Shown here: one piece after another, positions 1-64,000 of the stretch
Numbering within the stretch: position 1 is the stretch's first letter
Layout: each line of letters opens with the position of its first letter
Assembly: GCF_018919395.1 (NCBI RefSeq)
Contig: NZ_JAHLME010000005.1
Location: 124,001-188,000 of the forward strand
DNA: 64,000 nucleotides
Origin: Geomonas azotofigens
Lineage (GTDB): Bacteria; Desulfobacterota; Desulfuromonadia; Geobacterales; Geobacteraceae
Reading direction: 5' to 3'
Made by a program: the position numbers and the translations under genes
The notes under the pieces: model-generated
What the model was told of the DNA's origin: nothing
The model's input: only the letters and a program-made list of their open reading frames with translations
Databases searched by the model: none

Positions 1-273
1 CTCGCCCAGGTGCGGCTTGTCCTCGGCGCCAAAGGGACCGGGGGCGAATTCATGGCCAGCGGCAGCAAGAAGGAGTGCGTCCTGGCGCTCCTGCGCGGCA
101 TGCGCGACGCCCTCCTCGCCCTCCCCGTCCTCCTGCGAAAGCGGGCCGCGGTGATGCGGCACAAAAAACTCTCCAGCCACGACCTGCGCCGACTGCTCAG
201 CCGCCACCGCCTCAGCTACCGGGAACTTCTCGATGCGGACCGATCCGACGGCGGCAGCGGACGGACGAGCTGA
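1..273 (+). CDS. C-terminal end of a probable GT2 glycosyltransferase (5' partial)
   Basis: An open frame enters from the left edge and stops at 271-273. The readable end is basic and Leu/Arg-rich (LRKRAAVMRHKKLSSHDLRRL), which resembles the C-terminal tail of family 2 glycosyltransferases, where a helix rich in Arg and Leu follows the catalytic domain. The catalytic part lies outside the window, so the family is inferred from the tail and from the dense glycosyltransferase neighbourhood downstream. The stop is followed by about 120 bases before the ABC permease, which has its own candidate promoter, so this gene probably ends an upstream transcription unit. Confidence 0.45.
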   Translation, partial: LAQVRLVLGAKGTGGEFMASGSKKECVLALLRGMRDALLALPVLLRKRAAVMRHKKLSSHDLRRLLSRHRLSYRELLDADRSDGGSGRTS

Positions 274-314
274 AATACCCGTAACCGTCGCCCCTTGCGC
301 GCCTCAAATATCTA

Positions 315-343
315 TTGTGCGGGTGTGGCAATTGAACTATATT
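315..343 (+). promoter_or_regulatory. candidate sigma-70 promoter of the polysaccharide export genes
   Basis: TTGTGC at 315-320 and TATATT at 338-343 are separated by 17 bases. The stretch is AT-rich compared with its surroundings and sits about 50 bases ahead of the ATG at 394. If used, transcription would start near 350, which rules out the longer reading frame that begins at 295. Confidence 0.4.
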
Positions 344-393
344 TAGCCGGCGTTTTTAAAGTTTCCGCAGTCCCGGCATCGCAAAGGAAGTCC

Positions 394-1203
394 ATGCATA
401 GTATCAGGATGTTCATCTTGTTTCTCCGGGAGCTACTCTCGCGCCGGAACGTCGTTTACGAGTTGACGAAGCGGGACTTCAAAACAGGGTACCTCGGCTC
501 CTACCTCGGCATCATCTGGGCTTTCATCCTCCCCATTGCAACCACGCTCATATTCTGGTTCGTATTCCAGGTCGGCTTCAACTCCAAGCCCGTAGCCGAC
601 CATCCGTACATACTCTGGCTGGTCTGCGGTCTCGCCCCTTGGTTCTTCATCAGCGACTGCGTCAACAACAGCGCTAACTCCATCATTCAGAATGCCTTCG
701 TGGTCAAGAAGGTAGCCTTCAGCATCGGCATACTGCCGATCATCAAGATCCTGTCCGCACTCATCATTCATCTTATTTTCGTCGTGCTGGTCTTCTGCCT
801 TTTCACCTTCTATGGGTTCGCCACCGACCTTTACGTCCTCCAGGTGTTTTATTACCTTTTTTGCGCGCTCGTCTTCCTGACCGGACTGTCGTGGATCACT
901 TCGTCCGTGATGATCTTTTTTCGCGACCTGGGTCCGATCATCTCGATCGCGCTGCAGATGGGCTTCTACCTGACACCGATCTTTTGGAACCTGGAAATCC
1001 TGCCCAAGCAGTACCACATCTTCATACAGTTCAACCCCATCTTCTACATAGTCCAAGGCTACCGTGAGAGCTTCATTCTGAAGGTGTGGTTCTGGCAACA
1101 TTGGTCGACGACCATTTATTTCTGGGCGGTAGCCGCGACCGTGCTCGTCGCCGGCGCGGTGGTGTTCAGGCGGCTGCGCCCGCATTTCGCCGATGTCCTG
1201 TAA
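394..1203 (+). CDS. ABC-2 type polysaccharide export permease (Wzm-like)
   Basis: This 269-residue integral membrane protein has about six hydrophobic segments. It has the typical start of O-antigen/teichoic-acid export permeases: a short cytoplasmic helix, then LTKRDFKTGYLGSYLGIIWA leading into the first membrane span. A conserved late segment reads FNPIFYIVQGYRES. The family forms the channel that moves a finished, lipid-linked glycan from cytoplasm to periplasm, powered by a separate ATPase (here at 1816). The ATG at 394 was chosen because AAAGGAAG lies just upstream and the preceding 99 bases contain a promoter-like sequence. The length is normal for the family. The methyltransferase and ATPase genes follow within 25 bases and form one operon with it. 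Confidence 0.88.
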   Translation: MHSIRMFILFLRELLSRRNVVYELTKRDFKTGYLGSYLGIIWAFILPIATTLIFWFVFQVGFNSKPVADHPYILWLVCGLAPWFFISDCVNNSANSIIQNAFVVKKVAFSIGILPIIKILSALIIHLIFVVLVFCLFTFYGFATDLYVLQVFYYLFCALVFLTGLSWITSSVMIFFRDLGPIISIALQMGFYLTPIFWNLEILPKQYHIFIQFNPIFYIVQGYRESFILKVWFWQHWSTTIYFWAVAATVLVAGAVVFRRLRPHFADVL

Positions 1204-1226
1204 AAGCATCTGAAAGGTAGAATGAC

Positions 1227-1823
1227 ATGCATACCAGTTCGCTGGAACACATGGGCAGGTTGGTCGCCCAGTACCTCGACCCCGCGCAACCTATTGACGT
1301 CCTGGATATCGGAAGTTGGGATAAAAACGGCAGCTACAAGCAGTTCTTCCAGCGCCCGACGTGGACCTATACCGGCGTCGATCTCAGCCCCGGGAACAAC
1401 GTGGACGTGGTGCTGACGTCCCCGTACCGCCTCCCCTTCGCCTCAAACTCGGTCGACCTCGTCATCTCCGGCCAGGCGTTCGAGCATATCGAGTACTTCT
1501 GGCTCACCTGGCTCGAAATCGTCCGGGTGGTGAAGCCCGGCGGCCAGATTTTCCTGATCGCCCCCTCGCGCGGCAAGGAGCATCGCTACCCCGTCGACTG
1601 CTGGCGCTATTACCCCGACGGCTACGGCGCACTCGCCAAGTACGGCGCCATCGAACTGCGTGAAGTGCACACGGACTGGACCCCGCATGAAGCCAGCGAC
1701 AGCGCCCTCTGGGGTGACACGGTAGGTGTCTTCAGGAAGCCGGTTTTCCCTTTCTGGCAGGAGGCAAAGCAGAGGCTGCGCTACCTGCTCTCACAAAAAT
1801 TATGGCCGGGTGACAATGTCTGA
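1227..1823 (+). CDS. class I SAM-dependent methyltransferase
   Basis: The protein has 198 residues and a Rossmann-type methyltransferase fold: motif I reads VLDIGSWDKNGSY, then an acidic position follows in YTGVDLS, and the post-I block is LVISGQAFEHIEYFW with VVKPGG, as in Methyltransf_11 proteins. The gene lies between the permease and the ATPase of a glycan exporter and overlaps the ATPase start by eight bases, so translational coupling is likely. A role in methylating the exported glycan or a precursor is inferred from context; the substrate cannot be read from the sequence. Two ATGs (1222 and 1227) are close together, and only 1227 is in this frame. Confidence 0.75.
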   Translation: MHTSSLEHMGRLVAQYLDPAQPIDVLDIGSWDKNGSYKQFFQRPTWTYTGVDLSPGNNVDVVLTSPYRLPFASNSVDLVISGQAFEHIEYFWLTWLEIVRVVKPGGQIFLIAPSRGKEHRYPVDCWRYYPDGYGALAKYGAIELREVHTDWTPHEASDSALWGDTVGVFRKPVFPFWQEAKQRLRYLLSQKLWPGDNV

Positions 1824-3876
1824 GAACACAGCCATAACCGTAGAAAACCTGAGCAAGGTGTACCGCCTTTACGACTCTCCTTACCTGAGGCTCAAGGAGG
1901 CGCTCAATCCCTTCGGGAAGTGCTACCACAAGGACTTCTACGCCCTTTCCGGCGTTTCTTTCGAGATCCGCAAAGGCGAAACGGTGGGCATCATAGGGCG
2001 GAACGGCACCGGCAAGTCGACGCTGCTCAAAATCATCACCGGCGTCATTGCCCCAAGCAGCGGCAAGGTGACGGTGAACGGCAGGATCTCGGCGCTGCTC
2101 GAACTCGGAGCAGGCTTCAATCCCTTGATCAGCGGCCTTGAGAACATCTACTTCAACGGCACCCTCATCGGGTTCAGCAAGGAGCAGATCGACGCGAAAC
2201 TCGATGACATCCTCGCCTTCGCCGACATCGGCGACTTCATCCACCAGCCGGTAAAGACCTATTCGAGCGGCATGTTCATCCGCCTCGCCTTTGCCGTCGC
2301 GGTGCACGCCGAGCCCGAGATACTGATCGTGGACGAGGCCCTTTCTGTCGGCGACGTCATGTTCCAGGCGAAGTGCATGGACAGGATCAAGTCCATGATG
2401 GAGGCAGGCGTCACCACCCTCTTCGTCACCCACTCGATGGAGTCCATCAACACCCTGTGCAACCGGGCCATCATGCTTGACGGCGGCAAAATCTTCACCC
2501 AGGGCAAGCCCCAGGTGGTGACCCTGCAGTACTACCAGTTGCTGCGCGAGCAGGAGCACGCGGCGCAGGAAGCCAAGAAGACCCCGCACACCAAGGAGGC
2601 CCTGGAGGAGAAGTACCGCAAGATAAAGGAAGAGATCCAGGCGAAGGACCAGCAGGAGGATTACCGCTACGGTACGGGCGGCGCGCGCATCGTCGATTTC
2701 GACCTGCTCAACGGCGCGAACGAGAACTCCCCGGCGATCCGGTGCGGAGAAAGGTTCAAGGTGCGCCTGAAGGTGGAGTTTCTGACCGAAGTCAGGGACC
2801 CGTGCTTCGGCTTGATCATCAGCAACGTCGCCGGGCAGAACCTCCTGTCCGTGCACACCTATCACGACGGCAACGTTGCCTTTCCGCCTCAAAAGGCGGG
2901 CGACGTCCTCGAGGTCGAACTGGAGACGAGCATGCTGCTCAACCCCGGCAACTACCTCGTTTCCATCGGGGTCTCCGATGTCCGCACCCTGGGCGACTTC
3001 ACCAGTCTTGATGCCAGGAAGAACATCTGCAAGGTGGAGGTCTACGGCAAGGAGTACCATCACGGCATGATCCACCACCAGCCGAGGGTCAGGATCCTCG
3101 GCCCGCAGGCGCCTCAGTTGCGCCTGAACCAGCTGCAGGAGCTCTTCTGCAGCTGGAACGCCGAGCGGCTCGGCATCAGCGAGGCGGAAAGCAGGGAGCG
3201 CTTCGAGACGTCCTGGAACGTGCTCCCCGGCGGTCACAAGGGGGCAGCGTACCGCGAATTCGGCGCGACCTCCCACGAGATGTACAGCGTCTTTTGGAAC
3301 GACAGCAAAAGCGAGATGTTCCAAGCCTGCAAGATGCACGAGTACCTGCATTTATTGCGCATGATCGCCTACTCGAAACCCGTCTGGGCGGAAGACGACG
3401 TGGTCGTCCGCGAACTGCTGAAGCTGCCATCAGTTTCCATCATCGACTACGGCTGCGGCATGGCCCAAAGCTCGATGGCGCTCGCCGAACAGCTCCAGGC
3501 GCGGGGCAAGAAAGTCCGCCTGACGCTGGTCGACATTCCCTCCATCGTCACCGAGTTCCTCACCTGGACGACATCGAAGCTCGGCCTCGATGCCTCCTTT
3601 GCCGGATGCACCAGCGAGACCCCTCTGCCGGAGTTTCCCGGGTGCAACCTGGTCATCGCCACCGAGGTCTTCGAGCACATCCACGAGCCGGTCGAGGCGT
3701 TCCGCGCGCTGGATGCCGCCCTCGCCCCCGGCGGCTTCGTGGTGACCGACGTGAGCGACCATGCCGAGGAGTTCATGCACGTCACCCCGAACCTGGCACC
3801 GCTTCGGGAGGAAATCGAGAAGCTTGGCTACCAGGAGTTGGAAGCCAACCGCATCTTCAAAAAGATGCGAGACTGA
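1816..3876 (+). CDS. polysaccharide ABC transporter ATPase with Wzt C-terminal domain and fused methyltransferase
   Basis: This 686-residue protein has three parts. Residues 1-250 are an ABC ATPase with Walker A GRNGTGKST (about 61-69), signature YSSGM (149-153) and Walker B ILIVDEA (169-175). Residues about 275-430 form a beta-rich domain (starting RYGTGGARIVDFDLLNG) that matches the glycan-binding C-terminal domain of Wzt exporters, which recognises a capped chain end. Residues about 530-686 are a SAM methyltransferase with IDYGCGMAQSS and ATEVFEHIHEP. Wzt proteins normally end after the binding domain at about 430 residues, so the third domain is an extra fusion. It could cap the chain that the neighbouring domain reads. 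The start at 1816 overlaps the previous gene; the frame upstream has no ribosome site. Confidence 0.85.
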   Translation: MSENTAITVENLSKVYRLYDSPYLRLKEALNPFGKCYHKDFYALSGVSFEIRKGETVGIIGRNGTGKSTLLKIITGVIAPSSGKVTVNGRISALLELGAGFNPLISGLENIYFNGTLIGFSKEQIDAKLDDILAFADIGDFIHQPVKTYSSGMFIRLAFAVAVHAEPEILIVDEALSVGDVMFQAKCMDRIKSMMEAGVTTLFVTHSMESINTLCNRAIMLDGGKIFTQGKPQVVTLQYYQLLREQEHAAQEAKKTPHTKEALEEKYRKIKEEIQAKDQQEDYRYGTGGARIVDFDLLNGANENSPAIRCGERFKVRLKVEFLTEVRDPCFGLIISNVAGQNLLSVHTYHDGNVAFPPQKAGDVLEVELETSMLLNPGNYLVSIGVSDVRTLGDFTSLDARKNICKVEVYGKEYHHGMIHHQPRVRILGPQAPQLRLNQLQELFCSWNAERLGISEAESRERFETSWNVLPGGHKGAAYREFGATSHEMYSVFWNDSKSEMFQACKMHEYLHLLRMIAYSKPVWAEDDVVVRELLKLPSVSIIDYGCGMAQSSMALAEQLQARGKKVRLTLVDIPSIVTEFLTWTTSKLGLDASFAGCTSETPLPEFPGCNLVIATEVFEHIHEPVEAFRALDAALAPGGFVVTDVSDHAEEFMHVTPNLAPLREEIEKLGYQELEANRIFKKMRD

Positions 3877-3884
3877 GGCCGCCC

Positions 3885-4496
3885 ATGGAACCCTTCATCA
3901 AGATAGATCTCGACACCATGCTCGCCACCGGCGCTCCCATCGTCCTGGAGCTTGGCTGCGGCAGGACCAGAAGGCCGGGCAGAATCGGCATCGACCGGCT
4001 CGATTCCGCTGCGGTCGATATCGTGGCGGACGTGGAAGAAGGGCTCTCGTTCCTCCCCGACAATTCAGTCGACGCGATCCATTCCAAGAGTTTCTTCGAG
4101 CACGTCGAGAACCTGGAAGGGCTGATGAGAGAGATCGTCCGGGTGCTGAAGCCGGGCGCACAATGCCACGTATTCGTCCCCCATTTTTCCAACCCTTATT
4201 ACTACTCCGACTACACCCACAGCAAGTTCATGGGGCTGTACACCTTCTATTATTTCGTGGACGAGCAATACCAGTTGCAGAGGAAGGTTCCTACCTTCTA
4301 CACGGACATCCGCATCAGGGTCACCAGCCAGCACCTCGTCATCGCCAATCCCTTCAAGAAAGGGGCATGGTTTAAAAGACTTCTGGAGCGGCTCTTTAAC
4401 CGCTGCACCGGCTTCCAGGAATTCTACGAGGAGAACCTTTGCTACATTTTCCCGTGCTACGGCCTCCAGATAGCCTTCACGCCAGATAAACCATGA
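3885..4496 (+). CDS. SAM-dependent methyltransferase
   Basis: The protein has 203 residues with motif I VLELGCGRTRRPG, an acidic residue at the end of strand 2 (IGIDRLD) and the block SFFEHVENLEGL followed by VLKPGA. These are hallmarks of Methyltransf_11-type small-molecule or sugar methyltransferases. The C-terminal half is aromatic-rich (FYYFVDEQYQLQ) and may bind the acceptor. It begins eight bases after the ATPase stop and overlaps the next glycosyltransferase by four bases (ATGA), placing it firmly in the export operon. It is the third methyltransferase domain in 3.3 kb. The substrate is unknown. Confidence 0.72.
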   Translation: MEPFIKIDLDTMLATGAPIVLELGCGRTRRPGRIGIDRLDSAAVDIVADVEEGLSFLPDNSVDAIHSKSFFEHVENLEGLMREIVRVLKPGAQCHVFVPHFSNPYYYSDYTHSKFMGLYTFYYFVDEQYQLQRKVPTFYTDIRIRVTSQHLVIANPFKKGAWFKRLLERLFNRCTGFQEFYEENLCYIFPCYGLQIAFTPDKP

Positions 4497-5482
4497 ACGT
4501 CCTGCAGCGTCTCGCATCCTTTTTCCTGCCTCGCAAACCGCTCAAGGTCGGCTGGCTGCTCCTCGGCGACGCCAACACCGGCAGTTCCCGCATCCACGGT
4601 CTGAATATCCACAACTACCTGATCAAGCAGGGGGTGGAGTCGCTAATACTCCAGAGCAGCCCGCGCATGATCAACGCGCTGACCTTGTCCGAGGCCGAGC
4701 AGCAGAGCATCCTCGGCGCCGGATTCGACGTGCTGCTGTTTCAAAAAGTGCGCGACGCGAAGGCCCAGGCCTTCGCCAAGGAGGCCCGCAGGCGCCGCAT
4801 CCGCACCGTCTTCATACAGTGCGACTGCATCGAGACGGACATGGTCAGCGCGGTCGACGACCTGGTGGTGATCTCCGCCAACCTGCGTGACTACTACAGG
4901 GAAAAGTACGGAATCAACGCGACCGTCATCGAGGACGCCATAGAGGTCCCCACCGACCGGGTCAAGGTCCACACCCAGAAGGCCCCCCTGGAACTGGTCT
5001 GGGTCGGCTACTCCGACAACTGGGAATCGCTCGGCATGGTGCGCGACGCCCTGGCCCTTCCCGGGGGCGAAGGGTTCACCCTGAAGACCATCTCCAACCA
5101 CCCGGAGGCCGACGTGCCGTGGGCCCTGGAAACGGTGACCGACGAGATCCTCGCCTCCGACATCGCCGTCATCCCCGCCCACCTGCACGCCTGGGGCATG
5201 GGAAAATCGAGTAACCGCCTCACCATGTTCATGGCATTGGGCATGCCGGTGGTGGCTTCGCCGGTGCCCTCCTACCTGGACGTGGTGCGCCAGGGGGAAA
5301 ACGCGTTCATTGCCCGGAGCGCAGAAGAATGGCTGCACTTCCTGTCGCGGCTGCGCGATGACCGGCTCAGGAGCGAAATGGGAAGACAGGCAAGAGAAGA
5401 TGCCACGAAGCGCTTCAGCCTCGGCACGATCGGGCCGGTCTGGATCAACTTCCTGAAGTCAGGTCGCAAGGCGGTGCGGTGA
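4493..5482 (+). CDS. glycosyltransferase, GT4/GT1-like
   Basis: This 329-residue cytoplasmic protein has a GT-B layout. The N-terminal Rossmann half starts LKVGWLLLGDANTGSSRIHG. The C-terminal half contains SNRLTMFMALGMPVVASPVP, the glycine/proline-containing donor-sugar loop of group 1 glycosyltransferases, although the usual E-x7-E is altered. Somewhat shorter than the common 370-400 residues, it resembles proteins annotated as group 1 transferases in surface-glycan clusters. The donor and acceptor sugars cannot be told. The start overlaps the methyltransferase stop (ATGA) and the stop is two bases from the next start, so it is translated as part of the same operon. Confidence 0.65.
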   Translation: MNVLQRLASFFLPRKPLKVGWLLLGDANTGSSRIHGLNIHNYLIKQGVESLILQSSPRMINALTLSEAEQQSILGAGFDVLLFQKVRDAKAQAFAKEARRRRIRTVFIQCDCIETDMVSAVDDLVVISANLRDYYREKYGINATVIEDAIEVPTDRVKVHTQKAPLELVWVGYSDNWESLGMVRDALALPGGEGFTLKTISNHPEADVPWALETVTDEILASDIAVIPAHLHAWGMGKSSNRLTMFMALGMPVVASPVPSYLDVVRQGENAFIARSAEEWLHFLSRLRDDRLRSEMGRQAREDATKRFSLGTIGPVWINFLKSGRKAVR

Positions 5483-5483
5483 C

Positions 5484-6500
5484 ATGCCCAAAGTAAGCGT
5501 TATCATGAGCGTCTACAACAGCGAGCGCTTTCTGAGACAGGCCATCGACAGCATCCTGGCCCAGAGCTTCCGCGACTTCGAGTTCATCATCATCGATGAC
5601 GGCTCCACGGACGGCTCGGCTGCCATCATCAGATCGTACGACGACGCGCGGATCAGGATCATCACCCAGGACAACGTCGGCCTGACCAAGTCGCTCAACA
5701 AGGCGATGAAGATGGCTGCGGCAGAGTACCTGGCGAGGCAGGATGCCGATGACATCTCAGAGCCGGGTCGGCTGGCAAAGCAGGTGGCGGTCCTCGATGC
5801 CGATCCCGCCACCGTACTCGTCTCCGGCAACCTGCGCTACTTCTCGGAGGCGTGGAGCAGCGCCACCGAGTCGAACCGGGCGGTGCCCCCTCTCTTGGTG
5901 AAATGGCTGCTGCTTTTCTACAACCACGTCGGCGGACACAGCCAGGTGATGTTCAGAAGGGACGTCGCGGTGAAGCTGGGCGGCTACGACGAGGGGATCA
6001 GGTACAGCCAGGACTACGACCTGTGGCTGCGTTTGGCGGAGGCGGGGGGCGTCACCATTGTCCCCGAGGTCCTGCTCAACTTCCGGCACCACGACGCCAA
6101 CCTCTCGAAGATTGCAGCGGAGGAGCAGCAGCGCCAGAGCTACCTCAACTCAGCAGGGGCCATCGCCCGCAGATCGGGAGTTGCCGTATCTCCGGACGAT
6201 CTGCGCCTACTGCGCAAGTTCTGGCTCAAGAATTCGGGAGGAGTATCACGCGCCGAAGCCGGTCGAGCCGATCTTCTTTTCCGAGAAATCCTGGACGGGC
6301 TTTTCCTAAAGGGGCACCTGTCGGCAGTGGAGAAGGACAGCATCATGAAGTTCACTGCCCTTTTCTTCACCTTCAACGCCGAAATGTGCTCTCTCCCTGA
6401 AGACCGCGAGGCCCTCAGGCAACTGGGTCACAAGTGGGAGGCGGAAGCCCCGGGCGGGGGCCTGCTAGCGGTACACCGACTGGAGGGAAAGTTCCAGTAG
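5484..6500 (+). CDS. family 2 glycosyltransferase
   Basis: The 338-residue protein begins with the GT2 (GT-A) signature KVSVIMSVYNSERFLRQAI, then IIIDDGSTDGS and the acidic metal/nucleotide site ARQDADD (about residues 90-96). A later FRRDVAVKLGGYDE and SQDYDLWLRL match the acceptor-side block of this family. It transfers one sugar from a nucleotide donor onto the growing glycan on the cytoplasmic side. The C-terminal 100 residues are less conserved. Its closest relative in the window is the next gene (6618), with the same blocks in the same order, suggesting a tandem duplication. It ends the first tight run of the operon; 117 bases follow before the next gene. Confidence 0.85.
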   Translation: MPKVSVIMSVYNSERFLRQAIDSILAQSFRDFEFIIIDDGSTDGSAAIIRSYDDARIRIITQDNVGLTKSLNKAMKMAAAEYLARQDADDISEPGRLAKQVAVLDADPATVLVSGNLRYFSEAWSSATESNRAVPPLLVKWLLLFYNHVGGHSQVMFRRDVAVKLGGYDEGIRYSQDYDLWLRLAEAGGVTIVPEVLLNFRHHDANLSKIAAEEQQRQSYLNSAGAIARRSGVAVSPDDLRLLRKFWLKNSGGVSRAEAGRADLLFREILDGLFLKGHLSAVEKDSIMKFTALFFTFNAEMCSLPEDREALRQLGHKWEAEAPGGGLLAVHRLEGKFQ

Positions 6501-6617
6501 CAGAGTCAGTACGGCCCAATCAGGACGCGAAGTTTATGCAAGCAAAACGCCTCCTTTTGTGATACTAATCGGGACTTCAACGTCTCTAATACTGCGTCTG
6601 GTGCACAGGGTACGGTC

Positions 6618-7568
6618 TTGAGCATGCCATTGATATCGGTAGTGATGAGTGTCTACAACGGGGAACGGTACGTGGGCGAGGCGGTAGACAGCGTCCTCAG
6701 CCAGTCTCGCACCGACTTCGAGCTCATCGTCGTCGATGACGGCTCGACCGACGGCACGGCAGCCATCCTCGCGTCCTACACCGATCCACGCCTCAGAGTC
6801 ATCCGCCACGACAACCAGGGACTGACCCGGTCCCTGAACCTGGCCGTCGCGCAGGCCCGGGGGAAATACGTGGCGCGCCAGGACGCGGACGACCGCTCCC
6901 TCCCCGAGCGCCTGGCCATCCAGACGGATTTCCTCGACGCACACCCCGAGATAGCCCTGGTCGGCTCAGCCGTGAAGGTGATCAGCAGCCAAGGGGTCGA
7001 ACTGGCCACCTTCCGCCACCCGACCGAGCCCGCCGAGATAGCCGCCACCCTGCGCAGCTACAACTGTTTCTGGCACGGCTCCATCATGTTCCGGCGCGAC
7101 AGCTTTCTGGAACTGGGCGGCTACGACGAAAGGTTCGTGACCGCCCAGGACTACGACATGTGGCTGCGCTTCAGCGAGCGGCACCAGCTCGCCAACCTTC
7201 CGGAGCCCCTGTACGCCTACCGTTTCACCGTCGAGTCGGTGACCGTGCAGCGAATGGTGTCGCAGCACCGCCTTGCCGTGCTGGCACGACGCCTGGCCGA
7301 GGAGCGTGAGGGAGGAAGCCCGGATACAGTTCAAGACGTAGCATCCTACATCGCCCTCCCGCTCAGCCTCGCCGAGAGGCGCCAGATCATCAACAATTAC
7401 AAGCCCTGGTGCCGGCTGCTCATCAAAAACGGCCTCACCCGGGAGGCGGCGATCCTTATGGCTGCCCTCTTCAAACACCACCCGCGCCCACTGTTCCGGC
7501 TGTCATTCGCCTTAGCCAGGCTGGTCAACACCCCATCGGTTCTCACGAGGTTTCTCGAACATGCCTAA
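6618..7568 (+). CDS. family 2 glycosyltransferase
   Basis: The protein has about 316 residues and the GT2 core PLISVVMSVYNGERYVGEAV, VVDDGSTDGT and the acidic site ARQDADDRS, followed by FRRDSFLELGGYDE and TAQDYDMWLRF. It is a close paralogue of the gene at 5484. A TTG at 6618 has AGGG seven bases upstream; an ATG at 6624 is the alternative and would shorten the protein by two residues. The preceding 117 bases are relatively AT-rich and have no gene; a promoter there is possible but no convincing pair of boxes was found. The gene overlaps the start of the next one by eight bases. The sugar specificity is unknown. Confidence 0.85.
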   Translation: MSMPLISVVMSVYNGERYVGEAVDSVLSQSRTDFELIVVDDGSTDGTAAILASYTDPRLRVIRHDNQGLTRSLNLAVAQARGKYVARQDADDRSLPERLAIQTDFLDAHPEIALVGSAVKVISSQGVELATFRHPTEPAEIAATLRSYNCFWHGSIMFRRDSFLELGGYDERFVTAQDYDMWLRFSERHQLANLPEPLYAYRFTVESVTVQRMVSQHRLAVLARRLAEEREGGSPDTVQDVASYIALPLSLAERRQIINNYKPWCRLLIKNGLTREAAILMAALFKHHPRPLFRLSFALARLVNTPSVLTRFLEHA

Positions 7569-10026
7569 GCTGAAAATCCTCTTCATCTCCCACTCCTCGT
7601 ACCTGTTCGGGGCAGAAAATTGCGCGCTGGCGCTGATCGAGGGGCTGGACAAGAAACGCTTTGACACGGCAGCGGTGCTCCCCGCTGACGGTCCCTTTCG
7701 GGAAAAACTGTCCGAACTGGGCGTGAAGACCCACATCCTGCCGCTGGAGTGGTGGGTAAAGAACGAGGGACGGCTGCTCCATGCTCAGCACGAAATCCCA
7801 TTGGCGCTGGATCGGCTCTTGCGCATCATTGATGAGGAGAAGCCCGACGTCATCCACTCCAACACCTCCGTGATCTGCTGGGGGGCTATTGCCGCCGCCT
7901 TGAAGGGAATCCCGCACGTCTGGCACGTGCACGAGATCCTGAACGGGCACCCGAGCCTGCAATCGATCCTCCCCCTCCCCCTTCTCTACGAGTCGATAAA
8001 CTTCCTGACCGACCGTGCCGTCACCGTCTCGCAGGCGGTGAGCGACGAGTTGGCCGGCTTCGTGGATAGCGCCAAGGTGCGGCTCATCTACAACGGCGTC
8101 CCCTGCCATGCTCCCACAGCGCCCGGAAAGCTGCGCAACGAACTTGGTGCGGGGCCGCAGCAGCGCATAGCGGTCTGCGTCACGTCCCTACAGAAATACA
8201 AGGGGCTCGACAATCTGGTTGCCGCAGCCGCCAAGGCGTGTACGCGGGATGAACAGCTGCTGTTCGCCATAGCGGGTGCCGGGTCTCCTGAAGCTGTCGC
8301 GGAGCTGCGCCAGCAAGTGAAGGATCTGAACCTGGAGGATAAAGTCTTCCATCTCGGTTTCCGCAACGACATCGCCGATATCCTGGCCGGTTCCGACCTG
8401 TTCGTGCTCCCCTCGAACAAGGAGGCTTTCCCCCTGGTTGTTCTGGAGGCGATGGCACACGGCAAGCCGGTAGTCGCCACCGATTGCGGCGGGACTCGCG
8501 AGATGGTCCTCGAAGCGGAGACAGGTTTCATCGTCCCGGTGCAGGACCCGGAGGCACTTGCGGAAAAAATCCTCGAACTCTGCAGCGATCCGGCACGCGG
8601 GGCTGCCATGGGCGAGGCAGCCCGCCGGCGCTACTGCGCGAATTTCACCATCGAGCGCTACGTCGAAAGCTTCGCGGGCCTTTATCAGGAGCTCTCCGAA
8701 ACGGCCAAAGTGCCTCTCAACTCCAGGCAGGCGTCGCTTTTACACTGCTTCGTGGAGGCCTACCGCGAGCACCTGACAACCATGCGGGTGATCCCGAACC
8801 TCGAACAGGAACTCACCTTGCAAAAAAGGCAGTTCGCCGAGGTGAGCCTGCAGCTGTCGCGGCAGCAGGAGGCACTGCTGGCCTGCGAGCGGCAGAAAGC
8901 GGCGATGGCGCAAGAACACGCAGAACAGCTCCTGTCGTTGGCAACAGCTGTTGAGGACAGGCACGCGCACCTCGAAACGCGGCTGGAGAGCAAGAAGATC
9001 GAGAAGGCTGACCTGAAGGAGCGGCTGAACGAGCTCGCCGACGAACTGGCACTGGCGGACGAGCTGCGGGCGGAACTGGAAAAATATCTCGACCACCGTT
9101 CCACGGAAATTGAGAGCCGGGAGGAGCGGATCCGGCAGATGGAGGAGGAACTTGCGGGTCATTCGGCGCTGCAGGCCGAGCTGGAGGCAGGACTGCAGCA
9201 GCGGGTCGCTGAGGTTGCAGCGCTGTCAGAGCGAATCTGTGCGCTTGAAGCCGCCCTGGAGGCGGCTGAGGCGTCACGCACCAGCGCAGCTGCCGCCCTC
9301 GAGGAGGCGACGGCAGAGCTTGCGGCGCGAGACGATCACATCCGGCAGATCGAGGAACATCTGGCCGAGGAGTCCAGGCTGGCCGCTGAAGAGTTGGCGC
9401 GGAAGGAGGAGGAAGCGCAGCAGGCTCGAATGGATCTGCAGTCGAAAACTCTGGAAATCGCTGCACTTAGCCAGAACCTGAACCACGTTGAGGAGGAGGC
9501 GCGGCGGAACCGGATCGGGTTGGAAGGCGAACTGCGCTCCAAGAGCGTAGAGATCGCGGCACTCTGCCAGCGCCTGCGCCAGGTCGAGGAGGAGATGCTC
9601 CAGGAGCAGGAGCGCGTGGCGCAGTTCGTGGCGCAGCATGAAGAAGGCATGAAAGCGGCGGAAGGTCTCAGGACCGGCCTGGAGGAGCGGCTACAGCAGC
9701 AGGCGGTCCTACTCCAGGGTCAGGAGCAGATGAACCGACAGGCGCTGGAGGAACTAGCGCGTCAGAGCGCACTTGCCGAGGCAGATCTGGCCGCCAAGGA
9801 GGAAACCATCCGCAGCCTGGGCGAGTTGCTGGAGAACGCCGCGCACAGGTACAAGGCGGCGGAGCAGGAACTGACGCTGGCCAGAGCCGCACAGGAGGAG
9901 GAGAGAAACGCTTGCCAGTCGCAACTGCGGGAGCGGGAGCAGCGCATTGATGATCTGCTCAACTCGCTCAGTTGGAGGGTTACGGGGCCGCTGCGGAAGG
10001 CGTACGACCTGGTGCGGGGGAGGTAG
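7561..10026 (+). CDS. GT4 glycosyltransferase with a long C-terminal coiled coil
   Basis: Residues 1-380 of this 821-residue protein are a group 1 (GT4, GT-B) glycosyltransferase: FISHSSYLFGAENCALAL at the start, HVWHVHEIL, and the donor site FVLPSNKEAFPLVVLEAMA with the E-x7-E spacing. Residues about 400-790 are highly charged, Glu/Gln/Ala/Leu-rich and heptad-like, predicting a long coiled coil. The last 20 residues carry SLSWRVTGPLRKAYDL, a motif that recurs at the end of coiled coils in three other proteins of this locus. Ordinary GT4 enzymes end near residue 380. The rod may set distance or oligomerisation in a biosynthetic complex; this is inference. Its 3' end overlaps the convergent gene at 9980 by 47 bases. 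Confidence 0.85.
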   Translation: MPKLKILFISHSSYLFGAENCALALIEGLDKKRFDTAAVLPADGPFREKLSELGVKTHILPLEWWVKNEGRLLHAQHEIPLALDRLLRIIDEEKPDVIHSNTSVICWGAIAAALKGIPHVWHVHEILNGHPSLQSILPLPLLYESINFLTDRAVTVSQAVSDELAGFVDSAKVRLIYNGVPCHAPTAPGKLRNELGAGPQQRIAVCVTSLQKYKGLDNLVAAAAKACTRDEQLLFAIAGAGSPEAVAELRQQVKDLNLEDKVFHLGFRNDIADILAGSDLFVLPSNKEAFPLVVLEAMAHGKPVVATDCGGTREMVLEAETGFIVPVQDPEALAEKILELCSDPARGAAMGEAARRRYCANFTIERYVESFAGLYQELSETAKVPLNSRQASLLHCFVEAYREHLTTMRVIPNLEQELTLQKRQFAEVSLQLSRQQEALLACERQKAAMAQEHAEQLLSLATAVEDRHAHLETRLESKKIEKADLKERLNELADELALADELRAELEKYLDHRSTEIESREERIRQMEEELAGHSALQAELEAGLQQRVAEVAALSERICALEAALEAAEASRTSAAAALEEATAELAARDDHIRQIEEHLAEESRLAAEELARKEEEAQQARMDLQSKTLEIAALSQNLNHVEEEARRNRIGLEGELRSKSVEIAALCQRLRQVEEEMLQEQERVAQFVAQHEEGMKAAEGLRTGLEERLQQQAVLLQGQEQMNRQALEELARQSALAEADLAAKEETIRSLGELLENAAHRYKAAEQELTLARAAQEEERNACQSQLREREQRIDDLLNSLSWRVTGPLRKAYDLVRGR

Positions 10027-11149
10027 CGAGGGCGCGGGTCCGCAGTACGGTCTTCACCGCCTGCAACCGTGCGTCCCCTTCCGAGAGCGTCGGCACCAGC
10101 CAGCCCCCTTCGTCGCTTTCATTCCAGGCGTAGATGATGATGGCGTCCGCCTCGGTGTACTCAGGGTTAGCCCTTTCCCAATCGATGGCAGACTTCAGAT
10201 GTTGGGCAAGTTCCGCCGGCGTTGGTGGCAGGTACCAGGGCCCACGGAGCTTTCGGGCCTGCTCCGCGGAGTTTCGCCGCGGCCGGTTGTCCCAGCCGAC
10301 GTTCACTATCGGGATGGTCTGCTTTGCCAGCGTCTTGCATTCCTCCCAGAAACGTCTGTTGGCCGCGGCAAGTGCACTGTAAGGATATTCGCCATCCTCT
10401 CCTGTCTCGGATGCAGTGTAGGCGCTTACCGCGTCGAGGTCGAACTTTTCCACCCAAGCACTCACTCTGCGTGGCTCCCCTCCCTGGGCCGCCATGTACG
10501 GCTCCTGCAGCCCGGCTTCGAGAGCTGCGCGGTCCAGTTGGCTCAGCATCGCTTTTACTGTGTCGCTTGAACCGGCCCACTTTTCCATCTTGCCGGGATC
10601 GAAGAGAAATAGCAGCGGACGTCCACCAGCCACCGTCTGGTACGCGGGGTCCTTTAACAATGCAACAAGCCTCTTCACCGTTTCCGGCCAATCCTCAACG
10701 GGGCCGAGAAAGTTTGTCTCGAGGATCAAGCAGAAATGGATCTCATGTTTTTTCGTGCTGGTGAGGTAGCGACGCAAGCCGCTATCCAAGTCGGCAAGGG
10801 CGGGGTTGTGGCGAGTGCTGTAATAGCAAAAAGCCCAGTAGTCTATACCTGCCATGCTGGCAAAGCCGATTTCCCGGTCCATCACCTCCTGGCTGTCCGC
10901 GCGCAGGCTCGCTCGCCCGTCCTTGTCGCTTTTTGCGTAAAACGGGAGCCGGTCCCGCCACTGTGATGCGGACAGATTGTACTCATAGGGGCTGCCAGCA
11001 TACCAGGCATCCCATCGAATGGCACCGACAACGGGACGAAGCTCTCCCGCATGCGCTGATTGTATCAGCAAGATTGCGGATAGTACGTTTACCATTACGG
11101 GGAAGAACACCGTTGGATATAGGCACCGTATGTAATTAGAAAAGGTCAT
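9980..11149 (-). CDS. secreted WbsX/GH99-like protein
   Basis: This 389-residue protein has a hydrophobic N-terminus ending in a signal-peptidase-like AHA-GE site at about residue 35. The body resembles glycoside-hydrolase-99/WbsX-like (beta/alpha)8 proteins: GAIRWDAWYAG, then GIDYWAFCYYS, NVGWDNRPRR, and near the C-terminus IIYAWNESDEGGW, parallel to the AWNEWAEG of the WbsX domains at 11910 and 18437. Unlike those, it is alone and exported, so it could cut or bind the surface glycan in the periplasm or outside. It is the only - strand gene within the polysaccharide cluster and is divergent from the gene at 11244. The proline/alanine-rich tail lies antisense to the end of the previous gene. 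Confidence 0.68.
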   Translation of the reverse strand: MTFSNYIRCLYPTVFFPVMVNVLSAILLIQSAHAGELRPVVGAIRWDAWYAGSPYEYNLSASQWRDRLPFYAKSDKDGRASLRADSQEVMDREIGFASMAGIDYWAFCYYSTRHNPALADLDSGLRRYLTSTKKHEIHFCLILETNFLGPVEDWPETVKRLVALLKDPAYQTVAGGRPLLFLFDPGKMEKWAGSSDTVKAMLSQLDRAALEAGLQEPYMAAQGGEPRRVSAWVEKFDLDAVSAYTASETGEDGEYPYSALAAANRRFWEECKTLAKQTIPIVNVGWDNRPRRNSAEQARKLRGPWYLPPTPAELAQHLKSAIDWERANPEYTEADAIIIYAWNESDEGGWLVPTLSEGDARLQAVKTVLRTRALATSPAPGRTPSAAAP

Positions 11150-11179
11150 TTTCCGACAACCACCTCAGCCAACAGCAAC

Positions 11180-11208
11180 TTGTTTTTTTGGGAAAAAAGG
11201 CATATAAA
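11180..11208 (+). promoter_or_regulatory. candidate sigma-70 promoter of the small secreted protein
   Basis: TTGTTT at 11180-11185 and TATAAA at 11203-11208 are separated by 17 bases in a strongly AT-rich stretch between two divergent genes. A strong ribosome site (AGGAGAAGGAG, 11225-11235) follows, then the ATG at 11244. Confidence 0.5.
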
Positions 11209-11243
11209 AGGTTCTTTTAACATCAGGAGAAGGAGCAATTACG

Positions 11244-11855
11244 ATGAAGATTAAGACCAGCACACAAACAATAGCAGTCATACTGACAACGGCTTTCTTC
11301 CTGACTGCGGCCGGAGCCGCTCAAGCTCAACAGGTTGCGAAGAAGTCTACCCCAGCTCCCCCTGCTGCACCAGCGGCAACCGGTGCAGTGGTGGAGAAAT
11401 TTGATTTCGAGACGGGAGCTGCCGGCTGGTCCGCGCCAGCCAAAACCATCAGCCTTGGAACCGCCACCGCTCCGAAGAAGAGCGGCAAGGCGAGCCTGAA
11501 AATCAGCGGTACCTCCTCGGCCGGCCTGTACAATTTTGCGGTCTCCCCCCGCAAGGACCTGCAACCGGGCAAGCAGTACCAGGCAACCGCCTGGCTCTTA
11601 GTCAAGGAGTGGGACCATGCAGGCACGGCGCCGCTCCTGAAGATCGCCCTCTACAAGGATGGCAAGTTCCTCAGTAACACCTTCAGCAACAGCTATGACC
11701 TTAAGAAAAAAAACCAGTGGCAGAAGCTGACGGTCACAGTGCCGACACCTACCGGCGGCAAAATCGCCGGGGCCCTCTCAGTGGAGAAGGGGACACAGGA
11801 ACAAATCAAGGCAATGATGAACCTTGACGAGGTAAAATTGCAGGCCGTGAAGTAG
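11244..11855 (+). CDS. secreted carbohydrate-binding-module-like protein
   Basis: The 203-residue protein has a clear signal peptide (cleavage near AGAAQAQQ, about residue 30), an Ala/Pro linker, and a single beta-rich domain of about 145 residues. Features such as VEKFDFETGAAGW, SGKASLKISGTSSAG, LQPGKQYQATAWLLVK and WQKLTVTVPTP match the jelly-roll pattern of CBM4/9-type modules. No enzyme domain is attached. It has its own promoter, a strong ribosome site and a following hairpin, so it is probably well expressed and monocistronic. Divergent from the secreted WbsX-like gene, it may bind the exported polysaccharide; this role is inferred. Confidence 0.7.
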   Translation: MKIKTSTQTIAVILTTAFFLTAAGAAQAQQVAKKSTPAPPAAPAATGAVVEKFDFETGAAGWSAPAKTISLGTATAPKKSGKASLKISGTSSAGLYNFAVSPRKDLQPGKQYQATAWLLVKEWDHAGTAPLLKIALYKDGKFLSNTFSNSYDLKKKNQWQKLTVTVPTPTGGKIAGALSVEKGTQEQIKAMMNLDEVKLQAVK

Positions 11856-11864
11856 TTTATTAGC

Positions 11865-11894
11865 GGGGGGCACGAAGGATGTGCCCCCCTTGTC
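11865..11894 (+). terminator. GC-rich hairpin after the CBM-like gene
   Basis: GGGGGGCAC (11865-11873) and GTGCCCCCC (11881-11889) form a perfect 9-base stem with a 7-base loop. Only a short TTGT follows, so it may be a weak terminator or a 3' stabilising hairpin that lets some transcription run on into the gene at 11910. Confidence 0.6.
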
Positions 11895-11909
11895 ATGCCA
11901 GAGGAACCA

Positions 11910-14033
11910 ATGAAGAAAGCCCGCCTCATCGCCCTTTACCTCCCCCAGTTCCACCCTATTCCGGAAAACGACGAATGGTGGGGTCCCGGATTCACCGAGT
12001 GGACCAACACCGTCAAGGCAAAGCCCCTGTTCATCGGGCACCAGCAGCCCAACCTCCCGGCAGACCTCGGTTTTTACGACCTGCGCCTTCCCGAGTCAAG
12101 GGAGGAGCAGGCGAACCTGGCGCGCGAGTACGGCATCGAAGGGTTTTGTTACTGGCACTACTGGTTCGGCGGCGGCAAAAGACTTTTGGAGCGCCCCTTC
12201 CACGAGGTGGTGGAGTCGGGCAAACCGGACTTTCCCTTCTGTCTGGCCTGGGCCAACCATACCTGGTCCGGCGTCTGGCACGGCTGCCCCGACCGGATCC
12301 TGATCGAGCAGACCTACCCGGGGGTCGAGGACTACACGGACCACTTCTACGCCATGCTGGACGCCTTCCGCGACCCGCGCTACCTCAAGGTCAACGGCAA
12401 GAACATCTTCGGGATCTACAAGCCCAAGGACCTCAAGGAACCCGAGCTGTTCATGAACACCTGGCGCGAGCTCGCCGCCAAGGAAGGGCTCGGAGGCTTT
12501 CATTTCGTCGCCATGGTGGACTTCCCGTGGGATCCGGTGCCGGGTGGCTTCGACGCGTACTCCTCCAACCCGCCGGTTGCGATGGTTACCAGGCAGGACG
12601 TGCAGCCGCTCAACGAGGAACTGGAGAAGGAGATCCTCAAGTGGCGCTTCTTCAGCAAGGAGAAGCCGGAACTCCCCCAGGTCTACTCATACCAGTCCTT
12701 CGTGGAGAACGCCTTCCCGGACAAGACGCTGCGCCGCGACTTCCACCCGTGCGTGGTACCCAACTGGGACAACACCCCGCGCTCTGGAAAAAACGGCTTC
12801 GTCCTGCACGGCTCCACGCCGCAGCTGTACGAGCGGCACCTGGAGGAAGCGGTCGACCTCGTCGAGGACCGCTCTGAAGACGAGCGGGTGATATTCGTGA
12901 AATCGTGGAACGAATGGGCGGAGACCAACTACTTGGAGCCCGACCTCAGGTGGGGCACCGCCTATCTGGAGGCGACGCTCAGGGCCGTGACGCGGGAGAC
13001 CAGCGACCGGATCAGGGTCCATTTCGTGAACGTGAGAACCGCGCATCACTCGCCGCACTCCGGCTATGACCGCTTTTTCGACTACGTCCCCCATCGCAGA
13101 CTGCCCAAGGCAGTAAGCTTTGACGCGGTCACGGAGGCGGAACGCGAGCGACTGTACCAGCAGGCCAAGCAGGAAGTAAGCTGGTACAACCCGAGCGACC
13201 TGGAGCTGGAGAGCGCGGTGAACGAGTTCGCGCCCGACCGGCACCGCCACGTCTGCCACTACCTCTACGGCGAAAACTCCCTGTACCACACCGAGCGCTC
13301 CAAGGCCCAGAACAAGAAGGTCTTCGTTTCCTTCCACCAGCCACCGACGGCCCACCAGGAGTTCGTCCGCAACAGGGGGCCGCTCCAGAACGTGGACGGC
13401 ATTGTTGTGGTCGGGACCAATCAGATCCCGTTCTTCTCCCAGTTCGTCGACCCGGCCAAGATCCACTTCGTGCCGCATGGCGTCGACACCGACTTCTTCC
13501 ACCCCAACCCGGGGCTGCGTCGGGAGGACCGGATCCTCTTCGTAGGGAACTGGCTGAGGGATTTCGATACCCTGGTCTCGGTCTCCAAGATCCTCGCGGT
13601 GAAGGCACCGCAGCTCTCGCTCGATGTGGTCACCCTGGAGCGCAACCGCCCCTTCTTCGAGGGATGCCCCAACGTGAGGTTCCATTGCGGCATCCCTGAA
13701 GCGGACCTGCTGGCGAAGTACCAGGAGGCGATGCTGCTCGTGGTGCCGATGAAGGATTGCACCGCCAACAACTCCGTGCTCGAGGGGATGGCGTGCGGGC
13801 TCCCCGTTGTCACCACCGACATCGGCGGCATCCGCGATTACATCGACGAGGAGTGCGCCAGGCTGTGCCGTCCCGGTGATGCCGACGGGATGGCCGACGC
13901 CGTTCTCGCCTTGATCGCCGACGCGGAACTGCGTCAGGCCATGGGGCGGAAGTCACGGGAAAAGTCCCTGGCCTTTGACTGGAGCATCGTTTCCAAGACC
14001 CTGATGGACGCCTACGAGAAGAGCTTCGCCTGA
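11910..14033 (+). CDS. WbsX-like domain fused to a GT4 glycosyltransferase
   Basis: This 707-residue protein begins with a WbsX (GH99-like) domain, residues 1 to about 360: ARLIALYLPQFHPIPENDEWW, FCYWHYWFGGGKRLLE, CLAWANHTWS and KSWNEWAETNYLEPD. From about 440 onward is a group 1 glycosyltransferase half with HFVPHGVDTDFFHPN, LFVGNWLRDFDTL and the donor site VLEGMACGLPVVTTDIGG. WbsX proteins occur in O-antigen clusters and are thought to be glycosyltransferases, though their fold is that of a hydrolase. The ATG at 11910 follows GAGGA; an in-frame ATG at 11895 overlaps the upstream hairpin. The joined domains could add two sugars in sequence, which is inference. Confidence 0.8.
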   Translation: MKKARLIALYLPQFHPIPENDEWWGPGFTEWTNTVKAKPLFIGHQQPNLPADLGFYDLRLPESREEQANLAREYGIEGFCYWHYWFGGGKRLLERPFHEVVESGKPDFPFCLAWANHTWSGVWHGCPDRILIEQTYPGVEDYTDHFYAMLDAFRDPRYLKVNGKNIFGIYKPKDLKEPELFMNTWRELAAKEGLGGFHFVAMVDFPWDPVPGGFDAYSSNPPVAMVTRQDVQPLNEELEKEILKWRFFSKEKPELPQVYSYQSFVENAFPDKTLRRDFHPCVVPNWDNTPRSGKNGFVLHGSTPQLYERHLEEAVDLVEDRSEDERVIFVKSWNEWAETNYLEPDLRWGTAYLEATLRAVTRETSDRIRVHFVNVRTAHHSPHSGYDRFFDYVPHRRLPKAVSFDAVTEAERERLYQQAKQEVSWYNPSDLELESAVNEFAPDRHRHVCHYLYGENSLYHTERSKAQNKKVFVSFHQPPTAHQEFVRNRGPLQNVDGIVVVGTNQIPFFSQFVDPAKIHFVPHGVDTDFFHPNPGLRREDRILFVGNWLRDFDTLVSVSKILAVKAPQLSLDVVTLERNRPFFEGCPNVRFHCGIPEADLLAKYQEAMLLVVPMKDCTANNSVLEGMACGLPVVTTDIGGIRDYIDEECARLCRPGDADGMADAVLALIADAELRQAMGRKSREKSLAFDWSIVSKTLMDAYEKSFA

Positions 14034-14129
14034 CCGGCCTGCTTCTCAGAGGACACGTTGCAGTTGCGGTGCGCCAGCGCGAACTTCAACTGCGCAACTA
14101 CTGTTTTGACTGACGGGCGAGGGCCGTTC

Positions 14130-17100
14130 ATGAATATCTGTCTTATCTCACAGGAATATCCACCCGAAACCAACTGGGGCGGCATCGCGACCTACACTCA
14201 GGTGCTGGCGCGCCAGCTGGCCGCCACGGGGCACCGGGTCCACGTGATCAGCCTCGCCGACGCCGAGGAGTACACCAAGGACGACATGGGCGTCACGGTG
14301 CACCGCGTTTCGCGCACCCCGCACTCCCCCCTCGATCTCGAGGCGGTGCCGGAAGTGGCTGACCTGTCGCACTGGACACTCTCCTTCAGCCAACGCGTCT
14401 ATGAAAAGGTGCTGGAGCTGCACTTGGTCCACCCTTTCGACGTCATCGAGGCGCCCGAGACCTGCGCCCAAGCCGTCGTAGTCTTCAAGCGGCTGGAAGG
14501 TCCGGCCAAGGTGACCCGCCTGCACACCCCGTTTTTCTGGGTCCGGCACTTGAACGACATGCCGGAGGCGCCGGAGCACCTGGTGCGGGACGAACTGGAG
14601 AAGCTGCAAACCGAACTCTCCACGGCCGTCACCTCCCCCACCCACGCCATGGCGGATGTCGTGCGGCAAAAGTGGGGCACGCCGGATATCGCCGTCATAC
14701 CCAATTTCTTCAACCTCAAGGTCTACACCCCGAACACCACCCTCTATGACGAACTGCTGAGAGACAAGGAGTACCTGCTCTTCTTCGGCCGTCTGGAATA
14801 TCGCAAGGGCGCCCACGTCCTGGCGCAGGCGCTCCCCAAGGTCCTCGATGCCGCACCGGGCCTCGTCGCCGTCCTGGTCGGCAGCGACTCCATCCATAAC
14901 TCCGTCTCCATGAAGCAGAAGCTGCTGGCGACGCTGTCGGGGTATGAAGAGAGGATCATCTTCATCGAGAACATCCCGCACGAGAGTCTCTACCCGATCA
15001 TCGAAAAGTCGAAGTTCGTGGTACTCCCCTCGCTTTGGGAAAACTTCCCCTACGCCTGCATCGAAGCGATGGCGCTGGGGAAGACCGTGGTGACCTCGGA
15101 CTCCGGCGGCTTCCCCGAGATCATCGACAACGGCGCGGAAGGGATCCTCTGCCCTCCCAACGACAGCGAGCAGCTGCAAAAGGCCATCCTGGCGTGCCTG
15201 TCGGAAACCGACCTCCCCTCGATGGGAGCCCGGGCCAAGGAAAAGGTCAAGGTCTTCGACACCGCCAAGGTGACGGCGCAGATGCTGGAGTTCTACTCCG
15301 GCCTGACCGCCCCGGCTGCCGCCGCAACCGGCCTCAAGGTCGGCTACATCCTGCGGCATATCCCGGTCCCCTCGGAGACCTTCGTCATCAACGAGATCAT
15401 CGCCATGCAGGAAGAGGGGCTCGAGGTCTACCCGGTCTCCATCCTGCCGGCGCAAACGTGCCATGAGACCCTGATGGCGAAACTGAAGAACCCGGTCTTC
15501 GACATCGCCCAGGCTGACGCCCACCCGCACCAGGAGGATCTCCTGACCGCGGCGCAGGGCGTGGCCACTGAAGCCGGCATTTCGCCCGCCCTGGCGCGGC
15601 AAGCGGCGTTGACGGCGGCCTACGTCCAGCAAAACGGCATCGACCACCTGCATGCCCATTTCGCCACCGAGTCCGCCCTGGTCGCCTTCGTCACCTCTAA
15701 AATCACCGGTGTCCCCTTCTCTTTCACCGCCCACGCCTACGACATCTTCATGCGGGACCGCAAGGTCATCGACGAAGAGAGCCCGGTAAAAAGACTGACG
15801 CTCTTGACAGAAGCGGCGGCCAAGGTCGTCACCATCTCGGAGTACAACAAGGCGTATATCCTCGGCCTGATCGGCGACCGCTACCGGGACAAGATCGAAA
15901 TCGTGCGCTGCGGCATCAACCCTTCCCGGTTCACCTTCCTGGAAAGGGGCGACAGAGGAAAAACTACCTTCCTGAGCATCGGCCGTTTCGTGGAAAAGAA
16001 AGGGCACGACTACCTGCTGCGGGCCTTCGCGGAGGTACAGCGCGTGGTTCCCAAGAGCGAACTGCGCCTTCTCGGTGACGGCTACCAGCGCCCGGCAGTG
16101 ATGGAACTGGCCGCCCAACTCGGCATCGCCGAGAGTGTCTATTTCGGGGGCTCCGTCTCAAGTGAAGAGGTGATCGCGGAAATGGAGCGCGCGGACGTCT
16201 TCGTGCTGCATTCGGTGACCGGGGCCAACGGAGACCGGGAAGGGATTCCGGTGTCCATCATGGAGGCGTGCGCCACCGGTCTCCCTGTCGTCTCGACTCG
16301 GCATTCCGGCATCCCGGAATTGGTGCTCGACGGCGTCACGGGGCTCCTCTCGGACGAAAGGGACGTCGCCGCCTTCGCGAACCACATGATAGCCCTCTGC
16401 TACGCGGTTCCCTTGCGACAGAGGTTCGGCGCCGCGGGCAAAGACATCGTCCTCACTAAGTTCAACCAGGCAGCGGAGGCACGCAAGCTGGCAGCCATGT
16501 TCCGCTCGCTCAGGGTGCCGGTCGCGGCGGGCACCGAAGCAAAGGCGGCGGATGTCGACATCATCATGCCGACCTACCGCCCGAACCTCAGCTTCCTGAG
16601 AAGCGCAGTCGAAAGCATCAGGAACCAGACCTTCCGGGACTGGAACCTGTACCTCGTGCAGGACGGCGAGGATATCGACCTGCAGCCCTTCGTGGAGAGT
16701 TTCAACGACGGCAGAATTCACTACCTCGCGGTACCGCACAAGGGAAAACCGGCGGCGCTCAACTTCGCCATCTCCTGCGGTTCCGGCAAGTACATCGCCT
16801 ACCTCGACGATGACGACGTCTGGTACCCGAACCACCTGGAAACCATGATCTCCCACATGGAGCGGACCGGGAAACAGTTCGTGCACACGGACGCCCACGA
16901 AGTCGAGGTTAAGATCGAGGAAGACCGGCTGGTGAAACTCTCCAGCAAGCCGCTGAACAAGGGCGTGCTGACCGACAAGACCATGTGGTACATAAGCCAC
17001 ATCAATTCGGCCCACACCAGGGCGCTCCTCGAGAAGGCGGGAGAGTACGACGAGGAGAAGAGCTTCTTCATCGACTGGGACATGCTGCAGCGGCTGGCGA

Positions 17101-17558
17101 CCCTGGAACGACCGGCTCACATCAAGGTGGCGACCTGCGAGCACTACAACTACGTGAACCGCCAGACCAAGAACATCAGCCTCGTGCACAAGGAAGACCC
17201 GGGGACCTCGGCGCAAAAGCACAAGGAGATGTTCAAGCGTGCCTTCTCCCTCCTCTCGGCCGACGACTTCGTGGAGGTGGTCGAAGAGCACCAGTCCCTG
17301 CTTTGGCACCTGGAACAACTCAGGCAAAAGCTCGCCGCTGCGGAAAAGGAGCAGGCGAACCTATCGCAGAACGAGGCGGCCAACGGCGAATGCAGCAACG
17401 AGCTGAAGGCGAAACTGGTGGAGTTGGAGCACAAGTACAGCGACCTGAACCGGCTCGTCGAGGAGAAGGATCGCCACATAGAGGCCCTGTACGACTCGCT
17501 CAGCTGGAAGGTCACCGCCCCGCTCAGGTGGGCGTACGACCTGGTAAGGGGTAAATGA
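14130..17558 (+). CDS. triple glycosyltransferase fusion GT4-GT4-GT2
   Basis: This 1142-residue protein carries three glycosyltransferase domains. Residues 1-395 are GT4 (start NICLISQEYPPETNWGGIA; donor site CIEAMALGKTVVTSDSGG). Residues about 402-800 are a second GT4 (VGYILRHIPVPSETFVINE; SIMEACATGLPVVSTRHSG). Residues about 808-1055 are GT2 (VDIIMPTYRPNLSFLRSAVE; AYLDDDDVWYPNH). A charged coiled coil follows, and the protein ends with SLSWKVTAPLRWAYDL, shared with three neighbours. Such a polypeptide could build a repeat unit of three linkages. The start at 14130 was chosen because homology to GT4 begins at that Met; the upstream frame has no family resemblance. It overlaps the next gene by four bases. 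Confidence 0.88.
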   Translation: MNICLISQEYPPETNWGGIATYTQVLARQLAATGHRVHVISLADAEEYTKDDMGVTVHRVSRTPHSPLDLEAVPEVADLSHWTLSFSQRVYEKVLELHLVHPFDVIEAPETCAQAVVVFKRLEGPAKVTRLHTPFFWVRHLNDMPEAPEHLVRDELEKLQTELSTAVTSPTHAMADVVRQKWGTPDIAVIPNFFNLKVYTPNTTLYDELLRDKEYLLFFGRLEYRKGAHVLAQALPKVLDAAPGLVAVLVGSDSIHNSVSMKQKLLATLSGYEERIIFIENIPHESLYPIIEKSKFVVLPSLWENFPYACIEAMALGKTVVTSDSGGFPEIIDNGAEGILCPPNDSEQLQKAILACLSETDLPSMGARAKEKVKVFDTAKVTAQMLEFYSGLTAPAAAATGLKVGYILRHIPVPSETFVINEIIAMQEEGLEVYPVSILPAQTCHETLMAKLKNPVFDIAQADAHPHQEDLLTAAQGVATEAGISPALARQAALTAAYVQQNGIDHLHAHFATESALVAFVTSKITGVPFSFTAHAYDIFMRDRKVIDEESPVKRLTLLTEAAAKVVTISEYNKAYILGLIGDRYRDKIEIVRCGINPSRFTFLERGDRGKTTFLSIGRFVEKKGHDYLLRAFAEVQRVVPKSELRLLGDGYQRPAVMELAAQLGIAESVYFGGSVSSEEVIAEMERADVFVLHSVTGANGDREGIPVSIMEACATGLPVVSTRHSGIPELVLDGVTGLLSDERDVAAFANHMIALCYAVPLRQRFGAAGKDIVLTKFNQAAEARKLAAMFRSLRVPVAAGTEAKAADVDIIMPTYRPNLSFLRSAVESIRNQTFRDWNLYLVQDGEDIDLQPFVESFNDGRIHYLAVPHKGKPAALNFAISCGSGKYIAYLDDDDVWYPNHLETMISHMERTGKQFVHTDAHEVEVKIEEDRLVKLSSKPLNKGVLTDKTMWYISHINSAHTRALLEKAGEYDEEKSFFIDWDMLQRLATLERPAHIKVATCEHYNYVNRQTKNISLVHKEDPGTSAQKHKEMFKRAFSLLSADDFVEVVEEHQSLLWHLEQLRQKLAAAEKEQANLSQNEAANGECSNELKAKLVELEHKYSDLNRLVEEKDRHIEALYDSLSWKVTAPLRWAYDLVRGK

Positions 17559-18418
17559 TGGCGGTGAAGGCGTCGGTAGTGTATCTCACCAAAAACGGCG
17601 GCGAGCTGTTCAAGGAGTCGCTGCGGGCGGTATTGTCCCAGCAGACGGATTTCGAGTACGAGGTGGTCGCGGTCGATTCGGGTTCCACCGACGGGACGCT
17701 GGAGACGCTCAAGGCCCACCCGGTCGTGCTGCACCAGATCGAGCCGAAGGACTTCAACTTCGGCCGGACCCGCGATTACGGGTTCGAGGTGGCGCGGGGC
17801 GAGATCGTCGTCGTCATATCCCAGGACTCGGTCCCGGTCGGTACCGACTGGCTCGCCTACCTGGTCGCTCCTTTCGAGGACCCGCAGGTGGCGGTGGTCC
17901 AGGCGATGGACGTGCTCCCCGAGTGGAGTGACGAGGAGCTCTTCTTCTGGGAGAAGGTGCGCAAGTTCTACTACACGCGCGACTGCAAGATGTGGATGGA
18001 GAATAACAACAACATCGGGCTCTCGTTCACCTGCTGCGCCATCAGGCGCTCGGTATGGGAAAAGCACCCGCTCGGCACTGTGGAGATGAGCGAGGACAAG
18101 GTGTTCCAGCAAAGGGTGGCAAAAGGCGGCCACAAGATCGTCTTCCAGGACAAGGCGCGGAGCGCCCACACCCACATGTACACGGTCACCAGCCTGGCCA
18201 AACGCTGTGAGAACGAGGGTCTGGGCTGGCGCAACGTGGGCGTGCACTACGGCTTCTCGGACATGATCGCAGACATGACCAACGCCGAAATCTGGCAGAC
18301 GCTTCGCGACGGCCTGGCGAAGTCCGAGGTAAAACGGATGGCGGAGGTGCTGTTCCCCTTCATCCGCCCCTTCTTCATCTACAAGGGAAACAAGTTCACT
18401 AGGTCGTACGTCAAATAA
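17555..18418 (+). CDS. family 2 glycosyltransferase (rhamnosyltransferase-like)
   Basis: The 287-residue protein begins KASVVYLTKNGGELFKESL, followed by VVAVDSGSTDGTLETL and the acidic site VISQDSVPVG, where the usual DxD is replaced by QDS. This pattern and the later WRNVGVHYGF are like GT2 enzymes often annotated as rhamnosyltransferases. The ATGATG start overlaps the preceding stop, giving tight coupling to the triple fusion. The last 40 residues are basic and aromatic and may contact the membrane. Specificity for rhamnose is only a resemblance. It is the smallest single-domain glycosyltransferase in the locus. Confidence 0.8.
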   Translation: MMAVKASVVYLTKNGGELFKESLRAVLSQQTDFEYEVVAVDSGSTDGTLETLKAHPVVLHQIEPKDFNFGRTRDYGFEVARGEIVVVISQDSVPVGTDWLAYLVAPFEDPQVAVVQAMDVLPEWSDEELFFWEKVRKFYYTRDCKMWMENNNNIGLSFTCCAIRRSVWEKHPLGTVEMSEDKVFQQRVAKGGHKIVFQDKARSAHTHMYTVTSLAKRCENEGLGWRNVGVHYGFSDMIADMTNAEIWQTLRDGLAKSEVKRMAEVLFPFIRPFFIYKGNKFTRSYVK

Positions 18419-18436
18419 AGAAAGTGCAGGTCTATC

Positions 18437-21400
18437 ATGAAAGCATCAGTAATCATCTGTACGTACAACAGGGTGGAGCTCCTGCGGGATTCCATCGCTG
18501 CCATTCAGAAGCAGCAATTTCCCGCTGCCGATTTTGAAATCGTGGTGGTCGATAACAACTCGTCCGACAACACCCGTGCGTTTACCGAACAGGCGGCGGC
18601 CTCCTCTGACGTCGCCATCAAGTACATCTTTGAAGCCCGGCAGGGGCTCTCCTTCGCCCGCAACGCAGGCATCGAAAACGCGGAGGGAGAAATCGTTGCA
18701 TTCGTCGATGACGACATCGACGCCGAGCCGGGGTGGCTGGCAGCTATCGTAGACGCCTTCGCCGACGCCGACGTCGCCTGCGCCGGTGGCCCGATCCGCC
18801 CGGTCTGGCCCTCTGATCGCCCGGCCTGGCTCGCCGACGACTGGGTCCCCTACCTGACCATCAACGAGTTTGACGCAGCCCGCAAGGCCGGTTCCTTCAC
18901 CTGGCCCGACACCCCCTGGGGCGCCAACATTTCTTTCAGAAAGAGCGTCTTCGACAGCATCGGGCTTTTCCCCACCAACCTGGGCCGCATCGGCAACTCC
19001 CTGCTTTCCAACGAGGAAGTGAACATCTGCAAGAAGATTGCACAGGCGGGCCTGCGCATTGCCTTCGCGCCCGAGGCGGTGATCCACCACAAGATCGACC
19101 CGCACCGCGTCACCAGGCAGTGGTTCTACCACCGCACCTACTGGCAAGGGAGATCCGACGCCATCTTGGACGTTAACTCCCAGAGCGGCAACTACGACGG
19201 CATCTGCCAGCGCCTGCGCCGCTATCTTGAGGTCGCCGCCAAGGAAGGCGCGGTTTCGTTCACCGCGCGCTGCGCCAGGAAGATCGCCATCGGCTACCTC
19301 TTCGAGTTCGCCTTCGCAGGGCAGCAAGAGCGGAGCGTCCCGGCGCTCAGGGCGATCAGCCGCTACGTTGACCAGCTGCAGGCGGTGCCGCAGCTAGCCG
19401 CGGCCACTGCATCGCTGCCGGAGGGGGGCTCCGACCTGTTCGGGAAGTCCATCCTGGTAGTCGATTACGAGGTGCCGCAGTTCGACAAGTATGCCGGGTC
19501 GCGGACCACCTTCATGTACCTGAAGCTCCTGGCGGAGCTGGGCCTCAAGGTGTACTTCCTGCCCGACGATTTCCAAAAGAGGGAACCCTACTCCACCGCA
19601 CTCGAGGATTTCGGCATCACCGTCCTGCAGGGGGAGTGGTACCGGGAAAACTGGCAGCGCTGGGTCGTGGAACATCGCAGCGAGCTGCACTACGTCCTGT
19701 TCAATCGGCCCAACATCACCGTCTCCTACATCGACTTCGTCAAGGCCCATACCGACGCTGTGATCCTGTTCCAGGGGCACGACCTGCACTACCTGCGGCT
19801 GTCCAGGAAGTACGAGGTTGACGGCGACCCCGAAACCCTTAAGGAAGCCGAGGGCTACCGCCAGATAGAGTTCGAAATCATCGAAAAATCCGACGCCACC
19901 CTGACCTACAGCGACTACGAGCGACAGGTCCTCGCCGATCTGCTGCCGGGGGAAAGGATCCATGCGGTCCCCCTCTTCTTCTATGATGACTTCCCGGGCG
20001 AGCGCCACAGCTTTACCGGCCGCAAAGACATCATGTTCGTCGGGGGATGCGGCCATAAGCCGAACCTCGACGCCATCCTCTGGTTCGCACGCGAGATTTT
20101 CCCCCAGGTCCTCACCGACGTTCCCGACATGGTGCTGCACGTCATCGGCACCTATCCTCCCCAGGAGGTTAAGGATCTGGCATCGGAGAACATCCGCATC
20201 CACGGTCATGTGAGCGAGCAGGAGCTTGAGGATTTCTACCGTCAGATCAGAATGGTCGTGATCCCCCTTCGCTTTGGTGCCGGGGTCAAAGGGAAAACCG
20301 TCGAGGCGCTGCGCAACGGGGTGCCGATGGTGTCCACCGCGATCGGACTGGAAGGCATCCCGGGCATTGGCGCAGTGAGCCAACCGGCCGACAGCGCCGA
20401 GGAATTCGCCCGCGTGTTGGTCGCACAGTACCGTGACCAGAAGCGCCTGGAGTTGACCAGCGCCCTGTACCGCGAGTTTGCCAAGGCGACCTTCCATTCC
20501 TCCGGGGCCAAGAGGGCGCTGGCGGAAATTCTTATGGGGGTGCCGCTCAAGGAGCGTCCTGCCCCACGCAAATCCGAAATGGAGCACGCCATGCCGCGCC
20601 TTATCGCAATGTATCTGCCCCAGTACCACCCGATCCCGGAAAACGACGAGTGGTGGGGCAAAGGCTTCACCGAGTGGCGCAACGTCGCCAAGGCGAGACC
20701 CCTTTTCAAAGGGCACTACCAGCCGCATGTCCCCGCCGACCTGAGTTTTTACGACCTGCGCCTGGAAGAGACCCGTATCGCCCAGGCCGAACTGGCCCGG
20801 CAGTACGGTGTGCACGGCTTCTGCTACTACCACTACTGGTTCAATGGCAGGAGACTCCTGGAAACGCCGCTGGAAGCGGTGCTCAAATCGGGAAAGCCGG
20901 ACTTCCCATTCTGCGTCTGCTGGGCGAACGAGAACTGGACACGGCGCTGGGACGGCGAGGAGCAGCACGTCCTGATGAAGCAGGACTACAGCGAGGAGGA
21001 TGACCGCAACCACATCAGGGACCTGATCCGTTACTTTAGGGATCCGCGATACATACGAGTTAACGGCAAGCCTATGTTCCTGGTCTACCGCACCGAGAAC
21101 ATTCCCGACCCCGCTGCGACAACGCGCATCTGGCGCGAGGAGGCCCGTGCCGCCGGCATCGGCGAACTGTACCTGGTGCGCGTAGAGAGTATCGGCACCT
21201 GTGATCCCGCCTCCATCGGGTTCGACGCCGCGCTGGAGTTCGCCCCCGACTGGCAGAGGAAGGGTCCCCGGATCATGCCGGAGCAGGATGAAAAACTCCC
21301 GGGCCTGGACCTCCTCAACGAGGTCTACAAGAACAACTACGTCCACCGCTACGACAACCTCGCCGACGAGATGATGGCCAAGCCCGACGTCCCCTACAAG

Positions 21401-21943
21401 AGGTTCCGCTGTGCCACCCCCTCGTGGGACAACTCGGCGCGGCGCCAGGAAGGCGCCAACATCTTCGTGGGTTCCACTCCCGACAAGTACCGCCAGTGGT
21501 TGGAGCACGTCATCGCCTTCACCAGGCGTCGCTTCAAGGGGAGCGAGCAGATCGCCTTCGTGAACGCCTGGAACGAGTGGGCCGAAGGGAACCACCTGGA
21601 ACCGGACCAGAAGTTCGGCAGGGCCTACCTTGAAGCCACCAAGAGCGCGGTTGACAGCGCCTACGAAGTGCCGGCGCCACCAGCCGCGGTACAGGAGATC
21701 GATCTTTCCCAGTACCAGCACGAGGTCCTCGCCCTGCAGCAGCAACTGGCGGCGATCCAGAGGGAGAAAGAGGAACTGGAGAGAACGGCAGCCCTGCTCA
21801 AGGAAAAGCTGGCGGAAAAGGAAGAACTGGTCGCGGCGCGGGAAGCCCGCATAGACGACCTGTTGCACTCAGCCAGCTGGAAAGTCACCGAGCCGCTCAG
21901 AAAGGCCTACGAAGTCGCGCAGAAAATGCAGGGGAAAAAATGA
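18437..21943 (+). CDS. multidomain glycosyltransferase GT2-GT4-WbsX
   Basis: This 1168-residue protein joins three domains. Residues 1-300 are GT2 (ASVIICTYNRVELLRDSI; VVVDNNSSDNT; FVDDDIDAEPGW). Residues about 336-700 are GT4-like (ILVVDYEVPQFDKYAGSRTT; GAGVKGKTVEALRNGVP). Residues about 719-1075 are a WbsX domain (RLIAMYLPQYHPIPENDEWW; CWANENWTRRWD; NAWNEWAEGNHLEPD). A short charged coiled coil leads to SASWKVTEPLRKAYEV at the end. The GT2 and GT4 parts are paralogous to those at 30721. A Met at the WbsX start (20591) could mark an ancestral gene boundary, but the frame is continuous. It overlaps the next gene by four bases (ATGA). Confidence 0.86.
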   Translation: MKASVIICTYNRVELLRDSIAAIQKQQFPAADFEIVVVDNNSSDNTRAFTEQAAASSDVAIKYIFEARQGLSFARNAGIENAEGEIVAFVDDDIDAEPGWLAAIVDAFADADVACAGGPIRPVWPSDRPAWLADDWVPYLTINEFDAARKAGSFTWPDTPWGANISFRKSVFDSIGLFPTNLGRIGNSLLSNEEVNICKKIAQAGLRIAFAPEAVIHHKIDPHRVTRQWFYHRTYWQGRSDAILDVNSQSGNYDGICQRLRRYLEVAAKEGAVSFTARCARKIAIGYLFEFAFAGQQERSVPALRAISRYVDQLQAVPQLAAATASLPEGGSDLFGKSILVVDYEVPQFDKYAGSRTTFMYLKLLAELGLKVYFLPDDFQKREPYSTALEDFGITVLQGEWYRENWQRWVVEHRSELHYVLFNRPNITVSYIDFVKAHTDAVILFQGHDLHYLRLSRKYEVDGDPETLKEAEGYRQIEFEIIEKSDATLTYSDYERQVLADLLPGERIHAVPLFFYDDFPGERHSFTGRKDIMFVGGCGHKPNLDAILWFAREIFPQVLTDVPDMVLHVIGTYPPQEVKDLASENIRIHGHVSEQELEDFYRQIRMVVIPLRFGAGVKGKTVEALRNGVPMVSTAIGLEGIPGIGAVSQPADSAEEFARVLVAQYRDQKRLELTSALYREFAKATFHSSGAKRALAEILMGVPLKERPAPRKSEMEHAMPRLIAMYLPQYHPIPENDEWWGKGFTEWRNVAKARPLFKGHYQPHVPADLSFYDLRLEETRIAQAELARQYGVHGFCYYHYWFNGRRLLETPLEAVLKSGKPDFPFCVCWANENWTRRWDGEEQHVLMKQDYSEEDDRNHIRDLIRYFRDPRYIRVNGKPMFLVYRTENIPDPAATTRIWREEARAAGIGELYLVRVESIGTCDPASIGFDAALEFAPDWQRKGPRIMPEQDEKLPGLDLLNEVYKNNYVHRYDNLADEMMAKPDVPYKRFRCATPSWDNSARRQEGANIFVGSTPDKYRQWLEHVIAFTRRRFKGSEQIAFVNAWNEWAEGNHLEPDQKFGRAYLEATKSAVDSAYEVPAPPAAVQEIDLSQYQHEVLALQQQLAAIQREKEELERTAALLKEKLAEKEELVAAREARIDDLLHSASWKVTEPLRKAYEVAQKMQGKK

Positions 21944-23853
21944 GAAGCCGCCTTCTCGCTGCCGCACTGCTTGTCGCCATTTTGTGGAGCTGCCTTTGCT
22001 ATGCCTCGGACAGTACCACGGCGAATGCCGCCGGGCAGACGGTAATAGAAGGAGTCCTCACCCAGGTCTCTAAACTTCCGAAGGCAGAAAGCAACCCATA
22101 TCTCGACTGCTACTATACCGCTGTCATAGAGATCAAGAATATCCTTTCCGGACGAAGTGTCCCCAAGAAGGCCGTTCTCGTGCTGCCCGGTTTCTTCGCG
22201 AGACAGTACGCACCTGAAGCTCATTTCAAGACCGGGGACATGATCCGCGCGACCGTGGTTCCGTTTGCATCCATGCCCGACAAGGTTAAGCAGACACAGC
22301 AGGCCGATGAAGTCGAGGATGTGGATCTGGAATTCTACTATCCACAATCAATTGCAACGATCAAATCCTTGGACGATGCAAAAGTCTCTGTTCCTTTTAC
22401 TGATGAAAAGACGGGATCGGAGAAGCTGATCGGGAAGCAGAAAGAGGCGACAGCAGCCACGTCAAGATCTCAGCAGATCCGCCATGATTTACACTACATC
22501 AACGAAGAGTTGGCGAAGCACGGCGGGGACTGGGATCGCTGGTATGACTCCCTCAGGGGATTTCGGGAAGAGTACAAGAAAAAATATGATGCCAAAGCCG
22601 CCAGATGGATTGGTGACAGTTACTTTAGTGCCGGCCTGAATGAGTATGGCAAAGGTTACAGTCCCGACTTCGTTTCGTCCTTGGTTGCTTTCAACAAGTA
22701 CTTGGCAGAGCGTAACGTGGATCTGATCGTGGTGCGGGTACCACAAAAGGGTGAAATCGTCGACGACCTCTTCGTGCCCATGCCCAAGGACTTGGTTTCC
22801 AATCCATACCTGCTGCGGTTATACAAGGAATTATTAGAGGCGGATGTCGAGGTGGTCGTAGATGTCGTCCCACGCCTAAAGCAATCCCGCATGGGGTTCC
22901 CACTGATGTATTACTACCAGGATTTCGCTGAGGAACACCCTGCAGAGGGAGCAGCATGGGCGCTCGCCGAAGTGCTGGTCGAGCGAATCCAACGCTATGA
23001 GTCTGTAAGGAAAGCCTCCCGGGCTGATCTCAAACTGGGACGAGCGTCTCTGCCACAACACGGTTTGAAGTGGCCTGAAGGAAATCCCAAATTCAACCCG
23101 GCCGAACCAGTATCGTTCTCGTCCGTAACTAGCGAGAAGATCGCACCGCTCCTGAGACAAGGTACCACCTCTCCAATTCTTGTTGTTGGTTCGTCATTTA
23201 TCGGGAGTCCATCTTTCGACCGTGGAGGCAACATTCCCGCTTATTTGGCGTATTTGTCGGGTGTTATTCCTGACGTGCTTTATCGCGAGGGCTCCAACGC
23301 AACGATCCCACGCGCCATAGCACGTGAGGGCGATGGTTTTCTCAAGAATCGCAGTGCCTGCATTTTCCCTCTTGTCCCTTGGTCGATACACCTTCCGCTT
23401 GATCTACCCCCTATCGTGAACCCAGCCGGAAAGGAAAAAGTCCTTATCACAAGCTATACCGGCAACGACCTTAGGGCACACGTTACATTTTCACAAAATA
23501 CTCCGAAGAACGTATTTACTTTTTCCCCAGCAGGAGACTTGACCGTACAATCCCAGAATAAGGAAACTCGGATGGCTGGTGACTTCGAGCTTGATTTGCC
23601 CGAGGCAACCTCACGGTATCCTTACATACTGGTCGCAGTAGAAACCAAAAGTAAGGATGCAGCGACTATAAAGGCTTTGTACGGGAAGCAATCCGATACG
23701 GTCCATAAAAGCTACACCCAGGATGACAGAAAAGATTTTTTCGTCTTCAAGGTTGAAAGCCCCAATATTCGGAGCGCCACATTCAGCATAAGCAACATAC
23801 GTTCTGACATCCCCATGATCATCGAGACTATTAGCATCTACGGCTTAAAGTGA
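21940..23853 (+). CDS. exported AlgX/AlgJ-like (degenerate SGNH) protein with C-terminal beta domain
   Basis: The 637-residue protein has a signal peptide (cleavage near residue 22). The middle part has SGNH/AlgX-type blocks: FNKYLAERNVDLIVVRVPQK resembles the strand found in AlgJ/AlgX, and PILVVGSSFIGSPSF resembles the Ser-containing block (GDS in the tandem protein at 27884). The usual D-T-H-W block is replaced by DFAEEHPAEGAAW, so catalysis is doubtful. A beta-rich domain of about 140 residues ends the protein (from EKVLITSYTGNDL to ISIYGLK) and is repeated in the next reading frame. Base composition looks more AT-rich than the neighbours, suggesting different ancestry. A role in glycan acylation is inferred from the cassette that follows. 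Confidence 0.6.
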   Translation: MRSRLLAAALLVAILWSCLCYASDSTTANAAGQTVIEGVLTQVSKLPKAESNPYLDCYYTAVIEIKNILSGRSVPKKAVLVLPGFFARQYAPEAHFKTGDMIRATVVPFASMPDKVKQTQQADEVEDVDLEFYYPQSIATIKSLDDAKVSVPFTDEKTGSEKLIGKQKEATAATSRSQQIRHDLHYINEELAKHGGDWDRWYDSLRGFREEYKKKYDAKAARWIGDSYFSAGLNEYGKGYSPDFVSSLVAFNKYLAERNVDLIVVRVPQKGEIVDDLFVPMPKDLVSNPYLLRLYKELLEADVEVVVDVVPRLKQSRMGFPLMYYYQDFAEEHPAEGAAWALAEVLVERIQRYESVRKASRADLKLGRASLPQHGLKWPEGNPKFNPAEPVSFSSVTSEKIAPLLRQGTTSPILVVGSSFIGSPSFDRGGNIPAYLAYLSGVIPDVLYREGSNATIPRAIAREGDGFLKNRSACIFPLVPWSIHLPLDLPPIVNPAGKEKVLITSYTGNDLRAHVTFSQNTPKNVFTFSPAGDLTVQSQNKETRMAGDFELDLPEATSRYPYILVAVETKSKDAATIKALYGKQSDTVHKSYTQDDRKDFFVFKVESPNIRSATFSISNIRSDIPMIIETISIYGLK

Positions 23854-23880
23854 GTCCACGACCTATCCACCTGGAATTAA

Positions 23881-24345
23881 CGATCTGAAAAGATATTGGT
23901 AGCCACCTACTCCGGTCCAGAGATGCAAAACGCGATACAAGCGTCTTACATCCCCCAGGGTACTACCGTCTCTTACTCTGACGGAGCTTTGAACATAACG
24001 CCGGCAACTAAAGATCCAAGTGCCAAGATATCCATTCGCGTAAAGGTACCTGAAGCAACGTTGCAATATCCTTACTTTGTTCTCGAAATACAATTTGCAA
24101 ACGAGGACCAAATAAAAATTGATCTAAAATATTCCGGGCAAAGTGACTCTATAAAGAGAAGCTTTCCAGAGGTAAAAAACGAAGCGGTTTTTGCGTTTTC
24201 CACCAAATCAGACCAATGGATCGATATTGAGTTCTCAAGGATCGATTGGATTAAGACCTCAAGTAAGATAAAAGGTTTTAACTTTTACGGCGTGAAGCAA
24301 CCTACCTATTATAAGACCAAGAACGGGAGCGGTACCGCAAGCTGA
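23881..24345 (+). pseudogene. orphan copy of the C-terminal beta domain of the preceding protein
   Basis: This frame is the same as that of the gene at 21940 and is separated from it by two in-frame stops (23851-23853 and 23878-23880). Its product matches the end of that protein block by block: SEKILVATYSGPEMQ against KEKVLITSYTGNDLR, PEATLQYPY against PEATSRYPY, then SGQSDSIKRSF against GKQSDTVHKSY, and FNFYGVK against ISIYGLK. The match begins only one codon after the second stop, before any usable start. A TTG at 23896 or ATG at 23923 lacks a ribosome site and would cut into the domain. It is best read as the remnant of a second domain or of a paralogous gene. A translated 149-residue protein cannot be excluded. 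Confidence 0.6.
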
Positions 24346-24375
24346 CTACTTAAGCCATAACAGGAGTTTTTGAGG

Positions 24376-25995
24376 ATGGTCATGAAAGGCCAGTACAATA
24401 TCGGGCATATCTGCACCCGCCAACAGTGCGAAGCTGGCAGAAGCGAAAAAGTGGCCATGCGTTGGATTTCGCAGCACATGGAACAGACGGACTATACCTT
24501 CACTCAGCTTGATCAGCAGACCAACCGGTTCGCCAATGTACTTGGGAGCCTGGGCTTTGGTCCCGGAGACATATTCTTCACCTTCCTGCCCAAGATGCCG
24601 GAGCAGTTCTTCGCCTTCCTCGGCACGCTGAAGCTCCAGGTAATCGCCGGGACCCTATTTTCCAACTTCGGCGAGGAGGCCCTTCTCGACCGCCTGGGCG
24701 ACTCGAAGGCCAGGGGGATCATCACCAAGAAGAGCTTCCTGAAGAAGATCGGGCGCATCCGCGACCAGCTACCCAACCTGCGCTACGTGATCGTGGTCGA
24801 TATCGAGGAACACCAGTCGGATGACATCCTCAGCTACAGCCGATTGATGCAAGAAGCCTCAGACAGGTTCACCGCCCCTGCCACCAGTGCCGATACCCCT
24901 TCCGTCCTGCACTACACCTCGGGCTCCACCGGGAAACCAAAGGGTGTGCAGCACGTGCACGGCAGCATCCTGTCCCAGGACATGACCGCGCGCGAGATCC
25001 TGCAACTGAGCGAGGACGACGTCTACTGGTGCACGGCGGACCAGGGGTGGGTGACCGGGACGTCCTACGGCATCATCGGTCCTTGGAGCATCGGGGTGAC
25101 GCAGGTTCACTTCGGCGGCGGTTACAACGCTGAGCACTGGTTCGATATCCTGCAGCGCGAAAAGATATCTGTGTGGTACTCGGCGCCGACCGCGCTACGC
25201 ATGCTCCTAAAGGAAGAGCCGGAGCTTTTCGCCAGGTGCGACCTCTCCAACCTCAGGCACATCTTCAGCGTAGGGGAGCCGCTCAATCCCGAGGTGATCC
25301 ACTGGGCGCGCCGCACCCTGGACCGGGACATCTACGATACCTGGTTCCAGACCGAGACCGGGGCCATCATGATCGCCAACCGTCCCGGCATCGAGGTGCG
25401 CCCGGGCTCCATGGGCAAGCCCGCCCCGGGCATCGAGGCGGCGATAATCGCCGACGACGGCTCACCGGTGCCGGACGGCGAGCAGGGAAACCTCTGCGTC
25501 AAGCCGGGCTGGCCCTCCATGTTCGTCACCTACCTCAACAACCCCGAGGTGTACGGGCAGAAGTTCCGCGGCGGTTACTACTATTCCGGCGACACCGCCT
25601 ACCGTGATGCTGACGGCTATTTCTGGTTCATGGGGCGCAGCGACGACGTGATCAACACCGCGGGACACCTGGTGAGTCCTTTCGAGGTGGAAAGTGCCTT
25701 GCTGGAGATCCCGGAAATCGCGGAGTCGGGGGTGATCGGTGCACCGGACGAGTTGCTGTTCGAGAAAGTGGTCGCCTACATCGCGCTGCACGACAACTGC
25801 GAGTACTCGCCCCAACTGGAGTTGAAGATCAGGCTCCACGTCTCCAACAAGGCGTCGACGATAGCCACGCCGCAGGAAATCTTCGTCATCGACAAGATCC
25901 CGAAGAACAAGAGCGGCAAGATAATGCGCAGGGTCCTGAAGGCTCGTTACCTCGGAACCGATGCCGGTGATATTTCAACTATGGAGGAAGATTAA
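24376..25995 (+). CDS. acyl-adenylating ligase (acetyl-CoA-synthetase-like)
   Basis: The 539-residue protein is an ANL-family adenylating enzyme. The phosphate loop reads HYTSGSTGKPKGVQ, the A5 block DTWFQTETGA, then YYSGDTAYRDADGYFWFMGR with hinge GRSDDVIN, and the C-terminal catalytic lysine in PKNKSGKIMRR. The segment WCTADQGWVTGTSYGIIGPW is typical of acetyl-CoA synthetases, so a short acyl group is likely. In those enzymes the A5 block is usually DTWWQTETG; here the second Trp is Phe, which may alter the acid pocket. The next gene is an acyl carrier protein starting directly after the stop, so the acyl group may be loaded on that carrier rather than on CoA. ATG 24376 has AGGAG nine bases upstream. 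Confidence 0.82.
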   Translation: MVMKGQYNIGHICTRQQCEAGRSEKVAMRWISQHMEQTDYTFTQLDQQTNRFANVLGSLGFGPGDIFFTFLPKMPEQFFAFLGTLKLQVIAGTLFSNFGEEALLDRLGDSKARGIITKKSFLKKIGRIRDQLPNLRYVIVVDIEEHQSDDILSYSRLMQEASDRFTAPATSADTPSVLHYTSGSTGKPKGVQHVHGSILSQDMTAREILQLSEDDVYWCTADQGWVTGTSYGIIGPWSIGVTQVHFGGGYNAEHWFDILQREKISVWYSAPTALRMLLKEEPELFARCDLSNLRHIFSVGEPLNPEVIHWARRTLDRDIYDTWFQTETGAIMIANRPGIEVRPGSMGKPAPGIEAAIIADDGSPVPDGEQGNLCVKPGWPSMFVTYLNNPEVYGQKFRGGYYYSGDTAYRDADGYFWFMGRSDDVINTAGHLVSPFEVESALLEIPEIAESGVIGAPDELLFEKVVAYIALHDNCEYSPQLELKIRLHVSNKASTIATPQEIFVIDKIPKNKSGKIMRRVLKARYLGTDAGDISTMEED

Positions 25996-26238
25996 ATGGA
26001 TACCATGACTACTTTGAACGGCATTTTCTGCGAGGTTTTCGATGAGGACTCGATCCAAATTACCAGGGAAACGACAGCAGATGATGTCGACGGCTGGGAC
26101 TCGCTGTCCCACACCAACCTCATTGTCGCGGTAGAGATGGCGTTCAACGTAAGGTTCAACCTGAAGGACACCCGGACACTTAAGGATGTGGGCGAACTGA
26201 TCGACTTGATCGACAGGAAGCTGGCTGAGAAAGCCTAG
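25996..26238 (+). CDS. acyl carrier protein
   Basis: This 80-residue acidic protein has the four-helix carrier pattern and the phosphopantetheine attachment motif DGWDSLSHTNL, with the modified serine at residue 36. It is distinct from a fatty-acid AcpP, where DSL is normally followed by DTVE. It starts on the base after the ligase stop, with GGAGGAAG as ribosome site, and the MBOAT gene follows nine bases on. This makes it a dedicated carrier for an acyl group activated by the ligase and handed to the MBOAT protein at the membrane, as DltC does in D-alanylation; the analogy is inferred. A phosphopantetheinyl transferase must be supplied from elsewhere. Confidence 0.88.
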   Translation: MDTMTTLNGIFCEVFDEDSIQITRETTADDVDGWDSLSHTNLIVAVEMAFNVRFNLKDTRTLKDVGELIDLIDRKLAEKA

Positions 26239-26246
26239 GAAGCGCG

Positions 26247-27746
26247 ATGCTTTTCAGCTCTTACATCTTCCTGTTCATGTTCCTGCCTGCGGCGCTCCTC
26301 ATTTACTACCTGACACCGGCGCGCGGGCGCAACCTGACACTGACTGGGCTCAGCTACTTCTTCTACGGCTGGGCCAATCCGTACTTCACCCTGCTCCTGT
26401 TCGGTTCGACTACGGTTACCTACTACTGCGCCCTCACCATAGCGCGCAGGCCGGGTGATTCTGCCACAGAAGAGCTCCCCCTGCGGGACGAAGACGCCCC
26501 GGCGCCCCTGCGGCAAAAAGCTGCCTTCTGGCTCTCCATCGCTGCGAACCTGTCGCTGCTCGGCTTTTTCAAGTACTTCAACTTCGGTCTTGAGAACATG
26601 AACGCGCTCCTCGTGGCGCTCGGCCTGGAGCACCTGCAGTTGGAGGGGCTCTTCCGCATCGCGCTTCCTTTGGGCATCAGCTTCTACGTCTTCAAGACCG
26701 TGAGCTACACCATCGACGTTTGGCAGGGAAGCGTGCGCGCCACCCGCAACTTCGTCGACTTCGCCTGTTACGTCTCCATGTTCCCGCAGCTGATCGCCGG
26801 CCCCATTGTGCGCTACAGGGAGGTTGCGGCACAGCTTGTCTCCCGCCTCCACAACGCCGAAAAGTTCGCCCGCGGCACCTCCTTCATGTGCCTGGGCCTC
26901 GCCAAGAAGGTCCTTCTTGCGGACCCCTGCGGCAAGGTGGCGGACACCTGTTTCAACGCGGCGACGCTGGGGGCTTTGGACGCCTGGTACGGTCTCTTCG
27001 CCTACACCATGCAGATCTACTTCGACTTCAGCGGCTATTCGGACATGGCCATCGGCGTCTGCCTTATGTTCGGCTTCGTCATCTCCAAGAATTTCGACTC
27101 ACCCTATCACGCCGACTCCTTTGCCGACTTCTGGCGGCGCTGGCACATCTCCCTCTCCACGTGGCTGCGTGACTACCTCTTCACGCCGCTCAACTACATG
27201 CTGCTGACCGATCGGGTTCGGGAGCGCATGGTGCGCGAGAAATTCCGCTACAACTACCCCGCCATCGCCAGCAGCGTGGTCGTCTTCACCATCTGCGGCA
27301 TATGGCACGGCGCGGGTTGGACCTTCGCGGCCTGGGGGGCGATGCACGGCATTTTGCTGGGGCTGGAGCAGTTGAGAACCAAGAAGAGCGCCTACTGGAA
27401 GTGGCCCAAACTCGTGCGCGTCTGCTGCACCTTCATCCCGGTGTCGCTGGCCTGGGTCTTTTTCCGCGCCACCGACCTCGGCGCTGCCTTCGGCTATTTC
27501 GCCAGCATGTTTGCAGTGGGCAACAAAACGGCAGGCACCGGTCTCGTGGCAGGGATTATCTACCAACCCTACTACCTCTCAAGCGTCGCCGTTGCCGCCC
27601 TACTGGTCTGGAGCGCGCCGCAAACCTGGGACTTCACCCGCGCCCTGACTTGGAGGAAGGCGATCTGTTGCTACTGCCTGCTGCTCGTTGCCGTAGCGAC
27701 ACTGGTTACCAAGGCACACAGCCCCTTTATCTACGCGGCTTTTTAA
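26247..27746 (+). CDS. MBOAT membrane O-acyltransferase (AlgI/DltB-like)
   Basis: This 499-residue protein has about ten or more hydrophobic segments and the MBOAT signature: SYFFYGWANPYFTLLL near the start, ISFYVFKTVSYTIDVW, MFPQLIAGPIVRY, QIYFDFSGYSDMAIG, FWRRWHISLSTWLRDY and the catalytic-histidine block GIWHGAGWTFAAWG (about residues 351-365). AlgI and DltB move an activated acyl group across the inner membrane for transfer to a polymer in the periplasm. Length is normal for AlgI. It sits between the carrier protein and the tandem AlgX-like protein. The exported acceptor is probably the polysaccharide made by this locus. Confidence 0.92.
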   Translation: MLFSSYIFLFMFLPAALLIYYLTPARGRNLTLTGLSYFFYGWANPYFTLLLFGSTTVTYYCALTIARRPGDSATEELPLRDEDAPAPLRQKAAFWLSIAANLSLLGFFKYFNFGLENMNALLVALGLEHLQLEGLFRIALPLGISFYVFKTVSYTIDVWQGSVRATRNFVDFACYVSMFPQLIAGPIVRYREVAAQLVSRLHNAEKFARGTSFMCLGLAKKVLLADPCGKVADTCFNAATLGALDAWYGLFAYTMQIYFDFSGYSDMAIGVCLMFGFVISKNFDSPYHADSFADFWRRWHISLSTWLRDYLFTPLNYMLLTDRVRERMVREKFRYNYPAIASSVVVFTICGIWHGAGWTFAAWGAMHGILLGLEQLRTKKSAYWKWPKLVRVCCTFIPVSLAWVFFRATDLGAAFGYFASMFAVGNKTAGTGLVAGIIYQPYYLSSVAVAALLVWSAPQTWDFTRALTWRKAICCYCLLLVAVATLVTKAHSPFIYAAF

Positions 27747-27883
27747 AGCCTTTGGCCGCGGGAGTACATCTGAGGAATCTGAGCGCCCAAACGGACCTCG
27801 CAGGTTACGTAATTTAAGGTTCCCGCAGATGTTCTCGGATTTTCTCCGTGACTAACGGTTCATGTTTTTTTGGAGTTACTGCA

Positions 27884-30628
27884 ATGTCCAAGAATAAGGC
27901 GGGAGCCGGCATAGAAAGCACCGAGGTAAGTACAGCAGTGAAGTGGTTCCTGCTGCTGGCCTTCGTCTGCACCATCGCCGCCGTGCCGCTCTATCAGTAC
28001 GCCGTCGAATCTCCCTCACTGCAAAAGTCTCTGGCCGCCTTCTCCTACGAGGATCTGTCCTCGGACCTGGAGAAGCTTCGCGCCAAACAAAGCGGTCTGG
28101 GTGGCGCCCTGGCGGCCATCCGGCTCATCAACGACAAGACCATCGAAAACACCAAGAAGTTCGAGAGCAGCATAGAGGAGGACTCATGGCTTCTCTCCGC
28201 GGTGGGGCCGGCCGTGGAGAAGATTATCATCGGCAAGCTGGGCGCCGGTAGCCGTGACGTCTACTGCGGACGAGAGGGCTGGCTCTTTTTCCGCCCCACC
28301 ATCGACTACCTGACCGGTGCCCCATTCCTTGATCCCGCAACCCTGAAGGCAAGGAGGGATGTGCAGCCCGACCCGTTAAAGGCTATCGTCGATTTCAAGA
28401 ACCAACTGGCCCGGCGCGGTATCGAACTGGTGGTCATCCCCTCCCCCGCCAAGGCGAGCATCTACCCCGAGTACTTCTCCAGCCGCTATGTCAGGCCGGC
28501 CGCGCCGCTGCAAAATCCTTCCTTCCAGGAGCTTGTGCGGAGGCTGGAGGCGCAGGGGGTGCGCGTGCTCGACCCCGCTCCCCTGCTGCTCCAGGCCAAG
28601 GGGAAGGAGGATCTGTTCCTGAAGCGGGACACCCACTGGACCCCCGCCGGCAGCGAGTTGGTGGCACAGCAGCTCGCGACATACCTGCAAAAGAACAAGC
28701 TGCTGCCGCAGCTCGCTCCGGGTCCTTACACCCGGGTGGCGAGCTCCGCGGAGAACAGGGGCGACCTGGCTGCGATGCTGAAGACCGCGGCCGATTACGG
28801 CAAGCAGCGCGTGGCGCTACACCAGGTACGGCAGCCGGACGGCACACCCTGGTCCGCCGCGCGCAACGCGGACATCCTCTTTCTTGGCGACAGCTACGCA
28901 AACATCTTTTCGCTCGACGGCATGGGCTGGGGCACCGGAAGCGGTCTGGTGGAACAGTTGAGCTTCCAACTGCGGCGCCCGGTAGACGCCATCCTGATCA
29001 ACGACAAGGGCTCCTTCTCAACGCGGCAAGAGCTTGGCAAGGAGCTGAAACGAGGCGAGGACCGGCTGGCCGGAAAAAAGGTGGTGGTCTACGAATTCGC
29101 GGCGCGTGAGCTTTCGCTCGGGGATTGGAAGCTGATCGACCTCAACCTGGGCAAGCGTGCCGGGACTTCGGGAGCCGCGGCAGCGCAGCACGCAGTCGAA
29201 ACCGCCATGGCGGCGCCGGACGGGCTGCAGGTCGAAGGGGTTATCGAAGAGATTACGCGGCCGCCGCGGCCCGGGAGCACCGCCTACAAGGATGCCGTCA
29301 TTGCCATGCACCTAAAGCAGGTGACCTCCGGCGGCAAGCCCTTCCCCTCCGGCCAGATCGTGGTCTTTGCCTGGGGGATGCGCAACGACACCGTCACCCC
29401 CGTCACACGCTATCGCCGGGGTGAACGGGTCGGACTGAAACTGCGTCCTTGGGCGCAGGTCGAGAAGAAGTACGGCAGCTACCAGCGCATCGAACTGCAA
29501 GACGAGGCGACCATGCTGCTCGACATCTTCTGGCTGGCCCAGGCCGACGACGCCGTCGCGCCAATGTCGACAGCGGCAAAGCCCGCCGCAGCGCCGGCAA
29601 CCGGGGCCGCGCCCCCAGCCCCGCTCATCGCTGCAACTGATCGGAAACAGGATGTCGCCGGCGCCCCGCCGATTCCCGCAGTCGATGCGAAAGCACTGTT
29701 CCTGAAGCGGGTGGCGGAACTGAACGCCGCCAAGGAGGAAGGACGGGCAGTCACTGGCGTGGAGGGGTGGCTCTTCTCTCGGCAGGAGCTGAACCATGTC
29801 GGCAAGGGGGAATTCTGGGGCGATGCCGCCCAGACCACCAGTCTCGCCGGAAAGCCGGACAGCCGCGACCCCCTTGCGGCGATCCTGGATTTCAAGCAGC
29901 AACTGGACCGCGCCGGCATCGAACTGATCGTGGTGCCGGTACCGGCTAAGGTGCATGTCTACCCCGACAAGCTGGTCCCCGGCATTGCCGCCGGGCAGGT
30001 GGGGCGTTGGGACTCGGCACACCAGCAGTTCCTACAGTTACTCGGGAAGGCCGGGGTAGATTACCTGGACGTGACCAAGCTCTTCCTCGACGCGCGCAAG
30101 AACGGTTCATCGCCCCTTTTCCTGCAAAAGGACACCCACTGGTCGCCAAGTGGCATAGCGGTGGTGGCCCGCGCCTTAAAGGAGAAGATCGCCTCCCGCC
30201 CCTGGTACCAGGGGCTTGAGAAGCAGCAGTTCACCAGAATCAAGGAGAGCGTGCAGGTAACGGGCGACCTCGCCGAAGGGGGCGGTGCGGCCACCGAAAC
30301 GGTGATGGTGTCCCGGGTCTCCCCCGCGCCGCAGCCGGACCGCAACAGCCCCATCGTGCTCCTGGGCGACAGCCACACGCTCATTTTCCACTCCGGCGGC
30401 GACATGCACGCCAAGGACGCCGGACTGCTGGAGAACCTCGCACTGGAGTTGGGGCTGAGGCTCGACCTCGTGGGCGTGCGCGGCTCGGGAGCAACACCGG
30501 CACGAGTGGAACTTGCGCGCAGGAAGGACAACATGGCAGGAAAGAAGCTGGCAATCTGGTGCTTCACCGTGCGGGAATACACGGAATCGCAAACCGGCTG
30601 GCGCAAGGTGCCGGTGATCCGCCCCTGA
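27884..30628 (+). CDS. tandem AlgX/AlgJ-like SGNH acyltransferase protein
   Basis: The 914-residue protein has one N-terminal membrane anchor (about residues 20-40) and two SGNH/AlgX domains. The first has GREGWLFFRPTIDYL, GIELVVIPSPAKASIYP, KRDTHWTPAGSEL and FLGDSYANIF. The second has GVEGWLFSRQELNHV, GIELIVVPVPAKVHVYP, QKDTHWSPSGIAV and LLGDSHTLIFH. Both carry the Ser of GDS and the Asp-His of DTHW, so both look catalytic. Single-domain AlgX/AlgJ are about 390-470 residues. The linker (about residues 430-610) holds a small domain and an Ala/Pro-rich stretch. The protein would take the acyl group from the MBOAT partner and place it on the glycan in the periplasm. ATG 27884 has TGGAG eight bases upstream. 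Confidence 0.85.
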   Translation: MSKNKAGAGIESTEVSTAVKWFLLLAFVCTIAAVPLYQYAVESPSLQKSLAAFSYEDLSSDLEKLRAKQSGLGGALAAIRLINDKTIENTKKFESSIEEDSWLLSAVGPAVEKIIIGKLGAGSRDVYCGREGWLFFRPTIDYLTGAPFLDPATLKARRDVQPDPLKAIVDFKNQLARRGIELVVIPSPAKASIYPEYFSSRYVRPAAPLQNPSFQELVRRLEAQGVRVLDPAPLLLQAKGKEDLFLKRDTHWTPAGSELVAQQLATYLQKNKLLPQLAPGPYTRVASSAENRGDLAAMLKTAADYGKQRVALHQVRQPDGTPWSAARNADILFLGDSYANIFSLDGMGWGTGSGLVEQLSFQLRRPVDAILINDKGSFSTRQELGKELKRGEDRLAGKKVVVYEFAARELSLGDWKLIDLNLGKRAGTSGAAAAQHAVETAMAAPDGLQVEGVIEEITRPPRPGSTAYKDAVIAMHLKQVTSGGKPFPSGQIVVFAWGMRNDTVTPVTRYRRGERVGLKLRPWAQVEKKYGSYQRIELQDEATMLLDIFWLAQADDAVAPMSTAAKPAAAPATGAAPPAPLIAATDRKQDVAGAPPIPAVDAKALFLKRVAELNAAKEEGRAVTGVEGWLFSRQELNHVGKGEFWGDAAQTTSLAGKPDSRDPLAAILDFKQQLDRAGIELIVVPVPAKVHVYPDKLVPGIAAGQVGRWDSAHQQFLQLLGKAGVDYLDVTKLFLDARKNGSSPLFLQKDTHWSPSGIAVVARALKEKIASRPWYQGLEKQQFTRIKESVQVTGDLAEGGGAATETVMVSRVSPAPQPDRNSPIVLLGDSHTLIFHSGGDMHAKDAGLLENLALELGLRLDLVGVRGSGATPARVELARRKDNMAGKKLAIWCFTVREYTESQTGWRKVPVIRP

Positions 30629-30720
30629 CCGGCAAATCCCTTGCGCCGCAAGTATGTATGATGTATTTTGGCCACCGGCAGAAGTCGGCCCCCATCCTAC
30701 GTGAGATCAGTGGCTTATAA

Positions 30721-33700
30721 ATGAAGATATCTGTCGTCATCTGCACCTACAACCGATCGGCCCTGCTCAGGGATTCCGTCGCCGACCTGCAAGCCCAGGA
30801 CTTCCCCTCCTCTGACTTCGAAATCCTGGTGGTGGACAACAACTCCTCGGACGACACCCGGTCGACCGTCGAGTCGCTGGCGGCTTCGTCCAAGGTCGCG
30901 CTCCGCTACCTGTTCGAGGGGAACCAAGGGCTCTCCTTTGCCAGGAACACCGGCATCCTCAACGCCCGAGGTGACATCGTCGTCTTCACCGACGATGATA
31001 TAGCCGCCCCCGCCGCCTACCTGCGCGAGCTTGCGCAGGTCTTCGCCGACCCCGCCGTAGCTGCGGCGGGCGGGCCCATCCGTCCCATTTGGCCCGGCCC
31101 GGTGCCGGAGTGGCTCACCAGCGACTGGCACGGCTTTCTGACCATAAACGAATTCCCCGTTGCAGCGGAAGCCGGCTTTTTCCAGGGACCGCACGAGTAC
31201 CCTTGGGGCGCCAACATCGCCTTCAGGAGGGAGATCTTCGAGCGCATCGGGACCTTCCCCACGGACCTCGGCCGGGTAGGCAAATGTCTGCTATCCAACG
31301 AGGAGGTCGGCTTGTGCCGGAAGATCGAGGCCGCCGGGTTCAGAATCGGGTTCGCCGCCGATGCCGTCATCTTCCACAAGATTCCTGCTGGGCGGTTGAC
31401 CAGACAGTGGTACTACCACCGCACCTACTGGCAGGGGCGTTCCAACGCGGTCATGAACGCGGACAACGATGCGGAGCTCTTCAAGGGGCTGCGGCGTTAC
31501 CTCGACCTGCTGGCGGTCTACCGGTTTGGCTCCTCGTTCTCAAACTTCGACCGGGAATGCATCAGGCGCGAGGCGATCGGCTACATCCTGCAACTCGTGC
31601 AGGGTCAATGCGGCAGCGCCGTCCCCCCTTCCGGGGTCAAGCACCTCAGGTGGCTCATCGCCGCACTGGAGACCATCGGCGCCAGCTCCCAGCGCTGCGC
31701 GCTGCAATCGGGCCTGGCGGAGCACCAGGTTCTGCTCGACCGGGTCGAGAAACTGCAATCCGAGCATAACGCTTTGGCCGATGAAATTACCGCGCTGCGC
31801 TTCGATCTGGCCCGCCAGCAAGGCCTCGTTCAGGAGAAGGAGGAGGAGGCGAAGGCGAAGGGAGAACAGGTCGAGGCCCTCCTCAACTCCCTGAGCTGGC
31901 GCGTGACGCGACCTTTGCGATCGCTCTACGATCTTTCGCGGGTCGGCTCGCTCGCGGTGTTCTTGAAGCTCGCCCTGAGCATCCTGCGCCACCCCAGGAC
32001 CGTCATCGGCGCCATCAACCGGGACACGATGAAGCTCGCCTGGGGCTACCTGAAAAACGGCGACATCAAAGGGCTGGCCGGCGGCGTCTCCTATTTCGTC
32101 GGAAGGACATCCCCCTCCACCCAATTCCGCCCCGAGATTCTGCACGGCAGTCTCGACCCGACCGCGGCCCTGTCGCTGCCGGTCTGCGCCCAGCCGCTCG
32201 TGTCGATCATCATCCCGGTGCACAACCAGTGGGCCTTCACCCACTCGTGCCTCGCCTCCATCATCCGGCACTCGGGAAGCATCCCCTACGAGGTCATCAT
32301 TGCCGACGATCTCTCCAGCGACGAGACCTGCCGCATCGGCGACATCGTGGAAAACGCGCGCGTAGTCCGGCACCAAACAAACCTTGGCTTCCTGCGCAAC
32401 TGCAATGAAGCGGCTAAACATGCCAAGGGGACCTACCTGCTCTTTTTGAACAACGACACCAATGTTCAGCACGATTGGCTCGCCCCGCTGGTCGAACTGA
32501 TGGAGCGGGATGCCTCCATCGGCATCGCCGGCTCAAAGCTCGTGTACCCGGACGGGATGCTGCAGGAAGCGGGCGGGATCATCTGGCAGGACGCCTCGGG
32601 CTGGAACTTCGGCTGGCGCGACGACCCGGAGAAGTCGAATTACAACTACGTGAAGGACGTCGATTACGTCTCAGGCGCGAGCCTCATGGTACGCCGGGAG
32701 CTCTGGGAAAAGACCGGCGGCTTCGACGAACGTTACGTCCCGGCGTATTTCGAGGACACCGACCTCGCCTTCCTGGCGCGCAGCCTCGGCTACCGCGTGA
32801 TATTCCAACCCAAATCGGTGGTCGTTCACTTCGAAGGGGTCTCGCACGGCAAGGATGTGGGTACCGGGGTCAAGGCCTACCAGGAGACCAACAAGGAGAA
32901 GTTCCTCGAGCGCTGGCAGGAGGTGTTGCGGCGCGACCATTTCCCCAACGGCGAGCACGTCTTCCAGGCGCGCGACCGGAGCAGGTTCCGCAAGACCCTG
33001 CTGGTCATTGACCATTACGTTCCGATGTACGACCGGGATGCGGGCTCGTTCTTCATGTACAGCCTGCTGCGAGCACTGGTGTCGCTCGACTACAAGGTGG
33101 TGTTCTGGCCGGAGAACCTTTACGCGCACCAGCCCTACACGGACGTGCTGCAGCAGATGGGAGTGGAGGTAATCCTCGGCTACCATGACTTCGGGGCGTA
33201 CCTCGCGGAGTTCGGAAGCTACTTCGACGGCGCCATCCTGACCCGCAACCACATCTCGATAAAGTTCATCGACACCGTCCGAAAGTACATACCCAAGGTC
33301 ATCTACCACGACCCCGACCTGGAGTTCCTGCGGGAAAAGCGGCGCTTCGAGCAGGAGGGAGGCTCGCCCGCGGAACTGGCCAAGATAAAAGAGCGCGAGT
33401 TCTATCTCTTCCGCAACTGCGACATCATCGGGATCCACAGCCCGGTGGAGCGCGACATCATCCTTTCCGAGTTGCCCGGTGCGGACGTTGAGGTGATACC
33501 ACTTCCGGTTCAGGACGCGGCTCCCTCAGTCACTCCCTTCTCCCAGAGAAGCGGGCTGCTCTTCGTGGGAGGCACACACCCTCCCAACGTGGACGCGCTC
33601 CGGTACTTCATCAAGGAGATCCTCCCCCTGTTGCTGGCCGATATCCCGGACCTCACGCTCACCGTGGCCGGCGCCGTTTCGCACCACGAACTGAAAGACC

Positions 33701-34080
33701 TCGACCTCAGTCACGTCGCCTTCACTGGGTTCGTCGACGACCTGCGGCCGCTCTTCGAGAAGGCCCTGGTCTACGTGGCTCCGCTGCGCTTTGGCGCCGG
33801 CATCAAGGGGAAGGTCCTGGAGGCCGCCAACTACGGGGTACCGGTGGTCACCACCTCGGTGGGGGCTGAAGGTATCGGGCTCGTCGACGGCGAGAGCGTC
33901 GCGCTCGCGGACAGCGCGGAGGCTTTCAGCGCCGCGGTTCTACGCCTGCACCGCGAAAGTCAGCTCTGGGAGAGGATGCGCCAAAACGGCAGGAGTTATG
34001 TGGAAGCGAACTTTTCCCAGCGGGCCTTCCGCAGCAGAGTGGACGAGGTTGTAGCGAAGCTGCTTCTGAAAGCGCGGTGA
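30721..34080 (+). CDS. multidomain glycosyltransferase GT2-GT2-GT4
   Basis: The 1119-residue protein starts with a GT2 domain (residues 1-300: ISVVICTYNRSALLRDSV, VVDNNSSDDT, FTDDDIAAP), closely similar to the one at 18437. A coiled coil (about 340-385) leads into SLSWRVTRPLRSLYDL at about 390-407. A second GT2 (about 492-720) has SIIIPVHNQWAFTHSCLA, LFLNNDTNVQHDW and FDERYVPAYFEDTDLAF. A GT4 domain (about 756-1115) has LLVIDHYVPMYDRDAGSFF and GAGIKGKVLEAANYGVPVV. Here the SLSW motif is internal, not terminal as in the other three carriers. The gene has 92 bases of upstream space with no strong ribosome site. It ends the polysaccharide locus. Confidence 0.86.
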   Translation: MKISVVICTYNRSALLRDSVADLQAQDFPSSDFEILVVDNNSSDDTRSTVESLAASSKVALRYLFEGNQGLSFARNTGILNARGDIVVFTDDDIAAPAAYLRELAQVFADPAVAAAGGPIRPIWPGPVPEWLTSDWHGFLTINEFPVAAEAGFFQGPHEYPWGANIAFRREIFERIGTFPTDLGRVGKCLLSNEEVGLCRKIEAAGFRIGFAADAVIFHKIPAGRLTRQWYYHRTYWQGRSNAVMNADNDAELFKGLRRYLDLLAVYRFGSSFSNFDRECIRREAIGYILQLVQGQCGSAVPPSGVKHLRWLIAALETIGASSQRCALQSGLAEHQVLLDRVEKLQSEHNALADEITALRFDLARQQGLVQEKEEEAKAKGEQVEALLNSLSWRVTRPLRSLYDLSRVGSLAVFLKLALSILRHPRTVIGAINRDTMKLAWGYLKNGDIKGLAGGVSYFVGRTSPSTQFRPEILHGSLDPTAALSLPVCAQPLVSIIIPVHNQWAFTHSCLASIIRHSGSIPYEVIIADDLSSDETCRIGDIVENARVVRHQTNLGFLRNCNEAAKHAKGTYLLFLNNDTNVQHDWLAPLVELMERDASIGIAGSKLVYPDGMLQEAGGIIWQDASGWNFGWRDDPEKSNYNYVKDVDYVSGASLMVRRELWEKTGGFDERYVPAYFEDTDLAFLARSLGYRVIFQPKSVVVHFEGVSHGKDVGTGVKAYQETNKEKFLERWQEVLRRDHFPNGEHVFQARDRSRFRKTLLVIDHYVPMYDRDAGSFFMYSLLRALVSLDYKVVFWPENLYAHQPYTDVLQQMGVEVILGYHDFGAYLAEFGSYFDGAILTRNHISIKFIDTVRKYIPKVIYHDPDLEFLREKRRFEQEGGSPAELAKIKEREFYLFRNCDIIGIHSPVERDIILSELPGADVEVIPLPVQDAAPSVTPFSQRSGLLFVGGTHPPNVDALRYFIKEILPLLLADIPDLTLTVAGAVSHHELKDLDLSHVAFTGFVDDLRPLFEKALVYVAPLRFGAGIKGKVLEAANYGVPVVTTSVGAEGIGLVDGESVALADSAEAFSAAVLRLHRESQLWERMRQNGRSYVEANFSQRAFRSRVDEVVAKLLLKAR

Positions 34081-34127
34081 TCCTTCGGGCTGACCGCTGC
34101 GGCTGCAGCAGGTATCCAGACCGGCAG

Positions 34128-34168
34128 AAAAAAAAAGGGGGGGTGGCACACAAGGTGCCACCCCCCTT
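34128..34168 (-). terminator. strong hairpin terminator, likely bidirectional
   Basis: GGGGGGTGGCAC (34138-34149) and GTGCCACCCCCC (34155-34166) make a perfect 12-base stem with a 5-base loop. An A-run at 34128-34136 becomes the T-tract for the - strand, so it ends the protease/collagen-like operon; it also lies 58 bases past the stop of the + strand glycosyltransferase. Confidence 0.85.
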
Positions 34169-34190
34169 ACATTTAAGCGGTCATTGCAAG

Positions 34191-35354
34191 CTACCAGACG
34201 GACTTCCAGACGTAGGCGTCGGTGGCGTCCTTGACGCAGACTTCGACGGTGTCAGCCACCCCGGTCCCCTGCTGGGCGACCCAGAAGGTTCCCCTTACGG
34301 TGCTGCTGCAGGTAGGCTTTGCGGTAGCGGTGTTGAGCCTGACGCCGCCGTTCACCTCAAGCTTTTGCGCCGGGGTGGTTACGCCGACCCCGACATTGCC
34401 TTCACCGGTTATCCTGAACTTTTCGCTGCGCGACGTTGTTCCGGGAGCGGTAGTGAGAAAGGCGACATCAGCACCTTTTGCCGTTGAAGTAAAATTCTCG
34501 CGAGCAGGCATGAAAATAGCGGTAGAAGCAGTCAACCAGTTGCCACCAGCGCCGCCGGTGCCGTAGTAGCCGATGCCGCTCAGGGTAAAGAGGTTATCTC
34601 CGGCCTGGGTCGCGGTCGGCACGGTCAGGGTGCCGCGCGCTTTGCGACCGATGAAGGTCGGGGCTTGACCAGCTGTGTCAGTGGCGGAGGTGAGGATCAT
34701 CTGCGGAGAAATGCCGTAGCTGTCGACCCTCAGGACGCCGTCCGGGGTAAACGCGATCTTGTCGACACCGGCGGGATCTTTGATGGAGAGCTTGTTGTTG
34801 GTCCCCAGTTCACCGGAGGCCTGCTGCATGGTAAGCACCGCTCCGGAGGTCTGGGTCTTGATCTTGTTCAAGATGTCGGTCTGGGTGTCGGGGGAGCCTG
34901 CGGGTCCCTGGGGTCCCTGGGGGCCCTGGATACCCTGCGGTCCCTGCGGACCGGTGGCGCCGGTCGCGCCGGTCGCGCCGGCGGCACCGGCGGCGCCGTC
35001 GGCGCCTTTTTGCGCCATCACGGTCCAGCTGGTGGCGGAAATGTCGGGCTGGGCGTTGGTGCTGGCCGCGAGCGCGATATAGGTGCTGCCGCCGTAGAAC
35101 ACGCAGTCATCCTTGGCGTAGACGGTGGCGGAACTCCAGGTTCCCTTGAAGTGGGCGACGTTGCTGAGCAGCGCGCCGTCACCGGTGTACTGGCCGGCGG
35201 TCACGTTGCCTTCGGAGGTGACCTTGAACTTCACGGCTCCGGTTGAGGGGTCCTCGACGGTGATCCTGTCGGTCTCGACGGCTCCGGCAACCACGGGGAG
35301 CACACTCAGGGGTACGGCGCAAAGCGCCGCCATCATAATCTTCCTGCTCTTCAT
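34191..35354 (-). CDS. secreted collagen-like repeat / tail-fibre-like protein
   Basis: The 387-residue protein has a signal peptide (cleavage near AGAVET, about residue 25). A short beta region is followed by about 13 G-X-Y triplets (DNA about 34890-35006; GAD, GAA, GAT, GPQ, GIQ, GPA types), then a long beta-rich C-terminal part with EGNVGVGVTTPAQKLEVNG, a repeat seen in phage tail fibres and surface adhesins, and a Cys-containing end. Collagen-like triplets in bacteria form trimeric stalks. Location is probably extracellular or on the outer surface. It follows the S53 peptidase by 43 bases with ribosome site AAGGAG, so the two are one operon, and a strong terminator follows. The function is unknown. 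Confidence 0.75.
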   Translation of the reverse strand: MKSRKIMMAALCAVPLSVLPVVAGAVETDRITVEDPSTGAVKFKVTSEGNVTAGQYTGDGALLSNVAHFKGTWSSATVYAKDDCVFYGGSTYIALAASTNAQPDISATSWTVMAQKGADGAAGAAGATGATGATGPQGPQGIQGPQGPQGPAGSPDTQTDILNKIKTQTSGAVLTMQQASGELGTNNKLSIKDPAGVDKIAFTPDGVLRVDSYGISPQMILTSATDTAGQAPTFIGRKARGTLTVPTATQAGDNLFTLSGIGYYGTGGAGGNWLTASTAIFMPARENFTSTAKGADVAFLTTAPGTTSRSEKFRITGEGNVGVGVTTPAQKLEVNGGVRLNTATAKPTCSSTVRGTFWVAQQGTGVADTVEVCVKDATDAYVWKSVW

Positions 35355-35397
35355 GACTTACTCCTTTTCCGCAATTTGATTACATAGAAAACATGCG

Positions 35398-37725
35398 TTA
35401 CTTGAAGGTCAATTTGTCAACGGCGACGGTCCCCTTGCTGACCCGGAGAGCTCCGAGCACGCCGGTCTTGCTCGAGCTGTCGGTATAAGCGCAGTCGTTC
35501 CCGCCGCTCAGGGAAACCACCACATCCCGGTTGAGAATGAAATCGGACGTGAAATCAAGGGCCTGCAGCTGCAGGTCCGCGCCGCTCGCCGCGGCAAGGT
35601 AGGCCGAGCCGAAGTCGGGGTAGAGCACGGGGGTGGCACCGGAAATACGCACGGGCTGGTTGCTGCAGGCGGTGGCGCTGACCGCGTGGGAGAAGCTCTT
35701 GGTGACGGTGGTGCCGGCGGAATCCCGAAGCTGCACGGTGAACCCGAAGACGCCGGTGCTCGTGGGGGTGCCGCTCAGCACGCCGCCGCTGGACAGGGTG
35801 ATGCCGCCGGCCAGGCTGCCGCTCGACAACGACCAGGTGTAGGGGGCGCTGCCGCCGGAGGCGGTGAGTGTTGCGCTGTAGGCGACGCCCTGGGTGCCGT
35901 TGGCGATGGAGCTCCCACTGATCGCCAGGGGAGCCGCGACCGGCCAGTTCTGCACCAGCGCGTTGGCGTCGACCGAACCAAGGCCGGTGACGAGGTCGTA
36001 GCCGGTGGTACAGGAGTAGCCGATGACGCCGGGAACGGAGCTGTTGCCGGAGGTGGAATCGTGGAATACGGTCGGGCCGGTCGAGGTGTACTGCGCGTTC
36101 CCCATCTGGTACAGCTTGATGTTGGCGTTACCCTGCCTCACCCCGGTCTTCTGCACGACGAGGGCCATGATTCCGGCGAAGGCGGGGGACGAGGCCGAGG
36201 TGCCATTCATGTAGTACAGCGCGTTCTTGCTCCTGACCAGGTAGGGAATGTGCCCGGCCGCGTTCAGGGAGACGTCGGGGATACCGCGCATGCCGCTCGC
36301 GGGGACGCCGGGGGCGACCTGCCAGGAGGGCTTGGCGTAGATGCTGGAAAGGCCGCTCCCCGTGGCCCAGAGGTTGTAGCCGCCGGAAACCAGGCCGCTC
36401 TCGTTCCAGGCGCTCTCGGGGATATAGCCCAAGGCGGAATCATAATAGGAGCCGTTGGTGCTCCTCCAGTAACCGCCGGACTGGTCGTTGAAGGTGGTCC
36501 CGCCGACGGCGACGTTGTAAGGGGTGGAGGCGAGGCCGTTGATGGCGAGGCCTGAACCGGAGGTTGCGTCCGGGCGGCTACACCCCGCGGCGCCGGAGTC
36601 GCCGGCAGCGACGACGGAGGTGATCCCTTGTGCGGCCGCCTGCTGCCAGAGGTTATTGTAGAAGGCGTTCTGTGCTGTCCCCATGGACGCTTCGCACAGG
36701 CCGAAGCTGGTGCTCATGACCGGCGCGATGTTGTTGTTGATGACGTACTGCGCGGAGAGATCGATGCCATCGGTGGTGGTCGTGGTCTTGGAGATAACGA
36801 ACTTGATGGTGGCGTTCTTGGCGACTGCGCCGGCCCATTCGACGTCGAGGTCGGCCTCGTTGTCCTCGGCGGTGCTCACGGAGCCCGGGTCGGTCCCGTT
36901 GACGATCACGGTCACCGGCTTCGCGGGGAGTCCCATGATGCTGCGGAAATCGCTCCAGTTGGAGCCGGTGGGATGGGTGCGGCCGACGATGGCGATGCTC
37001 TGTCCGGTGCCGTCATACCCCGCGCTATAGAGCGGGTTCAGGTTGTAGATGGTGGCGAAATCGATCGGGGACAGGTAATGGTAGCTGGTGCTGTAGGTGT
37101 AGTCGGGCTGCAGGTCCGCAAGAAGCCGCGCCCCTGTGTTCATGGGCGCATGCCCGAAGTCGTGCAGGGTGACAACCCCGGCCACCACGTCGGATAGGCC
37201 ACGCGGGATCTCGGGATCCTGCGCGTTGGCGTGGCGCAGCTTGCCGTCCACCATGTATTTGCGGATCTTGGTGCGGAACGCCTTTTCAACCTTGGCGACG
37301 TTGCCGGAGAAGTTGATCGAGGTACGTCCGCGGGAAACCTCGTCGACGGTGAAGCCCTGCGAGGCGAGCCACCCCTTGATGGCACCGATGTCCTCGGGAT
37401 CGGGGGCGAAACGCTCGGCGAACTCCTCGGGGGTGAGCCAATGCTGGTAGTTGGGCGACGTCGGATCGTTCTGCTCCGCCAGGAGGTTGTTCAGCTGCTG
37501 GTGTTTTTCGGGTGAGAGCTGCAGCGTCAGGATCATGCGCTCCATGGGCAGCGTCTCGTCGGCGGGTCCGGCGTCGAACTCGGGGCGGGCATTGGGGTGA
37601 ACGTTCCCCCTGAGCGGAACCCTGTCGTTGTCGTCGATGACGCGTGGCGAGCGAGCGAATGCGGGGACGGCAGCCAGCAGAAGGGTCACGGCCACAGCCG
37701 TGGCAAGACATTGTTTTTTGCGCAT
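35398..37725 (-). CDS. secreted S53 family (sedolisin/kumamolisin) peptidase
   Basis: This 775-residue protein has a signal peptide (cleavage near PAFA-RS, residue 24), a pro-kumamolisin activation domain (about 55-190, with NYQHWLTPEEFAERF) and the S53 catalytic domain (about 215-590). The catalytic residues are visible: E290 and D294 in EDNEADLDVEW, the oxyanion Asp376 in AAGDSGAAGC, and Ser510 in NGTSASSPAFAG. A GYDLVTGLG block near the end fits the calcium site. Residues about 600-690 form an Ig-like putative (He_PIG) domain, and a Cys-containing tail follows. The family acts best in acid. Its substrate is unknown; the co-transcribed collagen-like protein is a candidate partner. A 7-base hairpin (37738-37760) lies just before its ribosome site. 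Confidence 0.9.
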   Translation of the reverse strand: MRKKQCLATAVAVTLLLAAVPAFARSPRVIDDNDRVPLRGNVHPNARPEFDAGPADETLPMERMILTLQLSPEKHQQLNNLLAEQNDPTSPNYQHWLTPEEFAERFAPDPEDIGAIKGWLASQGFTVDEVSRGRTSINFSGNVAKVEKAFRTKIRKYMVDGKLRHANAQDPEIPRGLSDVVAGVVTLHDFGHAPMNTGARLLADLQPDYTYSTSYHYLSPIDFATIYNLNPLYSAGYDGTGQSIAIVGRTHPTGSNWSDFRSIMGLPAKPVTVIVNGTDPGSVSTAEDNEADLDVEWAGAVAKNATIKFVISKTTTTTDGIDLSAQYVINNNIAPVMSTSFGLCEASMGTAQNAFYNNLWQQAAAQGITSVVAAGDSGAAGCSRPDATSGSGLAINGLASTPYNVAVGGTTFNDQSGGYWRSTNGSYYDSALGYIPESAWNESGLVSGGYNLWATGSGLSSIYAKPSWQVAPGVPASGMRGIPDVSLNAAGHIPYLVRSKNALYYMNGTSASSPAFAGIMALVVQKTGVRQGNANIKLYQMGNAQYTSTGPTVFHDSTSGNSSVPGVIGYSCTTGYDLVTGLGSVDANALVQNWPVAAPLAISGSSIANGTQGVAYSATLTASGGSAPYTWSLSSGSLAGGITLSSGGVLSGTPTSTGVFGFTVQLRDSAGTTVTKSFSHAVSATACSNQPVRISGATPVLYPDFGSAYLAAASGADLQLQALDFTSDFILNRDVVVSLSGGNDCAYTDSSSKTGVLGALRVSKGTVAVDKLTFK

Positions 37726-38226
37726 CGGGTCACCTTGGCCTGTGTCACGCCCGCACAGGCTTAACTTTTTTTGTCATAGCTCGGAGGAAACAAGTGCGAC
37801 GTCTGCCATTCTCATGTTGTTGATGCCATTTCGTTACAAACCTGGCGAAAAGGCCGTGTTCATCAGCAGCGAAATGGCGTATGCATCGGAAGCTTCGGCC
37901 AAAAATGGGCGTATTTTCACGGCCGGCCACCGATAGTCCTGATCTTTGCCAGATTCGTACCGACAGCGAGATAACGTCGCGTAGGTCAGGAAAAACTTGA
38001 CGACGCAATCAGACTGAATCAGACAGCGGAGCCGGCACACCAGGTATTGGGCCGACGGCCCTGTTACGCCTAAGCGCGTTTTCCCGCCGGGGCGGTTCAG
38101 CTTTTTTGTTCTCAGCTCGCGCTCGTTGTGATAGATTCCGATTCACTTCCACCTGAACCCCTGTCCCCCTCTGTCACAGCCACTCCTGCCATGAAGCGGC
38201 AATTCCAACGAGATAGGTGAAGAATC
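37726..38226. other. 501-base intergenic region between divergent genes
   Basis: This stretch separates the S53 peptidase (- strand) from the DUF3108 gene (+ strand). It holds an inverted repeat GCCTGTG/CACAGGC at 37738-37760 in the peptidase leader and the 12-base motif at 38126-38137 shared with the next gene. Short open frames exist on both strands but lack ribosome sites and recognisable products. I looked for a GEMM-type riboswitch core here and saw none. Confidence 0.5.
38126..38137 (+). promoter_or_regulatory. shared upstream motif TTGTGATAGATT (copy 1)
   Basis: This 12-base sequence is identical to one at 39112-39123. It lies 89 bases before the DUF3108 start and contains TAGATT, which could act as a -10 box, but no good -35 box is placed for it. 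Both copies follow a T-rich stretch containing AGCTTTT. Confidence 0.35.
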
Positions 38227-39036
38227 ATGACGAAGCGTCATCCCGTACTGTTACTCACGCTCTTTGTCCTTTTTACCGCCGGCGCCCAAGCGCGCGCCGC
38301 CTCCGTACCCGAAACTTTGAACTACCAGTTGACCTGGACCGGCGTGAAGATCGGCACCTCGACCCTGGCTACGGCCATGTCGGGCAACAGCCTCGAGATC
38401 ACCTCGAGGGTCAAATCGGAGCCGTGGTCCGCCCCCTTCTACAAGGTCGATGACCTTGAGACGAGCAAGCTGGACCGGCAAGGCAAGGGCTTCGCGCTGC
38501 ACAGCTACAAGATGAAGCTGCGCGAGGGGAGAAACGACTGGTACCGCGCCGCCAGCGTGAACCGCGCGAGCAAGCACTTCGATTTCGTTGACTTGAAGAC
38601 CTTCGAGAAATCGTCGGCGAAACTGGTCGAACCGGCCTGGGACCCGGTCTCCTGCCTCTTCTACCTGCGCCAGTTGCCACTCACGGTGGGCAAGGAGGTC
38701 GAGGTGAACGTGCTGGACAAGGGGAAGCTGAACCGGGTCAAGGTCAGCGTGCTGCGGCGCGAGAAGGTGCAAACGCCCGCCGGCACGTTCAAAACCATCG
38801 TCATCTCGCCCAACATGGACATCGAAAGCCAGGGACTCTTCTACGCGCGCGGCCCCCTCACCATCTGGCTCACCGACGACGCGAAGAAGGTGCCGGTCAT
38901 CATCGAGAAGAGGATCAAGGATCTCTTCCGGGACGGCGTCCCTGCCTACCTGCAGCAGTTCACCCCGGACAGCGTGAGGAACAATATCCCCAGGATGGAG
39001 ACCATCCGCGCCGTGCTGGTGGGCGGCAGCTACTGA
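38227..39036 (+). CDS. DUF3108 domain-containing exported protein
   Basis: The 269-residue protein has a signal peptide (cleavage near AQARA, about residue 22), then one beta-rich domain matching DUF3108: LNYQLTWTGVKIGTSTLAT at the start, EGRNDWYRAASVNR, WDPVSCLFYLRQLPL, and TPAGTFKTIVISPNM with IWLTDDAKKVPVIIEKR near the end. DUF3108 proteins are periplasmic and resemble LolA-like half-barrels, but no firm function is known. It has its own upstream region and is followed by 121 bases and a TPR membrane protein in the same direction. Both genes share an upstream 12-base motif, suggesting joint regulation. Confidence 0.78.
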   Translation: MTKRHPVLLLTLFVLFTAGAQARAASVPETLNYQLTWTGVKIGTSTLATAMSGNSLEITSRVKSEPWSAPFYKVDDLETSKLDRQGKGFALHSYKMKLREGRNDWYRAASVNRASKHFDFVDLKTFEKSSAKLVEPAWDPVSCLFYLRQLPLTVGKEVEVNVLDKGKLNRVKVSVLRREKVQTPAGTFKTIVISPNMDIESQGLFYARGPLTIWLTDDAKKVPVIIEKRIKDLFRDGVPAYLQQFTPDSVRNNIPRMETIRAVLVGGSY

Positions 39037-39111
39037 CACGCGGCCCGGCCGGGCGCGACCGCTGCGTCCGTGCCCGCCGGACCATCTTTTAAGGTTCTAG
39101 CTTTTCCTTTT

Positions 39112-39123
39112 TTGTGATAGATT
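39112..39123 (+). promoter_or_regulatory. shared upstream motif TTGTGATAGATT (copy 2)
   Basis: This is identical to the copy at 38126-38137 and lies 34 bases before the TPR protein start, directly after a T-rich run. It could be a -10 region or a regulator site. Confidence 0.35.
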
Positions 39124-39157
39124 ACGGCCTATTCTGCCGTCCACGAAAGGTAAGCCG

Positions 39158-40942
39158 ATGTCGCAAAAATCAATCTGGTCCCGCCTCCCCCTGCACCTGT
39201 TACTCATCGCTGCCATCGGGGTGATCGCCTATGGCAATTCATTCCACGTCCCCTTCCTGCTGGACGACGAAGTCTCCATCGTCAACAACAACGTCATCAA
39301 GGACCTGCACCGCTTCCTTTTCGACGACGGCTACGCCTACAACCCGCGCCGCTTCCTGGGCTACCTCACCGTAGCCCTCAACTACCGCCTCGGCGGGGCC
39401 GAAGTAGCCGGGTATCACGTGGTCAACCTCGCCATCCACATCATCTCCGGTTGGCTTACCTACCTGCTCGCCCGACTGACGCTAACCACTCCCTTCTTCC
39501 GCCGGGACGGTGAAGCCCCCGCGGCCTCGCATTTCATCCCGCTTTTCGCCGCGCTGCTCTTCGTGGCGCACCCGGTGCAGACGCAGGCGGTAACCTACGT
39601 GATCCAGCGTGTCGCCTCCCTGGCGACCCTTTTCTTCGTCGCCTCTCTCGCCTGCTACGCCAAGGCCCGGCTGCTTCAGGAAGAGAGCGGCAAGCCCCTC
39701 GCGGGAAAAGCCCTCTTCTGCTACGTGCTCGCCCTCGCGGCTGCCGGCTGTGCCATGAAGAGCAAGGAGATAGCCTTCACCCTTCCCTTCGTGGTCGTGC
39801 TCTACGAGTTCATGTTCTTCCGCATGACCGCCGCCAAGAAGCTTCTGTTCCTGCTTCCGGTAGGGTTTACGGTACTGATCGTTCCGCTGAGCCTTTTGGG
39901 CACCAACAAGCCCATCGGGCAGATCATCTCCGACGTGACCGCGGTCACCAGGGTGGACAGCGAACTCTCGCGACTGGACTACCTCTTCACGCAGTTCCCG
40001 GTCATCGCCACTTACCTGCGCCTGCTCGTTTTGCCGGTGCGGCAGAACCTCGATTACGATTTCCCGGTGTACCACTCGCTGGCCAGCCTGCCGGTCCTGT
40101 TCTCGTTGCTTTTGCTACTCGGGCTCTTTGGAGCGGCCCTCCTCCTCTGGCGCCGCTCCGGGGATGCGCAGGCGGCGCCGGAATTGAGGCTTATCTCCTT
40201 CGGCATCCTCTGGTTCTTCATCACCATCTCGGTGGAATCGAGCGTCATCCCCATCGCCGACGTCATCTTCGAGCACAGGGTCTACCTTCCCTCGGTGGGA
40301 GCGTTTATCGCCGTGGCGGCCCTGTTTTCGCTCTTCAGCAAAGGTGCCCTATCGCGCGCCGCGGTGGCGACCGCGGGCGTCGTGGTCCTCGCGCTGACGG
40401 CCACAACGTTCGCCAGGAACCAGGTGTGGGGAAACGAAGTGAACCTGTGGCAGGACGTGGTGCGGAAATCACCCCAGAAAGCGCGGCCACATTACAACCT
40501 GGCACTGGCGCTTGAGAAATCGGGACGCCTGGACGAGTCGTTGCGGGAGGCTATTGCCGCCACCCGGCTTTCTCCCAAGGAGGCCAATCCGTACAACCTG
40601 ATCGGCTCCATCTTCGGGAAAACGGGGAACTATGACCAGGCGATAGCCGCCCTCTCCCAGGCCGTGAAGCTCGATCCCACCTTGGCCGAAGCGCAGGTCA
40701 ATCTCGGCGATGCCTATCGGCTCAAGGGGATGCTGCCGCAGGCGATGGAACAGTACCAGGCGGCCATGAAACAACGGCCCACCGACGCCAGCATCTATCA
40801 CAAGATCGGCGTCACCTTCGCGCTCCAGAAGAATCTCCCGCGCGCCGCGGTCTTTTTCCAATGCGCGGCCAGCCTCGACCCGTCGACTCCGCAGTACCGC
40901 CTGGACCTGATGCGGGCGCAGGCAGGTGCCCAGGCTAAATAG
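39158..40942 (+). CDS. TMTC-like polytopic membrane protein with C-terminal TPR repeats
   Basis: This 594-residue protein has about ten membrane segments in the first 430 residues, with a periplasmic acidic loop after the first span (FLLDDEVSIVNNNVIKD), which resembles the DD/DE loop of GT-C type glycosyltransferases. Residues about 440-590 hold four TPR units (for example ARPHYNLALALEKSGRLDES and AEAQVNLGDAYRLKGMLPQA). The arrangement matches TPR-containing GT-C/TMTC-like proteins, common in deltaproteobacteria. If active it would use a lipid-linked sugar in the periplasm to glycosylate a protein; this is inferred from layout only. The ATG at 39158 is preceded by GAAAGG. Confidence 0.7.
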   Translation: MSQKSIWSRLPLHLLLIAAIGVIAYGNSFHVPFLLDDEVSIVNNNVIKDLHRFLFDDGYAYNPRRFLGYLTVALNYRLGGAEVAGYHVVNLAIHIISGWLTYLLARLTLTTPFFRRDGEAPAASHFIPLFAALLFVAHPVQTQAVTYVIQRVASLATLFFVASLACYAKARLLQEESGKPLAGKALFCYVLALAAAGCAMKSKEIAFTLPFVVVLYEFMFFRMTAAKKLLFLLPVGFTVLIVPLSLLGTNKPIGQIISDVTAVTRVDSELSRLDYLFTQFPVIATYLRLLVLPVRQNLDYDFPVYHSLASLPVLFSLLLLLGLFGAALLLWRRSGDAQAAPELRLISFGILWFFITISVESSVIPIADVIFEHRVYLPSVGAFIAVAALFSLFSKGALSRAAVATAGVVVLALTATTFARNQVWGNEVNLWQDVVRKSPQKARPHYNLALALEKSGRLDESLREAIAATRLSPKEANPYNLIGSIFGKTGNYDQAIAALSQAVKLDPTLAEAQVNLGDAYRLKGMLPQAMEQYQAAMKQRPTDASIYHKIGVTFALQKNLPRAAVFFQCAASLDPSTPQYRLDLMRAQAGAQAK

Positions 40943-41017
40943 ACGTCCTCAATTGGGGACAAGCTTCCGCTACCAGCCCCCCCGCAATGAGTTACGTAAA
41001 AAAACAAATCCTGTTCA

Positions 41018-41110
41018 CAGGGATAAAAGGGATAAAGGGGATGAATGACAACGCACAAGGCTTTAAACAGATTTTTTGCTGTTATCCCCTGCATCCCCTT
41101 TATCCCTGTT
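41018..41110. repeat. inverted GGATAAAGGGGAT repeat element
   Basis: GGGATAAAGGGGATG (41029-41043) and its exact complement CATCCCCTTTATCCC (41092-41106) face each other across 48 bases. The left arm is extended by a second imperfect unit (CAGGGATAAAAGGGATAAAGG) and the right arm by TTATCCCCTG. It fills the gap between two + strand genes. It looks like a small mobile-type intergenic repeat; copies elsewhere in the genome would confirm this. Confidence 0.65.
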
Positions 41111-41175
41111 AAACGTTTTCTACTCGGGACTTTTCTCCCGAGATAGCAGCAACACCTGAAAAGGAGCGAATCACT

Positions 41176-41877
41176 ATGTGGCATCATCTGAAACCTTTGG
41201 CACTATGCGCAGCAACCCTCACCCTTGCCGCCGGATGCGCCCACACGACCGGAAAGGCGACCGAACCGGCACCGGCCACGCCCGCCGAACAGACTCCTCC
41301 GGCCAAGGAAGCCCCGGCCGCCCCAGCCGGCGACATCAACAAGGGGACCATCACCGAGGTGCATCAAGCCGGCAGATACAGCTATATCAACGTGGATAGC
41401 GGCAAAACCAAGACATGGTTCGCCGTCCCCACCGCTGACGTCAAAGTCGGGCAGCAGGTCGAGGTGAAACCGGGCATGCCGGTGACCAACTACCAGGCCA
41501 AGAGCCTGAACCGCACCTTCGACAACATCTACTTCAGCGACGAGCTGGTGATCAAGGAAGTGGTGAAGCCGGCCGCACCGAGCAAGAAACTCCCGTCATG
41601 GCACTCCCCCCTCACCCCGACCGCCAAGACGACCGGAGGCGTGGGCGTGTCAGGCAAGATCCTCGAGGTGATCAACGGCGGCGAGTACACCTACGCACGC
41701 GTGGACCAGGGCGAAACCGATATCTGGGTGGCGGTGCCGTCCGCCGACAAGGTCGAACAGGGGCAGGTCGTGAAGTTCCTTCCGGGCTCCCTGGTCAAAA
41801 ACTTCGGCAGCGCGGCGTTGAATCGCAGCTTCGACAAGGTCATCTTCTCCGGCGGCGTCGACAAAGAGCAAAAGTAG
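41176..41877 (+). CDS. lipoprotein with two copies of a small beta domain
   Basis: The 233-residue protein has a lipoprotein signal (LTLAAGC, Cys at about residue 21) and an Ala/Pro/Thr linker, followed by two similar domains of about 70 residues. Repeat 1 has GTITEVHQAGRYSYINVDSG, WFAVPTADVKVGQQVEV and LNRTFDNIYFSDEL; repeat 2 has GKILEVINGGEYTYARVDQG, WVAVPSADKVEQGQVVKF and LNRSFDKVIFSGGV. The pattern resembles the OB-fold-like proteins sometimes annotated as NrfJ-related or nucleic-acid-binding-like, though a membrane lipoprotein would not bind DNA in the cytoplasm. The function is unknown. It has a good ribosome site (AAGGAG) and a strong terminator after it. Confidence 0.68.
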   Translation: MWHHLKPLALCAATLTLAAGCAHTTGKATEPAPATPAEQTPPAKEAPAAPAGDINKGTITEVHQAGRYSYINVDSGKTKTWFAVPTADVKVGQQVEVKPGMPVTNYQAKSLNRTFDNIYFSDELVIKEVVKPAAPSKKLPSWHSPLTPTAKTTGGVGVSGKILEVINGGEYTYARVDQGETDIWVAVPSADKVEQGQVVKFLPGSLVKNFGSAALNRSFDKVIFSGGVDKEQK

Positions 41878-41894
41878 TTCCCTCCCAACACCAC

Positions 41895-41931
41895 GCCCCC
41901 TCCCCTGTCGCTGGAGGGGGCTTCTTTTTTC
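41895..41931 (+). terminator. Rho-independent terminator after the lipoprotein gene
   Basis: GCCCCCTCC (41895-41903) pairs with GGAGGGGGC (41913-41921) over a 9-base loop, followed by TTCTTTTTTC. It is 18 bases past the stop codon. Confidence 0.9.
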
Positions 41932-41965
41932 TCTTCTCTTCTCCACCTGCTACTACATTTCACTG

Positions 41966-42326
41966 AATCACGCGCCCTCTCCCTGTATTACAGGGCTGAG
42001 GTGAGGGCGCTGCGCGGGCGCCTCCATGTCCCCATGAGTGAGTGCTGCGGTGAGGGCGCTGCCAGCCAACTCCCTCTCCCTCTGGGAGAGGCTGGGGTGA
42101 GGGCTAGAGTGAGCACGCGGCCAAGCGTGCTCTGCTCTCAGGGCGCGTTCCCTCACCCGCCCTTCGGGCACCCACTCCAAGAGGGAGAGGGTATGAACCG
42201 GCACGACTACCGGCAGCACGTATCTTGTGGGCTGGGGTGAGGGCGCTGCACCAAGCGCCTCCCTGCCCCCAGGAATATGTGCTGAGGTGGCCAGCTACCC
42301 CCCTCTCCCTCTGGGAGAGGGTATGG
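41966..42326. repeat. cluster of GGTGAGGGCGCTGC / CTCTCCCTCTGGGAGAGG repeats
   Basis: The gap between two convergent genes is filled by degenerate repeat units. GGGCTGRGGTGAGGGCGCTGC occurs at about 41993 and 42229, and a partial copy at about 42045. Palindromic CTCTCCCTCTGGGAGAG occurs at about 42076 and 42301, and its opposite-strand form near 42171-42191. The units alternate in orientation, as in REP/BIME-type clusters. I see no gene here; the short frames are not protein-like. Such repeats often sit at 3' ends between convergent genes. Confidence 0.65.
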
Positions 42327-42393
42327 CAGGTCCACCCTCTGGAGATTGCGATGTTGTACCCGCTCGACTCACCGCAGCGGCACCTGCTCTGCC

Positions 42394-42426
42394 AAATAAA
42401 AAAACCCCGCCTCTTTCGAGGCGGGG
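42394..42426 (-). terminator. Rho-independent terminator of the 20-heme cytochrome gene
   Basis: On the - strand CCCCGCCTC and GAGGCGGGG (42405-42413 and 42418-42426) form a perfect 9-base stem with a 4-base loop, followed by a T-tract (A-run at 42394-42404 on the + strand). Confidence 0.92.
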
Positions 42427-42461
42427 CAAGGTACTTCATTTAATCGAACTTGTAGCTGTTA

Positions 42462-45400
42462 CTACGGACGCTCGAGGGCGTTCCAAGCACCGCTGGTACG
42501 GTTGTAGCCAGCCAGGTACTTGAAGGACTCAGTGGTAGTTGCGTCAAGAGCGGTAGCTCCCTTGACATACTTGGCTGCGTCGTAAGCAACTGCGGTAGCA
42601 CCGACAGACATGTTGATGGTCTTGTCGTCGAGGAAGTCGATGCTGTCGTAGATCAGCCTGCGGGTGTAGGTACGAGCGTGGACATAAGCGGCCGGCTCGC
42701 GGTTGAGCAGGTTGATGTTGAAGCAAGCACCCATCAGCTTCTCAGCTTCAGCAGCGCTGAGTGCACCACTGCGGGTCCAGTCTTTCACCTGGGTGGTGGA
42801 GGAGTGCGGCTGGCCCGGGAACTTCGCATCGTCGAAGAAGTACGGGTTAGTAGTTGCATCGTAGGTGATGTTGTACTTGGTTTTCAGGGTTGCGATGGCC
42901 AGGGCCAGTGCATTCTGGAACGGTACAGCCTGCTCCTCAACGAAGAACTCTTTGTAGTTGGCTGCGGTGAGGGTGGTGGCGCCTTCAGCGGTGTGGCAGT
43001 TCACGCACACTTTCTCGAAGGCGTCTTTGCCGAGCTCGAGCTCGTGGTTGCCGTTTGCGTAGTGGCAGGTTGCGCACGGACCGTTGGTGTCGATGCCCAT
43101 TGCTGCGGTGATGCCGTGGTCGCCGATGATAGCGGAGGTACCCAGTTTGCGGTGGGTGGAGCTCAGCGAACCGCCGTCATCGGTGGAGGTAAGAGACTTA
43201 CCGTAGGTGCTGGTGCCGATCACGGTGGCCGGATCGATGAAGTTGGTGTAGCCAGCTTTCACGTACATGAGGCCAGCAGCAGCCATGTAGTGGGAGTTCT
43301 GGAAGCCGGTGTTGGTGAAGGTGTTGCCAGCGGTGGTCAGAGCTTTGATGTTGTCGCCGCCGACGCGGCCGCCGTGGCAGCCGAAGCAGACGGTGGACCC
43401 ACCGACGTTCGGGAAGTTGAAGCTTGCACCGTTGAAGGTGTAGTCAGCCGGGATGCCAGCGGTCGGAACGCGCAGTTCGCCGGTTTCAGCAGACTTGTGG
43501 CAGCCCCAGCAGTACAGTACTTCGTTCTGCGGAGACTTTTTGGCGGTTGCCCACTGGGTCAGGTGAGAGAAGTCGTTGTTTGCATACACGTAGCCAGCCG
43601 GGTTGTCCAGGAAGTTAGCGGAACCGGTAGCGGTGTGGCACTTCTCGCAAGCGCCGCGGCTAGCGACGTCGTCCCAGTCGTAGTGCTCCCAAGCCGGGCC
43701 GGAAGTGCCGGTGACGCCAGCAGCCATGACGGCGGCGTGGGTGGTGGTGTTCCTGGTGCGTGCTGCGTTGGCGGTGGTGAAGGCGGTGAACTTAGCAGCA
43801 AGCATCTTGCCTGCGTGACCGGAAGCAGCCCACTCGGTCTGTACGGTGCCGACGCCCTTGGTGGTGCTGACGCCGTCAGCCTTCTCGAGAGCGTTAGCCG
43901 AGTTGGTGTAGAAGTTGTGGCCGTGGCAGTCGGTGCAGGCGGTGTCTTTGTTGTAGCGTACTACGTAGCCCTCGATGGTGGTGCTGGCCAGGCCAACGCC
44001 GGTGGTCGGGAGGTCGTAGTGGGTGGAAGCGATGTTACGGTACCAATCTTTGTAGTGCTGCTGCATTGCTACGGTTGCCTGGCCGTTGACGGTGACGCCG
44101 GAAGCCATGATGTCGCCGTTAGCGTTGGTCAGGTTGTGGCAGGAGGTGCAGAGCTTGTACTCTTTGGAAGCGCCAGCCGGGGTGTCTTTCGGCTGCGGTG
44201 CCCAAGCTACGTCGCGGACGGTGCCGTGCTGATCGTGGCAAGCGGCGCAGGAGACGTTCTGGGAACCGTTGTAAGAGGTGCTGTACACGCCGGCCGGGTT
44301 CTGAGCGGTTGCCAGGAAGGCAACGTAGCCTTCAGAGGTGTGGCAGCGACCGCAGGTGCCGGAGTGGGTGGAGGTTTCCATGGCGTGCTTGCCGGTCTGC
44401 ACCAGAGCAGCCTTGGTAGCATGGCAGGAAGCGCAAGCCGGGGTCTCGACGTACTCGGCAGCGGCTGCTGCCTGTGCTGCGGTAACGGCGGTTGAAGCAG
44501 CCAGGGTGGCAGCTGCGGTACCGTTGAGGGAGCCGTCGTCGAGGTAGTCGATGGTGTCGTTCAGGATGGTACGTGCGAGGGTCGGGTTGTGTGCGAACAT
44601 CGCGCGATCCCAAACGGTGAGGAGCTGCCAGTTGTACCATGCGCCGTAAGCTTTCTTGGCGGTGGTGTCGTCAGCTGCAACGCCAGCAGCCTTGTTGAAG
44701 CGGCCGAAGCGGACGTTGGCACGCTCGGTCTCGAGCGGGGAAGAGGTGGTGCGCAGACCGTCCATCTTCGAGCGGATGAGTGCGTCGAGGACGGCGAGGC
44801 CAGCCTCGTACTCTTCTTTCTTCGCTTCAACGTCGGTTGCGCCGAACGGAGCAGCGTGGCAGGACTGGCATACTGCGCTATAGCCGGTCGGAGCCAAGGA
44901 GTGGGTGTCAGCGCTGCTGTGGTGGCAGCCAACACAGGGGCCCTGCTCTTCGTTTGCACCCATCTTGACTGCAGCGTGGCCGTTAGCACCAACATATTCG
45001 CCGCCATTGAAGTTGAATGCGCCTTTGCCAATGAAGCTCTGGCCCATGTTGGCAGCGTGCTGATAGTAGCTGGTGCCGATGGTGGTGTAGTTCTTGTTCA
45101 GAGCCTTAGCGTTATCGATGACGGCAACGAAGACGTCGTCGGTGCTACGGCCGGAGTGGCAGGGGATGCAGATCGAGGAGTTCTTCATGCCCGGGAAGGC
45201 AACCTGGATCTTGGTTTTGCCTGCAGCAACCTGGCCCTGTGCGCCGGTGCTGGTGCCAGCGGAGCTGAACAGTGCGAAGTAGCCCTGAGCAAGGGTCTGG
45301 CCGTTGCCAGCCGGGGTAGCGTCGATGCGCAGTGCGCCGGAATCGATGTTGCTGTGGCAGGAAACGCAGACAAGGACGTTGTTCGGCTGACCAGTGGTCG

Positions 45401-46928
45401 GCTTCAGGCGGGTTGCCAGAGCGGCATCCTGCTGGGTGAAGTTCACGAAACCGCCAGCGGTGTGGCAGCGGTCGCAGTTGCCGTTCTGACGGGTGCCGTT
45501 GTTGGTGCGTGCGGACCAGTCATAGTGAGCGAATGCGTTGAGCGGGTCGTTGGAGGTGGCGCCGTGGCCGCCCTTCGCGAAGCCCTTGATCACGGAGTTG
45601 GTAGCGTTGTGGCAGTCAGCGCAGACAGCGCCCTGGGTCACGTACTCGGTGACGGCGTCGCCAACGTTGTTGGCCTGAGCGATGAATTTACCGCTTACGT
45701 GCTCAGCAGTGACGGTACCAGCGATTGCGGTGCGGTTCAGGGAGTGGTTCTCCATGGTGTGGCACACAGAGCAATCATTCTTGTTGGCATTCTGATGGGT
45801 GTCGTAGCTGTTGGTAGCTTCCTTGATCGCGATGTGGCCGTGACACTTGGAGCAGTAGTACGCATCAACGGTACCTGCGCTTGCGTTCAGCACCTTGAGC
45901 GTAGCCGGATCAACGGTCTGTGTATTGACCGGAGTCGGCATAGCGCCATCGGTGTGGCAGCTAATGCAGGTGATCTGTGCGGCAACGTGCGGAGAAGCGG
46001 ACCACTTGTCGAACGCGGTGCTCGGCGACACGCCGGTGGTGGTGTTGTGGCAGCCGTTGCAAGCGGAATCCATGTAAGAGACGAGGTCGGCGGTCGCGGT
46101 GACCTGCACGGTGTCGGTCTGGCCAGCCATCGCCTCGGCGACCTGGAATACATATACACCGGCGACGGTCGGGGTGAAGGACGGCATCGCGGTGGTCCAG
46201 GAGCTGGTGTCGACGGTAGCCGGGCCGCTGACCTGGGTCCAGGTGACGGCGTCGCCGGCGGTTACGCTACCACGGATGGTGGAGGCGGTGCCGAGGCCGA
46301 TAACCTTGTCAGCACCTGCGGACACGGAGTAGGTCGCGTAGGTCGCGGTCACGGTCTGTGCAGCCTGGATGCCGCTCAGGGTGATCTTGACCGGCTTGTT
46401 GTACGGCAGGGTTACCGGGGTGCCGTAGGTCGCGTCGGTAAGGGTACCGGCGGAAACTGCGGTCAGTACGGAGGAACCGTTAGCCGGGCTGGTGCTGAAC
46501 TGCACGGTCCCGTTGTAGGAAACGTTCTGGGAAGCCGGGCTGATGCTACCCGCGCCGGACACTGCACCGTTGATGGTGTAGGTGTTGGCGGTGAAGCTCG
46601 CCTGAACGCTCTGCAGGGTACCACCGGTCTTGTCCATGGTGGTGGTGAAGAGCTGGTCGTTGCTGATGGTCTGGGTTACCGAGCCCTTCTTGACGAGGGT
46701 GATCTTGTAGCCCGGGTTGGCCTGGATGGTTACCGGAATAAGTGCGGAGGTGGTGAAGTTGTTGTAGGCAACGACGCCGGCAGCGGTCTGCCATGCTTTG
46801 TCGCGTACCTGGAGCTTACCACCCACGGTGTTCAGTTTGCTCTGCAGCTGCCAAGTGGTCGCCGCATACGAGATGCCTGCGGCGACTACTGCCATGCATC
46901 CTGCAGCAGCTATTGTCTTCTTGAACAT
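42462..46928 (-). CDS. secreted 20-heme c-type cytochrome
   Basis: The 1488-residue protein has a signal peptide (cleavage near SYAA, about residue 22). About 260 residues of beta-rich Ig/bacterial-surface-like domains come first (NGAVSGAGSISPASQNVSYNG resembles a BACON/PKD-type module). Twenty CXXCH motifs follow, the first CNGCH and the last CVNCH. Hemes 5-10 and 15-20 lie in parallel sequence blocks, indicating an internal duplication. It is probably exported to the cell surface and passes electrons to outside acceptors. A strong terminator follows it, and an imperfect hairpin separates it from the tetraheme gene upstream in the same direction. No known Omc name can be assigned from sequence alone. 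Confidence 0.9.
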   Translation of the reverse strand: MFKKTIAAAGCMAVVAAGISYAATTWQLQSKLNTVGGKLQVRDKAWQTAAGVVAYNNFTTSALIPVTIQANPGYKITLVKKGSVTQTISNDQLFTTTMDKTGGTLQSVQASFTANTYTINGAVSGAGSISPASQNVSYNGTVQFSTSPANGSSVLTAVSAGTLTDATYGTPVTLPYNKPVKITLSGIQAAQTVTATYATYSVSAGADKVIGLGTASTIRGSVTAGDAVTWTQVSGPATVDTSSWTTAMPSFTPTVAGVYVFQVAEAMAGQTDTVQVTATADLVSYMDSACNGCHNTTTGVSPSTAFDKWSASPHVAAQITCISCHTDGAMPTPVNTQTVDPATLKVLNASAGTVDAYYCSKCHGHIAIKEATNSYDTHQNANKNDCSVCHTMENHSLNRTAIAGTVTAEHVSGKFIAQANNVGDAVTEYVTQGAVCADCHNATNSVIKGFAKGGHGATSNDPLNAFAHYDWSARTNNGTRQNGNCDRCHTAGGFVNFTQQDAALATRLKPTTGQPNNVLVCVSCHSNIDSGALRIDATPAGNGQTLAQGYFALFSSAGTSTGAQGQVAAGKTKIQVAFPGMKNSSICIPCHSGRSTDDVFVAVIDNAKALNKNYTTIGTSYYQHAANMGQSFIGKGAFNFNGGEYVGANGHAAVKMGANEEQGPCVGCHHSSADTHSLAPTGYSAVCQSCHAAPFGATDVEAKKEEYEAGLAVLDALIRSKMDGLRTTSSPLETERANVRFGRFNKAAGVAADDTTAKKAYGAWYNWQLLTVWDRAMFAHNPTLARTILNDTIDYLDDGSLNGTAAATLAASTAVTAAQAAAAAEYVETPACASCHATKAALVQTGKHAMETSTHSGTCGRCHTSEGYVAFLATAQNPAGVYSTSYNGSQNVSCAACHDQHGTVRDVAWAPQPKDTPAGASKEYKLCTSCHNLTNANGDIMASGVTVNGQATVAMQQHYKDWYRNIASTHYDLPTTGVGLASTTIEGYVVRYNKDTACTDCHGHNFYTNSANALEKADGVSTTKGVGTVQTEWAASGHAGKMLAAKFTAFTTANAARTRNTTTHAAVMAAGVTGTSGPAWEHYDWDDVASRGACEKCHTATGSANFLDNPAGYVYANNDFSHLTQWATAKKSPQNEVLYCWGCHKSAETGELRVPTAGIPADYTFNGASFNFPNVGGSTVCFGCHGGRVGGDNIKALTTAGNTFTNTGFQNSHYMAAAGLMYVKAGYTNFIDPATVIGTSTYGKSLTSTDDGGSLSSTHRKLGTSAIIGDHGITAAMGIDTNGPCATCHYANGNHELELGKDAFEKVCVNCHTAEGATTLTAANYKEFFVEEQAVPFQNALALAIATLKTKYNITYDATTNPYFFDDAKFPGQPHSSTTQVKDWTRSGALSAAEAEKLMGACFNINLLNREPAAYVHARTYTRRLIYDSIDFLDDKTINMSVGATAVAYDAAKYVKGATALDATTTESFKYLAGYNRTSGAWNALERP

Positions 46929-46982
46929 GGGGGTCCCCTTTTAAAATTAAAAGTCTCGCTGTTTTCGAAAAGTGACTAAATA

Positions 46983-47009
46983 GGGGGAAGAGACTGGCGT
47001 CTCTCCCCC
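46983..47009 (-). terminator. hairpin between tetraheme and 20-heme cytochrome genes
   Basis: GGGGGAAGAGAC (46983-46994) faces GTCTCTCCCCC (46999-47009), an 11-12 base stem with one irregularity and a 4-base loop. On the - strand it is followed by TATTTAGT rather than a T-run, so it may attenuate rather than stop transcription between the two genes. Confidence 0.5.
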
Positions 47010-47017
47010 CAGGGACA

Positions 47018-47848
47018 TTACTTAACGTGGCAGGAGAGGCAGATCAGAGACTTGTTCTCTTTAGCGTAGAGGAAGTAGTTCGGGGTCAGGCCGTTGATGG
47101 TATCCTGGGTTGCGTTCTCTTTGTTGTGAACTTCGTGGCAGGTAGCGCAGGTCATGTAGGTACCCTGGTAGAGGGTGTCTTTGATCGGCTTGAAGACGGT
47201 GCCGTCGCCGACGGTGCCGCGGGTAACGGTGTTGTAGGTACCAGCCACGGTGCTCTCGGTGATGCCGGTAGCGAAGCCGAAGGTGGACGGAACGATTTCG
47301 CTAGCGCCGTTTGCGGTAGCGGAGCCGTTGCCGGCTGCTGCGTTACGAGCGGTTGCGATGGCGTTGTAGTCGAAGCCGATCGGGTGGGTGTTGCTCAGGT
47401 CGTTGGTCAGCTTGGCGCGGGCAGCGACGGTGGTGCTGCCAGCCTGCCACATGGTGCCGTTGTTAGCTGCGTCGCCGTGCTGGTCGATAGCGATGGCGCC
47501 GTCATGGCAGCTCATGCAGAGACGGGAAGGTCCGATCAGCGGGTTGACGATCACGGTACCAGCGGCATCAGCGTTAGCCGGGGTAGCCCAGGTGTAGCCG
47601 GTGTAGGTGGTGGGATCGACGAGGTTGTGGTTCCACAGCGGGTAGTTGTCGAGGCCGTCCTTCATGGCATGGTGAGGAGCGTGGCAGTACACGCAGACGC
47701 GGCCCATCTTGTCGGCGGTAGCCGGTGCGACCTTGGTCATGTCGTGCAGGGAGCCGTTGACACCGGTTGCGGCCGGCATACCGGCGAGAGCGGAACCTGC
47801 TGCAGCAAGACAGCCAACAGCGACAACACTTGCGATTACTTTTTTCAT
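47018..47848 (-). CDS. tetraheme c-type cytochrome (OmcE-like family?)
   Basis: The 276-residue protein has a signal peptide (cleavage near SALAG, about residue 22) and four CXXCH motifs: CVYCH, CMSCH, CATCH and CLSCH, the last at the very C-terminus. The pattern RVCVYCHAPHH, then PLWNHNL, LCMSCHDGAIA and LSNTHPIGF is shared with the first part of the 12-heme cytochrome at 48437. To my recollection this layout resembles the tetraheme OmcE family, whose members polymerise into extracellular nanowires; I cannot check it here. It is transcribed ahead of the 20-heme gene. Its upstream region holds a CRP/FNR-like palindrome. The ribosome site is AAGGAGAG. Confidence 0.85.
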   Translation of the reverse strand: MKKVIASVVAVGCLAAAGSALAGMPAATGVNGSLHDMTKVAPATADKMGRVCVYCHAPHHAMKDGLDNYPLWNHNLVDPTTYTGYTWATPANADAAGTVIVNPLIGPSRLCMSCHDGAIAIDQHGDAANNGTMWQAGSTTVAARAKLTNDLSNTHPIGFDYNAIATARNAAAGNGSATANGASEIVPSTFGFATGITESTVAGTYNTVTRGTVGDGTVFKPIKDTLYQGTYMTCATCHEVHNKENATQDTINGLTPNYFLYAKENKSLICLSCHVK

Positions 47849-47977
47849 TTCTTCTCTCCTTTTTTGTTTGTACTACCATTGAAATTTAGGACAGCGTTAC
47901 CCTCACTAGAGCAACATGCGTACCCGCTTTGCCAACTGACGCATTTTTTTCCTGACCCCGCCCGAGCCACTCCAAAA

Positions 47978-47993
47978 AGTGATCGAAATCACA
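47978..47993 (-). promoter_or_regulatory. CRP/FNR-family-like operator palindrome
   Basis: AGTGATCGAAATCACA has the TGTGA-N6-TCAC(A/T) layout recognised by CRP-type regulators; one outer base deviates. It lies 130 bases upstream of the tetraheme cytochrome start. No clear -10 box was found downstream of it, so its spacing to a promoter is unknown. Confidence 0.45.
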
Positions 47994-48436
47994 ACGGTTT
48001 TAATGGCGGGGGAAAATAAGGCGTAACCCATACTGCACGCCCGCTCGGCTTTCCGGCGCTCCGCCTTCCGGCGATTTCACGGACGTCCCCGTTGTGATTT
48101 AACCGGCCGGCGGCGCCAGACTTCACCCTTACCCCCCTCCCCACAACATGATATGAATGGCGCAATTGCGGCTGAAAGCCCCCAAGCCGGGAGCCAGCCT
48201 GCCAGCGCCGACGCCGTCAACCGGAGGCGCCGGTGGACGTTGGCCCGGCAGGACGGGCAGCCTCGCGCCAACGACAGGTAACTGATTTTGCGAGTAAAAT
48301 CGGGGAGTCCGCGTGGTGGCCGGTGGTTTCACCGGCTATTTGGCGTAGCAAAACGTGAAGTGACCGGAAGTGCGGAAACGCGAAACGGCCGGACCAGAGG
48401 GTCCAGCCGTTGGCGGTGTGGCGTGGGGAGAGGGAA
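47994..48436. other. intergenic region with several hairpins
   Basis: No credible gene is visible in this gap between the end of the six-gene cytochrome operon and the tetraheme promoter region. It contains GATTTTG-CGAG-TAAAATC (about 48283-48300), GCCGGTG-GTTT-CACCGGC (48319-48336) and ACGGCCGGACC-AGAG-GGTCCAGCCGT (48385-48410, one mismatch). The last lies 26 bases past the 12-heme cytochrome stop and may be its terminator, although the T-tract is poor. The density of hairpins allows for a small RNA. Confidence 0.4.
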
Positions 48437-50269
48437 CTAGCGGGTCAGCAGTTTGGGACGGAACAGTTTCGGCAGCGGCGTCCCCGTGGCGGAGTACGTC
48501 TCGATGTTGCCGGCGACGGCATGGCAGTTCACGGTGCAGCTCCCCTGCCCGGCGGCGCTGGAGACGTAGACCGGGGAGGTGACGATGGCACCGGCGGCGT
48601 AGTTCTTGTCCAGGTTGATGAGGTGCGCGTTGTTGGTCGGGGTCGCCTGCATCCTCCAGGAGACGCCGTGCGGGTCGTGGCAGACGTAACAGGGAATCAT
48701 CCGCTCGCGCACGTGCTTGTTGTGTTCGTTGACCCCGGCGTTGGAGAACGCGCTCCCGCTGTCCATGACGTAGCCGTCGAAGTGGCAACGAAAGCAAAGC
48801 GCGTACTGGCTGAAGTTGTAGGGCGTCCGGGTATCGGCGACCCGGGGCATGAAGTACTGCGCCAAGAGGATATGCTCGTACTGCGAACCGTGCGGCCCGT
48901 TGGGTCCGGTCCCCCCCGCCTTGCGGCTCTGGCTGGAACCATGGCAGTCGCTGCAGTAGATCCGGGTCATGGTGGCCTGGTAGGACGCCAGCAGGCTGGC
49001 CCCGGTGCCACGCCGGTCTGCGGCGACCGGGTGGAAGGACGGGTTGCGCAGATCGAACCGGTAGGCCTGGTTCGCCTCGATGATGACGCGGTTGGCCTGG
49101 GTCTGGGTGACGCTCGCGAACCGGAAGGCGTTGTCGCCGGCATGGCAGCGGTAGCAGACATCGTATTCGTTGGCGGCGACGTTGCCCGCGTTGTCGATTC
49201 TCACCCCCCGGAGCCTGCCGTCCACCTGCGGCGGGGACGACATGGGCGCGTTGGCGGAGTTCACCTGGTGGGCGTTGTGGCAGTCCACGCACTGGACGTG
49301 GTACTTCTCCGCAGGGAGCGTTTCCTTCTCGTCGTGCACCGGGTCGCTCACCAGGTCATCCACGGGGTGACGGTACAGCCCGGCTCCCACCAGCTGCTTT
49401 ATGTTCTGGGAAGCGGGTTCGACGCCGTTGTGGCAGTTGCCAAGACAGGCGTCCGATTGCTTTACGCCGCGCAGCAGGCGCACCGCCCAGGGAGCGTTGT
49501 GCGTGGCGTGGCACCCGAGACAGCCCGTGGCCAGGGAGGCGATCTGGGTGTTGTTGTGGCTCGAGGTCCCCCAGTTGGTCGGCTGGTGGCACGCGGTGCA
49601 CAAGGGGGACCCCGCGACGTAATCGGGGCGGTTTGGGTCGCCGTTGTTGAGAACCAGGAAGTTGCCGTACTGGTTGTCGTGCGGATCGTGGCAGGTGGTG
49701 CACTCCAGGTTGGCCCCCTGCTCGAGCCGCATCTCCTGCGGCAGGGACTGCGGTGAAGCCAGCTGGCTCTTCACGGCGAGGGCCGGTGTGTAGGCGAAGG
49801 AGATCGGGTGGTCGTCGGAGAGGTCGGTACTGAGGTTCGGGTTGGTGAACCCCTGTTCCCTCGGGATGGCGGTCCCCCCCACGTTTTGACTCCCGGCGTA
49901 GCTGCTGAGCGCGATGGTGCCGTCATGGCAACTAAGGCAGAGCTTGGAGGCCCCGGTGGGCCGATCCGGTTTCGGGGTCGCCGCCAGCGTCGAGGAACGG
50001 TAGGGAATGTACTCCGTCGTCTCGGCGGAGAGGGGGCGGCTCCAGAGGGGGGTGCCGGTGGTGGCGTTGTGCGGGACGTGGCAGAACACGCAGACCCTCT
50101 GCTCCCCGGCTACGGTGACGCCGGGTTGGCCGGACGCCCTGCCGCGCCCGCCGTAGATGGAGAGGTTGTGCGGCGAATCGAAGACGCTCAGCTTGGCGTG
50201 CGAGGCGGTCCCCGAAAGCAAAAGGAGCGCGGTGCAGAACAAGGTGATCCTTAGCAGCATGGCCTTCAT
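48437..50269 (-). CDS. 12-heme c-type cytochrome
   Basis: The 610-residue protein has a signal peptide (cleavage near ASHAK, about residue 25) and twelve heme motifs. Ten are CXXCH (CVFCH, CLSCH, CTTCH, CTACH, CLGCH, CVDCH, CYRCH, CSDCH, CFRCH, CYVCH) and two are CX3CH (CLGNCH in the middle and CTVNCH near the C-terminus). No lipobox is seen, so it is periplasmic or secreted. Its first four hemes follow the same pattern as the tetraheme gene at 47018. The ATG directly abuts the stop of the NHL lipoprotein gene upstream, so it is the last gene of the operon. With the beta-barrel at 51349 it could form an electron conduit. Confidence 0.9.
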   Translation of the reverse strand: MKAMLLRITLFCTALLLLSGTASHAKLSVFDSPHNLSIYGGRGRASGQPGVTVAGEQRVCVFCHVPHNATTGTPLWSRPLSAETTEYIPYRSSTLAATPKPDRPTGASKLCLSCHDGTIALSSYAGSQNVGGTAIPREQGFTNPNLSTDLSDDHPISFAYTPALAVKSQLASPQSLPQEMRLEQGANLECTTCHDPHDNQYGNFLVLNNGDPNRPDYVAGSPLCTACHQPTNWGTSSHNNTQIASLATGCLGCHATHNAPWAVRLLRGVKQSDACLGNCHNGVEPASQNIKQLVGAGLYRHPVDDLVSDPVHDEKETLPAEKYHVQCVDCHNAHQVNSANAPMSSPPQVDGRLRGVRIDNAGNVAANEYDVCYRCHAGDNAFRFASVTQTQANRVIIEANQAYRFDLRNPSFHPVAADRRGTGASLLASYQATMTRIYCSDCHGSSQSRKAGGTGPNGPHGSQYEHILLAQYFMPRVADTRTPYNFSQYALCFRCHFDGYVMDSGSAFSNAGVNEHNKHVRERMIPCYVCHDPHGVSWRMQATPTNNAHLINLDKNYAAGAIVTSPVYVSSAAGQGSCTVNCHAVAGNIETYSATGTPLPKLFRPKLLTR

Positions 50270-51349
50270 CTATTTGCCCCCGAGATCGTCCGGCTGCGCC
50301 AGCCTGTTTTCATCGTCGTAGTCATCATCGTCCTCTTCAATGGGAAGCAACCGCAGCATCTGAACCCGCCGGTTGTAGGTGTCGGTCACGAACAGCAGAT
50401 CCCCGGAGATCGAGATGCCCGACGGCATCCAGAACTGGCCGTTGGCCGTGCCGGTGCCGCCGATGCCGAAGAGGAAGTGGCCGCTGTCGTTGAAGACCTT
50501 CACCATGTCCGCCATGGCGTCGCACAGGAAGATCCTCCCCAGCGAGTCGACGGCGACACCCTTGGGCTTGCTCAGCTCGGCGGTGGAATCTCCCATCTCC
50601 CCCAACTCGGCGACGGGAACCCCTTCCGGGGTGAAGATGCGGACCTTGTAGTTGAGCGGGTCCGTGACGAAGACCTGCCCCTTCGCGTCGACCGCCAGGT
50701 CCGTGGGGTGGTTGAGCAGCTGCTGCTCCGGGTTGGCCGTGCTGAAGCGGATTTTCGGCCGCCCTTTCAAGTCGACACCGATGATATCGTTGGCCCCGGT
50801 CTCGGTGACGTAGAGCAGGTCGTTGCTCCTGTTGTAAGCGATGCCGGTGGGGCGATCGATGCCCCGCATGAAGGTGGTGAGGGTCTCGCTGGCGAGGTCG
50901 TAACGGAAGACGGCGTCGGAGACGGAATCGGTGATGTAGAGCCCGGTCCCGGCATCGCGCGCCAGGCCGATGGGGGAGCGCAGCGTAGCGTCCGGCGCGC
51001 TGCGGATCACGGTATAGACCGAGCGCTTGGTGTCCATGACATGCACCACCCCGGCGCCGGCATCGGCGATGAAGAGACGTCCGTCGTCGTAGAGCACCCC
51101 GTAAGGTTTCACAATGTGCTGGGTGCTGGCGCCGGTCACCAGCTCGAGCGCCCGCTTCCAGAACCCTTTCGCTATGCCGGCGTCCTCGGGGGATACCACG
51201 CTCTTCACCCATTCCACCCGCGGCGGCAGCGGCTTTTCCGGCCACTGCAGGCTCACCCCCTTGTGCCCCTGCAGAAACGGCGTGGAAGGGGCGCAGCCGG
51301 CAACGACCCAAAGGACTCCCAACACCAGCCAAACGCGTAGCACCCGCAT
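50270..51349 (-). CDS. NHL-repeat lipoprotein
   Basis: This 359-residue protein has a lipoprotein signal ending VVAGC (Cys about residue 19) and then a beta-propeller of NHL repeats: KPYGVLYDDGRLFIADAGAG, SPIGLARDAGTGLYITDS, HPTDLAVDAKGQVFVTDPLN, KPKGVAVDSLGRIFLCDAMA and MPSGISISGDLLFVTDTYN. The acidic C-terminus (EEDDDDYDDENR) is unusual. NHL proteins are often found beside multiheme cytochromes in Geobacter; their role there may be structural or in partner binding, which is not established. It overlaps the beta-barrel gene by one base and abuts the 12-heme gene. Confidence 0.85.
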   Translation of the reverse strand: MRVLRVWLVLGVLWVVAGCAPSTPFLQGHKGVSLQWPEKPLPPRVEWVKSVVSPEDAGIAKGFWKRALELVTGASTQHIVKPYGVLYDDGRLFIADAGAGVVHVMDTKRSVYTVIRSAPDATLRSPIGLARDAGTGLYITDSVSDAVFRYDLASETLTTFMRGIDRPTGIAYNRSNDLLYVTETGANDIIGVDLKGRPKIRFSTANPEQQLLNHPTDLAVDAKGQVFVTDPLNYKVRIFTPEGVPVAELGEMGDSTAELSKPKGVAVDSLGRIFLCDAMADMVKVFNDSGHFLFGIGGTGTANGQFWMPSGISISGDLLFVTDTYNRRVQMLRLLPIEEDDDDYDDENRLAQPDDLGGK

Positions 51350-53310
51350 CAGAAGTACCTCGTTATCTTAAGGTTCACGTTGTTGTCCTGGGTGTTCCCC
51401 CCGGAGGAGAAACGGTAGACGGTGCCGGCGGCGAGGGAAACGACCAGGCTGTTGTAGGTACCGTCAAGCCCCACCCGCAGGCCGGCGAGATCGCTGGTGA
51501 CGCCGTCGGTACGGCTGTCGCTGGCGTTGGCGGACAAGAGCAGGCGAAACCTCTGCAGGAGGATCTGGCTGTAGGTAACCGAGGCCGTGATCACGTTCTG
51601 GTTGTACCCCTGGCTGGTGGCCGTCGCGTCATGAACGCTGTAGATGTCACGGGCGCCGAGCTTGAAATGGCCGCTGGCGCCATAGTCGTCTTCGTAGCTG
51701 CACGTGGCGGCGACGTGGGAGGAGCTCTCCTGGGTGCCGGATATGGTGCCGTATTCGAGTGCGAAGATGCTGGTCTCGTAGTGGGCCTCGGCGCTGAACA
51801 GGGTGGTCGTGGTACTGGTCAGGGCGCTGTTGGTGGCTTCGCCGCCGATCTTGCGCTGGTCGGTGGTGCCGTAGGTGCCGGAGAGGATATAGCGCCCGCC
51901 CAGCAGGGAGAGAACGGCCTGGTGGTTTTGCGTATCGGTCGAGAAGTCGACGTTGGGATTCACCGCGACCTCGTAGGTGATGTACAGGGTCGTTCCCGGG
52001 GCGATGGCCCCGTTCACCACCACCTCGATCTTCCCGGTATCGGTGTCGACGCGGTAGTCGAAATCGGGGCGGTAGATCACCTCAGGGTTGAGGCTCTTCA
52101 CCGTGACGACGGGCTGCAGTTTCCCGGCGAGGTTCACGGCGATCAACTCCCCCTGCTGCACCACGGTGTGCGGCTCGTCGCGGGCCGAAAGCAGGGTGTC
52201 CAAGAAGTTTTGATGGGTGACCGACTTGGTGGCGAGGCTCCTCAGTTTCAACTGGCCTCCCAGCGGCAGCAGCTTCACATAGTCCACGGAGGCGCTGCCG
52301 TTGACGACGGTCTGGTCCCCCCCGAGGGCCCAGGTCTGCCCGTACGAGCCGCTGAAATTGGTGGTAACGCTCTGGTACAGGCGGTGACTAAGGGAGCCGG
52401 TCACCACGTTGGTCTTGACCACCTGCTTGTCGCTTTGAAGATCGACGCTGGAGCTGTAGTTGTAGTCATCGGAGAGCGTGACGGCGAGAGCCTTGCCGAG
52501 CCGACCGGAGAAGTTGGCGGTGAGCGCGCCGACCCGTTGCGGCAGGCTCCCCGCGGAGGACACGGAGGTCGAGTCGGAAAGGGAGGCCTTGGTGGCGAGG
52601 CGGTAACGCTTCTCGACGTCGAAATCGAAGGTGTTGTTGAGCAGCAGCGAGTAGTTGCGGCTCTCCTTGTCTCCGGAGCTTGAGTTATCGAAGCTGAACA
52701 TGGCCGCGCCGAGCCAGGACCTGCCGTTGTGGGACACGTTGATGCTGCCGCTGTTGGAATCGGTGGTGGAATCGGTACTGAGGCCGGTGCTGGTCACGGT
52801 GGAGTTGGTGAAAAACATGAGCACCGGGAAGTTCTGATGCAGCAACGAGGCGGTCAGTTTGTTGGAGGTGCGTTCCAGGCTGTAGCTCGGCATGTACCCG
52901 TTGGAGACGGTCGAAGTGCTCCGGGTGGTCGAGAGCTGCATCGGATGGTAGCTCAACTGGAAGGCGTTGCCGACGACGTTGTAGTCGTAGTCGAGCACCG
53001 AGGTCTTGCTGTTGCCCAGCCGCTGCTGGTAGGTGACCCCGCCGGCGACATCCACGAGGAGCAGGTCGGGATTCCAGACGGCCACCTCCGTGGAGAACCC
53101 GTACCCTTCCCTCAGGTCGTGGGACGCGGACGTGGTCCTGGTGTTGACGTGGGCGGTGTAGTCATAGGAGACGCTGGCTGACTGCACCACCCCCCCGAAC
53201 ATCAACAGGCTCGGGTGCACGACCACCTCCTCGTTGATAGCCTCCGCGAAGGCATCCGGGCAGTTGAAGGTGGCGGCGATGAGCCCCAGCAGGGCTAATA
53301 TTCTGCGCAT
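51349..53310 (-). CDS. outer-membrane beta-barrel protein (porin of a cytochrome conduit)
   Basis: This 653-residue protein has a signal peptide (cleavage near DAFAEA, about residue 23) and a sequence dominated by alternating polar/hydrophobic strands rich in Ser, Thr, Tyr and Asn. It ends NVNLKITRYF, with the terminal Phe typical of proteins inserted by the Bam machinery. It has no heme motifs. A region near residues 380-450 (VVTVKSLNPEVIYRPDFDYR) looks like a plug or periplasmic domain. Lying between cytochrome and NHL genes, it is the best candidate for the porin of a porin-cytochrome conduit; its sequence does not obviously match OmbB. It is followed seven bases downstream of the 5-heme gene. 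Confidence 0.75.
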   Translation of the reverse strand: MRRILALLGLIAATFNCPDAFAEAINEEVVVHPSLLMFGGVVQSASVSYDYTAHVNTRTTSASHDLREGYGFSTEVAVWNPDLLLVDVAGGVTYQQRLGNSKTSVLDYDYNVVGNAFQLSYHPMQLSTTRSTSTVSNGYMPSYSLERTSNKLTASLLHQNFPVLMFFTNSTVTSTGLSTDSTTDSNSGSINVSHNGRSWLGAAMFSFDNSSSGDKESRNYSLLLNNTFDFDVEKRYRLATKASLSDSTSVSSAGSLPQRVGALTANFSGRLGKALAVTLSDDYNYSSSVDLQSDKQVVKTNVVTGSLSHRLYQSVTTNFSGSYGQTWALGGDQTVVNGSASVDYVKLLPLGGQLKLRSLATKSVTHQNFLDTLLSARDEPHTVVQQGELIAVNLAGKLQPVVTVKSLNPEVIYRPDFDYRVDTDTGKIEVVVNGAIAPGTTLYITYEVAVNPNVDFSTDTQNHQAVLSLLGGRYILSGTYGTTDQRKIGGEATNSALTSTTTTLFSAEAHYETSIFALEYGTISGTQESSSHVAATCSYEDDYGASGHFKLGARDIYSVHDATATSQGYNQNVITASVTYSQILLQRFRLLLSANASDSRTDGVTSDLAGLRVGLDGTYNSLVVSLAAGTVYRFSSGGNTQDNNVNLKITRYF

Positions 53311-53317
53311 ACCTCGG

Positions 53318-53896
53318 CTACCTCAGGAAATATTTCGCGTCGCCATCGTGCGGGTCATGGCAATCGGTGCAGGCCATGCCGGACTCGGTGACCTTCTTGT
53401 GCATGGACTCTGCGATACGCCTCTCCTTGTGGCAGACGGCGCAGAGGTCCTTCTTCTCCACCTTGAGCAGCGCGGGCTGTGCCGAGGAGTGGGGGTCGTG
53501 GCAATCAAGGCAGGCCCCGACGGAAACCGGGCCGTGGACGAAATACCTCTTGATGATATTGGGATGGCAGACGAAGCAGATCTGGTCGCGCGGCTTGATG
53601 AGCCCCGAGTCCTTGGACTTGTCGTGGCAGTCGTTGCAGCGCTTCTCCATGTAGGGGGGGTGCCCCTTGACCACCACCTTCTTCACCTGCGCCGCGGTGG
53701 CCGGCGCGTTGGCCTTGGCGGCCTCTTCGATCACCTTGGCCTCGTGGTACTCCTCGCACAGCTGCTCGGTAGGGGGCAGACTGGGAACGCCGTCAAAGAT
53801 CGTGGAGGTGACCTTGTGCACTGTGACGGGATTACAGCTGCACAGAAGGCCTAGGCAGAGTATGACCTTCAACAGATTGTGGACGACCTTTGACAT
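53318..53896 (-). CDS. pentaheme c-type cytochrome lipoprotein
   Basis: The 192-residue protein has an N-terminal signal with a lipobox-like LLCSC (Cys about residue 19) and five CXXCH motifs (CNDCH, CFVCH, CLDCH, CAVCH, CTDCH) with accompanying His residues (HGPVSVGACLDCHDPH) in the style of class III/cytochrome c3-like modules. The start at 53896 follows GGAG; the frame extends upstream to 53974 but that extension has no signal character. A lipid anchor would place it on the outer membrane. It is followed by the beta-barrel gene after seven bases, suggesting the two proteins work together. Confidence 0.83.
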   Translation of the reverse strand: MSKVVHNLLKVILCLGLLCSCNPVTVHKVTSTIFDGVPSLPPTEQLCEEYHEAKVIEEAAKANAPATAAQVKKVVVKGHPPYMEKRCNDCHDKSKDSGLIKPRDQICFVCHPNIIKRYFVHGPVSVGACLDCHDPHSSAQPALLKVEKKDLCAVCHKERRIAESMHKKVTESGMACTDCHDPHDGDAKYFLR

Positions 53897-53995
53897 GCAG
53901 GCTCCAGATAACAGATACGCGGCAAACAGCGGCGTAATTAAAAATGACAACTCCAGCCCAGTGGCACGTGGCAATCGGCGAGGGTAGCGGTGACG

Positions 53996-55210
53996 CTACT
54001 CCTGGGGCGACTGCTGACGCTGCTGCTGTTGCAGAATCTTCTTGCGCTTTTCGAGGATCTCCGCGTCTTCCTTGGCCCGCTGCTTGGCCCGCTCCTCCCA
54101 CCCTTCCATCTCGCCCAGGCCATAGACCGCGACCGAGTGGTTGATGGCGGAGGAGTACTGGTTGGTGACGAAGATCACCTCCCGCAGCTTGAAGCCGGGC
54201 GCGGCGAACTTCTGGAAGTAGTCGAGGTTCTTCTTGCTGACCACGATCCCCGCAGGGAGATTGGTGGAACCGGCCATCAGGCCGGGCTGGCCGAAATAGC
54301 CAAGGATGCGATGCTTCTCGTTGAAGACCTGCACCACCTGGTAGCCGGCGTCAACGACGAAAATCTGGCCGTCGTCATCGACCGCGATACCGCGGGGGCG
54401 GGTGAATTCGCCGGGGGAATCGCCGATCCTGCCGAACACGGACAGCATGTTGCCGTCACGGTCGTACTCCTTGATGCTGCCGTTGCCGACGTTGACGATG
54501 TGCACCGCCCCCTTGGAGTCCACGGTGAGCCCGTTGGGGAGCGCCAGGTTCTTGCTCCGGTCGGCACTCTCCCCGATGACGCTCACCACCTCGTCGGTTT
54601 TGCGGTTGATCACGAACACTTTGCTCAGGCGGTTGTCCATGATGTACAGGTCGTCCTTGTAGATCGCCACGCCCGACAGGCTCACGTGGTCGAAGGTCTT
54701 CCCGTAGGACTTCACGTATTTCCCGGCCTGGTTGTAGACGGCGACATCCTTGCGGCCGGTGTCGGCGACGTACACGAGCCCCTCGTCGTCAACGGCGATG
54801 CTGACCGGTTTCCTCAACTTCCCGGACCCGCGCTCCTCGACCAGGTTCTTGATGATCTTGTTCACGAAATCAACCACGACGACCTGGCTCGCGCCGATGT
54901 CGCAAACGTACAGCTTGCCGTTGTATTCCGCGATCCCGTAGGGTTTGGCGAAGCGCGTCACCGTCTCGGTCCCCCCCACCAGGAGCTTGGAGAGACTGCT
55001 CTGATTGGAGCCGAAGTCGGTGGAGCTGCTGATCCCGGTCAGGTACTGCACGTGGGGCTCCTCAGGGGGGGGAGGGAAAAATACCGGTCCCACCGAGGCT
55101 GTAGTTCCCGCGCACCCCGCAAGCAGGGCAACCAGCAAGGTCATGAGCATGAGGTCTTTGAGCCGCCTGGAAGTAAATGCCGTCACGGCGCCACCAAATC
55201 GTCCATTCAT
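53996..55210 (-). CDS. NHL-repeat lipoprotein
   Basis: The 404-residue protein has a positively charged N-terminus, a hydrophobic helix and lipobox LLAGC (about residue 33). Five or six NHL-type repeats follow: KPYGIAEYNGKLYVCDIGAS, KPVSIAVDDEGLVYVADTGR, LSGVAIYKDDLYIMDNRL, LPNGLTVDSKGAVHIVNVGN and RPRGIAVDDDGQIFVVDAGY. The C-terminus is a charged helix ending in Gln-rich KKILQQQQRQQSPQE. It is similar in plan to the second NHL lipoprotein at 50270, but the tail differs. It follows the 15-heme gene after 32 bases in the same operon. Confidence 0.85.
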   Translation of the reverse strand: MNGRFGGAVTAFTSRRLKDLMLMTLLVALLAGCAGTTASVGPVFFPPPPEEPHVQYLTGISSSTDFGSNQSSLSKLLVGGTETVTRFAKPYGIAEYNGKLYVCDIGASQVVVVDFVNKIIKNLVEERGSGKLRKPVSIAVDDEGLVYVADTGRKDVAVYNQAGKYVKSYGKTFDHVSLSGVAIYKDDLYIMDNRLSKVFVINRKTDEVVSVIGESADRSKNLALPNGLTVDSKGAVHIVNVGNGSIKEYDRDGNMLSVFGRIGDSPGEFTRPRGIAVDDDGQIFVVDAGYQVVQVFNEKHRILGYFGQPGLMAGSTNLPAGIVVSKKNLDYFQKFAAPGFKLREVIFVTNQYSSAINHSVAVYGLGEMEGWEERAKQRAKEDAEILEKRKKILQQQQRQQSPQE

Positions 55211-55242
55211 TTAGGTGCTCCTTCTGAAAATAAGTACCGTCG

Positions 55243-56571
55243 CTAGTTGTAGACTTCGGCCTTGACCCTGTCGTACTTGAATTTCCTGTGACAGCCGGGC
55301 GCGCAGCTCCCGCCGGTGGAGGTGAGCGTGAAGTTCAGGGGGATCTTCCAGGCCCCGAACTGCGACCCGTCCTTGTTGATGAGCTTCTCGCCGTCGCTTG
55401 CGTGCGCCTCGTGACAGATGCGGCAGGTGCGCCCCTTGCGCGCCACCACGTGCACGTAGTGCAGGTTGCGGTTGCCGTTTCTGAACTTGGTGTAGATGGT
55501 GGTCTCGGGGAACCGGAGCAGGTTCCTCTCGTGGCACCTGAGGCAGGCTTCGTAGGCCCCGTCCTTGTAGGGGAGGTACAGGTCGTCCGGGTAGTTCCCC
55601 TTGAGCAGCCGGAAATAGTCGGAACCGTGCGGGTCGTGGCAGGCCCGGCAATCCCCCTTCTTCAGCGGGCCGTGCAGGAACGGTTTCCCCTCGATCTGCT
55701 TCTTGATGTTCTTAAGCGGCGGGGTCCCGAGCGTGTCGGTGCCGTGGCAACCAAGGCAGACCGTCATCTGGTCGGCGGAGAGCATACCCTTGGCCTTGCC
55801 GAAGTGCGAGGAGTGGCAGTTGGAGCAGCCACCCTCCTGGAGCACCGGCTTGTGCGGCACCTTGGCCGAGGCGACCACTTTGCCGATGCTCTTGTGACAG
55901 CCGGTGCAAAGGTCCGGGAGCTTGTTCTTGACGAACATCTTGTAGGGGGAGCCGTGCGCGTCGTGGCACGCGGTACAGGCGTCCTTGGCCACCGGCGGGT
56001 GCACCACCGCGGCCTGGTTCAACTGCTTGGCGAAGTCGGCGTGGCAGGAAAGGCAGATGTCACGGACCTTTCCCTTCATGAGCCCCTTCTCCACGGAGTC
56101 GTGCGGATCGTGGCAGGTGCCGCAGGAGCCGACCGCCGCCGGCCCGTGCATGTACTTCTCCTTGAAGGGCTTGGCGTCGTGGCAGTTCAGGCAGAGGGGG
56201 GAGCGGTCCTCGCCGACGTCGAGCAGGAAGCGCTGCTGCGTGCCGTGAGGCTTGTGGCAGCCGGTGCACTCCCCTTCCTTGACCGGCGCGTGCACCAACC
56301 TCTTCTTCCCAATCCCGTCATGGCAGTCCTTGCAAAGGTCGGCGCCCTTGGCGCTGAGGTCGAAAGTCTTCACCCCCTTCACGGGATGCTCCTTCCCCTT
56401 TTGGATATGGCAGGGGGAGCAGTCACCGTCTTTCACGGGGGCGTGGGGATACTTGACCGCGGCGAGGGGGGCGTGACATTCCGTTGTCGTGCAGGATGCA
56501 GCGTAAGCCGGGCTGGTACAGAAAAGGGCGAGACCGGCCAGTGCAGTTGACGCTAGAGACAACACTTTCAT
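55243..56571 (-). CDS. 15-heme c-type cytochrome
   Basis: The 442-residue protein has a signal peptide (cleavage near AYAAS, about residue 24) and fifteen heme attachment sites. Thirteen are CXXCH; the first is CX4CH (CTTTECH) and the last CX3CH (CAPGCH). The repeats follow a pattern of about 45 residues: HAPVKEGECTGCHKPHG, then LCLNCHD, HGPAAVGSCGTCHDPHD and so on, as in cytochrome families with paired hemes. It heads the six-gene operon and has no lipobox. It is probably the periplasmic member that feeds electrons into the conduit; this is inferred from position. Confidence 0.9.
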   Translation of the reverse strand: MKVLSLASTALAGLALFCTSPAYAASCTTTECHAPLAAVKYPHAPVKDGDCSPCHIQKGKEHPVKGVKTFDLSAKGADLCKDCHDGIGKKRLVHAPVKEGECTGCHKPHGTQQRFLLDVGEDRSPLCLNCHDAKPFKEKYMHGPAAVGSCGTCHDPHDSVEKGLMKGKVRDICLSCHADFAKQLNQAAVVHPPVAKDACTACHDAHGSPYKMFVKNKLPDLCTGCHKSIGKVVASAKVPHKPVLQEGGCSNCHSSHFGKAKGMLSADQMTVCLGCHGTDTLGTPPLKNIKKQIEGKPFLHGPLKKGDCRACHDPHGSDYFRLLKGNYPDDLYLPYKDGAYEACLRCHERNLLRFPETTIYTKFRNGNRNLHYVHVVARKGRTCRICHEAHASDGEKLINKDGSQFGAWKIPLNFTLTSTGGSCAPGCHRKFKYDRVKAEVYN

Positions 56572-56849
56572 GGAAGGCTTCCTAAGTCCGGATGGTTAGT
56601 GGGGTAAAGAGAACTGTTTAACTGTTTGGCTAAGCGGCGGAAAAGCGCATGGCTCCAGAACGCGGAACAGCATAACCGCACGGCTCGCCGGAGTTTGAAT
56701 ACTTACCTGGTCTGGGAATTAGGCCAAAGATAAATATCACTATCGGAAAAACATTTCAATATTAAAGATCTGCCCGCGTCGGCCGCTAAAACGCCGGCAG
56801 CGGTGCCAGGGGGTCCCGGAAGAACCGGGACGCGGGGAGGGGAAATCGC
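56572..56849 (-). promoter_or_regulatory. leader and probable promoter region of the cytochrome operon
   Basis: This AT-rich gap upstream of the 15-heme gene must contain the operon promoter, but no clear pair of boxes stands out. A perfect tandem octamer (AACTGTTT twice, 56612-56627) lies about 45 bases before the start and could bind a regulator. GTCCCGG-AAGAA-CCGGGAC (56813-56831) is a hairpin just past the stop of the gene at 56850 and may end that transcript. Confidence 0.4.
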
Positions 56850-57479
56850 TTACCCCTCGGGGTAGTCGGAAAGGGCGAGGAAGGTCTCCTTCAGCTCGAA
56901 GGAGAAGATGGAGAACATCCTTTCGGCCAGCCGGGTGGTGAGCACCGGCGGGAACAGCGGCACGGCCAGGCGGTAGATGAGATCGAGCATGCCGTCGTGG
57001 GGGTTTTCCTCCAGGAACAGGGCGCCGTACTGCAAAACGGGCGCGAACAGGAGCGCCTCCTCCATGACCGCGTCGTCCTCGCTGAAGTAGGGAAGGATCA
57101 TCTCCAACGAGAAGCAAAGCCCGGAGCCGCCGGCGTCCTCGGCGATGCTCAAGAGAAGCTCGTCCTGCGGCGAGCCGTACTCAAGCGCCTCCGGCGAGAC
57201 GCTCCCCGCCGGGAGCACCATCACCTTGCCGTGCACCGGGTCGATGCCGTAGGGCGCGCCGCGGCCGGCCAGGAAGCGCTCCAGCTGCTGGTATCCCTTG
57301 GTCTGCAGTCTCCCCATGCCGCGGTAGAATGCGGGACGGAACTGGTCCCGGTTGGCGATCAGTTCCTCGAGCGGGACGAACTCCTGCTCGGCCGCCGCGG
57401 GCCTCGCGCTCCTGATCTCCGCGTTGTTAACCACGAGCCTGAGGTGCGACCTCTTGCGCTCGTCCTTGTCCTTGCTCAC
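56850..57479 (-). CDS. unrecognised soluble protein
   Basis: The 209-residue protein has no signal peptide and no membrane segment. Its N-terminus is basic and highly charged (SKDKDERKRSHLRLV), the middle includes FYRGMGRLQTKGYQQLERFL, and the C-terminal half is hydrophobic and helical. I do not recognise a family. A GTG start at 57479 is favoured: AGGGGG lies six bases upstream, and the longer frame back to 57539 would run through a good promoter (57510-57539). It stands between the cytochrome operon and the metal module, transcribed in the same direction as both. Confidence 0.65.
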   Translation of the reverse strand: MSKDKDERKRSHLRLVVNNAEIRSARPAAAEQEFVPLEELIANRDQFRPAFYRGMGRLQTKGYQQLERFLAGRGAPYGIDPVHGKVMVLPAGSVSPEALEYGSPQDELLLSIAEDAGGSGLCFSLEMILPYFSEDDAVMEEALLFAPVLQYGALFLEENPHDGMLDLIYRLAVPLFPPVLTTRLAERMFSIFSFELKETFLALSDYPEG

Positions 57480-57509
57480 GTGATACCCCCTGATGCTGAC
57501 CGCTCTTCT

Positions 57510-57539
57510 GTAATACACCGTGGCGAAGACGGGTGTCAA
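57510..57539 (-). promoter_or_regulatory. sigma-70 promoter of the unrecognised protein
   Basis: On the - strand TTGACA (57534-57539) and TATTAC (57510-57515) are 18 bases apart. It decides the GTG start at 57479 for the downstream gene. Confidence 0.6.
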
Positions 57540-57597
57540 CCTGCAAAACCTGCGGGTGACGACGGCTCCCGTGCCACGGCTGTGCGAGGGGCAAAAG

Positions 57598-57635
57598 AAA
57601 ACGCCGGGGTGCGGCTCGCGCGCTCCCGGCGTTTT
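57598..57635 (-). terminator. Rho-independent terminator after the DUF2318 gene
   Basis: AAAACGCCGGG (57598-57608) and CCCGGCGTTTT (57625-57635) form a perfect 11-base stem. On the - strand it is followed by CTTTTG, and it lies 30 bases past the DUF2318 stop. Confidence 0.85.
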
Positions 57636-57664
57636 CGGATTTCGGGCCGGTCGGGCCTGCCCGT

Positions 57665-58138
57665 CTAGAAGAAGCGGGCGCCGGTCTTCAGGTCGTTGAC
57701 CGAGATGGTCACCTTGCTCCCGTCGATCTTGGCGGGAAGGTGAGAGGGGTTGCAGCCGCCGGCCGAAGCCGCGCCGATCCGGTTGATGGCGAACTTCTGG
57801 TTGCAGTTCAGGCAGTTCATCTTGTCACCCGCCTGCTCGTACCCCTTCTTCTCGCGGTAGCAGACGTCGCAGGCGTCGAAGGCGACGTGAAGCTGGCCGT
57901 CGTTCCCCTTCACGATGAAGAAGTTGATCTCCTTGCCGGCGTCGGTGAACTTGTAGTAGTGCGCCTTGCCGTCGCTCACCTTGTCGACGGGGATGGTGAC
58001 GCTGCCGCCGGCCGGTTTCACCTTCTCGTATTTCCCCATGCCGGGAAGGCTGAAGGCGAAGGCCACGGTCGCCATGGCCACCAGGGCGATGGCGACCAGG
58101 AGGAAGGTTTTGCATGCTTTCGTGCTCGACTGAACCAT
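57665..58138 (-). CDS. DUF2318 domain protein, probable metal-binding
   Basis: The 157-residue protein has one N-terminal membrane segment (about residues 10-32, anchor or signal peptide). It then has the DUF2318 pattern: a beta domain (YYKFTDAGKEINFFIVKG), FDACDVCYREKKGY, MNCLNCNQKFAI and AGGCNPSHLP. The cysteines (CxxC, CxxC and GGC) probably bind a metal ion. DUF2318 proteins often accompany iron or copper transport genes. It follows an HMA-domain protein after 73 bases in the same direction and precedes a terminator, so the two are likely co-transcribed. The start at 58138 has AAGGAG seven bases upstream. Confidence 0.83.
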   Translation of the reverse strand: MVQSSTKACKTFLLVAIALVAMATVAFAFSLPGMGKYEKVKPAGGSVTIPVDKVSDGKAHYYKFTDAGKEINFFIVKGNDGQLHVAFDACDVCYREKKGYEQAGDKMNCLNCNQKFAINRIGAASAGGCNPSHLPAKIDGSKVTISVNDLKTGARFF

Positions 58139-58211
58139 GTGGTGCTCCTTTTCGGCCTGACGGGCAGGCTGTTGCTGGATCGCGCGGACGCGATGAAGAG
58201 AGTTGCTGGAG

Positions 58212-58622
58212 TTACTGGGCGCCGCCGCAGCCGCGCGAGCCGCAGCAGCCGCCGGGGGCCGCCTTGCCGCCGACGTCACGGCCGACCACGCTGCGAAACT
58301 GCTGCGGGGTGATCACCTGGGCGACCTGGGAGTGGAAACCGCTCTTTTGCACCGCCTGGGCCAGCCGGTCGGGCGCGGTCTGCTTCGAGTCGAACCCGGC
58401 AACCACCACCCCCGACTCCAGGTCCACCTCGGTGGCCGCCACCCCCCTTTGGGACTGCAGGGCCTCGGTGATCTTCTTGACGCAGCTGCCGCAGGTCATC
58501 CCGGCGGTGCGCAGCACCACGACCCGGTCGGCGGTCGCCCCGACCCGGACGTAAAAGGCGAAAACGGCGAGGACGGCGACGACGGCGAGGACCAGGGTGG
58601 TATTGAGGATCTTGTTGCGCAT
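58212..58622 (-). CDS. membrane-anchored heavy-metal-associated (HMA) domain protein
   Basis: The 136-residue protein has an N-terminal membrane segment (about residues 7-25), then an HMA domain with the metal-binding loop GMTCGSCVKK and the ferredoxin-like fold pattern GVAATEVDLESGVVVAGFD, and a Cys/Gly-rich end (APGGCCGSRGCGGAQ). This resembles MerP/CopZ-type metallochaperones, here tethered to the membrane. Copper(I) or mercury(II) are the usual ligands; which applies is unknown. It heads the operon with DUF2318, and a sigma-54-like promoter lies 66 bases upstream of its start. Confidence 0.83.
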   Translation of the reverse strand: MRNKILNTTLVLAVVAVLAVFAFYVRVGATADRVVVLRTAGMTCGSCVKKITEALQSQRGVAATEVDLESGVVVAGFDSKQTAPDRLAQAVQKSGFHSQVAQVITPQQFRSVVGRDVGGKAAPGGCCGSRGCGGAQ

Positions 58623-58687
58623 GGGGGCTCCCGATCGGGCGCGGCGGGCGCGGCGTGCGCCCGGGCGGCCCGGACGCTCCACAAAGT

Positions 58688-58703
58688 TACAAGGAGCGTG
58701 CCA
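58688..58703 (-). promoter_or_regulatory. candidate sigma-54 promoter of the HMA/DUF2318 operon
   Basis: On the - strand the sequence TGGCACGCTCCTTGTA matches the -24 element exactly (TGGCACG) and the -12 element except for one base (TTGTA instead of TTGCA), with GG and GT separated by 10 bases. It lies about 66 bases upstream of the ATG at 58622. Confidence 0.5.
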
Positions 58704-58818
58704 CGGCGTAGCCAGCGCCCTAACCACCATGAATCATAATCGTTCGTGCCGTCGGTGGTACCGGGGCCGCCCCGTCACTGTGGAATATCCGGCAGGCGCA
58801 GTAGGATTTTCCACACTC

Positions 58819-59928
58819 TCACCGGGCGACCGGGAGCAGCACCGTGAAGGTCGCCCCCCTCCCCGGCTCGCTGGCGGCCTCGACGCTGCCGCCGTGCCCC
58901 TCGACGATCTTCTTGGTGATGGAGAGACCCAGCCCCGTGCCGTTCCCCTTGGTGGTGAAGAAGGGTTCGAAGATCTGGGCTATGGCGTCGGGCGAGATCC
59001 CCGCCCCCTGGTCGGAGAAACTGATCTCGACCACCCCCGCCTCGCGGTCGAAGGTGGTGGCCACCCGCACGCTCCCCCCCTCCGGTGAGGCCTGGATCGC
59101 GTTCAGCATGAGGTTCAGAAAGGCCTGGCGCAGCTTCTCCGGGTCCGCCACCAGCCGCGGCAGACTCCCGCGGGAGAGCTCCAGGCCCACCCCGCAGCCG
59201 CGCGCCTGGGCCGACAGCAGGGTCACCATGTTGGCCAGCTCCTCGTTGATGTCGCATTCGCGCTGGTCCGCCGGTTCCGGCCGCGCCATGCGCAGGAAGT
59301 CCTCCACCACCCGGTTCAGCCGGTCCGACTCCTTGACGAGGATCTCGAGGAATTCTCCGCGCCGCTCCGCCGGTACCCCCTGCTCCATCAGGATCTCGGC
59401 GGTGCCGCGGATCGAGGCGAGCGGGTTCCTGATCTCGTGGGCGAGGATCGCGGAAAGCTCACCCAGGGCCGACAGACGCTCGGCGCGGCGCAGCTGCTCC
59501 TCGATCCTGATGATCAGCTCGGACTGGGTCTTCAGCTGCCGGTAGGAATCCTCGAGCCCCTGGGCGGTCTGTTCCAGTTCCTCGCGCCGGCAGCGCTCCT
59601 GCTGCGACAGGAAACCGGTGATCCCCCCCACCACGTTGTACAGGATCACCTCGAGGTACTTCTCCATCTCCATGGAGATGTGCCCTCCCCACTGGAACAG
59701 GATGTGCGGCGCATAGGCGATGGTAACCAGGATGGCACAGCCGATGCCGCCGCGAAAACCGAACCAGTAGGCGGCCAGGATGATGGGGATGTAGTAGAGG
59801 CGCTGGAAGATGTCGTGCAGCATCCCCAGCCTGAGCGGGGTCAGGTAGTGCAACAGGCTGATCGCGACCACGCAGGCGAACAGGGAGCCCCCCCTGATCA
59901 GGCCGGCCGCCCCTCTGGTCGGCGCCAC
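58819..59928 (-). CDS. sensor histidine kinase, membrane-bound (NtrB-like core)
   Basis: The 369-residue protein has three to four N-terminal membrane helices (about residues 15-105) and a coiled linker (110-150). The dimerisation helix has AILAHEIRNPL with the phosphorylated His164. The ATPase domain has N-box FLNLMLNAIQAS, FSDQGAGIS, IFEPFFTTKGNGTGLGLSI and VEGHGGSVE. This core is like NtrB/ZraS kinases, which act on sigma-54 response regulators. No sensor domain such as PAS is seen; sensing probably occurs in the membrane part. A GTG start at 59928 follows GGGGGAG and lies one base after the ferredoxin stop. No response regulator is adjacent. Confidence 0.9.
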   Translation of the reverse strand: MAPTRGAAGLIRGGSLFACVVAISLLHYLTPLRLGMLHDIFQRLYYIPIILAAYWFGFRGGIGCAILVTIAYAPHILFQWGGHISMEMEKYLEVILYNVVGGITGFLSQQERCRREELEQTAQGLEDSYRQLKTQSELIIRIEEQLRRAERLSALGELSAILAHEIRNPLASIRGTAEILMEQGVPAERRGEFLEILVKESDRLNRVVEDFLRMARPEPADQRECDINEELANMVTLLSAQARGCGVGLELSRGSLPRLVADPEKLRQAFLNLMLNAIQASPEGGSVRVATTFDREAGVVEISFSDQGAGISPDAIAQIFEPFFTTKGNGTGLGLSITKKIVEGHGGSVEAASEPGRGATFTVLLPVAR

Positions 59929-59929
59929 G

Positions 59930-60127
59930 CTACTCCCCCTCCCATCCGATGCAGGACACCGGGCAAAGCTCCACCGCCCGCGTTTGGATCACGTCCTCGT
60001 CGGCGCCGGCCGCGTCGTAGCATTCCGACTTGCCGTGCGCGTCGAAGCGGAACACCTGCGGACAGTTGGCCACGCAGATGCCGCAGCTGATGCATTGTTC
60101 CTTGTCCACCCAGGGTATTCTCGCCAC
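59930..60127 (-). CDS. single-cluster [4Fe-4S] ferredoxin
   Basis: The 65-residue protein has the motif CISCGICVANCPQVF and a second cysteine block ELCPVSCIGW near the C-terminus, the pattern of small [4Fe-4S] ferredoxins. The GTG start at 60127 follows GGGGGAG; the longer frame to 60265 has no ribosome site and would include most of the intergenic region. It is encoded directly before the histidine kinase (one base apart), so both are translated from one message. It may act as an electron carrier or, with the kinase, in redox sensing; the latter is conjecture. Confidence 0.85.
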   Translation of the reverse strand: MARIPWVDKEQCISCGICVANCPQVFRFDAHGKSECYDAAGADEDVIQTRAVELCPVSCIGWEGE

Positions 60128-60234
60128 CGCTCCCCCTTCTCCACTCGTGATCGCCCCGGCCGGATGCCGGGACCATTGGCCACTATAGCGCAGATGCTCG
60201 CCAAGTTCCCAATGAAAAATGGCCGATGCGGAAC

Positions 60235-60262
60235 TTGACAATCGCGCCGGCCACCGGAGAAT
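60235..60262 (+). promoter_or_regulatory. candidate sigma-70 promoter of the SDR gene
   Basis: TTGACA at 60235-60240 is a perfect -35 box; GAGAAT at 60257-60262 (16 bases later) matches four of six -10 positions. The start codon at 60300 is about 38 bases downstream. Confidence 0.4.
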
Positions 60263-60299
60263 CATTAGATTATTTTAAACACCGAACAGGGGGGTCGCC

Positions 60300-61196
60300 A
60301 TGCCCACGCGCAGAGACATGACCGGCAAGATCTGCCTGGTGACCGGGGCGAGCTCCGGCATCGGCCGGGCCACTGCACTCGCGCTGGCCCGGGAGGGGGC
60401 GACCCTGATCGGGGTGGGACGGGACCGGGTGCGCTGCGAAAGAAGCGCCGAGGCCATCGTGCGCGCAAGCGGCAACTACAAGGTGGAGTTCTGGCAGGCG
60501 GACCTCTCCAGCCAGGAGGAGGTGCGGGGCATCGCCCGCCGCTTCCACGCCGTCCATCCGCGCCTGGACCTCCTGGTGAACAACGCCGGCGGGAGGTTCG
60601 CCCGGCGCCTCACGACGGCGCAAGGGGTGGAGATGACCTTCGCCCTGAACCACCTGGGGCACTTCCTGTTGACCCTGCTCCTTTTGGAACGGCTGCGCCA
60701 GACGGGGCGGGCCCGGGTGGTGAACGTCACCTCGGCGGCGCACCGGGCCTGCCCGGGGATCGACTTCTACGACCTGAACCTTAAGCGGGAGTATGACGGC
60801 AGGAGGGCCTATGCCCAGTCCAAGCTCGCGAACCTGCTCTTCACCTACGAGCTGGCCCGGCGCCTTGCGGGCAGCGGCATCACGGCCAACGCGGCGGCGC
60901 CGGGCAACGTGCTGAGCCGTTTCTCGCTGAACAACGGCCTGGGGAGCTGGCTGTCCCACATCGCGGGCTCCCTGAAGAGCGGCCGGCTGGTCGGGCCGCG
61001 CCGGGGGGCGCGCACCGTGCTCTACCTGGCCTGGGCCGAGGAAGTGGCGGGCAAGACGGGGGGGTACTACGCCGACGAACGGGAGGCATCCTCCTCGCCC
61101 GCCTCCTACGACCAGGCCGCCGCGGGGCGCCTGTGGCGGGCGAGCCTGGAGCTCACCGGACTCGCGGACCAGGCTCAGGAAGGGAGGCTGCCATGA
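60300..61196 (+). CDS. short-chain dehydrogenase/reductase (SDR)
   Basis: The 298-residue protein has the SDR cofactor motif TGASSGIG (residues 15-22), NNAG (94-97), the catalytic Ser145 in VNVTSAAHR and Tyr171-xxx-Lys175 in YAQSK. The length and the middle region (FALNHLGHFLLTLLLLERL) resemble the retinol-dehydrogenase/WW-domain-oxidoreductase-like SDR group. The NAD(P)-dependent substrate is unknown. ATG 60300 has AGGGGG seven bases upstream; 60318 is an alternative. It overlaps the next gene by four bases (ATGA). Confidence 0.88.
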   Translation: MPTRRDMTGKICLVTGASSGIGRATALALAREGATLIGVGRDRVRCERSAEAIVRASGNYKVEFWQADLSSQEEVRGIARRFHAVHPRLDLLVNNAGGRFARRLTTAQGVEMTFALNHLGHFLLTLLLLERLRQTGRARVVNVTSAAHRACPGIDFYDLNLKREYDGRRAYAQSKLANLLFTYELARRLAGSGITANAAAPGNVLSRFSLNNGLGSWLSHIAGSLKSGRLVGPRRGARTVLYLAWAEEVAGKTGGYYADEREASSSPASYDQAAAGRLWRASLELTGLADQAQEGRLP

Positions 61197-61693
61197 ACGC
61201 CGCGCGCGGGATCACCCTGGTGCTGGCGCTCGTCGCCGGGAGCGCGAGCGCCGACGGTACCTACTATCCGTACCAGTTCTACGACGAGTACTACCGGCAG
61301 CGGCAAGAGGCGCCTCCTCCGGCCGCCGCACCGAGGCAGGGGGAGACGCCCCGGCAGGCGGCGGGCGCACCGCGGCGGGCGCCGCTGTTCCTGTTTCCCG
61401 CGCCGCTCGGCTTCGGGACGGCGGTCGGCGCCAAGGACCTCTTCTACCTCGCGCCGGCGTACTACAAGGCGGAGGGCGGGGTCTGGTACCGCTCCGGATC
61501 CTGGCGCGGCCCCTGGCTCAGGGTGCCCCGCGCCAAGCTGCCGCCCGAGCTCGGCAGGCACACGCTGGCCGGCATGCGCGCCCTGCGCGACCGGGAGTTC
61601 CGACTGTTTTGGGAGCAAAAGGGGAGTTACCGGGGGCGGGTGTTCCGCCCGGGGCTGGAGCCGGGAAAACCGGCGGCGAAGCGGCCCGACTAG
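61193..61693 (+). CDS. small secreted protein of unknown function
   Basis: The 166-residue protein has a signal peptide (cleavage near SASADG, about residue 19). It continues with a Tyr-rich stretch (TYYPYQFYDEYYRQRQ), a Pro/Ala-rich linker and a compact basic domain with KAEGGVWYRSGSWRGPWLRV and KLPPEL. The pairing of VWYR and GPWLRV resembles small exported proteins with a W-rich repeat. I do not recognise a named family with certainty. It is translationally coupled to the SDR gene by an ATGA overlap. Codon use is very GC-rich like its neighbours. Confidence 0.62.
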   Translation: MNAARGITLVLALVAGSASADGTYYPYQFYDEYYRQRQEAPPPAAAPRQGETPRQAAGAPRRAPLFLFPAPLGFGTAVGAKDLFYLAPAYYKAEGGVWYRSGSWRGPWLRVPRAKLPPELGRHTLAGMRALRDREFRLFWEQKGSYRGRVFRPGLEPGKPAAKRPD

Positions 61694-61710
61694 GCCACGA
61701 TGCTCCCCCC

Positions 61711-62667
<957 letters not shown>

Positions 62668-62675
62668 CACGTCTC

Positions 62676-63008
62676 CTAAAGCGACAGTTTCTCGGCGATC
62701 TTGCGCATCTGCACGCCGTGCACCAGCGACGCTCCTCCGCGGATCGCGGTCACCACGTGCAGCGCCTCGGTCATCTCGCCCAGGTGCGACCCCTTTTCCA
62801 GGCAGGCCCTGGTGTAGGCATCGATGCAGTAGGGGCACTGCACCGTGTGGGCGACCGCGAGCGCGATGAGCGCCTTTTCCCGCTCGGTGAGATCACCCTC
62901 GGCGAACACCTCGTTATAGTAGTCGAAGAACTTCCCGGCCAGTTCCGGCGCGTCCTTGCCGATCTCGGCGAAGCTCCCGAGGTCCTTCGGGTCGTAGTAG
63001 GTCTCCAT
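62676..63008 (-). CDS. arsenosugar-associated peroxidase-like protein (CMD/AhpD family)
   Basis: The 110-residue protein is a carboxymuconolactone-decarboxylase/AhpD-like protein: the redox motif is HTVQCPYCIDAYTRAC (CxxC with a following His-lacking helix), and the start METYYDPKDLGSF is typical of the arsenosugar-associated subgroup. It is the first gene of a two-gene operon with the ArsS-like gene, as found in other bacteria. The start at 63008 follows GGGAGA; the longer frame to 63053 would overlap the -10 box of a good promoter. Its exact role in the pathway is not established. Confidence 0.82.
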   Translation of the reverse strand: METYYDPKDLGSFAEIGKDAPELAGKFFDYYNEVFAEGDLTEREKALIALAVAHTVQCPYCIDAYTRACLEKGSHLGEMTEALHVVTAIRGGASLVHGVQMRKIAEKLSL

Positions 63009-63048
63009 CGTCTTCTCCCTTGCTCCGGCTATCACATGCGAGTGCGCC

Positions 63049-63078
63049 AGCATACCGGAAAAGGCCGTCGGGGGTAAA
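63049..63078 (-). promoter_or_regulatory. candidate sigma-70 promoter of the arsS operon
   Basis: On the - strand TTTACC (63073-63078) and TATGCT (63049-63054) are 18 bases apart, about 40 bases ahead of the ATG at 63008. Confidence 0.5.
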
Positions 63079-63210
63079 GAGGGAAAGCGGCGGCCGCGCT
63101 CATTAGATTAACGCTGGCGCCGGGTAACGAGCGCGCCGGCGCCGCGCCGGGGCGGCTCGTGCGGCGCCAAGGTGAACGCCGTCCCCCCCCCTGTTTCATG
63201 AAAAAGTTGC

Positions 63211-63238
63211 TTGAAATGGTGCAAGCGGTCATTATACT
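63211..63238 (+). promoter_or_regulatory. sigma-70 promoter of the Rieske/cytochrome b operon
   Basis: TTGAAA (63211-63216) and TATACT (63233-63238) are separated by 16 bases. The ribosome site GGAGGGG (63263-63269) and ATG 63274 follow. Confidence 0.65.
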
Positions 63239-63273
63239 TGTGCCGAATCGACAGACAACAGCGGAGGGGATGC

Positions 63274-63693
63274 ATGGAGAACGAGGGGAGAAGGAAGTTT
63301 CTCGGGGTCTGCGTGGCCGGAGCCACCGCCTGCGCCGCGGTCGCCGCGGGATATCCGGTTTTCCGCTACTTGGCGCCCAAGTCGGGCCAGGGGGGGGGCG
63401 CCAAGCTGGTGATCCCGGCTGGGGAGCTCAAGGAGGGGGACGCCAAGTTTTTCGAGTTCGCCGGTTCCTCTGCCGTACTGATCAAGACCAAGAGCGGCGA
63501 GTTGGTCGCCCTCTCCGCGGTCTGCACCCACCTGGGCTGCATCGTGCAGTGGGTCAAGGAGAAGCAGCAGTTTCTCTGCCCCTGCCACGGCGGCCAGTTC
63601 TCCACCGACGGCACCGTGCTGGGGGGCCCCCCGCCGCGCCCGCTCGCCAAGATCCCGCTCACCGTCACCGAAGGCAACATCACCATCGGCTAA
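63274..63693 (+). CDS. Rieske [2Fe-2S] protein of a cytochrome bc/b6f-type complex
   Basis: The 139-residue protein has an N-terminal RRKFLG followed by a hydrophobic helix (about residues 11-30), consistent with Tat-type membrane insertion, then a Rieske domain with CTHLGC (Cys84, His86, Cys89) and CPCHGG (Cys102, Cys104, His105). Cys84, His86, Cys102 and His105 bind the cluster, and Cys89 and Cys104 form the disulfide of quinol-oxidising complexes. It is short, like the b6f-type. It has its own promoter and is followed 19 bases later by cytochrome b. The complex would pass electrons from menaquinol to periplasmic cytochromes. Confidence 0.92.
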   Translation: MENEGRRKFLGVCVAGATACAAVAAGYPVFRYLAPKSGQGGGAKLVIPAGELKEGDAKFFEFAGSSAVLIKTKSGELVALSAVCTHLGCIVQWVKEKQQFLCPCHGGQFSTDGTVLGGPPPRPLAKIPLTVTEGNITIG

Positions 63694-63712
63694 CCCCCAG
63701 GAGGCAACGTCC

Positions 63713-64000
63713 ATGCTAAAGAGGCTGTACCGCTGGCTCGACCTGCGCATCGGGGTCGGCGAGATCGTGGAGAAGGAGCTGACCGGCTACCTGCTGCCGC
63801 GCAACATCAACGAGTGGTATTCGCTGGGGAGCGTGCTCCTGGTGATCTTCGCCCTGCAGGTGATCACCGGCATGCTGCTCATGATCTATTACGTCCCCGA
63901 CGCCGATAAGGCCTTCAAGAGCGTCACCTTCATCATGAACGAGGTCCCCTTCGGCTGGCTGATCCGCCTGTGCCACGCGGTGGGCTCCAACATGATGGTG
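63713..64000 (+). CDS. cytochrome b N-terminal part (3' partial)
   Basis: The frame from ATG 63713 (ribosome site AGGAGG) runs off the window after 96 codons. The start MLKRLYRWLDLRIGVGEIVE, then LPRNINEWYSLGSVLLVIF and LQVITGMLLMIYYVP, matches the N-terminal segment of cytochrome b6/bc1 type b subunits. His88 in RLCHAVGSN corresponds to the first heme-b ligand pair position. It forms one operon with the Rieske gene. Whether it is a short b6-type or full-length b cannot be seen here. Confidence 0.92.
   Translation, partial: MLKRLYRWLDLRIGVGEIVEKELTGYLLPRNINEWYSLGSVLLVIFALQVITGMLLMIYYVPDADKAFKSVTFIMNEVPFGWLIRLCHAVGSNMMV

Follow-up and report, generated by a model that had tools for sequence, protein, structure and literature searches.

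This study addressed the question of what is built by a cluster of multiheme cytochrome genes that, in the probable soil iron-reducing bacterium Geomonas azotofigens, is interleaved with genes for an outer-membrane beta-barrel and two NHL beta-propeller lipoproteins. The window, i.e., the whole stretch of 64,000 nucleotides that was analysed (NZ_JAHLME010000005.1, positions 124,001 to 188,000; the contig is called C14 hereafter), holds six of these genes on the minus strand, designated A to F. Our reading, held with modest confidence, is that the cluster codes for an Mtr-like conduit of porin and cytochromes, and that this conduit forms the base of an OmcE-type nanowire in the outer membrane. 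The operon described in the first-pass annotation is real: the open reading frames of the window bore out the order cytochrome, NHL lipoprotein, cytochrome, barrel, NHL lipoprotein, cytochrome; motif counts gave the noted 15, 5, and 12 hemes for A, C, and F, respectively; and the spacings (32 bases for A-B, 99 for B-C, 7 for C-D, a 1-base overlap for D-E, and 0 for E-F) were confirmed, the value of 99 presupposing that C starts at the ATG at 53896. The extent of six genes held in part, since A to F are all present but the conserved unit runs on downstream of F with a further gene, G, which is separated from F by 588 bases in the window.

The first-pass annotation had proposed a search for this gene order in the Geobacterales, and the order was largely kept there. 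The barrel was found at 50 places (51 rows, two of which are pieces of one gene), and the 40 stretches fetched hold 37 of them. A-(G)-B-C-D was kept in 36 of the 37 fetched loci, the exception (L061) being cut at a contig end; a chance neighbourhood of the genes was therefore ruled out. With filtered gene calls, B-C-D-E-F was present in 30/37 loci, and an unfiltered recheck of the six loci that lacked E and the one that lacked F revealed E in all seven and hence in 37/37, although in L070 only a fragment is present where the contig ends. F is present in 35/37 loci, L070 being cut and F being absent from L053, whose fetched stretch lacks both F and G. The position of G is more variable: it lies at most six genes from D in 26/37 loci and further off in L060, L066, and L071, it stands between A and B in seven loci, and it was not seen in eight of the 37 fetched stretches, seven of which are cut by contig ends, where G could lie. 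At the 13 remaining barrel places, an A-type protein lies within 4 kb, as judged from coordinates alone.

The cluster is patchy, since D was found in 41 of the 141 genomes of the order, which represent 14 of 29 genera; within its own genus, 12 of 19 listed genomes have it. A-type proteins (E 1e-60 or better) were found in 52 of the 141 genomes. A second copy of the cluster is present in the same genome and on the same contig (L032, at about 57-66 kb of C14), with G between A and B. For A, B, C, D, and F, the window proteins score higher against a same-type copy of another genome (L035, L038) than against this second copy, consistent with block-wise inheritance of the unit. Downstream of the second copy, a 7-heme protein of 1222 aa is encoded.

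Concerning the conduit itself, A (55243..56571, minus strand), with 13 CXXCH, one CX3CH, and one CX4CH site, is an MtrA-like and probably periplasmic cytochrome. Its profile matched chain A of 6r2q with an E value of 5e-23, as expected of the MtrA-type cytochrome of an Mtr-type conduit, and its score against the curated model TIGR03508 (125 bits) is below the cut-off of 192. By its entry title, 6r2q is an Mtr complex; the PDB table labels its chain A cystathionine beta-synthase, and we take this chain to be MtrA. All 15 heme sites of A are invariant in an alignment of 29 A proteins, as are all 12 of F in an alignment of 26 F proteins; therefore, the unusual CX3CH and CX4CH sites of both proteins are likely to be real heme sites. 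C (53318..53896, minus strand; five CXXCH) occurs in 37/37 fetched barrel loci and is a probable lipoprotein, called by eye from LLCSC. The simple lipobox pattern used for the lipoprotein calls of B and E finds no match in C, and its matches in A, G, and H are not believed.

D (51349..53310, minus strand) is predicted to be an outer-membrane beta-barrel, and its AlphaFold2 model (pLDDT 86.7, pTM 0.61) has about 28 membrane strands by our own count from the DSSP string. MtrB has 26 strands according to the available text of PMC12133095, and by this strand count, the predicted structure gives no sign of a barrel unable to hold a cytochrome, which the first-pass annotation had named as one point against a conduit. 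The best structural match of D was MtrB (Z 18.4, rmsd 9.0 A, 443 aligned), with the pilus ushers PapC and FimD (Z 17.2) and porins close behind; in Foldseek, MtrB ranked 31st, yet it had the highest TM-scores among the 50 matches listed. In its predicted model, D is a wide outer-membrane barrel of the kind that an Mtr-type conduit contains. In sequence, D has no Pfam family, MtrB_PioB (PF11854) included, and no match in the PDB at E 10; PF11854 had no match in the genome, and the same model matched in one of 14 control genomes. Between strands 17 and 18 of the model, a small beta domain is inserted (residues 373-449; 51964..52194, minus strand), which would be extracellular if the N-terminus of D is periplasmic. 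This domain is kept, by eye, across 36 aligned barrels, and residues 376-461 gave a weak match, below its cut-off, to the phage tail-tube model NF052337. The conduit-type reading of the first-pass annotation stands as far as the MtrA-like A, the wide barrel, and the probable lipoprotein cytochrome are concerned; what it missed is the link to OmcE nanowires through G and the N-terminus of F.

The small margin of MtrB over the ushers counts against a conduit base and leads to the main rival explanation, according to which the barrel and the propellers would be a secretion or assembly machine that exports G, F, or the large cytochrome H (42462..46928, minus strand; 1488 aa, 20 CXXCH), with the electrons crossing elsewhere. 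We consider this unlikely, although it has to be taken seriously: the fold of D is close to that of PapC and FimD, the parts list of the cluster resembles that of the osc loci, where an export role has been suggested for OscE, OscF, OscG, and OscD with OmcS, and a PPIase gene lies near the NHL, 4-heme, and 8-heme genes of L178. However, D has two constant partners, the MtrA-like A (36/37) and C (37/37), and a pure pore would need neither. Moreover, none of the ten PF00639 PPIase matches in the genome falls in the window cluster (C14:166-181 kb), and nothing among A-H corresponds to the two extra lipoproteins of osc. The cluster may conduct electrons, export the nanowire, or do both.

The link with nanowires is provided by G and F. 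G (47018..47848, minus strand) is a tetraheme cytochrome that matches OmcE (7tfs) with an E value of 1e-14 and 9yuq, an entry with 16 chains for a putative multiheme cytochrome, with an E value of 6e-13. F (48437..50269, minus strand; 10 CXXCH and two CX3CH) consists of an OmcE-like tetraheme module (residues 1-235; 49565..50269, minus strand), recognised by its 7tfs match and candidate ligand histidines, and an 8-heme part; its residues 7-229 match OmcE more strongly than G does (E 9e-20). Across 84 aligned sequences (the OmcE fragment with 15 tetrahemes of OmcE-type loci, 33 G, and 35 N-termini of F; G and F of the window were each entered twice), four CXXCH and four distal histidines were kept in 94 to 100% per group. 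Similarity to OmcE, four CXXCH, and four distal histidines thus place both G and the N-terminus of F in the OmcE family, and G is a candidate nanowire subunit. The eight conserved candidate ligand histidines are just sufficient for the ligation of four hemes; in OmcE filaments, as described in the accessible parts of PMC9473688 and PMC12954529, one heme is ligated by a histidine of the neighbouring subunit. G has three further histidines, which are partly conserved in G alone and absent from OmcE; this counts against the nanowire reading.

For its C-terminal part, F has matches to stand-alone 8-heme proteins (L178, E 8e-28; L173, 2.5e-27; L180, 7e-26), and in these three loci, the 8-heme gene adjoins a separate OmcE-like gene, after an NHL gene, which represents a split form of F. 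Since the structure model of F failed (pLDDT 39), its OmcE fold is proposed from sequence.

The two propellers, B (53996..55210, minus strand; LAGC, with an inner ATG that is perhaps the true start) and E (50270..51349, minus strand; VAGC), are fitted far better by the NHL repeat model than by enzyme models. Both exceed the Pfam cut-off of SGL (gluconolactonase-like) and E also that of Arylesterase; such matches of enzyme models to propellers of this kind are, in our judgement, common through general likeness. An NHL gene was found within two genes of 21/21 OmcE-like tetraheme genes in 20 stretches, which were picked from a longer match list and are mostly the best OmcE-like matches outside window-type clusters; 29 of the 327 called genes in these stretches are NHL genes. 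Proteins with NHL propellers therefore seem to accompany OmcE-like cytochromes generally. A weaker NHL match, inside a protein of about 900 aa, was obtained in L177 and L179, where the OmcE-like gene adjoins this protein and two giant cytochromes with 24+3 and 16-18+8-9 heme motifs.

These data bear on a second rival explanation, an ordinary surface conduit with structural propellers and no nanowire, in which G and F would be monomeric surface cytochromes. A, C, and D are conduit-like, and the polymerisation of G is a prediction; nevertheless, the OmcE-like G, the OmcE module in F with its candidate ligand set, and the NHL genes near every OmcE-like gene of the 20 stretches, also away from a D-type barrel, argue against it, and we regard it as improbable. 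Least of all do we expect a cytochrome system dedicated to a single substrate or to the uptake of electrons, in which F, H, or a propeller would be the terminal enzyme: the protein at the H position varies strongly between loci, the SGL and Arylesterase cut-offs are exceeded, and Uet, of like composition, is counted among electron-uptake pathways in the available text of PMC10734462, but the NHL model fits B and E far better, and in family-model searches, no enzyme family was above its cut-off in the cytochromes of the cluster.

Returning to the conduit as the base of an OmcE-type nanowire, the analysis itself provides the gene order, the protein families, the conservation of heme sites and histidines, the split and joined forms of F, and the barrel model; from these we infer the locations and contacts of the proteins, the electron path, the filament formation by G, and the role of the propellers as follows. 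Periplasmic carriers would deliver electrons to the 15-heme A, which would sit within or beneath the wide barrel D; the electrons would then move on through the surface lipoprotein cytochrome C to F. Via its built-in OmcE module, F would act as an adaptor or first subunit for the stacking of G, which would proceed through a histidine ligand shared between neighbours, as in OmcE filaments, while the NHL propeller lipoproteins B and E would keep the assembly in place at the membrane or cap it. Points against this reading are the distance of 588 bases between F and G, the fetched stretches in which G was not seen, the rmsd of 9 A and the Foldseek rank of MtrB, and the lack of a sequence relation between D and the barrel-like protein of OmcE-type loci. 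More tentatively, and as a possibility rather than an expectation, F may be a built-in conduit-wire junction, in which an OmcE subunit with an 8-heme adaptor nucleates and anchors the nanowire on the Mtr-like pore and the propellers form a collar. If true, such a junction would supply a missing element of cytochrome nanowires, the point at which they are anchored and electrons enter, and it would be common to Geobacterales through Planctomycetota and Marinimicrobia. In several phyla, the gene order and the joined gene F connect an OmcE-type nanowire module with a barrel and a cytochrome of the conduit type, and they provide a short list of proteins, F foremost, for testing the nanowire-conduit question. 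The closest printed idea is the proposal, in the accessible part of PMC10553843, that every filament is paired with a porin-cytochrome conduit of its own, which favours the base reading.

The exact window cluster was not found in our searches of the open-access literature, and it is most likely a variant, so far undescribed, among nanowire-linked porin-cytochrome clusters. The osc cluster, reportedly named by Shen et al. in 2025, resembles it in combining a filament cytochrome, a barrel-like protein, a propeller, an NHL protein, and large cytochromes in one locus. The first-pass annotation was right that propellers are present, but they do not set the cluster apart as it had supposed, since the combination of barrel-like protein, propeller, and filament cytochrome has already been described for osc and, by composition, for Uet. 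Osc-type loci have the hexaheme OmcS, 26- and 16-heme cytochromes, a PPIase, and two further lipoproteins, whereas the window cluster has the OmcE-like G and F, the 15-heme A, the 5-heme C, and two NHL proteins; D and the osc barrel aligned with an hhalign probability of 61 over 138 columns (osc gene naming follows PMC13194489 in part). In L182, L183, L184, and L186, an OmcS homologue (6ef8, E 2e-99) and its neighbours marked an osc-type locus, and the genome itself has one at about 81-99 kb of C14 (L191, L192) with three OmcS-like genes. These are the only three OmcS-like matches in the genome, all at 82-99 kb of C14 and none in the window cluster. The identity of the window cluster with osc was rejected, as it has no OmcS-type hexaheme and no PF00639 PPIase and the osc-type locus lies separately. 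Three nanowire-type clusters thus lie on one contig, namely L032, a hexaheme of which has no OmcS match, the osc-type locus, and the window cluster (42462-56571).

The OmcE-type loci share with the window cluster an A-like 9-11 heme cytochrome (14/15), one or more NHL proteins (15/15), and OmcE, and all 15 encode a protein of 737-806 aa that is barrel-like by eye; this shared make-up speaks for the nanowire-base reading. They differ in that an 8-heme cytochrome replaces C, the F fusion is lacking, and the barrel-like protein is unlike D. Homology between the latter two was rejected for lack of any sequence relation (probability 4.9%), and a search of the own genome with the OmcE-locus barrel-like protein, which carries little weight, gave no match.

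To our knowledge, the OmbB-OmaB-OmcB and Ext conduits contain no propellers. By their description in the available portion of PMC12307469, they are outer-membrane conduit gene clusters, and in this they are like the window cluster. OetABI, as far as described in the accessible text of PMC10553843, comprises a periplasmic cytochrome, a porin, and a cytochrome lipoprotein, often with filament cytochromes, to which the window cluster is similar in composition, although the filament cytochromes of OetABI are of the OmcS, OmcX, and Apc2a types. In comparison with MtrCAB, A resembles MtrA by profile and D resembles MtrB in fold, whereas D lacks PF11854, no MtrC relative was assigned, and the window cluster adds propellers and OmcE-like parts. 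Uet likewise has a barrel, UetC, the NHL units UetHI, a tetraheme cytochrome, and the undecaheme cytochrome UetJ, but the description available in PMC10734462 lists a PPIase and three triheme cytochromes besides.

Beyond Desulfobacterota, a search covering the best 80 of 393 relatives of A revealed B-C-D-E-F with A nearby in L144 and L149 (Phycisphaerae) and in L135 (Marinimicrobia), and also in L130 and L150, the last with one gene between D and E and with A on the other strand. Many Nitrospirae loci among these 80 have A without B-F; therefore, A serves other systems too. Apart from the five loci just named, L116-L151 have a 15-heme protein of the A type but not the complete B-F set, and in several of them an 8-heme cytochrome and a protein of 335-370 aa are encoded nearby; such A-only loci are perhaps another system using the same cytochrome.

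At the downstream end of the cluster, large cytochromes of varying size occupy the H position in many relatives, and it is uncertain whether H belongs to the conserved unit; H had no match among PDB sequences at E 0.01. Promoter scans (1 and 0 promoter-like sites vs. 0.3 expected) and terminator scans (2 and 0 vs. 2.0 and 0.9 expected) led nowhere, and a terminator-like stem between G and H (46983-47010) belongs to a class of sites no commoner than in shuffles. The idea that cytochrome-c biogenesis genes (ResB/CcsA) always precede A was dropped, as the genes upstream of A in 16 loci are, by eye, of other kinds; ResB was located in the OmcE-type locus L165 and, in L149, downstream of F. In the window, A is preceded by a gene at 56850-57476 for a 208 aa protein with no Pfam family, and a gene of similar length, a likeness of length only, precedes A in many relatives. 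Further upstream on the minus strand (57665-60265), an FtrD-like protein, an HMA-domain protein, a histidine kinase, and a ferredoxin are encoded.
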